A DNA stretch of 64,000 nt from Thalassia testudinum (taxonomy: Eukaryota; Streptophyta; Magnoliopsida; Alismatales; Hydrocharitaceae): NCBI GenBank assembly GCA_037157565.1, contig JAZHRO010000019.1, positions 23,127,001 through 23,191,000 of the forward strand, written 5' to 3'. The stretch's first letter is position 1, and every line of letters begins with the position of its first letter. Positions 1 through 64,000 of this stretch are shown here, in pieces. Below the pieces are notes generated by a model. The model saw only the letters and a program-made list of their open reading frames with translations. It did no database searches and was not told the origin of the DNA. The position numbers were made by a program, and so were the translations under genes.

Positions 1-809
1 GCATTCGTCCGGTCAAACATGCCCATGGATTCATTATTGATGGAGTTCTTGCACATATTTTCAAGTATCTCCCACATAGTGTCTTCGTGTTGACCCATGA
101 TGTTTCCTCCGCAGGTCGCATTGACGAATAATTGAATATCCTCACGGAGTCCCTGGTAAAAAGATTGGACTTGTTCCCATTTAGGAACTCCGTGTTGGGG
201 GCACTTTCGCATGAGATCCAGAAAATGATCCCAAGCCTCGTGAAGTGGTTCTCCTACTTGCTGTGTGAAATGTGTGATCTGGTGCCTTAAAACATTTGTT
301 CGACCAACAAGGAAAAACTTTCTCAAAAACTTGGATTGAAGTTCTGTCCAGGTGTTGATTGGATGCGTTTGGGTTTGGTACTAGTGAGCAGCTTTATCCA
401 TGAGAGAGAAGGAGAACATTTTCATGAGTAAAACATCCTGATTTTGAGCTTCTGACTCGAAGGTCTGGGCCAGATGCTTGAGTTGTTTGATATGCTGGAA
501 AGGATCTTCGGAATTATGCCCATGGAATTTGGGAATGGCATGAATCATGTTGGGCTTGAGTTCAGTGTCAGGACCACCAGCGGGGATTTGTACTCGAGGC
601 TCGATTGCCACTGTAGCGGGATTGTAGTGATCTCGCATCATTGGATATTGCGGTGGGTTCACAAAGGCTTGGAATAGATCATTGAGGCACTGAAGTTGAT
701 TTTCAAGATTATTATCTTCTGCGGGTTGTGCCATGATGATGTATGAAGGAGAACCAGGTTCAGATGAATTGGAAGAGATATCAATAGGATTGGGTTGTCG
801 CACAAACAA
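1..809 (-). pseudogene. Athila-like gag (element B), partial
   Basis: Retrotransposon capsid (gag) gene of element B, which would package element RNA in cytoplasmic particles. The protein reads right to left from an ATG near 809 and runs off the window at position 1. It has the Athila-type capsid core: a segment ending FHGHNSEDP, then KMFSFSLMDKAAH, FLRKFFLVGRTN, GEPLHEAWDHFLDLMRKCP and a FYQGL block. The same blocks in the same order occur in the gag at 33.2-35.2 kb. One in-frame TAG at 381-383 falls where the family usually has tryptophan, so it may be TGG to TAG; the frame is otherwise open to the window edge. Its 5' LTR and primer site lie at 12.1-14.9 kb, separated from it by nested element C. 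Family assignment is by motif recognition. Confidence 0.8.
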
Positions 810-1074
810 GGAGGTCGAGGCTTAGCCTCGATGTGAATGAGTAGCTAAAGGAGGCCTCAAGGATGGTCTTAGAGACCTCCTCCCGAACATGCACCGATGG
901 AGTAGTTAAGAGGTAGAATGTGATGGACCCAATCAAGACACCTAAAAAATTTTGGATGACTATAGACGTTCGGGGCGGATGATACCCCTTAGTCAGAAAG
1001 CCGTCCACTTGAGAATTACCTGGGCAACCAAAGAGAGAGAGTCTCGTAAAGACCCCTACATAATAGAGCGCCCC
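810..1074 (-). other. Element B leader, gag-proximal part
   Basis: Untranslated leader of element B just upstream of its gag on the minus strand. It stops at 1074, where element C begins. The last five bases (1070-1074, GCCCC) are the left target-site duplication; the matching GCCCC is at 11374-11378. I see no credible gene in it. Confidence 0.7.
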
Positions 1075-1890
1075 TGTTGAACGTGTTTTTCGAATCGCTA
1101 CACTTACGAGATTGGTTTTGGAAAACCTGTCGTTGTAGTTCAAAAAGCGAACAATTCATGTTCAACAAATAAAATTTATACTGAAAAGAATTCCGGGTCG
1201 AACACAGGGAGGCTACGTTGATCTATATTCGTAATTATATTTTTTTAAGATTTTTTTTGTTAAGCAAGGCGATATAATTACAATGGAGCTATCAAACTAT
1301 GAGAGAGAGAGAGAGAGAGAAAGAGAACATGCATTCAATATTTCAATTATTTATAAAAGTTACACTAGAAAGCAGAAAATCAATTAAACTACAAAGCAGG
1401 AAAATTCTACACTAGAAAAGCTGTAAATAAGAATGGGAGAGAGAAGTTATCCTCCTCGACGATTTCTTGGAGGACGAGCCGGATGGGACGACGCCTGGAT
1501 GAAGGAGAATGAAGCAGGACGAAGGAGGACGAAGCAGAAGAATGGGAACGGAGCAGCACGCCGTCGTCGTCGCGAGATCCACTTCCGAAGGGGAACGAAA
1601 ATTGGACTTTATCTCGCAAGAAGCATCCCGGGTGTGGGACAAGCTTCTTTTGAGCTTTGGAGGGGTAGAGAGGAGAAAGAAGGGATGAGAATTTCGTATG
1701 GAGGGGGTCTCCTTTTATAGTTGCAAGGAGTGGGGGCAAAATGGACATTATAACTTCAAAATAATAAAAGAGGGGTCATTAGTGACGGATAAATCCGTCA
1801 CTAAAGCTCCCTTCGTGGGCGACGTGGGTGGCTCGTGCACGCCCGCTCGGCTGCTTGCGCGCGCAACGCCCGCGCACGTCCATTGATTTC

Positions 1891-1920
1891 CAGCTGTCCG
1901 ATCGCGAGATCGGACGGCTG
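1891..1920 (-). other. Strong hairpin in element C 3' LTR
   Basis: Inverted repeat CAGCTGTCCGATC, four-base centre, GATCGGACGGCTG: 12 Watson-Crick pairs plus one G-T pair. It is unchanged in the other LTR at 10545-10574. It lies between the tRNA-like block and the TATA box. It could be a cruciform-prone or protein-binding site; the function is unknown. Confidence 0.75.
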
Positions 1921-2059
1921 AAGATGCGTCCCCGCCCGGGCGCTGCGCGCGTCTGATTGTGCGTTCAATCGCGCGTCCAATTGCGCGTCGACTGTATCGG
2001 GCGCGCGCGGCCGTCCGATGTCCATCCGACGCTCCACCCGCGCCCAATCGCTCGCGCCC

Positions 2060-2135
2060 GCCGCTCCTCGCCGCGGATCGAACCCGCGCCCCGCGCTCGT
2101 GATAGCGCGCTCGACCGCTGCGCTATGGGGCGCGG
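2060..2135 (-). other. tRNA-like block (A and B boxes) in 3' LTR of C
   Basis: On the minus strand TAGCGCAGCGGT (complement of 2114-2125) matches a Pol III A box, and GGTTCGATCC (complement of 2075-2084) matches a B box. The boxes span about 51 nt, as in a tRNA. The A-box part folds as a D arm (GCGC, loop, GCGC) and the B-box part as a T arm (CGCGG, 7-nt loop, CCGCG). The anticodon arm is weak and the acceptor ends do not pair well. This looks tRNA-derived, like a plant SINE head, not a working tRNA gene. The same block is in the 5' LTR at about 10714-10789. Confidence 0.7.
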
Positions 2136-2728
2136 ATGGTCGAGCGGGCGTTTTTAAATGCGAGCGCTCACAGCCATTGGATTAAGATCCAACAGCGGAG
2201 AGCGATCGGGCGTGGGGCCTTCACAAGATGAAGTGGTCGCTTCGGCGGCTGAGATGGTGCCACGTGGCACTATCTTGGTCGTCCATCTTCTGGAAGTTGT
2301 AGATGGTGTCACGGATGTCGGATTGACTTGATTTTTGTGTCGTTGGGCTACGATCGTCGATCCGAATTCATCCGTGCGGTAGGATTTACCATCTGAAGTG
2401 GGGATTTACACCATCCTGGCCCTTGATCTTCTAGGGTTCCCGGGTCACTACCTGATGCTACAGATGCCTGATTAGGGCGATCTTGGAGTCGTTGAACTCC
2501 AATCGTCGCCCTGATCACATCCATACGGTTGGATCTTTGATCCGAGGCCCTGATAAAATATTTGCCCTATCCAAGTACATAAAAGGAGACAATTAACCTC
2601 CATTTTATTCAAAGTATTCAAAATGCAAGATGATGCATGTAATGCAATATTTATATCATGAAATGCAATCCTATGCTTAAGAACATGCATAAATAGACAT
2701 CTTAAGTAGTGTAAATGTGTTTACATCA

Positions 2729-2741
2729 TACCCCCATGCCT
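2729..2741 (-). other. Polypurine tract of element C
   Basis: Minus-strand GGCATGGGGGTA directly abuts the 3' LTR, which starts TGATGTAAAC in sense. Position and composition fit the plus-strand primer for reverse transcription. Element 2 has the same GGCATGGGGGTA beside its own 3' LTR. Confidence 0.8.
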
Positions 2742-4334
2742 ATCTTTTGCTAGTCCCTAGCAAAAACTATATGCTATTTATAAAAGAATTAGGTTAGATT
2801 ATTTGAACTTGAGTTATTTTTCAATCATTAAGAAATTGTCTACATAGGAACTGAACCTTCAAAGACACAACAGTGCCCGGGTATCAGCCAAAATGCAGAC
2901 CGCTTCAAGCCCTCGCCTTATTAAAAGAAAATTTTCTTTTTCTCTTTTCTAATTTTTTTGATTTTCAAATTTTTGGGTTTAAAAGTGGCTTTCTACGGCC
3001 ATTCAACTCACCCAAAATTTAATGAGAACCCTAAGCTTTAAGCATCTTATTGTGATTGTGATAGACTCGTTGACCGGCAATTAGAACGGACTTCGGATTT
3101 CTACGCCTCTAGGTGACCTAACCAGAATTCTACCTAAAAGTGTATCTTTACAACCGGTAGCTTTCTCCCTACTTTTATTTATTTTATTTTTTTTTTACGG
3201 GGTCAACACAAGGGTGAATCCAGTGTATATCTCCCCAGTTTATTCTACTTCTCCGCTTCTTCCTAAGTGTTTTGGGAATTTTTGGTGCATTTTTGAGCTG
3301 GGTTCTGGACAACCGGTCGATGAGCTGTTACCACCGACAACTTGCCAGCCATACTCGTGCGGCGAAGTGTGGCTTATTTCTTTTTGTTCTTTTCTCTATT
3401 TTTTTTTTTTTAAAGTAGGTGGCTTCCCTAATCTAAGATTTACCTAAAGGCAGCAAACTAAGAAAGGTCCAGTGACTGGGCTCTGGACAACCTACCTATG
3501 GGCTATTACCCACGATAACTTGCCAGCCATATCACCCTAGAAGGTTCATTAGCTACCCAATTTCCGTTAGAATCGCCGAACAACGAGTCAGTGCAAAGAA
3601 AGTGTGTAGATGCTTAAAACTCAAAATTCCCTCAAATCAGAAGGCGGGTTGACAAGTCGTGTACTTATCACTCAAACTTATTTATTCCAATTATAATAGA
3701 ATTAAGATGGCGAGGACTCAAAAACAAATCCACATTTTAGTGGATACACAGGCTAATTAAGTCCAAAGACCTAAGGGGTCTTTGTGTTCAGATCTTAATG
3801 TAATTTTTCCTAAGATTGAAAATTTTCTTAAACCTAAATTCTCTTTCCTAATTTCGATTTTTTTTATTTTTTATTTAGTCAAAATAAAACAAATCTACGG
3901 AGCTGACGAATGAATTCAGAGATAAATATCCACCCCCCCATGCCTATCTAATGCAATGTCCTCATTGTATTAAAAAGACATAAAACAGAGTGGAAAAGCG
4001 AAGAAAGCACCTGAATTGCGTGAATGTCAGGTCCACTCCGAGATGAAAAATTAAAAAGAACTGTATAAGTGCTGAGTTTAGTGCCTTCAGCTAGGCACAC
4101 TATACAAACAAAAGAAATGAAGAATTCACATGTGCAGGTCAGAATTAGAATGAACAGAAGAATCCTCTGACCTGTCAGCAGAGGTCCAAAGATGTGGACC
4201 AGATTGTGGTGCAGACCCATACCCCCTAATCGAGAATATCTTAGGTTCTGGATAAAAATTACCCAAAACCTAAAATCAGAATGTAAGCGGGATCGGGTCT
4301 GCAATTTCTGAGGATGCAACCCAAGACCAAAAAG
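2742..4334 (-). other. 3' non-coding region of element C with second PPT-like motif
   Basis: About 1.6 kb between the coding region and the terminal PPT, rich in A/T runs, with no convincing frame. A second polypurine motif lies at about 3933-3946 (minus strand GGCATGGGGGGG), preceded in sense by GAGGACATTGCATT. Element 2 has the same two-motif arrangement. The piece at 4075-4100 is similar to 31910-31936 of element 2, showing shared ancestry of the 3' ends. Confidence 0.6.
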
Positions 4335-5237
4335 TCAGGTTACAGAGCATTGAAGCTCAAAAGGATAATCGTTGAATGTGTGCTTGGGTTTGACATCCTC
4401 GAAACAAATGTCGTAAGGGTTCTGATTTGATGGTTTCAACTTAAAAGGAACCCTTCGACTCAATTTTCTATTTCCTCCAAAATTGACTTCCCAAATCAGA
4501 ACTTCCCAGCTCCTATTCTCCTCATTCAGCATATCAAATTCCAGGACCTCTTGTATATTCATCACCCCATCTGAAATCTCCAAGTCTAAATGATGTGGCA
4601 GAATCAAAATTGATTTGGGTCTAATTATCTCAGAATTAGAATCATCAATAAGCTCAACAGGGTGTAACTGATAATCAAGGCATTGAATTAATTCCTCCAG
4701 AAAATGCGATTTTGGACCCGTAATGTGTGCCCTAATAAGATCAGTTTCCTCAGTTATTGGGCTATCAAATGATCTATCAGATTCCTCAGGCCCAATCGTC
4801 TCACATAAATCGTGTTCAGAAAACTCGCGTGAGACTTCGCAACTTGAATCTTCACCATCAGGATCCGTATCAATGTATGTCCCAAAATCAGTTGTCACTT
4901 TGTGTTCCAAGGAGACATACGTTTCCTCGTAGCCCGGCTTAGGGATCTCAGGCGAAGAAATCAGATCATCCTTAAATGTTTGTTTTAATTCAATATGGTC
5001 AGCCTCGTAACACGTGTCCCCCCCAACAGGTGCCTGAGCGGGTTCTGTCATTGGCTTTCCTGAAGAGGGTTCATCCTGAGAATTATTCCAAGATTGAATC
5101 AAAGCAACCACGAATCTCATCCTCAATTTTTCTAATTTCCCAAGTAAAAACTCACCCGGGTTCTTATCCTTAACATCCTGGAGCCAATCCAACAAAGACT
5201 TATTCAAATCATCAATCATTTCAATCAGGGGCTCCAA
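4335..5237 (-). CDS. Unrecognised element C protein, C-terminal part
   Basis: Open frame of 300 codons. It is in frame with the upstream 5259-5711 frame and separated from it by one stop and a short spacer, so the two are probably one broken gene. The protein is acidic. Visible parts are an N-terminal helix-rich stretch (MIDDLNKSLLDWLQDV, then FLLGKLEKLRMRF), a Glu/Asp/Ser-rich middle with many EE and SE pairs, and a C-terminus rich in Pro, Phe and Asp ending FNDYPFELQCSVT. I see no zinc knuckle, protease or polymerase motif. It occupies the slot where gag-pol would sit. Function unknown; a structural protein or a domesticated linker are possibilities I cannot support further. It is the only long frame retained in this young element, which suggests it may matter for mobility. 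Confidence 0.5.
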   Translation of the reverse strand: MEPLIEMIDDLNKSLLDWLQDVKDKNPGEFLLGKLEKLRMRFVVALIQSWNNSQDEPSSGKPMTEPAQAPVGGDTCYEADHIELKQTFKDDLISSPEIPKPGYEETYVSLEHKVTTDFGTYIDTDPDGEDSSCEVSREFSEHDLCETIGPEESDRSFDSPITEETDLIRAHITGPKSHFLEELIQCLDYQLHPVELIDDSNSEIIRPKSILILPHHLDLEISDGVMNIQEVLEFDMLNEENRSWEVLIWEVNFGGNRKLSRRVPFKLKPSNQNPYDICFEDVKPKHTFNDYPFELQCSVT

Positions 5238-5258
5238 TCTCTCAATGCAAGGTATTGG

Positions 5259-5711
5259 CTAAACTTCTAAAGATTGTATGATATTCCTCAAGTTAGCCAG
5301 AACCTTATCTTGAACCTGGTTAACCTGAACCAAATGAGTTGGTTCAGGGTTGGGCAGGTTTGGGCTTAATGCAGGGGAATTAACAAATTGAGATTCGTTA
5401 TACCCTTCCTGATAGTAGGTCATTTCAGATTGTTGAAAAGATGGTGATGACCTAAAGGCAGTGAAATTAGAGGATGGGTAAGGATCGGTGTATCCTTCTT
5501 GATTGTAGATCGTATTAGGTTGTGCATGAAAGGAAGACGATCTATAATCGATATAGCTCTGAGAAGGATAGAAATCAGAATCAAAGTGTTCAGGGTTAGA
5601 CCCTAAACACGGGGGTCCGGAATTGTATCCCCAATCTGAAGTATCCCAACTAACTGATGGTTGATTACAATACGAGTTGGGATAATTGATGAGAACCTCA
5701 TCATGAGCCAT
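5259..5711 (-). CDS. Unrecognised Tyr/Ser/Pro-rich element C protein, N-terminal part
   Basis: Frame of 150 codons rich in Tyr, Ser, Pro, Asn and Gln, with spaced aromatic motifs (SYCNQPSVSW, SDWGYNSG, IYNQEGY, TYYQEGYNE). This low-complexity style resembles the tail of Athila-like gag proteins (for example NPGWCQHSNFSW at 33.9 kb) but shows no capsid core. The apparent start codon at 5711 lies inside the antisense strand of LTR fragment D, whose other copy (14890-14913) also reads ATGGCTCATGATGG. Beyond D, at 8524-8480 on the minus strand, there is an open ATG frame of about 15 codons rich in the same residues (MNPSIYFTH). I infer that D broke the gene near its original start. One stop separates it from 4335-5237. 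Confidence 0.45.
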   Translation of the reverse strand: MAHDEVLINYPNSYCNQPSVSWDTSDWGYNSGPPCLGSNPEHFDSDFYPSQSYIDYRSSSFHAQPNTIYNQEGYTDPYPSSNFTAFRSSPSFQQSEMTYYQEGYNESQFVNSPALSPNLPNPEPTHLVQVNQVQDKVLANLRNIIQSLEV

Positions 5712-7936
5712 AACTAGCTCATTTTGACCTAATACAAAGGATAAAAGCTCCTACATATCTCAAGGAAAGGCTTAACTCAGAGAATTCTGAGTTTGAGAAG
5801 AAAACAAGTCATAAGGGGTAAAAATGCAATTTTACCAGTATAATCTGCATACAGGGTAATTCAGGGCCCAAACATAGGTCAAAGCAGCTTAATAAGAATA
5901 AAAGTGGGATGAAATGATCTAGCAAGGGCTACAGCAATTCCAAGAAACTAAATGATAGTCTGTAACCCTAAAACAACCCACTTCAATTCACGAGGTTCAA
6001 GGCAAAGTAAAAATAGAATAAACCCTCTAAAATTCATAGAAAAATAATCTCTAGGGTTTAGAACCTTCAATTTGGCCTTCAGAACCCATTTTGACCTACA
6101 TTGAGAACCATGTCCAATTAATAACTTAATTTGGGTTTTCGCATAAATTGACTGGTCAAACAAGGTTTAATATAGAAATGAAATTCACCATCAGATTCCT
6201 TAGGTCCTAATCAGTCATGTATAAAAACTTGAGCCTAGGAAGAAACCTCCTTGACCAACTTTACACTTTGGTCCTCATATATTTACTTTTTGGCCCTCAA
6301 CTTTTGAACCCTCGCATTTTGGCCCCTAACTCTCCTTCGTTCTTTGCGATCAGGTCCCCCCTGCAAAACCTGCCACCACCATGCTCCGGCGACCTTGCGC
6401 GGAGCATGGCGCCGCGCAGGGTGAGGGGGGGAACCTGGCAAGTAAACCGGGGGTGCCCTGCGTCGTCAGCCGTCGCAGGGACACCCCCTTGGTCGTTATA
6501 ACCCACCATACCGGCCGTGCGAACGCACGGACGGTATGGGTTTTTGTTTCCGGCCATCCTCCGGCGAGGGAGACACGTCGTCTCCCTCCGCCTTCCTCCC
6601 TGTTTTGATCCCTATAAATACCCCTCGTTGCTCCACCGACCGGGGCAACTCGGGTCTGACGGAGAAAACCCCCAACTTTCTTCTCCTCTCCCTCCGGCAG
6701 ACGCCCACCAGCTCCGGCGGTTCCTCCTCCTCCTCTTCGCTCTGCCGCAATACCAGCAGCAGAGACCTCCTCCCCTGCTCTTCCTGCGCCACGCCGTACC
6801 CAGCTGGCGCCTCTCCAGCCCTCTGCTCGCCGCCGCCCCTTCCCCTGGGCATCTTCTTCTCCGGCGACAGTCGATACGACTGTCGCCCTGCCCCGGCCCC
6901 TTTCGTCTCCGTAGCTAGGTCAGAACTCCTCCCCATCTCCCCCTCTTTCTTTTCCTCACTGTCTTTTATTTGATTAAACCCTCGACCGCTCCTGTTCACC
7001 CTCACCTTCTCCGCCTCTGGCCATCCTCCGGCGAGCCGCTCCCATCACCTCAGCAACCCACACGGCTCGCCGACCACCGCAGGACCTCCGCCTCCTCACC
7101 CTGATCAACCCCCGCCCTGCCACTTCCCCCACATCACCCTCTGCAACCCCACCGAACAAACCCATCCTCCGACCCACAGTCCGACCTAGGGCAGCCCTTG
7201 CACACCGCCCCTCGCCTCGCCACCACCCACACGAGCTTCGCCGCACCCTGGCGAAGCTCCCGGCACTTTCTGATTAGGCCGAGCGGCCGTTTTCTTGTGA
7301 ACAGGCCACCAGACCTCCGCCGCCATTGCCGTGCAGAAGGAGCTGCTTCCGCCTGCAGCTACAGGCAAGCCACGCTCAGCGCCACGCCCAGATTCAACTC
7401 CCAGGCCTAGCGAGGCATTTCGACAAAACACCAGGCTCGCAGCTAAGGCAGAAGGCTTCGCGTGACGCCGCGATCTCCCGCTGCTTTCCCCACTGCGGGC
7501 GCGCAATTGAGGTGGGACATTTAGTCCCACCTCGGAAAAGCCTGAAGAGGCGCAGCGATATAAGATGCAAAAGTGCTGGAGGCTTACTGCCTCAGCACAC
7601 GGGGTGAGGTCCCCTTCACCCGCCCGGTTACCCGGTCTCGTCCGCGCTCACGCCCCGCGGACCTGACCCGACCCGACCCGACTTAAGACTGACCTGCACT
7701 CCTCGCCCACCACGCACGCCGGTGGGTCTGGACCCGGGCACGACCCGTACCCGATTACCCGACAGCTCTGGGAGAGCTTTCCCAAGAGTGGTTTCAGAGA
7801 GAGGGAGACGCAGGGGGGGGAGGGTAGAGTAGGTTTTGCCTCTGACGAAAAACTCTGAAGTGTGCAGGCACAGGTGAAGAAGAAGAACCAAGAAGAAGGA
7901 AGCTGAGGAAGACACTGTAGCAACAGGCAGTTTAAG

Positions 7937-7962
7937 TCGTCTGATTTGGAAATCAGACGACG
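7937..7962. other. Hairpin GTCGTCTGATTT...AAATCAGACGAC
   Basis: Perfect 12-bp inverted repeat with a 2-nt centre in LTR fragment D, downstream of its TATA box. The related LTR of element B has a shorter version at about 12497-12519 (CGTCTGATT, 4-nt loop, AATCAGACG). Confidence 0.8.
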
Positions 7963-8030
7963 GCCTGAAGGGAAAAGAAGAAAGAAGGAGGGGTGACGTC
8001 CCTGGCTGAAAAAGAAAAGAAGGAAGAAGG

Positions 8031-8222
8031 AGATCTGAAGAAAGAAAGAAAGAAGAACATCACCTCTGCAGAACAAAGAAGAAGAAGGAGATCTGAAGAA
8101 AGAAAGAAGAGCATCACCTCTGCAGAACAAAGAAGAAGAAGGAGATCTGAAGAAAGAAAGAAGAGCATCACCTCTGCACAACAAAGAAGAAGAAGGAGAT
8201 CTGAAGAAAGAAAGAAGGAAGA
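8031..8222 (+). repeat. 54-bp tandem repeat
   Basis: The sequence agatctgaag recurs at 8031, 8089, 8143 and 8197, giving units of 58, 54 and 54 bp. The 54-bp period keeps one plus frame open (7993-8382), which would give 18-residue repeats rich in Arg, Glu, Lys and Ser. It lies in the R/U5 part of LTR fragment D; I regard the peptide as incidental. Confidence 0.85.
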
Positions 8223-8480
8223 ACATCACGAGGAGAAAACAAAGAGAAAAGAAGACAACAAATTCTTTCCCTCTCTCTTTCTTTTTGTAAAAGAAACATG
8301 TATATCTCTAGAATACAACTTGCTCCCTGAGTTCGACCTCGGGAACTCTTTTATTTTCCGAGTAAAAAATTTATATATTTGAAATGTTGGTAATAACTGG
8401 CTATACTACAACGTTATAACAATAAAACCCGGTTGTCCCAACGTCTTCAATAATCGTCATGTTGAGGATAATTCACAACA

Positions 8481-9732
8481 GGAGGGAAATAGCGGGAATG
8501 TGTGAAATATATGGAAGGATTCATGAGACTCGGGAGGAAGAAAGGTGCCCTACAATACAAACAATCAAACCTGTCTTTAAATGGGTTAGCCTACAGACCT
8601 ACAGACTCTCAAAACCCGTCCTGAGATAAAGAAAAGATTTGATCTACTTCTGTCTGTTCAATCCAACCAGTTAGAAGGAGGGACTGGGGAGAAGGTTCTT
8701 CCTTCGGCTTGTGCCTCCGGTTCCTAGTGTACCCCCCAGCTGCTATCATTTGACTCTGCTCCCCTAGCTAGACATCAGATTGAACAGTAGAAATAGACTA
8801 ATCGAAAATAATCTCGTTCTGAGTTCTGAAGAGCGAGTCCAATCCTTAAGGCCAACGTCTACTCTGTTTTATTTAGGGCTACGTTTGAATGTGCTTTGGA
8901 ATGTGATGGGCCCTTTAAATGGGTTGTGCCCTTAATGATTCATTGATTTGTGTGTGTGTGCACAACCAGGGTTTTCAAGCAAGATTATTGATAATGTGTG
9001 AATTTTAGTGTTCAAATCTTGCTTAAGTAGCTTTTAGGGTTTCAAATTAGGTGAATTGCAATCAAGTTTCTAGGCAAACCAAGTTGTAAAACACGGGTGA
9101 AAAATTATTTTCCTTTAAAATCAGAAAGAAAGTAGAGTGCTTGGAATATACCTAGATTGAAAACCCTAAGGAGGAGCTACTTGATGAGTTGGTTTTAAAT
9201 AAAGTGGTGCGGCCCAAACAACTCAAACAACTGGCCACAAATGCACCACTAAGTTAGGCACTAAAAGATGATTAACCTAGAATGATTTCTACTCTGTTAT
9301 GTGTTGCTTTGTGTGTACCGGTTCCATAGATCAGAACCCGATTGAGTAGAAAACAAATCAAGTTGATCAAGTGCCTTGAATGTGGGTGTGTGTTGTGTGT
9401 TTGTTGAATATTACCCCACAAGATTATTTTTTGTTATTTTTTATAAATGAGAGTGGAATGAATGTGAGTGAAAATCCAAACAACCAAACTATTCCTAGGA
9501 TTTATGCAAACACCTAGGTTAATTGGGATTTGGATTTAATGTGGCGAATGAAATCTGTGGAGGGGGAAAGAATGGGGGAGCACTTACAGTTGTCTTCAAC
9601 TGCACTTTACTCCAGTCTACCGCTTGTTGATTCCTTGATGGAGGTCTCTACAAAACAGTAGACACAAGAGAAAGCTAGTTAGAAAACAAATAAAGTGCAA
9701 GAAATGCAAAGAAAAGATCGGAAATCGTTACC
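8481..9732 (-). other. Element C 5' leader
   Basis: Non-coding leader between the primer site and the broken element C gene. The stretch around 8690-8765 is similar to 35447-35520 in the leader of element 2 (shared GGTTCTTCCTT-type block), which supports common ancestry. No credible long frame except the short MNPSIYFTH piece ending at 8480. Confidence 0.6.
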
Positions 9733-9750
9733 TCCCCGGCAACGGCGCCA
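9733..9750 (-). other. Primer binding site of element C
   Basis: Minus strand TGGCGCCGTTGCCGGGGA, three bases inside the 5' LTR edge at 9754. This is the intact TGGCGCC-type site usually assigned to tRNA-Asp in Athila-like elements. It fixes the element as minus-oriented. Confidence 0.88.
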
Positions 9751-9753
9751 AAA

Positions 9754-11373
9754 TGTTGAACGTGTTTTTCGAATCGCTACGCTTACGAGATTGGTTTTGG
9801 AAAACCTGTCGTTGTAGTTCAAAAAGTGAAGAATTCGTGTTCAACAAATAAAATTTATACCGAAAAGAATTCCGGGTCGAACACAGGGAGGCTACGTTGA
9901 TCTATATTCGCAATTATATTTTTTTAAGATTTTTTTTTGTTAAGCAAGGCGATATAATTACAATGGAGCTATCAAACTATGAGAGAGAGAGAGAGAGAAA
10001 GAGAACATGCATTCAATATTTCAATTGTTTACAAAAGTTACACTACAAAGCAGGAAAATTCTACACTAGAAAAGCTGTAAATAAGAATGGGAGAGAGAAG
10101 TTACCCTCCTCAACGATTGCTTGGAGGACGAGCCGGACGGGACGACGCCTGGACGAAGGAGAACGAAGCAGGATGAAGGAGGACGAAGCAGAAGAACGGG
10201 AACGGAGCAGCACGTCGTCGTTGTCGCAGGATCCACTTCCGAAGGGAAACGAAAATTGGACTTTATCACGCAAGAAGCATCCCGGGTGTGGGACAAGCTT
10301 CTTTTGAGCTTTGGAGGGGTAGAGAGGAGAAAGAAGGGATGAGAATTTCGTATGGAGGGGGTCTCCTTTTATAGTTGCAAGGAGTGGGGGCAAAATGGAC
10401 ATTATAACTTCAAAATAATAAAAGAGGGGTCTTTAGTGATGGATAAATCCGTCACTAAAGCTCCCTTCATGGGCGACGTGGGCAGCTCGTGCGCGCCCGC
10501 TCGGCTGCTCGCACGCGCAACGCCCGCGCACGTCCATTGATTTCCAGCTGTCCGATCGCGAGATCGGACGGCTGAAGATGCGTCTGCGTCCGCGCGCTGC
10601 GCGCGTCTGATTGTGCGTTCAATCGCGCGTCCAATTGCGCGTCGACTATATCAGGCGCGCTCGGCCGTCCGATGTCCATCCAATGCTCCACCCGCGCCCA
10701 ATCGCTCGCGCCCGCCGCTCCTCGCCGCGGATCGAACCCGCGCCCCGCGCTCGTGATAGCGCGCTCGACCGCTGCGCTATGGGGCGCGGATGGTCGAGCG
10801 GGCGTTTTTAAATGCGAGCGCCCACAGCCGTTGGATTAAGATCCAACAGCGGAGAGCGATCGGGAGTGGGGCCTTCACAAGATGAAGTGGCCGCTTCGGC
10901 GGCTGAGATGGTGCCACGTGGCACTCTCTTGGTCGTCCATCTTCTGGAAGTTGTAGATGGTGTCACGGATGTCGGATTGACTTGATTTTTGTGTCGTTGG
11001 GCTACAATCGTCGATCCGAATTCATCCGTGCGGTAGGATTTACCATCTGAAGTGGGGATTTACACCATCCTGGCCCTTGATCTTCTAGGGTTCCCGGGTC
11101 ACTACCTGATGCCTGATTAGGGCGATCTTAAAGTCGTTGAACTCCAATCGTCGCCCTGATCACATCCATACGGTTGGATCTTTGATCCGAGACCCTGATA
11201 AAATATTTGCCCTGTCCAAGCACATAAAAGGAGACAATTAACCTCCATTTTATTCAAAGTATTCTAAATGCAAGATGGTGCATGTAATGCAATATTTATA
11301 TCATGAAATGCAATCCTATGCTTAAGAACATGCATAAATAGACATCTTAAGTAGTGTAAATGTGTTTACATCA
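9754..11373 (-). repeat. 5' LTR of element C
   Basis: 1620 bp, TG...CA ends, almost identical to 1075-2728. Minus-strand TATAAAA at the complement of 10367-10373. The tRNA-like block is at about 10714-10789 (A box complement of 10768-10779, B box complement of 10729-10738), roughly 340 bp upstream of the TATA box in sense. The strong hairpin is at 10545-10574. The right-flanking target duplication GCCCC is at 11374-11378. The upstream half is very GC-rich, with short periodic motifs such as GACGCGCAATTG. Confidence 0.95.
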
Positions 11374-12148
11374 GCCCCCACAGGTTACAAAGTTTCCCCC
11401 ACTCGACCTCTCTTGTCACTGATGTTCCAGGTAGACCAGAATGGGGACCTAACCTCTTAAGTCTACCAGTTTTAATTAAGAGCAAGGGTGATTAAGATTT
11501 CACTTGAACTTTTAAGATGTTCTTGTGAAAAAATGACCTAATTTGAAGATTGGTTAACTGAACAAGGTGGGTGAACTTCACCTATATTGTCCTCTTGAGA
11601 ATTTTAGGTCCCTCTTTTAGTGTTCAAATGAATTTAAGAGCCTGATTTTTAGGGTTTTGCTTGAATAAATCACTTCAATCAAGGTCTAGGCACACATTGT
11701 TTTGGAGAGATAATTTCTTGATTAAGCAAGTGTGTCTCTAAAAATCCTAAAATGTAATCCTTAATTGGCTCTAATTTGGTCCAATTTAATTTGTCAAAAT
11801 GTGGTACCTTAGGCTCAAGCAAGAATGTGATAGCCCTAGATACCTTAGCTTCAAATGGGTGCACAAATTAGGGTTTGAATGTTTGTAGGATGTATCAAAT
11901 CAGGCAACTTGATGATTAATCTAAGAATATAATTCAAGTAGCCCTAATTGATTTTGTTTTCTTTTAACCTTTTCAGAATCAGGGGCTTAAGAGAGAGAGT
12001 AGTTAGAACTTACCTACCCTTGGCATGTTTAATGTGCGGCTGATCTTCTCAGAATGTATCTTCCCTGAAACAAACCACAGTAAAAGAGATATAGCAAGAT
12101 AGAATCCAAATCAGGAATTGCAATCAAGAGTTCTAAATTACCCATTGC
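11374..12148 (-). other. Element B leader, primer-proximal part
   Basis: Continuation of element B's untranslated leader between its primer site and the insertion point of C. It begins with the right GCCCC target duplication. I see no credible gene. Confidence 0.65.
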
Positions 12149-12166
12149 TCCCTGGCAATTGTGCCA
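12149..12166 (-). other. Degraded primer binding site of element B
   Basis: The plus strand reads TCCCTGGCAATTGTGCCA; the intact version in C is TCCCCGGCAACGGCGCCA. There are four differences, three of them C to T. It lies three bases before the LTR edge at 12170, as in C. Confidence 0.8.
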
Positions 12167-12169
12167 AAA

Positions 12170-14913
12170 TGCCCGGGTGCTAAATCGATGTTTTAAAATT
12201 GTCGCGTTGCAGTATAGCCAAAATAACGCTCAAACAAATAAATTTATTACTCGAAAAAGATCCGAGGTCGAACACAAGGAGCAATATGGAATTCAGTTCT
12301 CAAAATTGCAATTTAAGACAAAAAAGCTATGAAATTGTAAATAAAAACTATTTCAAAATAATGTAGTACTAGAATCAAGTGTCTAACTGCAAAAATAATG
12401 GAGTAAAATGGTGATTTAGATCACCAAATACTCCTTACAATGATAACTAATGAACTCAATGTATATATATATGTATGAAATGCAATCAAACCAATCGTCT
12501 GATTTACTAATCAGACGGCTTAAACTGCTTAAGCCTTTCTCTATTTTTCTTCTTCTTATCTCTTTCTCTTCTTCTGCCTCTCTTCTTCTTTTAGCTACAG
12601 CCCTTCCTCTTCTTTGTGTTCTTCTCTTACTTTCCTTCTCTATCTCTACAACTCTTCTTCTTCCTTCAGCTTTTCTTCTTTCTCTGGCTTTCTTCACACA
12701 GCAGGGGAAGCTTCTGAATTCGGCTAAGTGTTAGCTGAATCTCACCAAGAGAAAAACCCTCCCCCTACCCACGCAGGCTCTCCTTCTCTCTTTCTCTCTT
12801 TAAGATCCGCTCTCCTAGAGCCACAAGGGTAATCATGTTATCGGACCTAGCATACCCAGGTCCAGGGCAGTGGGTGTGATCGCAGCCGAGGAGTGTAGGC
12901 TTAGGTGGGTTAACGGGTTTGGCCAAGTCCGCGGGTAGAGGTCATGGAAGAGGCACAGGTGCGTGGGTGAGAGGGTTCTCACCCCGTGTTTGGAGGAAAA
13001 TAGCTCACTTGACAAATTCAATTTATGAGTGGTCATGCAGGCGTCTGTTCGTGATGTGGCACTAATGCCATGCTTGTTCTTCGCACAAACAACAGTAGCG
13101 GATGGCCTTCAATTGGCATCCTTGAAGTGGTCAATGCTCCCAATTGATCACCTAGGGATGCTTCTGGAGGTAATCCGCACTACCTGAGGGTGTCACCTGG
13201 GGACTTCGTGGTTAAAACACCACGAACACTATCGGAGAAGACAATGCGGCGGTGGAGCTCCGACTTGGAACCTGAAATAGAAAATAAGGCCTTTTAGCAG
13301 CGTCAAAACACCTCGGGAGGTTTGCTAAACATTGGCGAACGTAATGGCAGTGGTTTCGTGTGAGGATGGGGTACGTGGTGGTGGAGAAGGTTGTTGGTGA
13401 TGGGCCAGTTCGGGGAGTGATGTGAGTGGATGTAATGGGAAATTGAGAGAGGGGAAATGAGCGGAGAGGTGTGGCAGAGGTTTTGAGGTAGGCAGTGAGG
13501 GGTTTGGTGGTGTGTGGAGCAAGATGTACCTCGCCGGAGGTGTGCCCAGAGAGGTAGACGATGGAGTCGCAGAGGCGCAGTCGAGGTCGAAACGGCATGT
13601 CGAAAGTGTTGGTGTGATGAGGAAGAGGTTAGGGTGCAGTTGAACATAGTAATGAACAAAGTGGGAACGAGAAGCCGCCAATTGTGGTGTTGTCGGTGCC
13701 GGAGAAGAGAACAGCTCCAGAGAGAGGGAATCGGCGAAGAAGGTGATCAAGGCACTAGCTAGTACGGCTCGACACAGGAAGAAACGAGGAAGATAACTCC
13801 GCTGCTGGTATTACGAACAAAGGACAAAGGACGGAGGAGCTCAGCAGACGTCGAGGAGCTTTCGGCCGAGAGAGAGAGAGGAATTGGGGGGGGAATCTTG
13901 GCCGTCGTCGAGCATAGGGAGAACGGTCTGATCAGGTGGTTCTTTTATAGACCCCATGAAGAAGTTTTGAGCTTAGGAAGCAAGCTTCCCAACCTTGGAA
14001 GGCTTGCCGGAGTTGGGAAATTCCTTGATACCCAAATCTCTAATGCGTTCGCATGAGGGATTGGGAAGGTTTTGGGGCGTGGGATTTAGTTCAAAAGGAA
14101 GGGAATTTCTTGATCAACTTTCCTTTCAAATTTGAAAGGGATTCGTCAAGAAATCAAGGAGTTCTTTCCAAATCAAGGTTGCCGGAGCAAGTAAGAATAG
14201 GTTTAATGGCGACAAGGACCTTTTTGTGAGAACTACGACAACGTTAGGGGTCTATTTGAAAATATTTTGAAAGTTAAGATCATAAATGTAATCAGATAGG
14301 ACCAAGTTGCAAACTAGGTCAAGACAAACTCATCTTGGGTCCAAATTTTGGCACAAACCCAATTTGAACCTATGGAATCCAATGATAAAGTTGGATTTTA
14401 GTTTTGACCATGTTTGACTGGGTAATTTATGCAGCAACCAAAATTAGGGCAAATGTCTATCTGAGACTCTATTCTGGGTCAAATTGGGTTCTGATGATCA
14501 AATTGAAGATTCTAAACCCTAGGGAATATTTTTCAATGAATTTTAGAAGGTTTGAGTGAATTTTATCTTAACCAAAACCTCAGTTAATTAAGCGGGTCAG
14601 TGAATTTTATCTTGACCAAAACCTCAATGAATTTTAGGGTTTCAAAATTCATTTAATTCTCAAAACATGTGCAAACCCTTTTCTGATTGTTCTAACCCAT
14701 TTGTTAGCCTTTTAGGACCATTTGACCCTTAATTAACCCCTACGAAAACCCGTGGTTGTACTGCATTCATGATATGATGGAAAACCCCTAGTTTATTATT
14801 TTTTCCTCAGAATGATTATGCAGTGACTTATGACTCTCTGGCAGTTATGTAGGAGCATTTACTGATTTAATTGGATCAAAATGAGCTAATTATGGCTCAT
14901 GATGGTGTTCCCA
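12170..14913 (-). repeat. 5' LTR of element B
   Basis: 2.74 kb; plus-strand edges TGCCCGGG... and ...GTTCCCA. Minus-strand TATA box (TATAAAA) at the complement of 13943-13949. It is homologous, in reverse, to LTR fragment D. The terminal 100 bases near 12206-12300 also resemble the U5 end of element C's LTR (motifs GTCGAACACA and CAAATAAA). Hairpin at about 12497-12519. The right edge joins directly onto TNP2 coding sequence, so B is inserted in a CACTA transposase; the flanking five bases are TAAGC (14914-14918). The partner 3' LTR is outside the window. Minus frames at 13.2-13.75 kb are low-complexity transcript-leader sequence. Confidence 0.75.
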
Positions 14914-16200
14914 TAAGCAGCCGTAGGTGATGAGTGTCTTCCATTCAGACTGGGCAAGCAAGCTTTCCTTTAGTACTCCAACCAGACAAATTTGCGTACG
15001 TCAGGAAGTTGTTTATGGTTCACAACAATGGTACATGCATATTGTAAAATTATTTCTTTTCTGCATCATACGTCTTCACCCCTATGTCCACAACTGTTTT
15101 AGTTCACCAATTAATAGCTGAAGATAAACATATATTGCATTTCCTGGTTGTTTTGGATCGGGGATTAATAGGGTCAGCATCACGAATGATGATCTCATAC
15201 ACAACCAGGGAGGTAAGTTATAAGTGACCATTACCACTAGCCATATAGAGTACGATGGGTACATACTCTTAAATGGATTGAATCCATCGCTTGCAAGACC
15301 CAACCGCACGTTCCTTGCTTCTAAAGTGAACGAATTGTTTCTTTCGTCAAATCTCTTCCACTCCTCTGAATCAGTAGGATGATGTATTCTTCTATCTTGA
15401 AATTTACAATCCTTGTGCCATGTCATCCACCTAGATTTTTAGTTGATATAAAAAGGCGTTGAAGTCTAGGTGTCAGTGGGAAGTAACGAAGAACCTTCTG
15501 AGGTTATTTCCTCTTACTTTCATTTTTACCTTCCTTATATCTCTTAAGTCCACGTTTGAGATAGTTACTCAAGTTTGCGAATTCATTTCTGAAAAGAATG
15601 CAGTCATTCGAACATGCATTGATCTTCTGATAGTCCAAACTAAGCTTACAAATCTATTTCCTTGCCTCATACCATGAAGCCAGAAAACCATTAGGGTTAT
15701 TCAACAGCGTAGCAATAAACTGAAGTATTTCTGACATGAATTTAGCACTAACTCTATTCATAACCTTCAGTTGAAACATCTTCAACAAAAATAACTTTGA
15801 CCTTTTCGTAACACCGGGAGCAATAAGATCCTCAACTGCCTTAACAGCATTATAAAATAGATTACAATTGAACAAATCTTTCTCATCGTATTTATATCCT
15901 CTCCTGCTCTCATCTCGTTCAACATTTCTTGTACTTCTTTACCTCTGCTAGCAACAATTTCCTCGTCGATCTCTTTGTCAATAGTGTTCTCATTGTTTAT
16001 GACTTTCTCAGTCAACTCCTCTCCATGAGCTACCCAAGTAGTATAATGCTGCCACCACCCATTACAAATCAAGTACTTGAGCATAATATTACGATCATGC
16101 AAGGAACCATTCAAACATCTTCTGCATGGGCAGAAGATATTATCCAATTTACCTCCTCACCTAAATATCTTCCTATCGCCATCAAAGGCCCAATCCAGGA
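14914..16200 (-). pseudogene. CACTA TNP2 transposase fragment
   Basis: Transposase of the CACTA superfamily, which cuts and joins element ends in the nucleus. From right to left: a transposase-associated domain (15930-16150, FCPCRRCLNG, LICNGWWQHYTTW), a TNP2 N-terminal piece (15654-15875, KRSKLFLLKMFQLKVMN, FLASWYEARK), then the core TNP2 block (15082-15426, MTWHKD, HPTDSEEWKRFDE, NVRLGLASDGFNPF, YNLPPWLCM, LLIPDPKQPGNAIYVYLQ). It continues with YANLSGWSTKGKLACPV until position 14914, exactly where element B's LTR starts. Several in-frame stops and frameshifts make it non-functional. The remaining C-terminal half should lie to the left of the window. Confidence 0.88.
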
Positions 16201-16370
16201 ATGAAATTACTCCATCCTTATATCTAGTATAATCTGAACCCTGCAATCCAATCTAAGATTTATCCATTGTAACCTAAATTTAATGTAAACAAATCTCTTA
16301 TTAAGAAGGGAAACGATTGAATGATGTATATCTTGATTAAAATTTTTACTTTATAGCCCATCCTCAAAGA

Positions 16371-16618
16371 TTTGATCACAACTTAGGTTTGCTCGTTACA
16401 TGCAACCTTAGTGAGGTAAAATTTCTGCAGCATCTCCCCGCACTTCTCCAGTATACCCCCCAATACTAAACTTAGCTAAATTTTCTTTAACATCCAATTA
16501 AGGGCATCATAGGAAACTAGATAAGATTAGTTGATATACCAGAGAAGAGCAGGAAAAAGCAACCAAAATTTCACCGCATAAGGTTACATGTAACAAGCAA
16601 AAGTAAGTTGTAATCAAA
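16371..16618. repeat. Long inverted repeat (foldback)
   Basis: Two arms of about 84 nt (16371-16454 and 16535-16618) are imperfect reverse complements. TTTGATCACAACTTAGG at the left matches the complement of AAGTAAGTTGTAATCAAA at the right. The roughly 80-nt spacer shows no repeat. It is located upstream of the TNP2 gene within the CACTA element. Confidence 0.75.
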
Positions 16619-18006
16619 TCTTTACGGACCTTTAATTCGATACTTCACCGAATTAAAGTCGATCGAGTCTTATGGCATGCTACAAAGACAACACATCATG
16701 CATGTAAGTGAGATATACATACACTTCCTACATTGTCCATATAACATAATTATAAGTCTCGACGGGTGAGTAATTTAGACACAATTTGACTCGGAAGACT
16801 TTTACCCTAGGGGTTAGAATACCAAATGTTTGGCCTCGTGTGCATATATCTTCTTTAGCAAGTGTGTGTATCTAAATAATAACTAATTTTCACATTAAAG
16901 AAATTCACTAAAACCTAAAATATCATTAAATTAAATAAAAATATTGAATGTATATATACCTCCAACTATTCAAGCCTCCGATTGTACTCGACACTGATAA
17001 CTTGCAATTTCAAAAGCAAAATTAATTAAAAATAGATTATAGTCTTAAATGTTAATAACAAAATATTCTTATTCTAAGGACTTGGTAAAAATTTACAAGT
17101 GATCATATATATCCTCCCCAAATGCATATCCATTTAGGTGGAATCGAATCACCAAATTCTTATCACATGTTAATCATATCATTAATCAACAAAGATTTTA
17201 AAAAAAAATAACAAACCCACGATCTATTTCAAAATTATTTATACGTTTCCCTCCTATTTTAGTTTCAAACCAAATTTCTAAAGTAAACCTTCATTCCAAA
17301 ATTATACAAGTGTGGGTATCTAACAATTATAATAAATATCACTTTAATTACAAAAAAAATTAAATAACTAAAACCATAACCAACCCAACCATATTCCTAG
17401 ACCCTAACACAACGCAAACGTCCAGACCCTAGCCCAAGTCAAATCCTAAACCCTAAACCCTATCTGAAACCAATCGTCCAAACCCTACCCCAAGTCAACC
17501 CTAAACCCTAAACCTAACCTAATAAAACCCCAACCAACTAATATACTGAATATTAATGAATTTTAAAAAATTTTGACAGAGTTTCTCCTTAAATATTTCA
17601 TTTCTCACATAAAAGTGCATTTCGAAATATCACACCACCAAATAAAAGTGGGCACACCTCACCGTAAAAGTGCAGCAAATAAAATGTATAAATGGATACA
17701 AAAACACATAAAAGATAATATGTGGGCACACGCCATATTTATTAAAATCTTAAATTGCCATTCAAAATACAAGTAAAAGTGGACACACCCCACCATCAAT
17801 TTAACAAAAACACATAAAAGACAATATGTGGGCACACCCCACATCTAACATGATCCTAAAATATCACAAAAATAACTTACAAAAATTTAAAATATATCTC
17901 TGAAGCATCTACGAGTGATCGTCGTCAACTACTTGCAATTTCAATAATAAAAAATTAATTAAATACCTACCTGTTATGGTTTTAATAACTTAAGTACGTA
18001 ATTTAA
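16619..18006. other. AT-rich CACTA interior with telomere-like motifs
   Basis: No gene recognised. Short runs of CCCTAAA occur at about 17449-17466 and 17497-17516, i.e. a few telobox units, too few for a telomere. The stretch 17640-17845 has two similar copies of a block containing ACACATAAAAGA and GTGGGCACAC. Confidence 0.5.
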
Positions 18007-18660
18007 GGAAGGTACGAAGGAAGAGGAGGAGGAGGAGGAGGCAAGGAGGAAGAGGAGAAGGAGAAAGAGGAGGAGGACTCGCAGGAGGAGGAGGTGGGAA
18101 GGAGGAGGCAGGGAGGAAGAAGAAGAGGAAGGGAACAGTAGGGAGGAGTGGAGGACTTGTAGGAGGAGGAGGAGGAGGAGGCAGGGAGGAAGAGGAGGAA
18201 GGGAAGAGGGGGCGAGGGGAGGACTCACAGGAGGAGGTGTAGAGGAAGAGGAGAATGAGGAGGAGTAGACGAGCAGGAGGAGGAGGAGGAGGAAGGGAAG
18301 AGGGGGGGAGGGGAGGAGGATTTGCAGGAGGAGGAGGTGTAGAGGAGGAGAAGGAGGAGGACGAGGCCAGGAGGAGGAGGGGGAGGAGTTGAGGAGGACG
18401 AAGGAGAGGGTGCGGATCACAGGAAGAGGAGAGGTGATGGTGGCTACAAGAGGAGGATGAAAAGTAGAAGAGGAGGAGGAGGGGGGCATTGGCAGATGAG
18501 GAGGAGGGGGAGGGGGCAGATCGTAGGAGGAGGAGAGGCGGTGGCCGGAGGAGGAGGACGAGGAGAAGGAGAGCCGAAGAGCGTAGGAAGGACGATGGTC
18601 GAGGAGGAGGAGAGGTAGAGGGGGCGGGGAGGAACAGAGGAGGAGGATCTCACTTGAGAT
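18007..18660 (+). repeat. Purine (GGA)n-rich block
   Basis: Irregular GGA/GAG repeats over about 650 bp. The minus frames over it (17974-18489 and 18444-18824) are Ser/Pro/Leu homopolymers typical of translated pyrimidine repeats, not a protein gene. It lies between the CACTA terminus and its transposase. Confidence 0.8.
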
Positions 18661-18879
18661 GACGAGGAAAGGCAGCGAGCTACGGCGAGGAGGTCGATGG
18701 CAACGAGAAGGTCAGTGCTGCAACAGGGTTTGGGTTTTGCGTTCACTCTGGGGAAGATGAACAATGATAGGAGGTCGACACCACGTGCGATAGATGAAGC
18801 GAGATACGTCGTCAGTTTAATCAATAAACGATGGTGAAGGATGAACTAAATCCCTCCTTGATCACACCCAAATTTTGGC

Positions 18880-19214
18880 TGCTAATTTTAACATAATTTT
18901 TTTCGTTGCTTATTCCACTAACTGATGGCAAAAGTCACTAATCCTGCCTAAATTTTAAGTGCAAATTTTAACCGTCTTTTCACCGTTACTTGTTAAATCA
19001 ACTGACAGTAAAAATATATTTGTCATCGCTTAATAAACCGACGGAAAATATTAATGACAACCGCACGTCCAATCACTTTTCTTCGATTGTTGGTAGGTCG
19101 AGTACAGGCCTTCACCATCGCTTATTTGAATAAGCAACGATAAAAATAATTTTGTCGTCAGTTTTATAAACCGATGGCAAGTAATCGATGACATATCCCA
19201 TTTTTCTAGTAGTG
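18880..19214. repeat. CACTA terminal and subterminal repeats
   Basis: Several short motifs alternate in both directions (CCGTCTTTTCACCG, CCGACGGAAA, ATAAACCGATGGCAAG), as in CACTA subterminal transposase-binding regions. The block ends in the terminal motif ...TTTTTCTAGTAGTG at 19214. Confidence 0.75.
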
Positions 19215-19217
19215 TAG

Positions 19218-20252
19218 ATAGGCAATTATTTCCTTCAGCAAGGAGAGAATAACAATAGTTGGGCTTGATTTTTGATGTACCTCACTAAAATTGTGAATCG
19301 AGATGGTATATGCATTATCCGTGATCGTTTTCCTGGACTAAGGAACTTAGTTCTCCAATATTTTAGCCCTTAATGAGATCATTCACACAACATTACTTAA
19401 GACATATGAAGGCAAACATGCATAGAAAAGAATATAAAAGCAAGTATTTACAAATACAATTTTATGCATCTAGTTTTGCATTGACAACATATGGCCACAA
19501 TAGGATATTAAGGAATATCTAATACATGTGTGATGGAGCACACAGATAGAGTATACAATAAGATAATTGCAATCCATCATATTGGGCATTATGCTATGAT
19601 GGAGGGAAGAAATATGGTAGTATGATAACGAATGCAATTAAATACTTCAATAATGTTTTTAAAGGTTGTCAAGGATTATCGATTATTGCTTCTGTTTCAA
19701 TAATGCATTTTTGCTTGAATAAGTACTTTATTGAGCATTATGATGGAGAAGTCATGCCAACAATACTTACTCCAAGTTATGAGCATGTTATGAATAGATA
19801 TATTTCAAACTAGCGAAGACTACAAGTTGTCAGATTTGGTAGGACCAAGTTTAAAATTGGTGAAGAGCCATACTCATATGAGGTTGAGATTCCTACAAGA
19901 AATGGGATGAACAGTGTGACATGTCCATTTAAATACATGCAATTAAAGCATCTTATTTGCAGGTATTTATTGGCTGCTTATGCATCTATCAAATGTGATC
20001 ATCTTTTGCTCTACTTAGATTATTATAAAACATCCAACTATCACTTGACATATGCAGAAATGTTCAATCCCATCCATGACAAGAGATTTTGGAAACCTAG
20101 GAAATTTCCAAAGTTGCTACCTCCAAATATGATATATGCTCGAAAAAGACCTCGTGTTGAAAGAATTAGGAATGAAATTGATGAAATGGGTAACCGTTGC
20201 ATTCCTTAATGTTCTAAGTGTTGACAATAATGACACAACAAAACATCATGCC
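19218..20252 (+). pseudogene. MuDR-type MULE transposase, C-terminal part
   Basis: Transposase of a Mutator-like element. The frame resumes just after the CACTA end with GENNNSWA, then FLMYLTKIVNRDGICII, DRFPGL: the DDE core around its second acidic residue. Next come the block MHRKEYKSKYLQIQFYASS, the motif GRKYGSMITNAIKYFNNVF and a degenerate SWIM zinc-finger region (VTCPFKYMQLKHLICRYLL, 19.9-20.0 kb). Then FNPIHDKRFW and finally a CCHC knuckle pattern at 20211-20252 whose Cys, Cys, His and Cys survive with stop codons between them. Many stops and frame changes make it a pseudogene. The 5' half was separated by the CACTA insertion. It is on the same strand as the PMD pseudogene at 43.2 kb. 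Confidence 0.8.
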
Positions 20253-20606
20253 CTAATAAAAATGTCAACTAAACGCACAGGAGGTAAATTTTTACATTCA
20301 TGTCAAGAATTGTTCTCTCATTTACTTGTTAATCATTATGATTATTATTTATTATTATAAAATGAAAATTCATTTTATAATTTTAATTACTTGATATACA
20401 TGTCTGTTTTTTATTTTTCTATAAAAGATGGAACGACCCATGTATTCAACTACGAGCTTATCCAGAGAAGACATCCCCACATCTTCGATCTGGATCATTA
20501 TAATGCTACACAAGTTAATCTAATTTCATTTTTATTTACAAATTATTACATATTCTCTATAGCATAATAATCCTTCCTTCTATTTCAAGTAAGATCCGTT
20601 AATACT
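20253..20606 (+). other. Downstream MULE flank
   Basis: AT-rich sequence after the transposase with no recognisable gene. It ends with ATACT (20602-20606), the left target duplication of the solo LTR. Confidence 0.5.
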
Positions 20607-20636
20607 TGTTATAACCCCGACATCAAACGTCATTTA

Positions 20637-21544
20637 AGACGTCTGGGAATTGGTCCAGACGTCTGGAAGCCTTCCCAGACGTCTGGAATTTAATTTTCTC
20701 GGTGTACAGGTTCGCGTCTGCTCGCATGCGCGCGCATACTGAACCGCTGCCCTCCTTTCTACTCTTTCCTTCCTCCCTGCAGGCGCAGCCATCTTTTTCT
20801 CTCTCTCTCCCCACGGCAGCCTTCAAATACCCCCTCTCCTCTCCTCACCCTCACTCCACCACCTTCTCCTTCTTTTTCTTCCTGTTAGCAAGAGAGTGAG
20901 CGGACGAGGGCAGCAGCAGCCGCTGTCGTGAGTGCGTGGGGAGGAGGGGTTGTTGCAAGAGGGAAAGAGCTAGATCGTGAGGTTGCGAGCTTGCCGGAGC
21001 AGCCAGGGCCGGCCAGCGGGTGCGCAGCAAGAGCGTGGTGTTGGGGAGGAGCTGCTGCAGCTCAGGCAGCAGGCGAGCGTGGCACGGCACGGCCGTGCGC
21101 AGCGAGCGGAGGGTGAGGAGGTCCTGATTCTGGGAAATTTTCCCAGAATCAGACGTCTGGACATACATCCAGACAACGCAGGAGACGTCTGGAGGAAGGT
21201 CCAGACATCTGAAAGGTACGATATTTTTCCTCCCCATTTTCTTTCGCATGTACGGCCATGCAGCCGTTCCGTCGAAGGGTTCTGCTTCGTTTCGTGTTGA
21301 GGATGGTCGCATATGTGCAGGTCTCATTCAGGAAGGCGCAAAGGCACGCCCTCCCACACAGATCGGACATCTAGGCACAGCACCAGATGACGGAGATGGT
21401 CTCCAAACGTCCGGAGTGACAGTCGGGCGTCTGGAAACTAAGTCCAGACGGTTCAGCGGGATTCTGGATGTCTGAAGGACCGCGCAGGATCAAGGTATGA
21501 CATGAGCCATCGTTTAAGACGTCTGGAAGATGTTCCAGACGTCT
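20637..21544 (+). promoter_or_regulatory. Phased AGACGTCT palindrome clusters in solo LTR A
   Basis: Box starts: cluster 1 at 20637, 20657, 20677; cluster 2 at 21151, 21171, 21183, 21203; cluster 3 at 21365, 21385, 21405, 21425, 21446, 21466; cluster 4 at 21517, 21537. Gaps are 20 bp almost everywhere, with one of 12 and one of 21. Strong pairs read AGACGTCTGG, 8 nt, CCAGACGTCT. The core GACGTC is the C-box type ACGT element bound by many plant bZIP factors, but no binder is known here. Confidence 0.8.
21124..21152 (+). other. Conserved LTR hairpin (copy A)
   Basis: Perfect 14-bp inverted repeat with a single central base, starting CTGATTCTGGGAAA. Equivalent hairpins occur at the same place in the other LTRs: 56031-56059, 63719-63747, 44700-44718 and 54126-54143. 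It directly precedes palindrome cluster 2. Confidence 0.8.
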
Positions 21545-23588
21545 GATTTTGGGCAGACCTGTCATTTTTGACCCATTTAGGGTCCGTTCGAAGTCCGTTT
21601 TCCGCGTTTCAAATTTTGTTCTTCTCTGATTTAGTTCCTCTACCTGTTTACAATATTTGTATCCTGTTCTGAGTAGCTCCTTGTAATTGATCCTTGTGCT
21701 AGGACCCCGTTCCGTTGCGGCGCTAGGGGTTGCGAAGGCATGCGAGCTTGCCGATCACACCCCCAGTACTCCCGATTTTGCGGGTAGAGTGGTCCCTTTC
21801 ATTATTTATCAAAAATTATGCACTTGTGAAATAATTAATAAATTCTAGGGTATTGCATAAATCGTAGGACTGAAAAACTAGATTGAATGATAGATCCTAA
21901 GGTATGGCATGAATCCTAGGACTGGAAAACTAGATTGAATATATATATTGCAGTCTTGGAAAAGTAGAAAGGAAAACGAAAACTGCCTTTAATTGGTTAA
22001 CAGTTGCCTGTTTATGAATGGATAATTAGTGTTGAAAACATGGGCTATATGAATATAAAGCTGAAATGATGAAACCTAAATTTGCTGAGTTAAAAAAAAA
22101 TGAGCATGAACCCTACGGGGAATTAGGAGTAGAGCTCCTGAGAAGTGAATGGAAAAGAATTGGGAAAGTAAGCTGGCCCTTGAGTACGGAGTACCAAGGA
22201 GAGCGACTGTCCCCTTGTTTAGTGCAGAGCAAAGCTAGCCACCCCAGGGACCCGGGGTTAAGTCTGGCCACTTTGTACCGACTTTTGGCCCTCGTGTACA
22301 CAGTACCGAGGAGAGCTACTAGTGTAGGGAGAGCACTAGCCACCCCACGGGCCCCAGGGTTCTGCTAGCCTTCCTACACCGACTTGTTAGGTCCACTGGG
22401 CAAACCAGGGTAGTCAGGCGAGGGTGCGCGGACTGTGATGGGGCAAGACCCCTGTTTGGTTACTGTGGAGGGGCTGGACCCCTGTTACTGAGAGGGCTCT
22501 GCCCTATACTGGTTCCGTGCTGTGCTTTGTGGCGCACCCGTTAACAAAAACGACTGACCACGTGCCAGTGCAGGGTAGCTACCCGTGCGTTTATCGCATG
22601 TGCCGTAGTCACCGTTACGTCTATCAGTGACCTTGGGGTGGTTGACTGAGGGTAGGACCACCACAGGAGACTCTCCCAGCCAGGAGAGCACCACATGTTA
22701 CTTCTACTTTTCGGAAAAGATTGCAATCAAGATCGTTCCCACGAGGAACATTCGAGATCAAGAGAAAGATCCGAGGAATAACTCAATAATGAGTAAATGG
22801 AAAATAAAGAAAGAGATTAAAAATATAACAGCTACTGTCCACCTTACTGTTTTTCTTAGCTTTTGGTTACCACTCTACTCAGCGTTTCGCTAACGTGTCA
22901 CCTTTTCAGGACCAAGTGTTAAGCAGCCAGAACCGATGGCTGCGGAGGGAGTTGGGCCTAGTAGAGCCTAGTAGTCTTACTTATGTAGTACCTACTGTAC
23001 CGTATCTTTTGTGTAGTGAGTATTTTTCTGTTACCATTGTACTCTTTTAGTGTAAACATCATGTTTATGTACCTGTTTATTTCTTTACTGTTGTGGTGGT
23101 GTATACTGAAGTAGTTCTTTTCTTTACTGTTGTATTTTGTTACTACTAGTTATATATATGGTAAATGTGGTTTATTTTACTGCTCTTTTGGTTACTTTCT
23201 CATTGGATGACTGGGTCTTGGGATCAGTCGAGTTGGTCCGATCCTCGTGTCTCGTAGGGATTCGGGAATCGGGTCGTAACAATACTTAGGTACTAATATT
23301 ATTTATTTTGACATTATGCAAGATTATATATATATAGAGAAGCAAATACAAGAGTCAATCTTATTTATCCCTTACTCCCTTAAGGCCATAAAAAAGGGGG
23401 ACAGGGGGACTAGACCAAAACCTTCCCCATACAAAAAAAAGAAGGACCACGACTCGTGGCCTAGTACAAAGGCTAAACAAAATTGAGAGCCAAACCTCAA
23501 AAAACAAAAACAAAAACCCAAAAGGAAACAACAAGTAGGCACAGGGAAGAGGCCACTAGGACAAGCCTAGAAGTTGATAAAACATGGA

Positions 23589-26500
23589 TCAGGATGCTCG
23601 GATGACATGGGGGAAGTGCATCCTGTCTAACTTGATAATGCTACGGATGTGTGGAGCAAGGTCTTTGATTCTGAAGGTCTTCCAATCATGAGAACCTTCA
23701 GCCGCAATAACCACTACAAGAGTGTTGACCAGAGGATGGACAAAATTGAGAGCCCAAATTCTATCATTGAGTTGACGAACTTCCAAATAAAGTGTCCTAG
23801 CCCTCCACATCACAGGGAGTTTACCATTCCACCAATAATAAAGCATTGTAGAATCTACCTCAATTTGAAGATGAGAAAGCATATCGTTCCACTCTCCAAG
23901 CAGATGACGAATGGCTAACAAGTAACCTAACTCTTTCTGACAATCAGGAGCACTGGTAGCAGCAGCTAGAACAAAATTCCCAGAACTGTCCCTAATCACC
24001 CAACCCAAAAGCAAACAAGTGAGTTTCCTAATAACAACGATGTTAGCTTTGAACCCAATGTTAGGGCAAGCCCAAGAGAGCAAGAAGGTTTTTGGCCAGG
24101 TGGACCGCAACCAATTAGCCATATCATAATTCCTCCAACTATGATCCAAAAATTGCAAGATGGAGGAGAATTGAAAGTTTTCATTTTTGACCTTGTTTCT
24201 AACCCACCAAACATTAAACTAGATAAAACAAATAAACCCTTTAATCATGTTGATATAGCTAGAGTTTCTGGTATTTTGAATAATCAACCAAAAATTAATT
24301 GGATTGATGGGAATGATAAAGTTTTTCTCAAAGGTCCAAGTTGCAATTAACTTAGTAAGGTGGATCTCATTAAATAGATGGGTTAAAGATTCTGATCTTG
24401 GGGCATGAGGACAACAGTAGCATCGGGAGACCATATTGATACTCAAACCAAAGATAGCATCATCCATAGAAAGCCTACGAAGAATAATTCTCCAAATAAA
24501 CAGGCTTATCCTCAACGGTAACTGAAGCTTCCACAACGTTAAGAATTTGGGATCCTGATCACCTAGGTGAAAGTTAATAGAATAAGCAAAACTAACAGAG
24601 AAGATTCCCAAATTGGAAGGAATCCAAATAGGCTTGTCTCTCTTGTCCGAGAGGGTGACTTGAGAAATCATATCACGAATGTTTTAAGGGATAAACCTCA
24701 TATGCTGGCCTACACTCAAGATACCCAAGGCATCGCGGAGATGAATAGCAGGAGGGTCAACATTATTAGGCAAAAAATCTTTCAACAGGGTATCCCCAAC
24801 CCAAAGATCAACCCAGAAATCGACCTTGCCTTCATGAGTCTCCCATCTCATAAGAGGTTTCATTGCTAGATAGGCAGATCTAAGGACTTTAACTCTTTAG
24901 AGTGGAATTCCCTATGAGCATAAAGGCCACGCATCAAAATGCGAGTAGGGAGAATTACCAAAGGTGATGTTCCAAACATGTTTCATGCAGAAGGCTTTAA
25001 TGGCCAAGGACAAATCCCTAACGCCAAGACCACCATGCGAGAGAGAAGCAACTATAGTTTTCCAAGAAACCCAATGATGATGCTGCTCCTCTTCTGTGGA
25101 GTTCCAAAAGAAATTACCGAACAGGGATTCTAATTTCCTAATAATAGCCTTGGGGACATCTACAATAGAAAGCACATGAATGGGAATAGATGTTAAGATG
25201 TGTTTGATGAGAAGAAGTCTAGCAGCAGACGAAAGCATTTTAGCCTTCCACCTCGAAAGCTTGGATCTAATTTTATCCAGGATAGATTGGAAGTAAATGT
25301 TCTTGGCTCTCCCTGAGAAAATAGGGCACCCAAGGTAAGTGAACAGAAAGGAACCAAGTTGAAGACCTGTAATCTGAAGAATGTGACTAAGCCTACCAGG
25401 AGGGAAATTTTTACCTACAAAGCAGAAGCTTTTCAAAAGATTGACATTCTGGCCAAAAGCTAGTTCAAAAGGCTAGATGAAGCTCGCTAAGTTTTTAACA
25501 AAGTGGATGTTGCCATTGAGAAAAATAATGATGTCGTCAGCATATGATAGCAAGGGGGAGGGGATATTACACCTGATAGAGAAGGGAGAGATACGGCCTT
25601 GAAAGGCCAACTCTTTGATACCCCAAATAAATGGCTCCAAGAAGATATCAAAAAGGAAAGGGGACATGGGGTCACCCTGCCTAAGCCCTCGACTGACCTT
25701 AAGAAAGGAGGAGGAACTTCCGTTAATCAAAATAGCCATGTTGAGCAAAACCTTTACTAAGATTAATAGCCTGAGCGGAAAAACCAAAACGAGCTAGGAT
25801 GGAATAAAGCACTTCCCAATCGACCCTATCATAAGCCTTGCAAAGGTCCAACTGGAAAACCACATTGAAGCCATGGACCTTGCGATCTAAGCGTTGGACT
25901 AATGCAAAAGTTGTAGAGATGTGATAAAAAATGGAGCAGCCCTAAATGAACCTAACCTGTTCAGGGGAAATAATCCTAGGAATCACCGTGGCAAGGCGCT
26001 TAGATATTATAGCCAACACGAGTTTATAGAGAATGTTGCACAGACTAATAGGCCTAAAATCCGAGAGATCCAAGACATTGGGTTTCTTAGGGATTAAAGA
26101 AATGAAAGTAGTATTAAAGGCTCTCAAGGCACTATTGGAGGTGAAGTAGTACACAATAGCTCTAACAACGTCAGTTTTAATGATATCCCAGTAACCCACA
26201 AGAAACTTGGCATTAAAACCATCGGGACTAGGAGTTTTATTATTGGGCATTTGAGCTAAGGTTTCAAAGATCTCTCCTTCAGTTAAAGGTTGGGTAAGAG
26301 CGGCAAAATCATTTTGAGTTAAGATAGGCGGAATAACCTCCAAAAATTTGTCCACATCCTCGTGAGCTTCAGAAGAAAGAAGGTTTTGAAAGTATTCTGT
26401 AGCCTTCTTAGTAGCTTCTCTCCAAGAGCCATTCCCAAGAGTCCCAGCAAAAGAGGTTCTCATTTTTTAGCAAGGCGTTTCCTAATCCTGGCAAAAAAAA

Positions 26501-27550
26501 AGGCATTATTCCCTTCACCCTTCTGGAGCCAATCAATTTTAGCTTTTTGAGCAAGAAAGTCTATAATTTGGCAAGGGCATCATCTTACTGGATACGAGTA
26601 TCCGCATGCTCAGAAGCAGTGTCTTCATCCCAAGAGGATGTAAGTTTGTTCTACAGATCACCATGGGTTTTTTCAAGGTTCCGAACAATGGTATGAATAT
26701 CTCCAAAAGTTGACCTATTCCATAAGTGAAGGGCCTTCTTAAGATTATAGAGCTTAGAATAGAGTAAGGCAATAGGATCAGAAGCTGTAGCCCTAGGGGG
26801 TTGACTCCAAACATGGGTAACCAGATCTTTGAATCGCTCATCTCTTAGCCACATATTCTGGAATCTCAGACAAAAAAGGAGAACATTATGGGCGCATGAT
26901 CAGAATTCCTTTTGGAAAGATACTTAGTTGAAGGGGACAAAGCTAAACCATCAGTATTCATGAAGATTCTATCAAGTTTCTGGTAAATCCTAGTTGCACC
27001 TCTCCTGCCATTGCACCAAGAGAATTGATTTCCACTAAGAGGAAGCTCGAGAAAAGCAGAGGAGTCAACCCAAGAGAAAAAAGAGAGGGCTTGAGAATCA
27101 TGGAAAGGAGCCCCCCCTAACTTCTCTAATGCATGAAGAACGCAATTAAAGTCCCCTCCTATCATCCATGGAAGATTGAATGAGGCAGAGACATCCTTAA
27201 AATTAATGATTCCATAGGGCAGGCAAACCTCCGAGTCACAAGAGGCATAAACCCCAAAGACCATGATGGTGGGGTTCATAAAGGTACATTTAACAGACAG
27301 CTTGAGGTGTAATATGAACAGTAGAGATGACAATAGGGTCCCTCCAAAGGCACCAAATATTACGGGTGTCATCATGCACAAGCACATGATTGAACACAAG
27401 AAGGTCCTTAAGAACATTAGCACAGGATAGATCCACAAATGGTTCAAAGAGGAAAATGACATTAAAAGAAAGGTCAGTAATAAGGAATTTAAGATGGTTG
27501 ATGGTGGGAGGATTCAAAGCCCCCCTATAGTTCCAGAACAAGCCCTTCAT
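23589..27550 (-). pseudogene. LINE ORF2: endonuclease, reverse transcriptase, RNase H
   Basis: ORF2 polyprotein for target-primed reverse transcription, broken into several frames. From right to left: AP endonuclease start (27550, FWNYRGALNPPTINHL), GGDFNCVL with EKLGG (about 27160), LDRIF and SDHAPI (about 26885). RT palm follows with PSPDGFNAKF (about 26215), LIPKKPN, DFRPISLCN (about 26055), RGLRQGDPMSPFLF (about 25690) and the catalytic YADD (about 25540). RT thumb is FTYLGCPIFSGR, KLSRWKAKMLSSAARLLLIK and GGLGVRDL (24912-25436). A zf-RVT region lies at 24219-24671 (LWKLQLPLRISLFIWR), and an RNase H-like tail at 23589-24158 (LGWVIRDSSGNF). Frameshifts lie between most blocks. Plant L1 family by motif order. 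Confidence 0.9.
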
Positions 27551-27620
27551 TAAGATTTGATTCTAACAACTGATTTAGATCAACTCCTCATCAGTCTACC
27601 CATACCCCTCTATGAGTGAC

Positions 27621-29964
27621 TGTTGAGATCGTAAGTCATGTTTTTGCTAGGAAAACGTCGTAGTATAGTTGCCAATACGATCAACAAAAATAATTTCTAA
27701 AGAGATAACGAGACTTGAGTCCCAGTCGTTCGTCTCTAGGAGGCATTTGTTTTACTTTAGAGTTCAATCTTTTACCGCTCTACTTTGTCTAAAATCACAC
27801 GCCAGTTTCCAATCTCCTGATTAAGATTTCACCACTTCTGTTATGAACTATTATTACATGCATGTGCATTAAATAAATCACAAAGGTGAACGTATGAATT
27901 TCTATGCGTACGATTCTAGTGAGGTGGTGACTGTTTACGGAGAATGCATCTATCATTAGATTTTCTATATTCTCGGGAAACGACATGCTTGTTGCAAAAT
28001 AGATGCACAATTGAAAAATAGGCAACTTGAATCACGCAAACATGATAGCAATTAATAAGCTCATGGTGATTTCAAAACATGGATATATATATATATAAAT
28101 GCATTTTTCATTCATTTAATAGGAGAGTTGTTTGCAACAAAAACTATATAGGAAAGCTTGTACAGAAATGATTAAAATGTAAATCTATCTACCAGAAAAT
28201 GATTGCATACAAGAATCTATGGGGGGGATTTTGCATGCATCATTGAGGGAGAATAAAGACTACGCTACTAAGCAGTAATAAAAAGCAGTAAAACTATGAA
28301 GAGCATAAACTACTAATCTAGAGCTAGCAGAACAAAAGGGCATTCAGGGGTGGTCCCCGATGGCCTTGGAATGGTCGGGAGGAGAATGAGGGGCGGCCAA
28401 TGGAGCCTAGGCCGACCCTTGGAGGGAGAGAGGAGTGATCCAGCATCCTGGCATGGTGTCCTTCATGGTGGTGGTGAGCTCATGGAGATGGAGTGGCTAA
28501 CCTAAGTGAAGGTGGACATGAATGGAGCCAATGAAGTGAGTGGTGCCAAGAATGTGAATGGGTGCAATTGGCCGCCCATTGGATCTTTTTATAGACCCAA
28601 GGGCTTCTCTCTACAGAGGTGTGGAACTCTCTAGAGAGAGCCCAAGAGTGGCCAGCCATATGGTTATGAGATCCAAAAAATGTGGATCTCATTTTGAATG
28701 CCTCTTGGTTGCTAAATTTGGCAACCAAGAGGTGGCGCCACTTCAAGAGAGTTCTAGAGAACTCTAGAGAAGTGTGTGTGCGTGAATGGGTGTGTGTGTG
28801 TGTGTGTGCGGCCGTGCTCTAGGTGTCTAAGAGGTTTAGGTTAGGTCCTAAGGGGTTTGAGCAGGTGTATGCCTTGAATTATGGTTACAAACCCTAATTG
28901 CTAAGGGGAAAATGCAATTAAACTTAACTAAAGTTTAATTGGATGAGTGTGAACCTAATTGAGAGTGAAATAACTCAATTAGGTTGGGTTTAGGTCAATT
29001 GAACTCTCACTAAGTCCAATTGAACTTGTGTGGGTTGAGATCTAAGCTCAATTGGACTCAATGAGTCCAACTGACTTAGGTGAAGGTAATTGACTTTGAT
29101 CTAAGTCAATTGGGTTTGGTGAGGACCTAATTAGGTCCTTAGGCAGGTTTAGAGGTGATGTACTAGGGTTAGGACACCTTAATTTAGGTTCCTATGGGGT
29201 TGGGATTAGGTTTAGGGAGCTAGAGATCCAAGATCAAGGCTTGAATCTCAAAACAAGAACTGGAGATTAATACCAGACGTCCAAAAAATGTGATCAGACG
29301 ACTTATACTCAAAAATCAAAAGTCCAGACTTCAGTTCTGGACGTCCAATCTGAGTCAAGGGTAAATCAAGGTTCTGTTTTGGGTATTCTGCAGAAATTGG
29401 ATGTCTGACAAAGTGTCTGGATGTCCAATAACACTACAGAAGTGGGTTTTAGGTGTGTGGGAGTTGGCTAAGGGTCCTAGACGTCCTATAACTTATCTGA
29501 ACGTCTAGATAAGGGTTGGAACTAGGGTTTTAGGGTTTCCTAGGGTGTTGTGACCTAATCTAAGGGTGGCTAAGGCTTAGGGAAGTCTTTAGGCTATCCT
29601 AGGACTAAGATGGACCTAAGCTCTTCACATTTTACTACTTTATTTCTGCTTAATAGAATAGCAAACATTTAACTCCCTTACATTATTATTCCTACATCTA
29701 ATCTAAGCCTTCTACTCCAGCTCTGCTGCACTCCCGTTATTCCTGATCTAGCTTCAGATCCAGCTCCAGATCCAGCTCCAAATCAGCTTATTGCCTGCAA
29801 TCGACATAATGCACTTAATCAGTACATTATAAAATTATTTTATGCATAGCTAAAGGAAAGTAGTAAAAATGCAGATAATGCTTATGCATGCATGAATAAC
29901 CCTAACTTATGATAAGTTCTAGCCTAATCTAGGTCAATTAAGACCTATGATTGCTGCGCAATTA
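27621..29964 (-). repeat. 3' LTR of element 2
   Basis: 2344 bp; plus-strand left edge TGTTGAGATC, right edge ...GCGCAATTA followed by the PPT. Minus-strand TATA box at the complement of 28587-28593. It contains a CAATTG-rich stretch (28930-29110), a (GT)n run (about 28780-28808), GATCCAGCTCCA repeats (about 29755-29790) and the palindrome pairs at 29275-29506. Short frames inside are not conserved proteins. Confidence 0.9.
29275..29506 (-). promoter_or_regulatory. Palindrome pairs in element 2 3' LTR
   Basis: Box starts: 29275 (AGACGTCC) and 29296 (AGACGACT); 29326 and 29339 (GGACGTCC); 29399 (GGATGTCT) and 29419 (GGATGTCC); 29479 (AGACGTCC) and 29499 (GAACGTCT). The last two pairs are exactly 20 bp apart and the first is 21. 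In sense direction they lie about 700-900 bp upstream of the TATA box. Confidence 0.7.
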
Positions 29965-31940
29965 TACCCCCATGCCTAAATCTTGCAAGTACCTATCAAA
30001 TGCAAGACTAAATTATTTACAGCAAGGGTCCCTAAGGGACTGATTATTTTATCAAGTGTATGCATAGAGATTTTTCTCCTTTTTGTTTTCATCCTATGCT
30101 CTAGAAATCCAGACAATCATGAAAGTGTAGCTGTGTAGCTTTTGCAGCGGATTCGAGTGAAAAACTGATTCACCTCTAAAGCTTGTACTTGACCCCTAGT
30201 AAAAATTCTAGCGGGATAGGCGAACTTCTTCCCTTAGGGTATTCAAAATATTCTATGAATTACACCCCAGCTTTAGGCTTAGGTAGAGAATCTCTGAGGG
30301 AAAAGATTATATATTTGGTGGCTCACTCTCACTTGGTGCTACATAGAGACTAGTACTACAGAATCTAGATTCTCGGATTACTAAGTAACTCAACTCAGAG
30401 AAAGACGAGAAAAACTATGCTCCCTTCTGATTCTTTTGTATTCATTCTCTCTTTCTCTTTTTCTTTTTTCTTTTTTCTTTTTCTTAGAGCTCACAACCTC
30501 ACCAAATTCACATATACGATCTGTATTTAGTGGTCTCACTGGGCATTAATACTTTAATTGAGTTTTCATAACCCTAACACTAAGTCGGAATTCCTCAGCC
30601 AGTATTCGGGTGGTTAGAAACACACGAAAAATAGGTTAAGGTCATATTTGGTGGATCTCAAATTTATTTGTTGGTATTGCCTCAATGCAACTGAACTAAA
30701 TATTCACTTTTTTCTTTGCTTTTTCTTCTTTTTCTAATTTTTTTTTCAATTTTCCCTTCTTTTCATCATCATTTTTTTTTTCAACATAACACATCCATGA
30801 ACATTATTGAGGAGGCATTATTAGGAATTAGTGGTACTCAAGAGACATTGGGTGGTTTATTTGGTGGAAGTGCCTACTCACGGCACCGGGAGAGACGGAT
30901 AAGACGGTGTATTTCTGACCTTGACATCAATACCCTCCTTCAGCCGAGGATTCCGTAAAGAATGGTCGTGGCCATCCACCTTCGCCCTAGTTTTATAAAA
31001 ACTCGCTCTCCACGTATTTGCCTTATTTGGTGGCTCTCAATATTTCACACAAAATGTATACGCAGGAACCGAGATCGAAAACTATATCTAATCTCAGAGT
31101 ATCATCACCTAATTATCTAGGACTCCAGATTCCTTGCACTAATCTTAGAGCACCAGTACACTCTACTCTCAGCTCACACTATTTGGTGGATTTTTGGAAG
31201 AAAATCAGCCTGACTCCCAAAACATTGTTCAGGGGTTCAGGAGAAGAAGCACTGCTTCTTCTCGACAGACTGAAGATGTTTATCAGCCTTCACCATGAAT
31301 CCATTGCAAATTCTACGTGTGTGTGAAAAGTTGTACTGGATTCCAGATTACAGGAATCAACTAGAGGATAAAATCCCTAATGCATTCTCTTAATAAAATA
31401 ATCTTATTCATGAATGCAATATGTATATATGCTATAAACAAGTAACCTCATATAATTTGTACTTCATGAAATTCCCGTATCGAGTTACATTCAGCTTGAC
31501 CCTAAATTTAGAACAAAAGGTGAGCGGGTGAGTCGGAATGGCTGTTGCGAACGATTTCTAGCTCCAATGCGAGCATTAGAGGTGGAATCGGTTGTTCTTT
31601 TATTTAGGGTCCTAAAGTACGTTATACATGCAGCTCCGAGATTTTCCTAAATGTTGGCATAAATTTTTCAGTTTTGTTGTATCTACCCTCCCATGCCTAA
31701 GTTCTTCCATGTCCTCTTGCATGAATATAAAAGAAAATAAATACAGCAGGGAGAGAATGGGTAGAAATCACCTGTAATTGCCCCTGAAAGTGTACATTCA
31801 GCACTGGCCAACCTATCAGTATGCAATATACAGAAAGAAAATATGCTAAAAGAAGAGTATGCTATGTATAAAAATGAATATGTATAGGGTGATGGATGTG
31901 GAGTAGATGCTAAGTTTAACACCTCCAGCTAGGCGAAAAC
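29965..31940 (-). other. PPT and 3' non-coding region of element 2
   Basis: The terminal PPT is minus-strand GGCATGGGGGTA, beside the LTR. A second PPT-like motif is at about 31683-31693 (minus GGCATGGGAGGG) after GAGGACATGG. The 1.7 kb between them has A/T and pyrimidine runs and no recognised gene, mirroring element C. Confidence 0.65.
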
Positions 31941-32261
31941 TCAATCAGATGTATCAGTTCTTGCATAGGAGCCAGTCAAGATTAAGAGAAAGATGTGCTC
32001 GTGTGCTCCTAGAATCAGTGGTTCGGAGATGCGAACCAACTGATTGTGCACCCCTACTCCAAAAAGTCTAGCTATAAGAAAGTGTGGAGTGGGTAAGGGC
32101 TTCAATTCGATCACAGGAGGGTCTGGGTCAAAAATGGGAATGGGAGGAGCAAACTCGAGGGTGGGAATCTGCTGATCTATATGCACGTGAATTCCCGCTG
32201 ATTCGCTCCCTGTGAAATCGGTTGTGACTGCGTTAACGGGAAACCCGTTAGCTGTAGTCAC
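31941..32261 (-). pseudogene. Post-protease linker of element 2 pol
   Basis: Minus frame continuing after the protease. It contains VIELKPLPTPHF, which resembles the linker before reverse transcriptase in Athila-like pol (family motif ELKPLP). After this the sequence changes to IARLFGVGVHNQ and non-coding DNA, so the rest of pol was probably deleted here. The 3' end near 31915-31936 resembles element C at 4075-4100. No catalytic motif remains. Confidence 0.5.
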
Positions 32262-32267
32262 GTCTTC

Positions 32268-33200
32268 CTACAACAACATGGGCGATTCGACAATGTGTGG
32301 ATCAGGATAGCTGGATTCAGGGGTGCTGTGGTCAAAAGCACACCCTAAACAGTCAGATCCTCGGGGAGATATGTGTAGTGCAATGTTTTCAGTCCCATGT
32401 GGATCGAGGTCCAAGAACCCTGATAGTGTAGACGAATGAGACATTGGGTCCTCACAGAGGAGCCCAACGTTGCCACAGTATGACGTAGCTTCGTCTTCAC
32501 CATCCTCCTCTATTCGATCACAGTCGAAGTTCTTTGCTACCCTAAATATATCCAGTCGAAGTCGCTCATTGCCTAGGGCTATCTCCATACACCCAGATGC
32601 ACAATCGATGTTCGCTCGAGCTGTCGCCAGAAAAGGGCAACCCAAAATAATTGGTGCATCTCGGAGATTAGGAGGAACTTCCATATCGAGAACGAAAAAA
32701 TCTACGGGAAAGTAGAACCCGCGAACTTTCACGATCACATTCTCAATCACCCCCCTCGATGTTTTGACTGATCTATCAGCCAGCTAAATCGTGACCGAGG
32801 TGGGCTTCAACTCCCCAAATCGAAATCGATCAAATACGGCAGTGGGAGTTAGGTTGATGGACGAACCCAAATCTAGAAGGGCCCGATCAAATGGAGAATC
32901 CTACAAGAAGCAAGATATGAGTGGGGTACCAGGGTCTTTCTTCTTCTGCAGTAAATCAGCTAGAATCACGGCGCTAGCCTCTTTCGACAATACCGCCTGT
33001 CGTCCAATTCTCGGTTGTCACTTCGGGGTATAATAGTCCTTGAAGAACCTAGTGACAGCGGGAATGTGATCGATTGCCTCAAGGAAGGGGACCTGAATAT
33101 GTACTTAAACATCGATTTCAGGTCTTCAAAATTCCGCGTCTCCTTTTTCTGTACTGCATTTCATGTCAGAGCCTCAGGAAAAGGGACGAGAATCTCATGG
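32268..33200 (-). pseudogene. Athila-like aspartic protease
   Basis: Retroviral-type aspartic protease that would cut the gag-pol polyprotein. From right to left: LNHEILVPFPEAL (about 33180), EASAVILADLLQKK (about 32960), then the active-site block ALLDLGSSINLTP (about 32850-32880), in which DLGSS stands for the family D-S/L-G signature. It is followed by GELKPTSVTI, LADRSVK, the strand FVLDME, and the flap-end block PIILGCPFLATARANID (about 32630-32670). Stop codons interrupt it near 32785 and 32900, and a frame change lies near 33000-33100. It is a plausible protease fold that is no longer functional. Confidence 0.8.
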
Positions 33201-35249
33201 TTAAGTGGCCTCTTACCCTTATCTACCGTAGGTGGCTCCTGAGATGAAAGAGTCGAACCCGCCTGCGGCGAAGGGTGGGAAAAATCAAGACCCGCCTGCC
33301 TAAGTGGTGGTTCGAATGTCTTCCTTCCGCTCCACAAAGAGACAGCATGTGCATCGGCTTGCTGTCCATGAGGTGGTGGGGGAGCGAAGGGGGCAGAATA
33401 CGCGAGGTTTTGCAAAGGCGGCTAGCCTTGCGCGTACAGGTGGTGTAGGAGGCGCCTGTAGTATGGCGTGTGCCTATTCCTACGGTGCCTGAAACCTAGG
33501 CGGGGTGTCCTGGTTTTGCACATATCGAGGATTCGAGACGGGTTGGGAAGGCAAGGCTCCCTAAGTCCTATGCTCCTGCAACAGCTGGTTCTGCGTGTTC
33601 TGTATCGTCTGTATCTGATCAGCCATCACCTTCATAATCTATAAGGTATCTTGTGTGGATTTCCTCATTAATTCTTGCAGCTCCTCTTTCAATGCCTCCA
33701 AAGGGTCAGCCCGCTTTGGAGGGTAGTTGGCAGCTTGGTGCAGCGGCTGGTATAAAGAGCAGGGTTGCTGCTGCTGAGATGGGAATGGCTACTGCCTAGG
33801 ATACGTGTTTTGCGCATTCCTGTATTGCCTGGTCTGGTAGTGTGGATCTTGATGTGATCTCTATGAATTACCAGACCAAGAGAAGTTCGAATGCTGGCAC
33901 CAACCAGGGTTATACATCTCTAAATATGGGTTATTACACCCGTATCCTTGGATAGCACTAACGTCCTCATAGGCCGAAGATGTCTGAGACATATATCCGT
34001 TAAGGGGATACGCATTATAATCTGCAGGTGGTGCGTAACCCTGATCATAGGGTGCCAAATCTGGATTATTTACGGGATCCTGATATGCGGGATCTCGTAA
34101 ATACGCAGAAGATGCATCCCAAGTGAGTAGATTAACTCGAGCAGGAGGGGTTCGGGGTGCGTAGGAGGGTCTTGAGGCAGTAGAGCTCAAGTCAGATTGA
34201 CCCTGACTAATCTGGTCAATCTTTTTCTCGATTAGGTTTATTCTATCCAGTTGCTTGACGATGATATCCATGTCAGCTCGAATAGACTCAGTGTGAGCCT
34301 CGTGGACACCAACCCGTTGCTGACCAGGCCGCTGGAACTGGTTCATGAATGCAGCATTCATCGAGTTCTCCGCTAATGATTCGAATAGCTCAAATGTGCT
34401 ATTCTCGTCTTTCGCGAGGAAATTCCCGCTGCTAGATGCATCGGCCAGATACCGATGTGTGTCATCCAGCCCATGGTAAAAGATCTGAGCCAAGTGCCAT
34501 CTGGGTATACCATGGTGCGAGCATTTCTGGAGAAGGTCGTAAAATCTATCCCATGCTTCGTGCAACTTCTCCCCAACTTCCTGGAAGAAAGTCATGATTG
34601 TACTTCGCATTGCGTTTGTTCGACCGATTGGGAAGAACTTTTGCAGGAATTCATATTGTAATTCTAGCCAGGTTCCAATTGGCTTCCCAATGGTCTTGAA
34701 CCAGTATGAAGCTTTGTCCCACAGAGAGAACGGGAAAAGCTTCATTAGAACAATCTCGAGATCGATATTCCTGGGTCGAATCGTTTCAGCGAGTCGACTC
34801 AGGTCCTCAAGGTGCTGGAACAGATCTTCACTTGAGTTCCCATAGAAATGAGTGCTGATCAACCCAATCACAATGGGCTTGAGCTCAAACGCATCTCCGC
34901 CTACGGGAATTCTGACTAAAGGTGCGATGATTTATGCGGCTAGGTCGTAGAAATCCCGCAGTTGTTCTCCTCACGGTAGGTGCTGCACCCGGTCAAGTGA
35001 CGTCAAGATGCGATCCATGCTCTGCTGATGCCGCTTCTCGGATTCGGTGACCCGGGCTTCCAGATGAGCCATCGGGTCCAGATTCTCGATATCCTGACCC
35101 GATCTAGGTCCAGGTCCAGGATTTGCCATGGTGGCACTGGGAGTAGAAGAAGTGGAGGGAGAAGATGGTCCTGACGAGCTGACTCGTCTAATTGGGAGTG
35201 GCTCCCAAGGTCCAACCAAGCGAGGTCTAAGTGAGCTCCTTCCTTGCAT
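33201..35249 (-). pseudogene. Athila-like gag of element 2
   Basis: Capsid gene. The longest frame is 33861-34871; an upstream piece (34971-35249, ending DRVQHLP) is in the same frame, separated by a TGA and a TAA. The capsid core has THFYGNSSEDLFQHLEDL, MKLFPFSLWDKASYWF, EFLQKFFPIGRTNAMRS, GEKLHEAWDRFYDLLQKC and IFYHGLDD. A middle region has a predicted coiled coil (DRINLIEKKIDQI), and the tail is Tyr/Pro/Asn-rich with MYNPGWCQHSNFSW. Downstream of 33861 a Gln/Pro-rich region runs to about 33200 with stops. The protein is of normal family size. It has the same order as the gag of element B at 1-809. Confidence 0.85.
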
Positions 35250-36752
35250 ACACCACCCAAACCCTAGGTTGGTGTAGCTAAGCAGGACAAGGCTAAGGCC
35301 ATGTCAATCAAATGGTCCTTATAGATCGGGTGACCAGATTTTTCGTTAGAAGTTCAAATTCCTGAAGAAAAATTCGTCGTTCAATCGACTGAAAGTGATT
35401 CCCGCCTCTCAAGCTAACCCAGCCAGTCTGGTTACGAGGGCACTAAGGGGAAGGTTCTTCCTTTGGCTTACGTCTCCAGTTCCGTTAACCCCCGAGCCGC
35501 GGTCGTTTGACACTACCCCACGAACTTAGTCACCAGGTTTGGCAAGAGAGGTTGCAAACACCTAGTAGTATGACAACGAATTCGAGTTGATTTCGTGTTT
35601 TACAATTGATTTTAGCCTATTTTCTTCAGTGGGGTTTTCGCTTGGTGAGTGGCCCACAAGGTGACTAAGCTCACCAGCTAAGTGCTAGACTTGATTAAGT
35701 CTAGGTTAACCCAAAGTGTGGTCCCTAAGTTGTAACCCTAAAGATTCAACCTAAGTTCATGCACTTCTAGGGTTTGTTCTGTTTTAGCAGATCACAAAAG
35801 TAATGTTCGTTCTCTGACAATAATTGGAATCCAATTAACTTAAAATTTTGCGAGTAGATTTTTTTTTTAATTAGCTTTCCATAGAATATTTTTTTGGATT
35901 TTTAATGTTTCAACCTAATTTTTAGGGATTTTTGGATATCAGGGGGTTAGATTTGGATTTTTGACCCCTAGTCGATTTTTCACTTTGAAAGAGTATCAAA
36001 TGACCTTCAAAATTTTGGGAAAAATATGGAAAATAAAGCCAATGAGATCAGCTTTCAAACCCCACCACTTTTAGTCAAAATAGATTCACGGATTACTCGG
36101 AATTACTTTTTGAAATTTGAAAAATCTTAAATCTGGGTCAGTCTGACCTCGTGCACTTCACGAATTTTTAAAAATTTTATACTTAAAATTTTTTCAAATG
36201 AATGGTGGCGTTTGAAAGATGGTTTGAAAATGAAGGTTTCACCAGAATTTCAGGATTTTTTGTTTACTAATTTCTTAAATCAGACTTGAAATCTGATCGA
36301 AAAATCAGAAGATGGTGGGAAAGCTCTTAAAGATATTTGAGTTTGAAATCTAAGCTTTCACCCAAAAAAGAAAATATTTTTTTTCTTTTTCAAAACTTTT
36401 ACACATTTTTTGTTCAAAAAGAATTTTTCAAAGGAATTAAAGAAAATATCTTTTTTTTTCTTTTTCAAACTAACTTTAGATTCAAAAAGATACATAATCT
36501 AGATTTTTTTTCAAAAAATTTTTTATGTTTTTTCTCTGATTTTTTTTTCTTTTCCACGACAATGAGTAAAAAAAATTTCAGAGGAAATTGCAGAAAGTAA
36601 AATATAATTTAGAAATGAGATGATATGCACCTAGATTTATTTTCCGCGCTCGTGTGTACAGATCCCGTTTTTCCTACACATTAAAAATAAAGTAGAGAGA
36701 AATTTGTAAGTGAGTTTCAAAGATCGAAATCAAAAAAGGAAATGACGTTGCC
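35250..36752 (-). other. Element 2 leader
   Basis: 1.5-kb untranslated leader between primer site and gag. It has a pyrimidine/T-rich half (35.8-36.6 kb) and a block at 35447-35520 similar to 8690-8765 in element C. No credible gene. Confidence 0.6.
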
Positions 36753-36770
36753 TCCCTGACAACAGCGCCA
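36753..36770 (-). other. Degraded primer binding site of element 2
   Basis: Plus strand TCCCTGACAACAGCGCCA, three transitions (C to T, G to A twice) from the intact site in element C. It lies two bases from the LTR edge at 36773. Confidence 0.8.
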
Positions 36771-36772
36771 TT

Positions 36773-39134
36773 TGTTAAGATCGTATGTCGCATTTTTGAT
36801 AGGAAAATGTCGTAGTATAGTTGCGAAATATGATAAACAAAAATAATTTTTAAAGAGATAACGAGACTTGAATCCCGATCGTTCATCTCTAGGTGGTATT
36901 TGTTTTACTTTACAATTCGACTTTTGCCGCTCTACTTTGTCTAAAATCACACGTCGATTTCCAATCTCCTGATTAAGATTTCACCACTTCTGTTATGAAC
37001 TCTAATTACATGCGCGTGCGTTAAATAAATCACAAAGGCGAATATGTGAGTTTCTATGTGTACAATTCTAGTGAGGTGGTGACTGTTTACGGAGAATACA
37101 TCTATCGTTAGATTTTCTATATTCTCGAGAAACGACATGCTTGTTGCAGAATAGATACACAATTGAAAAACAGGCAATTTCAATCACACAAACATGATAG
37201 CAATTAATAAGCTCATTGTGATTTCAAAACATGGAGATATATATATAAAAGTATTTTTCATTCATTCAATAAGAAAGTTGTTTGCAACAAAAACTGTAGA
37301 GGAAAGCTTGTACAGAAATGATTAAAATGTAAATCTATCTACCAGAAAACGATTGCATACAAGAATCTATAAGGGAGATTTTGCATGCATCATTGGGAGA
37401 TAATAAAGACTACGCTACTAAGCAGTAATAAAAAGTAGTAAAACTATGAAGAGCATAAACTACTGATCTATAGCTAGTAGAACAAAAGGACATTCAGGGG
37501 TGATCCCCGATGGCCTTGGAATGGTCGGGAGGAGAGTGAGGGGCGGTCAATGAAGCTTAGACCGACCCTTGGAGGGAGAGATGAGTGAACCAACATCTCA
37601 GCATGGTGTCTTTCATGATAGTTGTGAGCTCGTGGAGATGGAGTGGCTAACCTAAGTGAAGGTGGACGTGAATGGAGCCAATGAAGTGAACAGTGCCAAA
37701 AATGTGAATGGGTGCAATTGGCCGCCCATTGGATCTTTTTATAGACCCAAGGGCTTCTCTCTAAAGAGGTGTGGAACTCTCCAGAGAGAGCCCAAAAGTG
37801 GCCTACCATATGGTTATGAGATCCAAAAAATGTGGATCTCATTTTGAATGCCACTTGATTGTTAAATTTGACAACCAAGAGGTGACGCCACTTCAAGAGA
37901 GTTCTAGATTACTCTAGAGAAGTGTGTGTGCGTGAATGGGCGTGTGTGTGTGTGTGGTCGTGCTCTAAGTGTCTAAGAGGTTTAGGTTAGGTCCTAAGGG
38001 GTTTGGGTAGGTGTATGCCTTGAATTAGGGTTACAAACCCTAATTGCTAAGGGAAAAATGCAATTAAACTTGACTTAAGTTTAATTGGATGAATGTGAAC
38101 CTAATTGAGAGTGAAATAACTCAATTAAGTTGAATTTAGGTCAATTGAACTCTCATTAAGTTCAATTAAACTTGTGTGGGTTGAGATCTAAGTTCAATTA
38201 GACTCTCACTAAATCCAATTGAACTTGTGTGGGTTGAGATTTATGCTCAATTTGACTCAATGAGTCCAATTGACTAAGTGAAGATAATTGACTTTGATCT
38301 AAGTCAATTGGGTTTGATGATGACCTAATTATATCCTTAGGTGGGTCTAGAGGCGATGTACTAAGGTTAGGACACCTTAATTTAAATTCCTATGTGGTTG
38401 GGATTAGGTCTAGGGAACTAGAGATCCAAGATCAAGACTTGAATCTCAAAACAGGAATTAGAGATCAGTATAAGACGTCCAAAAATGTGATCAGACGACT
38501 TATACTCAAAAATCAAAAGTCCAAACTTTAGTTCTGGACGTCCAATCTGAGTTAAGGGGAAATCAAGATTTTGTTTTGAGTATTTTACAGAAATTTGACG
38601 TCTAACAAAGTGTCAAGACATCCAATAACACTGCATAAGTGAATTTGAGGTATGCGAGAGTTGACTAAGAATCCGAGACGTCCTATAACTTATCTGGACG
38701 TCTAGATAAAAGTTGAAACTACAATTTTAAGGTTTCCTCAGATATTGTGACCTAATCTAATGGTAACTAAGACTTAGGAAAGTCTTTAAGTTACCTTAAA
38801 GTTAAGATGAACATAAACTCTTCACATTTTACTGCTTTATTTCTACTTAATAGAATATCAACATTTAACTCCCTTACATTATTATTCCTACATCTAATCT
38901 AAATCTTCTGCTTCAACTCTGCTACACTCCCATCATTCCTGATCAAATTTCAAATCCAACTCTAGATTAACTTATTACCTGTAATCAACATAATATATTT
39001 AATCAATACATTATAACATTATTTTACACATAACTTAAGAAAAATTAATGCTTATACATACATAAATAACCATACCTTATACTAAATTTATATCTAATCT
39101 AAATCAATTAAGATCTTTAATTACTACTTAACCA
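36773..39134 (-). repeat. 5' LTR of element 2
   Basis: 2362 bp, partner of 27621-29964. TATA at the complement of 37737-37743. Relative to its partner it has an extra tandem copy of a roughly 65-bp CAATTG-containing unit near 38146-38248. In the last 400 bp it shows a strong excess of A/T where the partner has G/C. Palindrome pairs are at 38473/38493, 38523/38536, 38596/38616 and 38676/38696; three of these four pairs are exactly 20 bp apart. Confidence 0.9.
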
Positions 39135-39249
39135 GTAACCTCCGCAGTCTCCTCTGTGCCTAACTAGTGATTGTGCCTCATCCTAAATGGGTTCAGCATG
39201 CAAACCAAGATATTCAATATAGAACATTCACATTTTCCATCATTGTTCA

Positions 39250-40883
39250 CTAGATGATGTACCTCCCTATCTTGAATCTCCAAGACCAAAGGGGGATCAG
39301 GGTCCGGATCGGGTGGTGGGGGAGTAGGCAGAGAATCCCAAATTCTCTACTTAAGAAGTTCTCCTTATTCAGAACGTTATCACTAGACGACATCGAATAA
39401 GGTAACCTGGGCTTTAAGGAGCTATGTTTTACATTTCCAAACTTAGAAATCGGAACCATATTCAATCGATTAGACAAAGCTCTACAAATCTCCGAAGCTT
39501 CCTTTCCCATAATGGAAGAATCATTCAAAATCGGATCCTTCAAAACTTGTAAACTTTCGTCTACTGAGGAATCTCTAAGAGACGCTTTAATCAAATCTAC
39601 ATTCAGAAAAATCTAGTCACTTTGAGAATCTTGTTCAAATGAGCAAGAAGCATCCATCGAAACATTAGAATCAAAAAATGGAGCAACATCATCCTGATCA
39701 AAAGATAATACTTGCGTCGACTCAGTAGGTCCCGGTGTAAGGTCACCCAGGACCTCCTATCGGAGTAGGGAGCCGATAACAACGCTTTAGGATGGCGTCG
39801 ACGCAGCTTAATCCTCTTTTTCTTCTTTCCGTTCAGGGAACCAGAAAATTTAAAAGTTGGAATATAGATCCCCCCCAAAGAAGAAGAAGAAGAAGGAATT
39901 ATACAAGATGTATCAAAGCTATTAAAGTTTCCCCTGGTCCCCTGGAGGAATCTGATCACTATCAATGCATTTCTCCGCAGCCGATTCTTTGTTAACCGCA
40001 TCCTTCCCCCCCCTAAAGTGCCCAGGAGCATCTCCGGGGGAAGGAGTCCTCAACTGGGAAACCCTCTAATCGGAAACCATAGAGCTGCGACCCTCCTTTC
40101 GTGACACCTGTATCGAAGACAACAGGACAAGAACCCACACAATGGCCTATCCTGAGGCATTTGGAACAGAAAAGTGAAAATCGTTCAAAAACAACCCTGC
40201 TTAATAAAAGCATCACCATTAAAGATATTGAGAACCTCGGGGCGATCAGCAAGCAAATCTATCTCAACACAAATACGGAGGTACCCAGGTCTTAAGCCTT
40301 GCACAGTCTTCAAGTCCACACAGATGGGGCTACTCAAGTAAGAAGCAACAGAAAGAAGCACTTTGGAGTGAAGTAAATGCAAGTTAAGGCCTGGAAGGCC
40401 CACCCAAATCGGAGCACATGTGACCGAGGCATCAGTACGAAATCTTGCAGACCATTTAACGAACTAGAGTCTAACACGATCAAAGATGACAGAACCCAAG
40501 GAGTAGATCTTGCAAAAATCCAAATATGAAGCACATCTAACCAGCCAGTGTCTCATATCAAGGGAAACTAAAGAGAAACCCATGATCTTGACCTTGTTAG
40601 AAAGGAAGGCAAGCACTATCTGGTAAGAAGGCTTAGTGCCCCAAGCTCTGACAACCGCAGAGGACGTGAGTCCTCTACTAAGGTCAAAAACTTCCGACGA
40701 CGAAAAGGAAGTACACAAGCACCCATCCCTAACCTTAGGCTTACGAACCGAGAGTGAAAGCTCGACAAAAGGAGGTGGCTCCTCCAAACCTCAATTAGCC
40801 ACAATGGAGGCAAAGGAAGCCTTCTGAGGCGATCGAGGATTCGCTGCCAAAGTAGGAGAGGCGTCCCCCTCAGGGGGAGCCAT
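39250..40883 (-). pseudogene. LINE ORF1: DUF4283-like and CCHC zinc knuckle protein
   Basis: Nucleic-acid-binding ORF1 protein of a plant L1. The ATG is at 40883 (MAPPEGDAS), followed by SFASIVAN, one TGA, then EEPPPFVELSLSVRKPK. A DUF4283-like region includes MGFSLVSLDMRHWLV, WVGLPGLNLHLLHSK-type sequence (about 40395) and LRICVEIDLLADRPE (about 40270). It is followed by the knuckle CSKCLRIGHCVGSC (C-x2-C-x4-H-x4-C, about 40130-40170). The tail to 39250 is Ser/Lys-rich. Frameshifts and stops break it. It is the partner of ORF2 at 23.6-27.55 kb, from which element 2 separates it. Confidence 0.85.
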
Positions 40884-41511
40884 CACCTACCCAGGGAATC
40901 ACTGCCACCCAGCACAATAAAAGACACCACAAAGAGAAAGCAAGAGCGGCTCAAAATAGAACAAAACCAAACAAAACACAGCACAAGAAGAGGAGAGGAA
41001 GAAAGCCCATAACAAAAAGCCGACAAAACAAAAGGACAGCGAAAGAGCAAGCCTCAAATCCCGCGGGCCCTCAGCAAAGAGGGGCAAAAGGCAAGCAACC
41101 TCCAAGCCCCTTCCCCAGAGAGAAGGGAGAGAAGTGCTCACCAAACAAAGAAAGGGAACGAGAATGCTCCAACACGGCAAAAGAAAGAGACGAAACCACG
41201 ACGAAAGAGAAGCTCGGCATGAACGCGCAAAACCACAGCAGAAACACAGACGCAACAAAAACAAACTAGAAGAAACAAAAACAAGCCAGAGCGACGATCA
41301 GAACCACCCCAGCGGCCTCAACCACATGGAACAGCCATAGGAGAGAGGCCACCCGGACCCCCTCCGAAGAGGGTAGAGGAGTGAGATTCACCAAAACAAA
41401 AGGATGGAACCGACGCTAGGGCAAAGAGAGGTAGGGGGAGTACAACGGAAGAAAAAGGAGCAGAGAGGGGGAGGGAGGAAGAGGGAGGGGAAAGGAAGAG
41501 GATTTGAGAGA
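40884..41511 (-). other. LINE 5' UTR
   Basis: Pyrimidine-rich (minus strand) untranslated start of the LINE, ending in a CCTCTTCC-rich stretch. Frames across it (40899-41264 minus and 41134-41340 plus) are low-complexity. Confidence 0.6.
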
Positions 41512-41592
41512 ATTATACAATATTATATTTTGATATAAAGTTATTTGTAGATTTAGATATTCATCAAATATTTATGATAAAGGATTCAATTA

Positions 41593-43167
41593 TGATGAAA
41601 GAAAACTCTCATGATGATGAAGATGTTGATGGAAGAAAAGAGAAGATCAAAGTTGATGTTTTAAAGCCTCTTCAACATTTTATTTTATGTTTTTATAAGT
41701 TTTTAGAATTTTTGTTAAGAGTCAAATGCACCTATATGCACGCACATTTAATTCTAAGTGCCTAAACATAATCTTTTTAAAATTTATTATGTGCGTAAGA
41801 TGAAAAAAATTTTTTAGAATGTCAGTTATAATTACTAAAATTTAGTTATTACTAAAAAGTGTGTAAATGCTTTTTAAATATATCATAAAAAAAACTTCTA
41901 GAATAAGTGGTTATAATTTCTAGAAAGTTGGCTATAAGATTCAAACATTTCACCCATTCATTAAGGTAGTTATAAGGTCCTTTGTACCCTTTCACAAAGA
42001 AAACTTTAAAAATAACCACCGCTTTAATTTTCTATCAACTGCAAAATTAATCGATTAACTAATCAATTAATTTTTCTGAACTATTTTCTATGATTTTTCA
42101 AAAGATAGAACATAGTTTATTAATCGATTAATTGTATTTCCAAGCGTTATACTCAAACTTGAACATATGATAATAGTCAATTGGTTACCAATGATTAGTA
42201 TAACTTCCAATTTTGGTTTCAAACGTTCATAACTTTACATTATCTCTTTCTATAAATACCCTATATGAGTTCCCTCATTCACACACTCAAATGATACAAC
42301 ATTTTCCTATATTCTACTTACAAATCACATTCTTGAGAAGTTGCTCTCTAAAAGCCTCCATGCTAACTTTATGCCTTCAAAGAAGCATTTTCCATGCCAA
42401 CTATTGTGCTTCAAGAAATTTTCAAGGGCCTACTTCCTTGTTGCACCCACATTGTGCTTCATTTCAAGTTTCTACTTCCTTCACATTAACCCGATCTACT
42501 TGTTACGAAAGTACAAGAGAGTATCTTTGTTTACTTAATCTTTCTTCATATATTCACATTATTATCTTTGAAAGTATTTTGATCAAACAAGTTTCTTGAT
42601 ATTAGAATCAAACGCTTACATCTTTGAAGAACTTTTATGCTAGACGTTTTCTAAATACACTTCCTAAGCACAAAATTTATTTTTTATTAAAAGGAAGTTT
42701 CAAGAGAATATATTTCTCAAAGTTTGTTTTCCACACATATCATTTGTATAGAATTTTATTTTCCTTATGCAAATGTTATATTTATCTTCAAAGGGATTTC
42801 AAAAGAATATTTAAGTCCTATTACATTTGATTAAGCACTTCCACATTGGCTCAATAAAACTAGTATCAATTTCTATTATCTCCTACTTATTGTAATTTGG
42901 GTGCCAGGGTTGTTGGCTTCCCATTCTTCAAGTGAGAGAAGAACAAAAGGCCTTCTTGTGGGTTGTACAAGAAGAGGTTTATATGATTGAGACTCACTAC
43001 CCTCGATTGGAAGAGGTTTTTCCTGATTTTGGTTTCCTCTATAAATGTTGGTGTTAATTGTGGATGAATTTCTTTGATTGCCATATTTTTTATTAAATAT
43101 CTAAATTATACAATTCACCCCCCCTCTTATAAAATTATCAAGATCCATCAGGCATACTATAATGACA
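41593..43167 (+). repeat. Probable Copia-type solo LTR
   Basis: 1575 bp starting TGATGAAAG and ending ATGACA, with AATTA on both sides (41588-41592 and 43168-43172). It contains a TATA box (TATAAATA, 42251-42258) followed by an unstructured leader, and near the end the CAATTCACCCCCCCTCTTA motif common in plant Copia LTRs. The flanking repeat is AT-rich and was found by searching, so the borders are tentative. Frames inside (42213-42599 and 42624-42830) resemble no protein. Confidence 0.45.
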
Positions 43168-44155
43168 AATTAGGTGCTAGCAAGGAGAAATGGCTTGGTT
43201 GAACAACAGTTGGAGGTGGCTAGCTTTCGAGCAACATCACATTTGTCAAGACCATAGATCGACCATGCACTTATGCATGCTATAGTAAAGCAATGGCATT
43301 TGAAGACCTACATGTTCCATCTACGAGAAGAAGAAGTCACCATAACACTTAAAGATGTGGCGATTTTGATCAGGCCTCGTGTAGATGGTCCACTAGTCAC
43401 AAGTGTTATACATCATGGAAACTAAAGGCAAAAATGTATCAAGCTACTTGGAGAAGATCTAGATGAAGATCCAAGTAAGTACTTAACCACTAAAGGGTTA
43501 AATATGGCATAGTTAAGGTCAAAGTTTGTAGATGAACTCGATACGGTAGAGATCAAGGATGATGCAATGAAATGTGTGAGGGTCGTAATTTCAATATACG
43601 TAGGAGCGAGTATCCTTCCAAATTCAACCAAAAATAGGTTCCAATTAGTTAAGATATGTACAATGAGAATGTTTGGCCTTAACATTTTTATAACTATCTA
43701 CTCATCATCAATATATATTTTCATATTTGTATTACTATTGGAGGACCTTGGAGTACGCAGCCAACTTACCTGGGGAGCTGCTTCACTTACATAGTTATAC
43801 CAACAACTCAATGAAGTAGTACTGTCTTCAGCACTAAATGTATATGCCTTTTTCATAATGTTGTAGGTAAATCAATTGTACTGATTTATATATTTGTAAA
43901 TGTCCTAAAATATATAATATAATGTTTGTTTAAATTAAGCTTGCATTTATAGATTTAGGAGCATCTACATACTGGGAGACCAAAAAAGATAAGCTTCCCT
44001 CAAACACTTACACCACTAGGCATATAGTAAGTATCAAAAATTCAATATAATAATAATTATTTGGTTTATTACGTTCATTCATAACCTAATTAATAAAGTG
44101 ATGTAATAGGTAGAGTGGTAGTAAGAAGTTTCATGAGAATATAAGCATCGTGAAT
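43168..44155 (+). pseudogene. Plant mobile domain (MAIN-like) pseudogene, part 1
   Basis: PMD protein remnant; this domain occurs in MAIN/MAIL genes and in plant transposons. Readable blocks are ALMHAIVKQWHLKTYMFHL then EEEVTITLKDVAILI, RPRVDGPLVTS (43270-43410), then LLGEDLDEDPSKYL, VVISIYVGASILP (43440-43640), and LLLEDLGVRSQLTWGAASLT then LYQQLNE (43735-43830), which matches the family aWGsa.La.LYr.L pattern. GRPKK follows near 43980. Introns are likely in the AT-rich gaps. Several stops break the frame. It is cut at 44155 by solo LTR C and continues at 46971. Confidence 0.75.
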
Positions 44156-46970
44156 TGTTAAGACCCGTGTCGTTAAGCTTTTTTAAGACGTTCGTACTTT
44201 AGGTCAAACATCCGGTAAGACGTCTGGACTAAGGGTCAGACGTCTTGCAAGATGTTTGGACTCATTTCCAGATGTCTGAAAATCAAAATTTTGTGTACGT
44301 CCTCGCTTCTACACGCGTGCTGCACACAGACAGTACGCGACCCTCGTTTTCTTCACCTTCTCTCTCCTCTTGCCTGACGCAAACCCTAACCCCACCCCTT
44401 ATATAACCCCCTCCTCTCCCTCACACCACCCCCACTTCTAGCCACCCTTCTCCCTCCAGTAGAGCAACGAGCAACGAGAGTGAGCGGCGAGGGAGGAGAG
44501 GAGGAGCAGCGAGGGGAAGAGAGGAGTGCAAGCAGCGCGAGCTCGCGTGGGAGCTTGCCGGTGAGCTCACGGCCGGTCGGCGCATGCACAAGGCAGAGGA
44601 GTATGTCGGGGAGGTCCTCCCCGACACTGCAGCCGGAGCAGCAAGCGAGCGGGCACGGCGCTGCCACGAGCGGCGCGAGGATGCAAAGGCGGGTTCTGGT
44701 TTTGGGATTTTCCCAGAATTAGACGTCTGGAGAGACGTCCAGACGACGTAGTCGACGTCTGGAGGAGGTTCCAAACGACTGAGAGGTAAGCTTCGCGAAC
44801 GTACTTCTCCTTTGCGGATACGACCCTGCAGGCCGTTCCGCCAAGGAGCGGTTTCGTGCCTTATTGAGAAGATTTCACTTGATTTGCATAGAGGTTGCTT
44901 CGGGAAGGCGCGGGACACACCCTCCCACGCAATTTGGACGTCTAGGCGAGGCACCAGATGACGGGAAGCGTTTCCAGACATCCGGAAAGGTGGTCGGACG
45001 TTTGGAACTGGGTCCGGACAGTCAAGCAGAGTTCTTGGATGTCTGAGGAGTGACGCAGGACTTGAGGTATGGCTCTGGACTCTTTTAAGATGTCTGGAAG
45101 GTGTTCCAGACGTCTGATTTGAATCAGAATTACTATTTTTGACCCGTTTAGGGTCCGTTTGAGGTCTAATTTCCACACTTAAGATACCATTGTTTCTCGT
45201 ATGAATTTCTCTACTTGTTGGAATACTTTCTATAATGTTCTGAGTAGTCTCTTGTGATTGATCCTTGTGATAGGACCTCATTTCGTTGCCGGTTTGGGAT
45301 TTGCTGAGGCACGTGGACCTGCCGATTAAGTCCCCACTACTCCTGGGTTTACTGGTAGAGTGGTTTTCCCTTAATTTAATTACAACCTAATTGCCTGTGT
45401 TGAATAAATGATTAGAACATAGGATATGACATGAATCATAGGACTAGAAATACTGGATTGTCTGTATTGAATGAATGAATTGCAGTCTTGAATAAGTAGA
45501 CAGAATGATAACAATTGCTAGTAAATAAATAACAGCTGCTTGTGAAACGTAAAGTACTTGTGTTAGCAAACCGTTGCATGTGAATTCCTGTTGCTTACGT
45601 TAAATGACATACTATGAGCTGCATGTATATAAATTGAAATTGAAAAGGTGAATGTTGGAAACACGAGCTATCTGTAAATAAACTGAATATGGAATAGAGT
45701 TACAAATTGCATGTGTATAACCTGAGAATGGAAATAGAAATGAGGAAACCTGGTATGGCTTGGCCTAAGAAACATGAGCATGAACCCTACGGGGAATTAG
45801 GTGTAGAGTTCCTGGAAATAAACGGAATGGAACTGGAAATGTGAGTGGGGAAGTGAGCTGGCTCTTGAGTACGGAGCACCAAGGAGAGCGACCGTCCCCC
45901 TGTTCAGTGTAGAGCCGAGCTAGTCGCCCTTGGGTTAGGACCTAGGGTTAGGATTGGCTACTCTGTATCGACTTCTTGGTCCTCACATACACAGTATCGA
46001 GGAGAGCTACTAGTGTAGGGAGAGAGCTAGCCACCTCATGGGGCCCGGAGTTCAACTAGCTGCCTTACACCGACTTGTTAGGTCCACTGGGCAAACCAGG
46101 GTAGTCAGGCGAGGGTACGCGGACTGTAGAGGGGCGAGACCCCTGTTTGATTCTTAGGGGCTAGACCCCTGTTACTGAGAGGGCTATGCCCTATAGTGGT
46201 TCCGTGTTGTACTTTGGACGTACCCGCTAATGGAAATAACTGACCGCGTGCCAGTGTGGGGTAGCTACTCGTGCATTTATTGCGCGTGCCGTAGTCACCA
46301 TTACGTCTGTCAGTGACCTTGGAGTGGTTGACTGGGTGTAGGACCACCACGGGGGACTCTCCCAACCAGGAGAGCACCACGTGCTACTTCTACTCTTCGG
46401 AAAAGACTACAATCAAGATCGTTCCCACGAGGAACATTCGAGATCAAGAAAGAGACCTGATAGTTAAATGGTGAAAGAAATAATAATTAGTTAAAGAAAG
46501 AAAGAAATTGAAAAATAATAGCTATCTATCCACCTCTACTGTTTAGTAGTTGGTTGCCACTCTACTCAGTGTTCGCTGACGTCTTGTACTCATAACCTTT
46601 TTCAGATCCAAGTGTTGAGCAGCCAGAGCACACGGCTACAAAGGGTGTTGAGCCCAGTAAAGCCCAGTAGTCGTAGTTCTTTTGTACTCATTTGTAGCAG
46701 TGAGTAGCTTCTTGTACCTTTATATTCTGTACTCTTTCGTTCTACACTTTATATTCCTATACCTGTTTACTTTGCTACTGTTGTGGTGGTGTGTACTGTA
46801 GTAGTTTACTTCTTTACTGCTGTACTTTTATTACTGTTAGTTGCTAGCGTGGTGAATGTGGTTTATTTTACTGCTTTTTGGTTACTTTCTCATTGGACGA
46901 CTGGATCTTGGTATCACTCGAGTCAGTCCGATCTCGTGTCCTGTAGAGATTCAGGAACCGGGTCGTAACA
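44156..46970 (+). repeat. Solo LTR C, Tekay-type, inside the PMD gene
   Basis: 2815 bp, starting TGTTAAGACC and ending TCGTAACA. The flanks TGAAT (44151-44155) and AGAAT (46971-46975) share four of five bases, a probable target duplication. It has the same layout as LTR A and element T: TATATAA at 44400-44406, phased palindromes, hairpin, splice-like sites and three-hairpin module. PMD coding sequence lies on both sides in the same orientation. Confidence 0.9.
44186..45115 (+). promoter_or_regulatory. Phased palindrome clusters in solo LTR C
   Basis: Box starts: 44186, 44206, 44218, 44238, 44250, 44270 (gaps 20/12/20/12/20); 44721, 44741, 44753, 44773 (20/12/20); 44936, 44956, 44976, 44996, 45016, 45037 (20 x4, then 21); 45088, 45108 (20). 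Several boxes have lost the palindrome by substitution, yet the spacing is kept. Confidence 0.78.
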
Positions 46971-47334
46971 AGAATTATATATACTACTAGAATGAGTTGG
47001 ACACACAATGAGCCCATCAAGTAAGATTAATTATAGCGATTAAATTAACTTATAACTTCATTCCATAATTGTCATCTGGAGTGATTATATATACTAGCGA
47101 TGTTTCAAAAAAATTTCTTATTATTATAGGTGATTTGGGATCCCTATACAGATGAGAGAGCATAGTTCCTTCATCCCATTTGCTTAACAAGTGCTACAAT
47201 ATGGAGGTCCATGACATACTTGATCTGCCACAATATAATTGTCATGCATGTTCCTGATGTATAATGGCACAATTTGAACTGAAGCAACACATATCCAAAG
47301 CTATGGCTAAAATAAGATATATAGACAGACGAGT
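46971..47334 (+). pseudogene. PMD pseudogene, part 2
   Basis: Continuation of the PMD gene between two insertions. Readable pieces are WDPYTDERA (about 47140), SATIWRSMTYLICHNI and VMHVPDV (47190-47265), matching the PMD pattern W.PY, then W...L.C...VE.H.P. Stops are present. It ends at the left copy of the 21-bp duplication (47314-47334). Confidence 0.6.
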
Positions 47335-47739
47335 CGTGGAAAATCCCTGTTGCTTGGTGCATTCGGCCTTTGCTGAGGGAGGCTAAAAATCTTTACCCTC
47401 AAGGCACAAAGCTTACATACATCCACCCTATGGCCAACCACTTGGTGTGTTCAATTGCCTCTGCTTCTATGGATTCCTAGCAACTTTTCAACTCGGAATG
47501 GGCTCTCCCCGCTTTGTGTCGTGGGATGCTTAGATTAGATAAGATCTAATTTCCTTATGTTATTGGCTACGCAGTGTCGCCTTGGGTTCCGTTTTGCACT
47601 TTTGTACTAGGTCACAAGTCGTGGTCCTCTTTTTTTGTATGGAACAGGTTTTGGTCTAGTCCCCCGGTTCCCCTTCTTTTTGGCCTCTAGGGAGTGGAGG
47701 ATGAATAAGATTGATTCCCGTATTTTGGAACAAAAAAAA
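47335..47739 (+). mobile_element. 5'-truncated L1 LINE with poly(A) and 21-bp target duplication
   Basis: About 405 bp ending in A9 (47732-47740). The 3' part matches the 3' end of the large LINE (on the opposite strand at 23.3-23.5 kb). The flanks 47314-47334 and 47740-47760 are the same 21-bp sequence (starting AAGATATATAGACAG) with a single C/T difference. These are the classic marks of target-primed insertion, here into the PMD gene. Confidence 0.9.
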
Positions 47740-47760
47740 AAGATATATAGACAGATGAGT

Positions 47761-48960
47761 TAAGGGTGTTACTTTTTTGGCAACATATCATTGAGGCTAC
47801 ATCAAATTGTGGACTTGGAAGTTGGAAATAGTGGTTAAAAGTGCAATTTGCTGACACACCCAAGAAGATATGAGCACGCTACCTATAATGGTATTGGAGG
47901 AAAATAAGAATGTGGGTACAAGAACAGATGCTATAACCTCGGGTTACATATGAACCATGAGGACCAATAGAGAGAGAGACTTAATAAGAAAAATTCATTT
48001 GACATTGCTTGATCAAATTTTGATTTTATTTCTTTTATTATAAATAATTTATTTTGAATTTGTCAAGTTAGTCTCATGTTTACAACAAAAAGGCAAATAA
48101 CAAGGTGATTAAATACATGTCACTTGTGATCGAATGGAGAGAGAAGGAGATGAAGGAGATGCTTCAGCAAGCCACAAAAAAGATAGCTGAGCATAGCTTG
48201 CAAGATATCAAAGACCAAACAAGTGGAACTAAAACTGACATACTATACCCGAGGAGGATGTCGACCCATCCCAACATACAATAGAACTAGATTGACACAA
48301 CAGTTGGAGTACGTTTGGTCCACCTCCAACATAATATATGCAGCCTCCAACACAGTACAATCAGCCTACAACACAATAAAGCTAGCCATCATATGGATTC
48401 AATCATAGCCAAAACCAGCATTACAATGGGGAATCTTCACAGCAACCACCTGCAACCCTGCCTAACGTTTACTTCAAAGAAGGATTTTCCTTACAACCAC
48501 CACGTTTCTCTACATATAAGAGCCGGTAACCTAGTTTCATGGATGTGCTTTTTAGTCCAACGCAAGATCTATACCTGTCAAGGTATTTTCTATCAGGTCT
48601 ACCCATACAATCATCTCAATCAAGACCTCCAAATCAGCATATGCCCATCTCTCAACAGCCATGACCTCCACTTGTCCAAACACAGCCCCCAGTGCAACAA
48701 GAAGAAGAAGGTGACGATGATACCGACATCGATGATGAAGGCTACATGGCTAAAAGAAGAATGTATGTGGTCAAGGTATTACTGCAAGTAAGTCTATTAA
48801 CTTAGATAGAGAACGAGGAAGAGTAGAATGAGAAGAATCTTTGCAAGGAAGATTGACTACAGGTAGACGTGAAGGAAGAAAAGGCAGAAGACGTAGGAAA
48901 ATAATTAGTGCAATTACTGGTGTTGTAAATAGTGTTGTCCAATCACGTTGATGACCTTGA
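47761..48960 (+). pseudogene. PMD pseudogene, part 3 (C-terminal region)
   Basis: Likely continuation of the PMD gene. The stretch to about 48110 is broken and hard to read. From about 48230 a frame-shifted but readable Pro/Gln/Asn/Ser-rich tail appears (pieces such as QPPTQYNQPT, ESSQQPPATLPNVYF, SRYFLSGLPIQSSQ), then an acidic run EEEGDDDTDIDDEGY and KRRMYVV. Such Q/P-rich tails are seen in MAIN-like/PMD proteins. Assignment of this part rests mainly on position and composition. Confidence 0.45.
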
Positions 48961-49433
48961 TTGTAATAACATTATAATGTTACTAGAAGATGAACGTATG
49001 ACATGTTATTTCACATTAATATTTGACAATTTTACATCAACACATCTTTTTATTCTATAAGTAAAATATGTGTTAAAAAATATTCACGAAATTGGCTATA
49101 TCCAAGCTTATATTCATTTACAAATCCACTATTCATACTCTATTCATTCACCCATTGAATCTCTAGATCCAAACCCATACTCATATCTCTTTACCCATTA
49201 GGTATCCATACCCATGCAAAAGGTTGTAAGATCCATCAAAATATAAAAGTTATTCTCAACGGAAAACATGTGATCGATTTGTACATAAATGATATAAATT
49301 TTAGTGATATTCGATATAAAAATAAAAAAAACATAATTTTAAAACAAGCTAAATAACATATTAAAAATGTATATCACAATACAAATTAACTAAATTGTAA
49401 ACATTGCCGTATCACATAAATATACATGCATAC
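48961..49433. other. AT-rich stretch, no gene seen
   Basis: Contains several near-repeats of a short ATTCAT/CCATAC motif around 49115-49215. Nothing else recognised. Confidence 0.5.
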
Positions 49434-49610
49434 CTAGGAAGGTGACGAAGGAGGAGCACGTAGGATGGAGTGTCGGCAAAGCCCACAAAAAGAATATTGG
49501 CAAGGAACTGAGGATCAATCTCGATGACCTCAGCGTCAAATAAGCTCACAAAGGAGCAGAGAAACTTTTGGTGGAGGCATAAAGACGTCATTAGATGATC
49601 CAGCAACTTT
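49434..49610 (-). pseudogene. Exon-like segment, unrecognised
   Basis: Open minus-strand stretch bounded by an acceptor-like TCTATTCACAG at about 49633-49623 and a donor-like CCTAG|GTATGC at about 49435. It would encode about 58 residues, including RRVKLLDHLMTSLCLH, FVSLFDAEVIEID and SYVLLLRHLPR. Composition is gene-like and the frame has no stop. I do not recognise the family. It could be a lone host exon, a captured fragment in a transposon or chance. Confidence 0.3.
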
Positions 49611-50940
49611 ACCCTACGTATCGTAAGCCTGTGAATAGATTAGCAACCTCTTACCTCATTAGCCCCCCCCCGTCCCAAAACACACACAGATATGACAAAA
49701 TTATAAAAGAAATATTGCATGAATTTAAATATCTGAGGCTCAGGTGCGGACGTCGTAGCTCCAGCGGAGGTTGGGTGGTGGTCTCACGTGGAACGGCTTT
49801 CCCCATGCAAAGGATGAAAGTTAGATCTGTGATCGTGGCCGTGGGGCTCTCTAATCTTGTTCTTGTATACCCTTTTCCTTTGCCCTGCGCTTAACACCCA
49901 CTTTGACTTTGACAGAGAGATCCGCTTGGGAGGAAGGGTGCATGCATGGACTGCAGGCGCACTGACCGTTTCCCAGCTGGAATTATATCATGGATCCTAG
50001 TCGGTACATGCATGTGAGTGACATATATATATATATATGCAGGTTCGTAGTTTCTTTTATCTCCGGTGTAGTGAAGTCAAAGCCAAAGATGTGTAGAATA
50101 GTTACTGGCATGGACCTAAAAGTTGATGAGGTCAAAACGTAAACATCAAAAATTAGAATCAACGAATATTGTATATAATATTCTTAACCACGGTAAACAA
50201 CTGGGGAAGGCGACTGCCCCCTTGTGCCAATCATGTTTAGTGGATGGGTGAAATGTTTCATGCGTTATTACTTTATTTGAGCAAGTAGACGTGCGGAAGA
50301 GTTCCATTTGATGCTTGGGAATCTAGCCCCAGGATTAAGTGGCCGGGAGAACCATAGTTCCTTGTTTCCAACGAGTTAAACCATCATATATGGTTGTAAG
50401 CTAAAGTCTTAATCATGAGATCCTTGAAGTTGAAGGACTTGTTTAAAGGTGAAAGGAAAATTTTAATAGATCAAGTGTGTATATACAAATCCTCAAGACG
50501 ACAAATCCCCAGGGAGTGTACAGTTGGAGCTATGTCCATTTTTTTAATGAAAATTACGATAATTTAAATATTATCACTTGGATGTCCTTAGATAGGTTGT
50601 TAAACTAAGAAATTCAACATATGTTAATAAGTAATCGGTAGTTGGCTTTCGGGTTTGCACTCCTTTGCCTACGATAACCCTATGTATATTAAAAAGGACC
50701 GGGTGGCTTCTTAGCTTCCTCACAAGGCAGGTTGTTTGTTGGATGCTCTCAACGTTAGGTGTAATTAATACGAGTACCGTGCTCTTTTCTTCCTTTTCCT
50801 TATTTGTCTGTTTGTTTGGTTGGAGGGGGTGGTGGGGGAGAGCAGGTGGTTCTTTTACTTCTTCCAATTACATTTATTAATTAACACTCCTTATGATAAT
50901 GGTTATGAGTTAATGATAACGTCTCAACACATTCAACGAC
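49611..50940. other. No gene seen
   Basis: Mixed sequence with a (TA)n run at about 50025-50040 and a short GC-rich patch at 49740-49810 that may belong to the gene of the preceding exon-like segment. Nothing else supported. Confidence 0.4.
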
Positions 50941-51213
50941 GGATCCTATGCCTCTCCACACCGAGAAGAGCGCCCCCACACCTGAGAAGACACCTGCAAT
51001 AGCACCGGCACCCGTAGTCGAGAGAGGACGTGCAAAATATCCTGCAGCACCTTACGTGTGGAAAGGGTCACTCAATGGTTATTATTTACTGGGATATACC
51101 GTACTTAGTATGTATATATAACAAGCAGTGTGATAATTTCTCTCTGCAGATCCCACATCCTCAGTTGAGGTTTTGACGCTACAAACAAAGGCCGACAAGA
51201 ATACGACCAGTAG
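50941..51213 (+). pseudogene. Two exon-like pieces, unrecognised
   Basis: A plus frame at about 50951-51065 would encode a Pro/Ala/Glu/Lys-rich peptide (MPLHTEKSAPTPEKTP, then GRAKYPAAPYVW). After a gap, a strong acceptor-like pyrimidine tract and CTCTGCAG (51137-51149) precede another open stretch ending in TAG at 51211-51213. No donor gives both a reasonable intron length and a clean frame. Low confidence. Confidence 0.2.
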
Positions 51214-52376
51214 TTAGTCAACTAATGAGATAGAAATTAAGGAAGGTTATTGCATGCAATTATATGTTCTGTTAGCATGCAAGGGGTTATTTATTTAAAA
51301 CCTTACTGAGCAACTAGTTGCATGCTATGATGTTAGGCTGGCACACGCCTACGTGGTTGGCGATGTCAGAGAATATTATTATCTGTATCGTTTAAGTTGG
51401 GGGGAGAAGTGAAATGATCCCAAACCAAAGCATGCGAATCAGCGTAGGCAATTTGCATTTAGAGATATTTGTTTACTATTGCCGTGGATATAGTGTGGAA
51501 CAATGGCGTTAAGGACAAGGCTTGAACTTTATATTTGTTATGTATTATACTAAAAGTAACGTGGATTAGCCCACTAAGATATGGTACCGTCCAACGTCGT
51601 GTACGTGATTTATATCCGATCTTTGCTGCTTAAACTGTTTTATCTTTAGAGCGGTCGTTCTCTTTCTTCATGCGATTGCATCACACGTGGGCACCGTATC
51701 TCATGATTGCCGTTCCATATATATATATATATATATCGAATCATCAAAAGCTGTCTCAATTTTTTTTCACTTGGAGCTCGTCTTAGCCCCTCTTTTTACG
51801 GCACATGTTCGCTTCGAACAGCACATATTTCTTCCGAAAATTGTGCTCATTTTTTCTGTGGGGAAGAGGGGGTGGGAGGACGGGAGGCGTGGATTTTGAC
51901 TTAAATTTTTGTTTGATAATTTTTTTTTATCACAATTTACATAACTTTGTAGGAAGGCAGGGGATAAGATCGTAATATTTAAATTCTTGGCTTAAGCATT
52001 TGAAGACGGTGAAAGATACTGAAGGGGGATGAAATGCATAAAATACGCACATTAAAATGGATGAGTTTCGGAAACTTTATGTGAGGCTTTTCAGAGTAGA
52101 TGTATATATCTAGCACAATATAATAAGAAGACTGGTTTAATGGGAGGGACAGTTAACGCTATCGGCCAAAGGGCTGCCGTTTGCTTGCTTGTATGTTAGG
52201 AGCAATGCTCGGGAGTGCTCATTTCATTCGTAAGGAGACGCATCACTTTTAAGTGGGAATGCTCGTTTTCGACAATGATTGCTCTATGGGATAAATTTTA
52301 AATGATAAATTTTATAGGTGGTAGAATTGAAGAATAAATCTAGGGTAAATTAATTTGGATATGAGTATCGAAACGT
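51214..52376. other. No gene seen
   Basis: Intergenic-looking sequence with a (TA)n microsatellite at about 51717-51737. No frame or motif I can support. Confidence 0.45.
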
Positions 52377-52750
52377 ACGTTGCAACGAATTTTGCAACAT
52401 GTGATTTGAATTAATCAATTGAAAATCACAATCAACCAATTTAAATGAAAATCCACTGGTTGAAATCAATCAGACCGACTCAAAATCAAAATATATCGGT
52501 TGAAAATAATTTTTAATCTGTTGAAAATTAAAATATACCGGTTGAAAATCAAAACATATCAGTTGAAAATGAAAATACATCAGTATTTTTCCTTTCTCTG
52601 GGTGGTAAATGATTTTTCACTTGAATGTAATTTTTCACCAATGGGAACTGATTTTTCACTTAAAAAGTGATTTTTTATCTATGGAAAGTGATTTCCGCCG
52701 ATTAAAATCACCTCTCAATTTTTGTATTACAAAATGCATTGCAACGTGTA
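52377..52750. mobile_element. MITE-like foldback element
   Basis: The left end (52377-52400, ACGTTGCAACGAATTTTGCA) and right end (52722-52748) are imperfect inverted repeats of about 24 bp. The interior has repeats of GGTTGAAAATCAAAATATA type (52430-52590) and TGATTTTTCACTT type (52605-52675). No coding capacity. No clear target duplication identified. Confidence 0.5.
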
Positions 52751-53449
52751 TTTATTTATTTTTTGATAATTAATTTTGATGGTTGGAAGAAGTATGGATC
52801 AAAACATAGGATAAATAGAGATATTTACAGAGATAGGTGGGGATGATGTCTCATAAGAGAAATAAATTTATCACTCCCCTCCCGGGATCAAATTTATCCT
52901 AAATTTTCAAACTTTTTTCCTTAAATAACTTTACAATAGGACAAAGCTTGCCAAATATTGGATACATTGTTGTACCCTGCAAAATAAATAAGCTCTTGGG
53001 GGTTGTTTGGGTGAAAACATGAAAAAAAAAAAAGGAAATTGTAAGAAAAATTAGAAGAAAATAAAATTAAAATAGGAATTGAATTGTTTTATTTTAGAAA
53101 ATTAAATATCTTATCATATTTTAAAATAATTTTACTTTTAAAATAAAATTATTTTCTTATAAAATTAAACACTTAATATTCAAATAAAATAATTTTAAAT
53201 TAAGATCCAAATAAAAAAATTCGTTGTCAATTTCTTATTCCAACTACCTTTTAAGCTGGGAGATCATCGTAAATATTTAAACATTTGACTTCAGTTGTGT
53301 ACAATCGTGGTTAAAGTTTCAAAACTAAGAACACATTCTCTTGCATCAAAAGGCGACAGGAGAGGAGGGAAAGAGGAAATTGTCAAATAGGTACAAGCTT
53401 TTCCTGAAAAAAAGATCTACCAACTTGTTTCCCTTAAAAATTAGAGCCC
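52751..53449. other. AT-rich stretch, no gene seen
   Basis: Long A- and T-rich runs; nothing recognised. Confidence 0.5.
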
Positions 53450-55498
53450 TAGTGAAATGACTCTTTTCAAGGATTGTTTGGAATTTTTTCGGAAAGTTAA
53501 AGGCATAAATGTAATTTTTGACCTCTTGAGTTCGGGTGTGTGGGTCTTGCGGGAACAAGAGAGGATGGTAGGGAAGTTTCCACAATCTTTTCCTCTCTCT
53601 CTTCCCACTCACACACTCACGCACACACACATGCACACTTCCCCTCCCCTCCAAACCCTAACCCTTTCCTATTTAAAACCCACACCACCCCTCTCCACCA
53701 TCACACCGTCACCACCACCTCCACCTCCTTCCCTTGCTGCCGGCGAGCACCAACAACCTTCCCATCTCTGCTTGCAGCCGCGCGTGGAGGAGAGGAGCTT
53801 GCGAGAGGAGGAGAAGGAGAGAGAGGGAGAGTGTCAGTGAGGAAGAGGGAGGGCATGGAAGGGAGAAGAGAGTGCTCGGGGGAGCTTGAGAGTGCACAAC
53901 CGGAGGAGCTCGGTCGGGAGAGCTCACACAGGAGGACCCTTGCTGCCGGTACAGCAGCGAGCGCTCGGAGTTGCAAGGGGAGGAGCCGCAGTCGGAGGAG
54001 CTCGTGCGGGAGGAGACGAGGCCACCGAAGGAGGGTCCTCGACCTCCTACTGCTGCTGGGATCATTGCTACAAGCATTGCGGGAGAAGCTCGCGAGAAGC
54101 AGGATCGCGCGAGAAAGTTCCAACGTATTGGATTTTTCCAATATCAGAAGTCTGGAGCATCTGCCAGACGTATGGAGCAACAGCGAACGTCTAGAGCTGA
54201 AGTCAGACATCTAAAATTTCGCGGAGTGCCAAGAAATGAGTCCTGTATGCTTATGCATGTGCATACGGGAAGTACACAGCGTTGTGCTGTCGTGGTTTTG
54301 AACCTGCGAATGCATGCGCAGGTACAGGCCTTGGAAAGGCATGCAAGCACACTCTTCGAGGTGCTTTAGGACATCTAGACGTCTCCACAGATGTCTAATA
54401 GTCATATCGGACGTCCAGATGCACTAACAGACATCTAGAAAGACCCAGGAAGACTGTAAAGGGGTTTCAAACATTCGCCAGCAACACATGAACAACAGGT
54501 GAGTTAGACGTCATTTAAGATGTCTGGGCCTATTCCCAGACGTCTGAATTTGGTCTGTGTGCACGTTTTTGGCCCGTTCAAGGCCCAAACGGAGTCGGTT
54601 TTACGCAAATGAAGTACCATTGTTTTCCGTTCGAGTTTTTCTATGCGTTAGTAACAGTTACATACCATTCTGAACTCATCTGATGTGACTTAGTCACTTG
54701 TATAGGTCTCCAACCTGTAGCGTGTTTGGGGCCCGCAGAGATGACAGGATCTGCGTTTCAGGCCCTCATTCCACCCGTGAATCTTGGTAGAGTGGTTTAC
54801 TTTGATACTAAAGATTTAAATTAATAAAGTACATGTTTAGAATAACTTATTTGAACCCTAGGATGTGAAATGAACCTTAGGGCAGAAGCAAATGAACATT
54901 GCTTGAGCTACACTGTTTACTTTGAGATACTCGTTAAACCCTAATTGCTAGCAAGTGTATAGATACATGATATGATGTTTCTTCAGTTATTAAAACACGA
55001 GTTGCCTGTTATATGAATGAGAATCGAAATGTGAACAACGAGATATGCATGTTGAAAAATGAAATGAAATGAATACGAGCATGAACCCTACGGGGAACTA
55101 GAAGAACTCCTGTATATGAAAAAGAATCTCGTATGTAGACGAGAAGTAAGCTGGTCCTTGTGTACGTGGTACCAAGGAGAGTAGCTGTCCTTTTAGTGTA
55201 GAGGGGAGCTAGCCACCCCTTGGGTTGAGACCCAGGGTTAGGACTAATCACTCTACATCGACTCCTGTTCGGCCCTCACGTACGTGGTACCGAGGTAAGC
55301 TACTTAGTGTATGGAGGGAGCTAGCCGCCACACGGGGCCCGAGATTAGGAATAACCACCTTACACCGACTCTTGTTAGGTCCATTGGGTGAACCGGGATA
55401 GTCGGATGAGGGTACGCGGATTGTGGAGGGGTGACACCCCTGTTCTGAGAGGGCAAGGCCCTGTGTTGTTCCGTGCTATACTTTTGGGCCTACCCGCT
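53450..55498 (+). repeat. Diverged Tekay-type LTR, truncated by element T
   Basis: Older relative of the LTRs of A, C and T. Landmarks in order: TATTTAAA at 53670-53677, hairpin at 54126-54143, palindrome clusters (54146-54212, 54369-54436, 54518-54545), donor-like site at 54499, the conserved block GAACCCTACGGGGAACTAG (55083-55101) and the GTTAGGTCCA block at 55373. It stops at 55498 inside a conserved segment (TACCCGCTT), where element T begins; the remainder should lie beyond position 64000. The left edge is uncertain because the usual first cluster is not present. The 224-codon plus frame at 53540-54214 is not conserved in the other LTRs. Confidence 0.7.
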
Positions 55499-55528
55499 TG
55501 TTACGAACAGGGCATCAAGCGTCGTTTA

Positions 55529-56452
55529 AGACGTCTGGGAAGTGGCCCAGACGTCTGGCCAGATGTCGGGAAGCCTTCCCAGACGTCTGGTATTAAAATT
55601 TTTCGGCGCACGGGTTCGCGTCTGCGCACATGCACACGCAGACTGAACCCGCCGCCCTCCTTCTTCTCTTTCCTCTCCCTCCCTGCAGACGCTACCTTTC
55701 CTCTTTCTCTCTCCCCACGGCTACCTTACAAATACGCTTCCCCTCTCCCTCACCCTCACTCCACCGCCTTCTTCTTCTCCTTCTCCCTGTCAGCGAGAGA
55801 GCAAGCGAGCGAGAGCGGCAGCAACGACTACTGCGGGCGTGTGGGGAGGAGAAGCCATTGCGAGAGGAAGAAGGAGCTCGACCGCGAGGGTGCGAGCTTT
55901 CCGGGGCAGCTAGAGCCGACCGGCGGGAGAGCAGCGAGCATGGGGTGCCGCAGAGGAGCTACTGCAGCTCAGGCAGCAGGTGGACGCAACGCGGCACCGC
56001 CACGCACTGCGGGCGGAGAGCGAGAAGGTTCTGATTCTGGGAAAATTTCCTAGAATCAGACGTCTGGACTTACGTCCAGACGACGTAGGAGACGTCTGGA
56101 GGAAGGTCCAGACGTATGACAGGTACGTTATATTTTATCCTCTCCTTCTTTCGCGTGTACAGCCATGCAGCCGTTCCGCCAAGGTCTTCTGCACCCTTTC
56201 GTGATAAGAGCGGGCATGTGTGTGTTCAGGACTTGTTCGGGAAGGCGCAAGGGCTCGCCATCCCACATAGATCAGACGTCTAGGCACAGCACTAGACGAC
56301 GGAGAGGGCTTCCAGAAGTTCGGGGTGACAATCAGACGTCTGGAAACCAAGTCCAGACGTTCCAGCGGGATTCTGGATGTCTGAAGGACTGTGCAAACCA
56401 AGGTATGACCTGAGCTACCTTTTAAGATGTCTGGAAGAAGCTCTAGACGTCT
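55529..56452 (+). promoter_or_regulatory. Phased palindrome clusters in element T 5' LTR
   Basis: Box starts: 55529, 55549, 55561, 55581 (20/12/20); 56058, 56078, 56090, 56110 (20/12/20); 56274, 56294, 56314, 56334, 56355, 56375 (20/20/20/21/20); 56425, 56445 (20). The full palindromic form is CCAGACGTCTGG. Confidence 0.8.
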
Positions 56453-57817
56453 GATTTTGGATAGACTGGTTATTTTTGACCCGTTTAGGGTCTGTTCGAA
56501 GTCCGTTTTCCGCATTTCAAGTTTCGTTCTTCCCAGATTTAATTCCTCTACCTATTTCCAGTAATTGTATACTGTTCTGAGTAACTCCTTGTGTTGATCC
56601 TTGTGTTAGGACCCCGTTCCTTTACGGCTCTGGGGGTTACAGAGGTGCGCGGGATTGCCGACCATGCCCCCAGTACTCCCGATTTTGCGGGTAGAGTGGC
56701 CCTTTAATTTATTTATCAAAAATTATATATTTATGAAACAATTAATAGAGTCTAGGGCATTGCATGAACCCTAGGACAAACTAGATTAAATGATTGATCA
56801 TAGGATATGGCATGAATCCTAGAACTGGAAAACTAGTTGAATATATATACATTGTAATCTTGGAAAAGTAGAAAGGAAATGATAACTGCCTGTAAATTGG
56901 TTAACAGCTGCTTGTTTAAGAATGAATAATCACTGTTGAGAACATGGGTTACATGGATATAAAGCTGGAACGGTGAAACCTAAATTGGCTGAGTTAAAAG
57001 AGCATGAACCCTACGAGGAATTAGGAGTAGAACTCCTGGAAAGTGAATGGAATAGAATTGGGAAAGTGAGCTGGCCCTTGAGTACGGAGTACCAAGGAGA
57101 GCAACTGTCCCCCTATTTAGTGCAGAGCGGAGCTAGCCGCCCCAGGGACCGGGGTTAGGTCTGGCCACTTTGTACCGACTTTTGGCCCTCGTGTACACAG
57201 TACCAAGGAGAGCTACTAGTGTAGGGAGAGCACTAGCTACCCCACGGGCCCCGGGCTTTTGCTAGCCCTTCTACACCGACTTGTTAGGCCCACTGGGCAA
57301 ACCAAGGTAGTCAAGCGAGGGTGCGCGGACTGTGGAGGGGCAAGACCCCTGTTTGGTTACTGTGGAGGGGCTGGGCCCCTGTTACTGAGAGGGCTCTGCC
57401 CTATACTGGTTCCGTGCTGTGCTTTGGGTGCACCCGTTAATGGAAACGACTAACCGCGTGCCATTGCGAGGTAGCTGCTCGTGCGTTTATCGCGCGTGCC
57501 GTAGTCACCGTTACGTTTGTCAGCGACCTTGGGGTGGTTGACTGAGGGTAGGACCACCACGGGGGACTCTCCCGGCCAGGAGAGCACCACGTATTACTTC
57601 TACTTTTCAGAAAAAATGCAATCAAGATCGTTCCCACGAGGAACATTCGAGATCAAGAGAAAGATCTAAGAAATAATTCAATAATAAATAAATGGGAAGA
57701 ATATAAAGAAAGAAATTAAAAAAATATAACAGCTACTGTCCACCTTACTGCTTCTTAGCTTTTAGTTGTCACTCTACTCAGCGTTTCGCTGACGTGTCAC
57801 CTTTGTTACCTTTTCAG
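56123..57817 (+). other. Splice-like borders inside the LTR
   Basis: Donor-like ACAG|GTACG at 56123, acceptor-like TGTTCAG at 56229, donor-like AAG|GTATG at 56403, acceptor-like CCTTTTCAG at 57817. In LTR A the equivalents are 21216, 21320, 21495 and 22909; in LTR C they are 44786, 44891, 45067 and 46605. Implied lengths agree: first intron 105-107 nt, middle exon 173-175 nt, second intron 1415 nt in A and T and 1539 nt in C. No splicing evidence exists beyond the sequence. Confidence 0.4.
57533..57644 (+). other. Three-hairpin module near LTR end
   Basis: Stems GGTGGT/ACCACC, CTCTCC/GGAGAG and GTTCC/GGAAC lie in order within about 112 nt. The same three are at 22637-22749 (A) and 46323-46435 (C), with the stems unchanged while some loop bases differ. 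Confidence 0.6.
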
Positions 57818-58191
57818 GATCAGGTGTTAAGCAGCCAGAGTCGGCGGTTGCAGAGGGCGCTGGGCCTAGTAGAGCCCAATAGTGTTACTTGTAGTACCCA
57901 CTGTACTTTTCTTGCTGTTGTTGTGAGTAGTTTCTGTTACCCCTGTACACTTTTCATTGTAAGCTTCATGTTTATGTACATGTTTAATTCTCTACTGTTG
58001 TGGTGGTGTATACTGTAGTATTTCTTTTCTTTACTGCTGTATTTTGTTACTGCTAGCTATATACATGGTGAATGTGGTTTATTTTACTACTCTTTTGGTT
58101 ACTTTCTCGTTGGATGACTGGGTCTTGGGATCAGTCGAGTCGGTCCGATTCTCGTGTCTCGTAGGGATTCGGGAATCGAGTCGTTACAAGA

Positions 58192-58203
58192 TGGTATCAG
58201 AGC
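58192..58203 (+). other. Primer binding site of element T
   Basis: TGGTATCAGAGC, the standard plant site complementary to the 3' end of initiator methionine tRNA, three bases after the LTR end. It appears intact. Confidence 0.92.
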
Positions 58204-58369
58204 AAGGTCGTCCCGAGAAGTGAACCAACTGACTGGAAAATAACCAATTCACGTGTCTGTAACTAGAGTAGCCACCACAACGTTTCTCTTGACATAAGCT
58301 CTTAGACTTCTTCGTTAGATATCGTTATATTGACAAGTTTTCATTCTGTTTCGCGTCTCCTTGCAGAAG

Positions 58370-59518
58370 ATGCCTCGACGAGGGACTAGCGAGGCGGGCT
58401 GCGGGCGCGGCCGAGGACGAGGTCGGCGAGGTAGGCATGTTGCTGTCGACGTCTCAGTGGACCTGCCACTTCACCCGGGCATTCAGGCCCAGGACCTCGC
58501 CCAGCTGATACGGGACATAGTGCGAGAGGAGCTCCACCCGCCGCCCCGAGCGCCTCTCCCTGGGGCTGCGGAGGGGGAGTCCTCTATGGGACCACGTGAC
58601 GGATGTGGCACTGGACGCGGGGGAGGGGATGGGCCGCCACCGCCCCCACCTTCCTCCGACACTTCTGTGCACGAGGCTTCCTTACCTGGAGGTGCACCAG
58701 CATCCCCACTGCAGCGCCACTTCGAGCTTTTCGGGCAGTTCCGGAAGCTGAAGCCCCCCTCCTTCAAGGGGGATGAGGACCCGACCGAGGCGAAGGACTG
58801 GCTCGAGCAGATCGAGAAGTTTTTCGACACCCTTTGGCCCCCGGTGGAGTGCTGCGTGGCCTTTGCCACGTACCAGCTGGAGAGCGCGGCACGCCAGTGG
58901 TGGAGGGCGGTCAGGGGACAGGAAAGGGATGAGCCGACCTGGGACCGGTTCGTCACCCTCTTCTGCGAGTAGTACTTTCCCCAGACATGGCAGGACCAGA
59001 GGAGGCGGGAGTTCCACACTCTCCGCTAGGGGACGATGACTGTGAGCGTGTACCGCACGCATTTTCTGGAGCTGTCCCACTTCGCAGCGACAGGAGTAGC
59101 CACTGAGGAGGAGCGCCTTTGGAGGTTCATCGAGGGGCTCCGGCCTACGACTCGGGGGTATGTCAAACCCCTTAAGCTTCCTATGTTCTCGATGGTGGTG
59201 GAGGCAGCTATGACCTACGAAGAGACCAACCCGTTCGCGCGAGATACTGACAGCGGGCGGAAGAGGCCCTATCAGCCAGACTTTTCACAGGGCCGGCGAG
59301 AGAGAAGACACATGGCGCCTGTAGGAAAGCCGTCACGGTTTGCAGGGCCATAAGTGGCCTTTGGGGGCCCTCGACAGGGGCCAGTTGCTAGCACCGGACC
59401 CCCGCCCAGCCGATAGTAGGGACCCACTGAGGGCGGGAGTCGGGTTCCCCTCTGCTACTAGTGTGGCCAGCCGGGCCACATTAGGAAGGACTGCCCATCT
59501 AGGGCAGGAGGTCAGCAA
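58370..59518 (+). pseudogene. gag of element T
   Basis: Chromovirus capsid/nucleocapsid gene. The start is the ATG at 58370 (MPRRGTSEAG), just after an acceptor-like CTCCTTGCAG. Arg/Gly-rich N-terminus, then the capsid core with KLKPPSFKGDEDPTEAKDWL, ALE-type segment FFDTLWPP, FATYQLESAARQWWRAV, WDRFVTLFCE. It continues after stops with YRTHFLELSHFA, EERLWRFIEGLRPTTRGYV and an Arg-rich tail. It ends with a CCHC knuckle at 59453-59494 (C-Y-stop-C-G-Q-P-G-H-I-R-K-D-C). In-frame stops at 58970, 59027, 59414, 59417 and 59459 are TAG; 59351 is TAA. The frame is otherwise continuous. Confidence 0.9.
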
Positions 59519-60340
59519 ATGCTTCCTGCGCCGAGCACTGGAGGGCGAGCAGGAGGCCGCGGTTTCCAGTCGCGAGGAGGACAACAGTCACGAGGGGGGT
59601 TCCGGCCAGCAGCTACCCATCCGACGCAGAGTGTGGCTGCTTCGTCCACACCTGGGGCTGAGGGGCGTATCAACGCTTTGACACACAGGGATGCTAAAGC
59701 TTCGGGATCAGAGGTGGCAGGTATGGTTTTAGTTTCCGGCAGACTCGTTTACACGCTTTTCGATTCCGGCGCTACGCACTCGTTTGTCGCCGCCAGTTTC
59801 GCAGTTAGTTTAGGCCAGGATTATATGCTGTTAGAGGATCCGTTCGTGATCAGAGGTCCGAGTGGTCAGCTATTTGTAGCTGAGGAGGTATACACGGGTT
59901 ACGAGCTCAGTATTGGGGGACATAGCCTTCCCGCTGACTTGATTATGATACAGATGGAGGACTTTGGCATAATTCTGGGGATGGACCGGCTGTCCGCTTA
60001 CCACGCCTTGGTGGACTGTTTTGAGAGAAAGATCGTCTTCTCCATACCAGAGTTGCCTTCTTTCGAGTTCTACGGTCAGCCAGTGGACGAAGGCTTCAGG
60101 TGCATTTCTGCACTTCGGGCGGTGAGACTTTTGGGCCAGGGGTGTGAGGGTTTCCTAGCTTGTGTGGTGGTAGAGCCCAGCCCTATGGCAGACTTCCAGA
60201 GTATCCCGGTGGTCAGAAAGTACCCCGACGTGTTCCCAGATGAGTTGCCAGGACTACCGCCCGAGTGTGAGATCGAGTTTGAGATCTCACTAGTACCAGG
60301 GACCAGCCCCATCTCCACCGCACCATACAGGATGGCACCA
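59519..60340 (+). pseudogene. Protease of element T
   Basis: Aspartic protease domain in the same frame as gag, with no stop until 60371. Start region is Arg/Gly/Gln-rich, then GRINALTHRDAKASGSEV. The active-site block is LVYTLFDSGATHSFVA, with catalytic DSGA at 59762-59773. A conserved strand follows (GYELSIGGHSLPADLI), and the block GIILGMDRLSAYHALVDC (about 59970-60020) is typical of Ty3 proteases. The linker to RT contains VVRKYPDVFPDELPGLPP. This domain has no premature stop and looks intact at sequence level, although the polyprotein as a whole is not. Confidence 0.9.
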
Positions 60341-61160
60341 CTTAAGCTGCGAGAGCTCAAGTCTCACTTGTAGGATCTTTTGGAGAAGGGCTTTGTGAGG
60401 CCCAGCGTGTCTCCCTGGGGAGCCCCGGTACTATTTGTAAAGAAGAAGGATGGTACCTTACGTCTTTGTGTGGACTACTGACAGCTGAATAGGGTCACCA
60501 TCAAGAACAGATATTCGCTATCGAGGATCGATGACTTGTTTAACCAGTTACGAGGTGCCACGGTATTCTCCAAGATCAACTTGAGGTCTGGATACCACCA
60601 GTTGAGGATCAAGGAGGTAGACGTCTCCAAGACAGCTTTCCGCACCCAGTACGGACACTACCAGTTTCTGGTCATGCCGTTTGGGCTGACCAATGCCCCC
60701 GCTGCCTTCATGGACTTGATGAACCGGGTGTTTAGACCGTACTTGGACCAGTTTGTGGTGGTATTCATTGATGATGTGCTCATCTATTCTCTAGATCAGA
60801 CGTAGCACGGACAACACTTGCGGATGGTTCTGGACACACTGAGACGACGTAGGCTATACGCCAAATATAGCAAGTGTGAGTTCTGGTTGAGGGAGGTGAC
60901 CTTCTTAGGTCATGTGATCTCTGGAGATGGCTTGGCAATGGACCCAACCAAGGTCAAGGCAGTGCTCAGGTAGGAGAGACCGCATACGGTTACTGAGATT
61001 TGCAGTTTCTTGGGATTGGCAGGCTACTACAGGCGATTTATCAGGGGCTTTTCATAGATTGCACGTCCTATGACACAATTGATCCGGAAGGACGTGCCTT
61101 TCACTTGGACAGACGCCTGTGAGGCATGTTTTCAGGAGCTGAAGGAGAGGCTGACTTCAG
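60341..61160 (+). pseudogene. Reverse transcriptase of element T
   Basis: RT of the Ty3 type. Blocks in order: [20 protein letters not shown] after the TAG at 60371, [12 protein letters not shown], then a TGA at 60479 and [26 protein letters not shown] and [19 protein letters not shown] follow, then the catalytic FIDD at 60764-60775 within [11 protein letters not shown]. Then come [42 protein letters not shown]. Stops at 60803, 60971 and 61055 are TAG. All catalytic aspartates are present, but the chain is broken. The primer is probably tRNA-iMet (58192). Confidence 0.9.
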
Positions 61161-61600
61161 CTCTCGTGCTCACCATCCCAGATAGTAGTGGCGGGTTCGT
61201 TGTGTACATGGACGCCTCCTTGCAGGGGTTAGGGGGTGTGCTCATTTAGAGGGGTCACGTTGTCGCTTACGCTTCGCGGCAACTGAAGCCCCATGAGCAT
61301 AGCTACCCTACCCACGACCTGGAGCTGGCAGCTGTTGTCTTCGCGTTGAAGACCTAGAGGCACTACTTGTACGGTGAGACCTTCGAGATTTTCACAGATC
61401 ACAAGAGTCTCATATACCTATTTGATCAGAAGGAGCTCAACATGAGACAGAGACGTTGGTTGGAGCTCCTGAAGGACTATGACTACAGCATTTCCTACCA
61501 CCCGGAAAAGGCCAACGTGGTGGCTGACGCCTTGAACCAGAAGGTGCCCGCACACTTGGCCAGTTTACAGGTGCAAAGTTGGAGCCTTTTGGAGGAGATG
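61161..61600 (+). pseudogene. RNase H of element T
   Basis: Ribonuclease H that would remove the RNA template. Motifs: VYMDASLQGLGGVLI (first Asp, about 61205-61246), then TAG at 61247, [20 protein letters not shown] and ELAAVVFAL (Glu region). A TAG at 61355 stands for a family tryptophan. Next FEIFTDHKSLIYLF (third Asp), QKELNMRQRRWLELL, DYSISYHPEKANVVADAL. It is contiguous with RT on the left and the integrase zinc domain on the right. Confidence 0.88.
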
Positions 61601-61779
61601 GCCAGTTGGCGACCCCTAGAGTTACGGGGGCACTGTGGGGCAGTGACTGTGACACGACATATGAGGCCAGAGCTGATAGATCGCATCATCACAGGACAGA
61701 TGGCTGACCCGTACTTGCAGTCCTTGCGCGACAGAGTACTGTCAGGTGACCTGGGGGACTTCTCTTTCACAGACCAGGT

Positions 61780-62640
61780 GTTGCGCCTGAGGGGACGTTT
61801 GTGCCTTCCCAGAGACGAGGAATTGTTGAGAGAGCTCCTGACTGAGACACACGGTTCCAGATTCAACATACATCCTGGAAACATGAAGATGTACCATGAC
61901 TTGAGACGCGAGTTTTGGTGGAGGGGGATGAAGCGGAATGTGGGTGAATTCGTGCAGCAGTGTTTAGTGTGCCAGCAGTTGAAAGTCGAGCATCAGAGGC
62001 CTGCAGGGCCGCTACAGCCACTTCCAGTGCCAGAGTTGAAATGGGAGAGCATCACCATGGATTGGTGGTGGGCTTACCTGTTACCCAGCGGGGACACGAC
62101 GCAGTCTAGGTAATCGTTGGTAGATTGACGAAGACGACACGTTTCTTGCCGATCCGAGTCACCTTGGGACCAGCACAGTTGGCAGAGAGGTATATCCGCA
62201 ACGTGGTACATCTACACGGAGTTCCGCGGGAGATCGTATCCGATCGGGATACCTGCTTTACGTCCCAGTTTTGGGCTGAGTTTCAGCAGGCCATGGGGAC
62301 ACGGTTGAGGTTCAATATAGCTTACCACCCCTAGACGGACGAACAGACTGAGCTCGCAATACAGACACTTGAGGACCTTTTGCGTGCCTATGTACTGGAC
62401 TGGAGGGGCTCTTGCGAGGAGCACTTGCCCCTGGCGGAGTTTGCATATAATAACAGTTATCACTCGAGCATCGGCATGGCACCCTACGAGGCTCTGTACG
62501 GACGGAGATGTACGGCACCCTTGAGTTGGGTTGAGGTGGGGACCATGTGGGAGGTTGGCCCCAGGCTGATCCGGCAGAGTCAGGAGGTAGTCGAGTAGAT
62601 TCACAGGCGACTCCGCACTGTCAGGAGCAGGTAGAAGAGC
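61780..62640 (+). pseudogene. Integrase of element T
   Basis: DDE integrase that inserts element DNA. The HHCC zinc domain is readable as ETHGSRFNIHPGNMKMY then FVQQCLVCQQLK (61845-61985). The first catalytic Asp is in SITMDWW (about 62052). A frameshift follows near 62080; a TAG at 62107 stands for tryptophan. Then RLTKTTRFLPIRV, and VSDRD with the second Asp (62236-62250), FTSQFWAEFQQAMGT and YHP. TAG at 62332 precedes the third acidic block (TDEQTELA). Then FAYNNSYHSSIGMAPYEAL and RRCTAPLSWVEVG; TAG at 62596 and 62632. Not functional as it stands. Confidence 0.9.
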
Positions 62641-63129
62641 TATTCAAATCGAAAACGCAGGGAGGTCTAGTTTGAGGTTGGGGACCACGTCTTCCTTCGT
62701 GTTTCGCCCATGAAGGGTCTGCAACGGTTTGGGGTGAGAGGGAAGCTCGCGCCGAGGTTCGTGGGGCCCTTTGAGGTCCTGGAGCGGGTTGGACCCGTTG
62801 CTTACAGGCTTGCCCTCCCTCCTCATTTTTCTGGTGTGCACGACGTGTTCCACGTGTCCAACCTCAGGAAGTACGTCGCCGATCCCAGTCACGTCCTGAG
62901 TCACGAGAGCGTCGAGGTGGGCGACGACCTGACCTACCCCGAGCGGACAGTGCAGATTCTTGACAGAGCCGTCCGCAATCTGAGACGAAAGCAAGTACCC
63001 CTTGTGAAGGTTTTGTGGAGGAGCCAGCGGTATGAGGAGGCTACCAGGGAGCCTGAGGCAGCGATGCAGAAGCGGTACCCGGAGCATTTCGCGGGTACGT
63101 CTTTTCGGACCAGCTTCAGTCCTCTTTGA
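62641..63129 (+). pseudogene. Integrase C-terminal region and chromodomain of element T
   Basis: After a TAG at 62668 the frame is open to a natural TGA at 63127. It has the linker VFLRVSPMKGLQRFG, then GKLAPRFVGPFEVLERVGPV, LPPHFSGVHDVFHVSNLRK and YVADPSHVL. The chromodomain has the chromovirus form: QVPLVKVLWRSQRYEEATRE followed by PEAAMQKRYPEHF. In this lineage the domain is thought to guide insertion to methylated histone H3 chromatin, which fits the nested heterochromatic setting. This type, with LW and EEAT.EPE, is typical of Tekay/Del. Confidence 0.9.
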
Positions 63130-63207
63130 GTTTGTTATGCATATATTATTCTTTCCCGCACCCTAGTTAGCATAAGTTTCGGGGATGAAACTTCCTTTGA
63201 GTTATAT
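63130..63207 (+). other. 3' untranslated stretch of element T
   Basis: Contains GTTTCGGGGATGAAACTTCC, the usual chromovirus context before the PPT. The expected purine run immediately before the LTR is missing or eroded (GAGTTATATTA). Confidence 0.55.
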
Positions 63208-64000
63208 TATTACGAACAGGACATCAAGCGTCATTTAAGACGTCTAGGAAGTGACCCAGACGTCTGGAAGCCTTCCCAGACGTCTGGTATTAAATTTTTT
63301 TGGCGTACGGGTTCACGTCTGCGTGCATGCACGTGCAGACTGAACCTGCCGCCCTCCTTCTTCTCTTTCCTCTCCCTGCCTGCAAACGCCGCCTTTCCTC
63401 TTTCTCTCTCCCCGCGACTGCCTTAAAAATACGCTTCCCCTCTCCCTCACCACCACCTTCTTCTTCTACTTCTCCCTGTCAGCGAGAGAGCAAGCAAGCG
63501 AGAGCGGCAGCAGCGACTGCTGCGGGAATGTGGGGAGGAGAAGTTGTTGCGAGAGGAAGAAGGAGCTCGATCGTGAGGGTGCGAGCTTGCCGGGGCAGCT
63601 AGAGCCGACCGGCGAGAGAGCAGCGAGTGTGGGGTGCTGCGGACGAGCTGCTGCAGCTCAGGCAGCAGGCGGACGCGGCAGGCACGACCGTGTGCTGCGG
63701 GCGAAGAGCGAGAAGGTTCTGATTCTAGGAAAATTTCCCCGAATCAGACACGTCTGGAGGAAGGTCCAGACGTTTGACATGTATGTTATTTTTTATCCTC
63801 TCCTTTCGCGTGTATAGCCATGCAGCCGTTCCGCCGAGATCTTCTGCACCCTTTCGTGATAAGAGCAGGCGTGTGTGTGCAGGACTTGTTCGGGAAGGCG
63901 CAAGGGCTCGCCATCCCACATAGATCAGACGTCTGGGCACAGCACCAGACAACGGAGAGGGCTTCCAGACATCCAGGGTGACAATCGGACGTCTGGAAAC
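63208..64000 (+). repeat. 3' LTR of element T, partial
   Basis: Starts TATTACGAAC (the first TG has become TA) and matches 55499 onward. Palindromes at 63238, 63258, 63278; then a cluster shortened by about 32 bp at 63746-63775; then 63927, 63947, 63967, 63987. Hairpin at 63719-63747, with two mismatched pairs. It runs off the window. Confidence 0.9.

Follow-up and report, generated by a model that had tools for sequence, protein, structure and literature searches.

Arrays of a precisely spaced inverted repeat in gypsy LTRs of Thalassia testudinum as candidate operators

The long terminal repeats (LTRs) of a chromovirus family in this genome carry arrays of short boxes whose spacing is kept to a single base, and the same unit is found in the LTRs of a second gypsy lineage. 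The box that is most easily seen is the 8-bp palindrome AGACGTCT; it is probably not this palindrome that is constant, but the inverted repeat CGTCTG-N10-CAGACG. In our main reading, to which we give a probability of roughly 60%, the arrays serve, at the level of DNA, as operators within the LTR control region, bound by a dimeric or tetrameric protein that is probably the host's and that sets LTR transcription. The window referred to below is the whole stretch of DNA that was analysed, 64,000 nt (C20:23127001-23191000) of a genome of 4.26 Gb in 237 contigs.

Boxes in the window and across the genome

By pattern count the window contains 26 exact copies of AGACGTCT and 47 of GACGTC. A first-pass annotation of this DNA had described phased arrays of the palindrome in several LTRs, and on re-reading all of its positions and steps were found to be right. 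Solo LTR A of chromovirus family T (20607..23281, plus strand) has a TG start, a CA end, the 5-bp duplication ATACT on both sides and 84% identity to 55497-58189; its boxes were re-read at 20637/20657/20677, 21151/21183 and 21517/21537. Cluster 1 of this LTR (20637..20684) has three boxes in steps of 20/20 and lies upstream of a TATA-like site. Cluster 2 (21151..21210) has boxes at 21151, 21171 (AGACAACG), 21183 and 21203, after which comes a GT splice-donor-like site, and cluster 4 (21517..21544, TTTAAGACGTCTGGAAGATGTTCCAGACGTCTGA) has the best-conserved spacer of all unit positions (0.96). Solo LTR C (44156..46970, plus strand) is a diverged copy of the family with TG...CA ends and 5-bp flanks TGAAT/AGAAT (one mismatch). 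Its boxes are at 44186-44277, 44721-44760 and 45088-45115, with steps of 20/12/20/12/20 at 44186-44270. In the 5' LTR of element T the arrays extend over 55529-55588, 56058-56117, 56274-56382 and 56425-56452; the steps are 20/12/20 both at 55529-55581 and at 56058-56110, and 20/20/20/21/20 at 56274-56375. A diverged and truncated LTR relative (54046..55444, plus strand) has decayed boxes at 54146, 54377-54436 and 54506-54545.

The spacing had also been said to survive the decay of individual boxes, and this is borne out, as the steps hold though only 2 of 6 boxes are exact at 44186-44270 and again 2 of 6 at 56274-56375. Exact boxes number 7 in LTR A, 8 in the 5' LTR of T and 4 in LTR C. The figure of 10-18 boxes per array was too high: allowing at most one mismatch, 7-10 are found in the five window arrays. 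Whole 32-bp units are lost from some copies, as had been proposed, but losses of 12, 20 and 30 bp occur too, and a 22-bp step that is frequent in a sister subfamily was absent from the earlier description.

Some other features of these LTRs and of the window can be recorded here. A separate near-palindrome, GATTCTGGGAAATTTTCCCAGAATC (also read GATTCTGGGAAAATTTCCCAGAATC), adjoins cluster 2 at 21126..21150 and is symmetric except at its centre. Counterparts beside cluster 2 are found in other copies (L003:1955, L015:7936, L022:6330); their letters and length vary among subfamilies and the symmetry is kept (GATACTGG...CCAGTATC in L018). In some copies this palindrome and its relatives contain TTCNNGAA, words which we take to resemble heat-shock elements. 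GT splice-donor-like sites lie after cluster 2 (21215, 56122) and before cluster 4 (21492, 56400), and in most aligned copies donor-like sequences (AGGTACG/AGGTGAGT, CAAGGTATG) adjoin these two clusters, which suggests an intron in the leader. At 18018-18398 there is a long AGG-rich purine tract, which comprises some 127 units of 3 bp and is open on the minus strand.

The observation made in the window is real and much larger than the window. Genome-wide, two palindromes at the 20-bp step (AGACGTCT-N12-AGACGTCT) occur 212,299 times, against 6 for a reversed control, and with one more base between them (AGACGTCT-N13-AGACGTCT, the 21-bp step) 896 times, against 3. Pairs of AGACGTCT with any gap of 0-30 number 358,049 (reversed control 955), and the steps among the 100 listed pairs, all of them on C1, are 20 (59), 12 (15), 22 (13), 32 (11), 30 (1) and 21 (1). 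The first-pass annotation had named a 20-bp peak in the spacing of GACGTC outside the window as a check on its claim, and this peak is present in 20 random regions of 10 kb (200 kb; 12 regions on C20, 8 on C1 and none on any other contig). GACGTC occurs 131 times in these regions, and only two of the 64 six-base palindromes are commoner; 37 pairs are at 20 bp, 18 at 32 bp and 8 at 12 bp. Of the other 63 palindromes only TATATA and ATATAT, both of them AT repeats, reach similar counts at 20, 12 and 32 bp. In a check that does not depend on the boxes, the 3' half was used to identify LTR copies; of the 13 that had no fewer than 900 bases of the 5' part inside the locus, 8 have two or more units. 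It was noticed post hoc that the alignments of the other 5 begin no earlier than base 286 of that half, and those of the 8 no later than base 253.

The repeated unit and its conservation

When the half-site CGTCTG is counted by orientation over 264 kb (random regions and window), convergent pairs at gap 10 stand out, with 40 exact cases and 81 with at most one mismatch; all other gaps from 0 to 30 stay at or below 22. Exact pairs at these other gaps number 8 at 22, 6 at 30 and 3 at 11, the rest having at most 1, and gaps 22 and 30 are as expected because of neighbouring units. Divergent half-sites make up the palindrome when they share 2 bases, and this arrangement was found 45 times in the 264 kb. 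Genome-wide, CGTCTGG-N8-CCAGACG occurs 189,107 times (control 4), with both full palindromes in 82,960 cases. Part of this shortfall must be ordinary decay, so that the evidence from individual positions is stronger. An alignment of 21 LTRs has nine recurring unit positions, and at three of them (columns 666, 906 and 968) the right outer half is not palindromic and varies (consensus frequency 0.80, 0.81 and 0.75; among the readings are ACG, GCG and TTC), with CAGACG on the inner side kept at 0.94 and the spacing intact. A fourth position, column 1010, is weak on the right throughout (inner 0.79, outer 0.85, reading AAG). These LTRs also conserve members of the unit that have no ACGT palindrome at all (CCAGACGACG or CCAGACGGCG). 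On the left, the outer half is kept at 0.88-1.00 at all nine positions, and at five of the nine the conservation of the outer halves is close to that of the inner ones. As outer halves are conserved at most positions, the unit may exceed CGTCTG, or the palindrome may matter in itself; an inverted repeat with an optional palindrome is the better fit, short of proof. The operator unit would then be an inverted repeat of the half-site (TTTA)AG(A/T)CGTCTG(G/A). In family T the outer half usually completes AGACGTCT, so that units can be chained with 4-bp linkers at a period of 32. The word TTAAG abuts 28 of 162 unit flanks, with a background of 0.0012 per position.

To see how well boxes are kept, they were compared with linkers in 21 LTR copies (210 pairs), box columns being defined from the other 19 sequences. 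Four of the copies are the window's own, 8 were picked out for their similarity to the window LTR of T, 4 were found by the box pattern and 5 come from random loci; the 8 were drawn from sites listed in the scoring of 40 of 14,672 candidates. In the 117 pairs with an overall identity of 0.50-0.65, boxes are 84-89% identical, linkers 51-65% and more distant columns 47-61%. For 48 pairs at 0.75-0.85 the values are 0.90-0.93 in boxes and 0.80-0.88 in linkers, for 43 pairs near 0.90 the boxes are not better (0.895, linkers 0.934), and for 2 pairs at 0.95 the values are 0.946 and 0.922. Boxes outlast their flanks between subfamilies and not between close copies, a comparison in which the alignment may favour boxes and 4 of the 21 rows were found through the box pattern. 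This is the pattern that purifying selection on active lineages, together with neutral decay of inserted copies, would give. Among 47 single changes in boxes with an intact partner, 19 are C>T or G>A at the central CpG.

We know of no factor that could be named for CGTCTGR. In the open literature, the matches listed for the letters AGACGTCT include no LTR paper, those listed for CGTCTG/CAGACG include one vertebrate retrovirus LTR and no plant LTR array, and LTR retrotransposon combined with palindromic and GACGTC gave no match. Going by titles and the starts of abstracts among the matches listed, a gypsy LTR array of this kind appears to be unreported.

Two lineages of carrier elements

Element T has a pair of LTRs with TG...CA ends and is flanked on both sides by the 5-bp target duplication CCGCT, at 55494-55498 and past the 3' LTR in locus L009. 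Its 5' LTR is at 55499..58188 and its internal region at 58189..63207, both on the plus strand, and a tRNA-iMet-type primer binding site (PBS) is found at 58192. Protease, RNase H and integrase were identified by Pfam, gag and RT by position; the gag frame gave no Pfam match. As to a C-terminal chromodomain on the integrase, the window copy (62671-63126) matches SH3_Tf2-1, with no Chromo match at 1e-3, and a relative at locus L007 matches PF00385 Chromo (E 2.1e-6). The family is assigned to the Ty3/gypsy chromoviruses because of the protease, RNase H and integrase of T and the chromodomain of this relative, and we take it to be of Tekay/Del type. The internal region shows only gag-pol and has little room for a further gene; copies in L015 and L022 are collinear with it over its whole length and the copy in L028 over nearly the whole. 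The 3' LTR (63208..64000, plus strand) continues into L009 to base 1871, and it starts with TA, not TG, at 63208.

Arrays in the loci analysed mostly belong to the same family: 26 of 33 fall in one BLAST cluster of the T LTR, 4 in a sister group and 3 in neither, with L004, L006 and L008 omitted from the array and cluster counts, and from the count of box changes, since they overlap L003, L005 and L007. Several array-bearing stretches fell to no family, as for example L010:8505 and L011:940 and 6471. At L018:948 the end of a T-type LTR directly adjoins a AGACGTCT box of another LTR. Two other carriers were considered and rejected. The array in L027, one of the 4 in the sister group, might have been carried by a Ty1/copia element, but it continues into the 3' half of a T-type LTR, so the copia gag there is a neighbour. 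Subterminal arrays of a DNA transposon are excluded by the LTR ends, the 5-bp duplications, the PBS and the gag-pol domains.

The second lineage, which is presumably Athila-like, has LTRs with a tRNA-Asp-type PBS, gypsy pol domains and single units. These have the form TTTAAGTCGTCTGATT-N-AATCAGACGAC or TTTAAGACGTCTGAT-N-ATCAGACGTCC, and members without an ACGT palindrome read AAGTCGTCTGATT...AATCAGACGAC. In the window they are found at 7938..7959, as an inverted repeat without palindrome in an LTR of this lineage, and at 12496..12517 (CGTCTGATTTACTAATCAGACG), where the surrounding sequence aligns with the LTR of L029; others are in L019, L025 and L029, and L024:461 and L027:9714 were assigned here by unit form alone. 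The pattern AAGTCGTCTGAT-N-ATCAGACGAC, with 1-12 bases allowed, gave 17,342 matches genome-wide (8,619 + 8,723 by strand) and 0 for the control; a site symmetric at both ends would score twice in this number, and there are no overlaps among the 100 listed. In these 100, all on C1, the gap is 6 bases in 97, which is the geometry of family T, and 7 in 3; copies within a family share ancestry, so the 97 are not independent events. Several of the listed sites form same-strand pairs 7.2 or 10.7-11.0 kb apart with an identical spacer, as for two LTRs. In the one pair that was checked the LTRs are 99.5% identical over 1,297 bp, with the PBS directly after and pol domains between, and BLAST gave no match between this LTR (L038) and that of T. 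TTAAG at the unit edge is present in both lineages, so that either a module was passed between them or the protein would also read the T/A-rich edge.

Palindrome-type boxes, too, are seen in or near elements primed by tRNA-Asp. Just outside the right LTR of the checked element, at L039:1418-1720, there are several GACGTC boxes and one unit, which are probably a neighbouring array. The LTR pair 27621-29955 / 36773-39125 (86% identical) belongs to another non-chromovirus element, a minus-strand, tRNA-Asp-primed gypsy with GACGTC-type box pairs at 20-21 bp; the 20-bp pairs AGACGTCC/AGACGACT and AGACGTCC/GGACGTCT lie at 38473..38703. A further LTR-like pair, 1075-2734 / 9754-11379, is 94.6% identical; its Asp-type PBS lies on the minus strand, at 9740.

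Possible roles of the arrays

In the operator reading, a sequence-specific dimeric or tetrameric protein would bind cooperatively to several units, both upstream of the TATA-like site and within the leader, and would thereby set LTR transcription. Cluster 1 lies upstream of this site, which reads TTATATAA, TATTTAAA, TTATAAATA or TTACAAATAC across copies. As element T shows only gag-pol, the protein would probably come from the host. An earlier suggestion from the window, that the arrays are a grammar for the binding of a protein dimer or tetramer, is the best-supported reading, with spacing precise to one base, boxes kept at 50-65% overall identity and half-sites that vary independently. The accompanying suggestion that the protein sits on one DNA face is compatible with the steps of 12, 20, 32, 40 and 52 bp, which correspond to about 1.1, 1.9, 3.0, 3.8 and 5.0 turns, as a matter of arithmetic only. 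Against the operator reading, box-to-box recombination also preserves the phase when a unit is lost. We lean towards activation as likelier than silencing, because the elements keep the sites while spreading and a host silencer would select for their loss.

Several other readings have to be weighed. Each AGACGTCT could be the site of a bZIP dimer, in an array of C-box or TGA as-1-like type in which the 12- and 20-bp steps set dimer-dimer contacts. The palindrome centres of as-1 lie 12 bp apart, the same as the 12-bp step of the arrays; bZIP half-sites prefer GTCA, whereas the outer base here is T/A. GACGTC is a C-box. TGA factors recognise C-boxes, two of their dimers can sit on tandem repeats, and the spacing is of importance (PMC9360754). 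A bZIP-like protein had been proposed earlier from the GACGTC core, and the conservation of outer halves at most unit positions speaks for it, with outer matching inner at 5/9 positions and the left outer half at 9/9. The proposal is weakened because the part common to both lineages is CGTCTG-N10-CAGACG, which in the second lineage lacks the palindrome: members without ACGT are conserved in both lineages, the commonest second-lineage form has no ACGT core, and at 3/9 unit positions the second member is mostly without the ACGT palindrome while the inner half is conserved. An ACGT-centred palindrome is thus not part of every conserved site, being found on both sides at 5/9 unit positions, and the inner flanks GGRA/GATT belong to the pattern. 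We consider the bZIP reading unlikely. ARF inverted repeats and the sites of HSF and VOZ are, we assume, a misfit in spacing or core. It is very unlikely that the arrays are the functionless product of passive tandem amplification, an ancient 32-bp minisatellite spread by template switching between identical boxes. Such switching would give the losses of 12, 20, 30 and 32 bp and would keep the phase automatically, but the inner spacer (N3-N6) is near uniform over distinct spacers while the boxes stay alike, the boxes hold CpG yet are best kept between subfamilies, and the second lineage has the same gap in single units.

Two further readings concern silencing or RNA. In the VANDAL elements, VANC proteins recognise short motifs that lie densely in the non-coding DNA of the element itself and evolve by tandem repeats (PMC5735166), and the arrays here are alike in their dense short motifs in non-coding parts and in the gain and loss of units. 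A protein of some transposable element might in the same way bind the arrays and counteract silencing. This has a very low probability in our view, since gag-pol fills the internal region of T, with which three other copies are collinear, no element-encoded DNA-binding protein was found when element T was searched, and the VANC21 motifs share one orientation and are not spaced inverted repeats (PMC5735166). RNA or cruciform hairpins are distinctly improbable, if somewhat less so. Every unit is self-complementary by construction, paired boxes would fold as 10-12 bp stems in the LTR transcript, and these could serve small-RNA silencing, dimerisation or packaging. Clusters 2-4 probably lie within the presumed leader, beside the GT donor-like sites; they are downstream of the presumed start, so that a role in RNA is possible, and palindromes in maize Sirevirus LTRs are described as small-RNA hotspots (PMC5311732). 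However, among 30 distinct, partly related spacers (from 100 listed sites in one stretch of C1) no compensating changes were found at N1/N8 to N4/N5: N1/N8 are complementary in 14/30, with 14.2 expected, and the inner pairs to N4/N5 in 14, 4 and 6 of 30, with 15.4, 7.8 and 7.3 expected. The sense strand has no clear G-U bias, with G-T versus A-C at 5:3 for N1/N8 and 1:2 for N2/N7 over 35 distinct spacers, and AGATGTCT 13 times versus AGACATCT 14 times. A stem has no need of an exact spacer length, and cluster 1 lies upstream of the TATA-like site. As the half-sites vary independently, a conserved stem is unlikely to be the feature that is kept; two half-sites at a fixed distance are.

The operator reading can be extended to both lineages, and here we are more tentative, regarding the extension as possible but doubtful. 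Gypsy lineages that separated in ancient times (chromovirus and tRNA-Asp-primed) would each have placed the operator TTTAAG(A/T)CGTCTGR-N8 in otherwise unrelated LTRs of one genome, answering one host protein with at least 200,000 sites, enough for titration. If true, LTRs would be under a host-wide control switch of an undescribed kind, in a field where the control of LTR transcription in giant genomes is mostly obscure. If the operator works in both lineages, one control point of the host is shared, by convergence or by trade, among unrelated retrotransposons, and the host factor has to coexist with more than 200,000 decoy sites. The genome is a natural saturation experiment with several hundred thousand operator variants and a spacing rule readable to one base, so that the binding protein can be looked for in one pull-down or DAP-seq screen.

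Tandem LTR boxes read by host factors are known from Tnt1 and Tto1 and from the heat elements of ONSEN; compared with the arrays here, these have few copies, other motifs and Ty1/copia carriers. The as-1 sites of TGA-bZIP factors (PMC9360754) are alike in having two dimer sites, a defined spacing and an ACGT core, as in most boxes here, and unlike in that our boxes have outer AGAC-GTCT and inner GG/CC flanks and conserved non-ACGT members. The closest precedent is the repeated motifs in the LTRs of Sireviruses, Ty1/copia elements with 8-32 copies of a short palindrome per element (Bousios et al. 2010, PMC2829016). There, 92% of the copies in the 3' LTR lie in its upper half, upstream of the TATA box, and a regulatory role was proposed; a CGG-CCG core is present in 12 of 13 elements, the Usier motif GTCGGACGTCCGAC contains GACGTC, and section 9 gives no fixed spacing between boxes (PMC2829016). 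The many short palindromes per LTR, upstream of TATA, are common to both systems. The elements here are not Sireviruses, as protease, RNase H, integrase H2C2 and chromodomain are as in gypsy and the palindromic core is CGTCTG/CAGACG, not CGG-CCG. They differ further in a pair spacing that is fixed to one base, and in arrays that also lie downstream of the TATA-like site.
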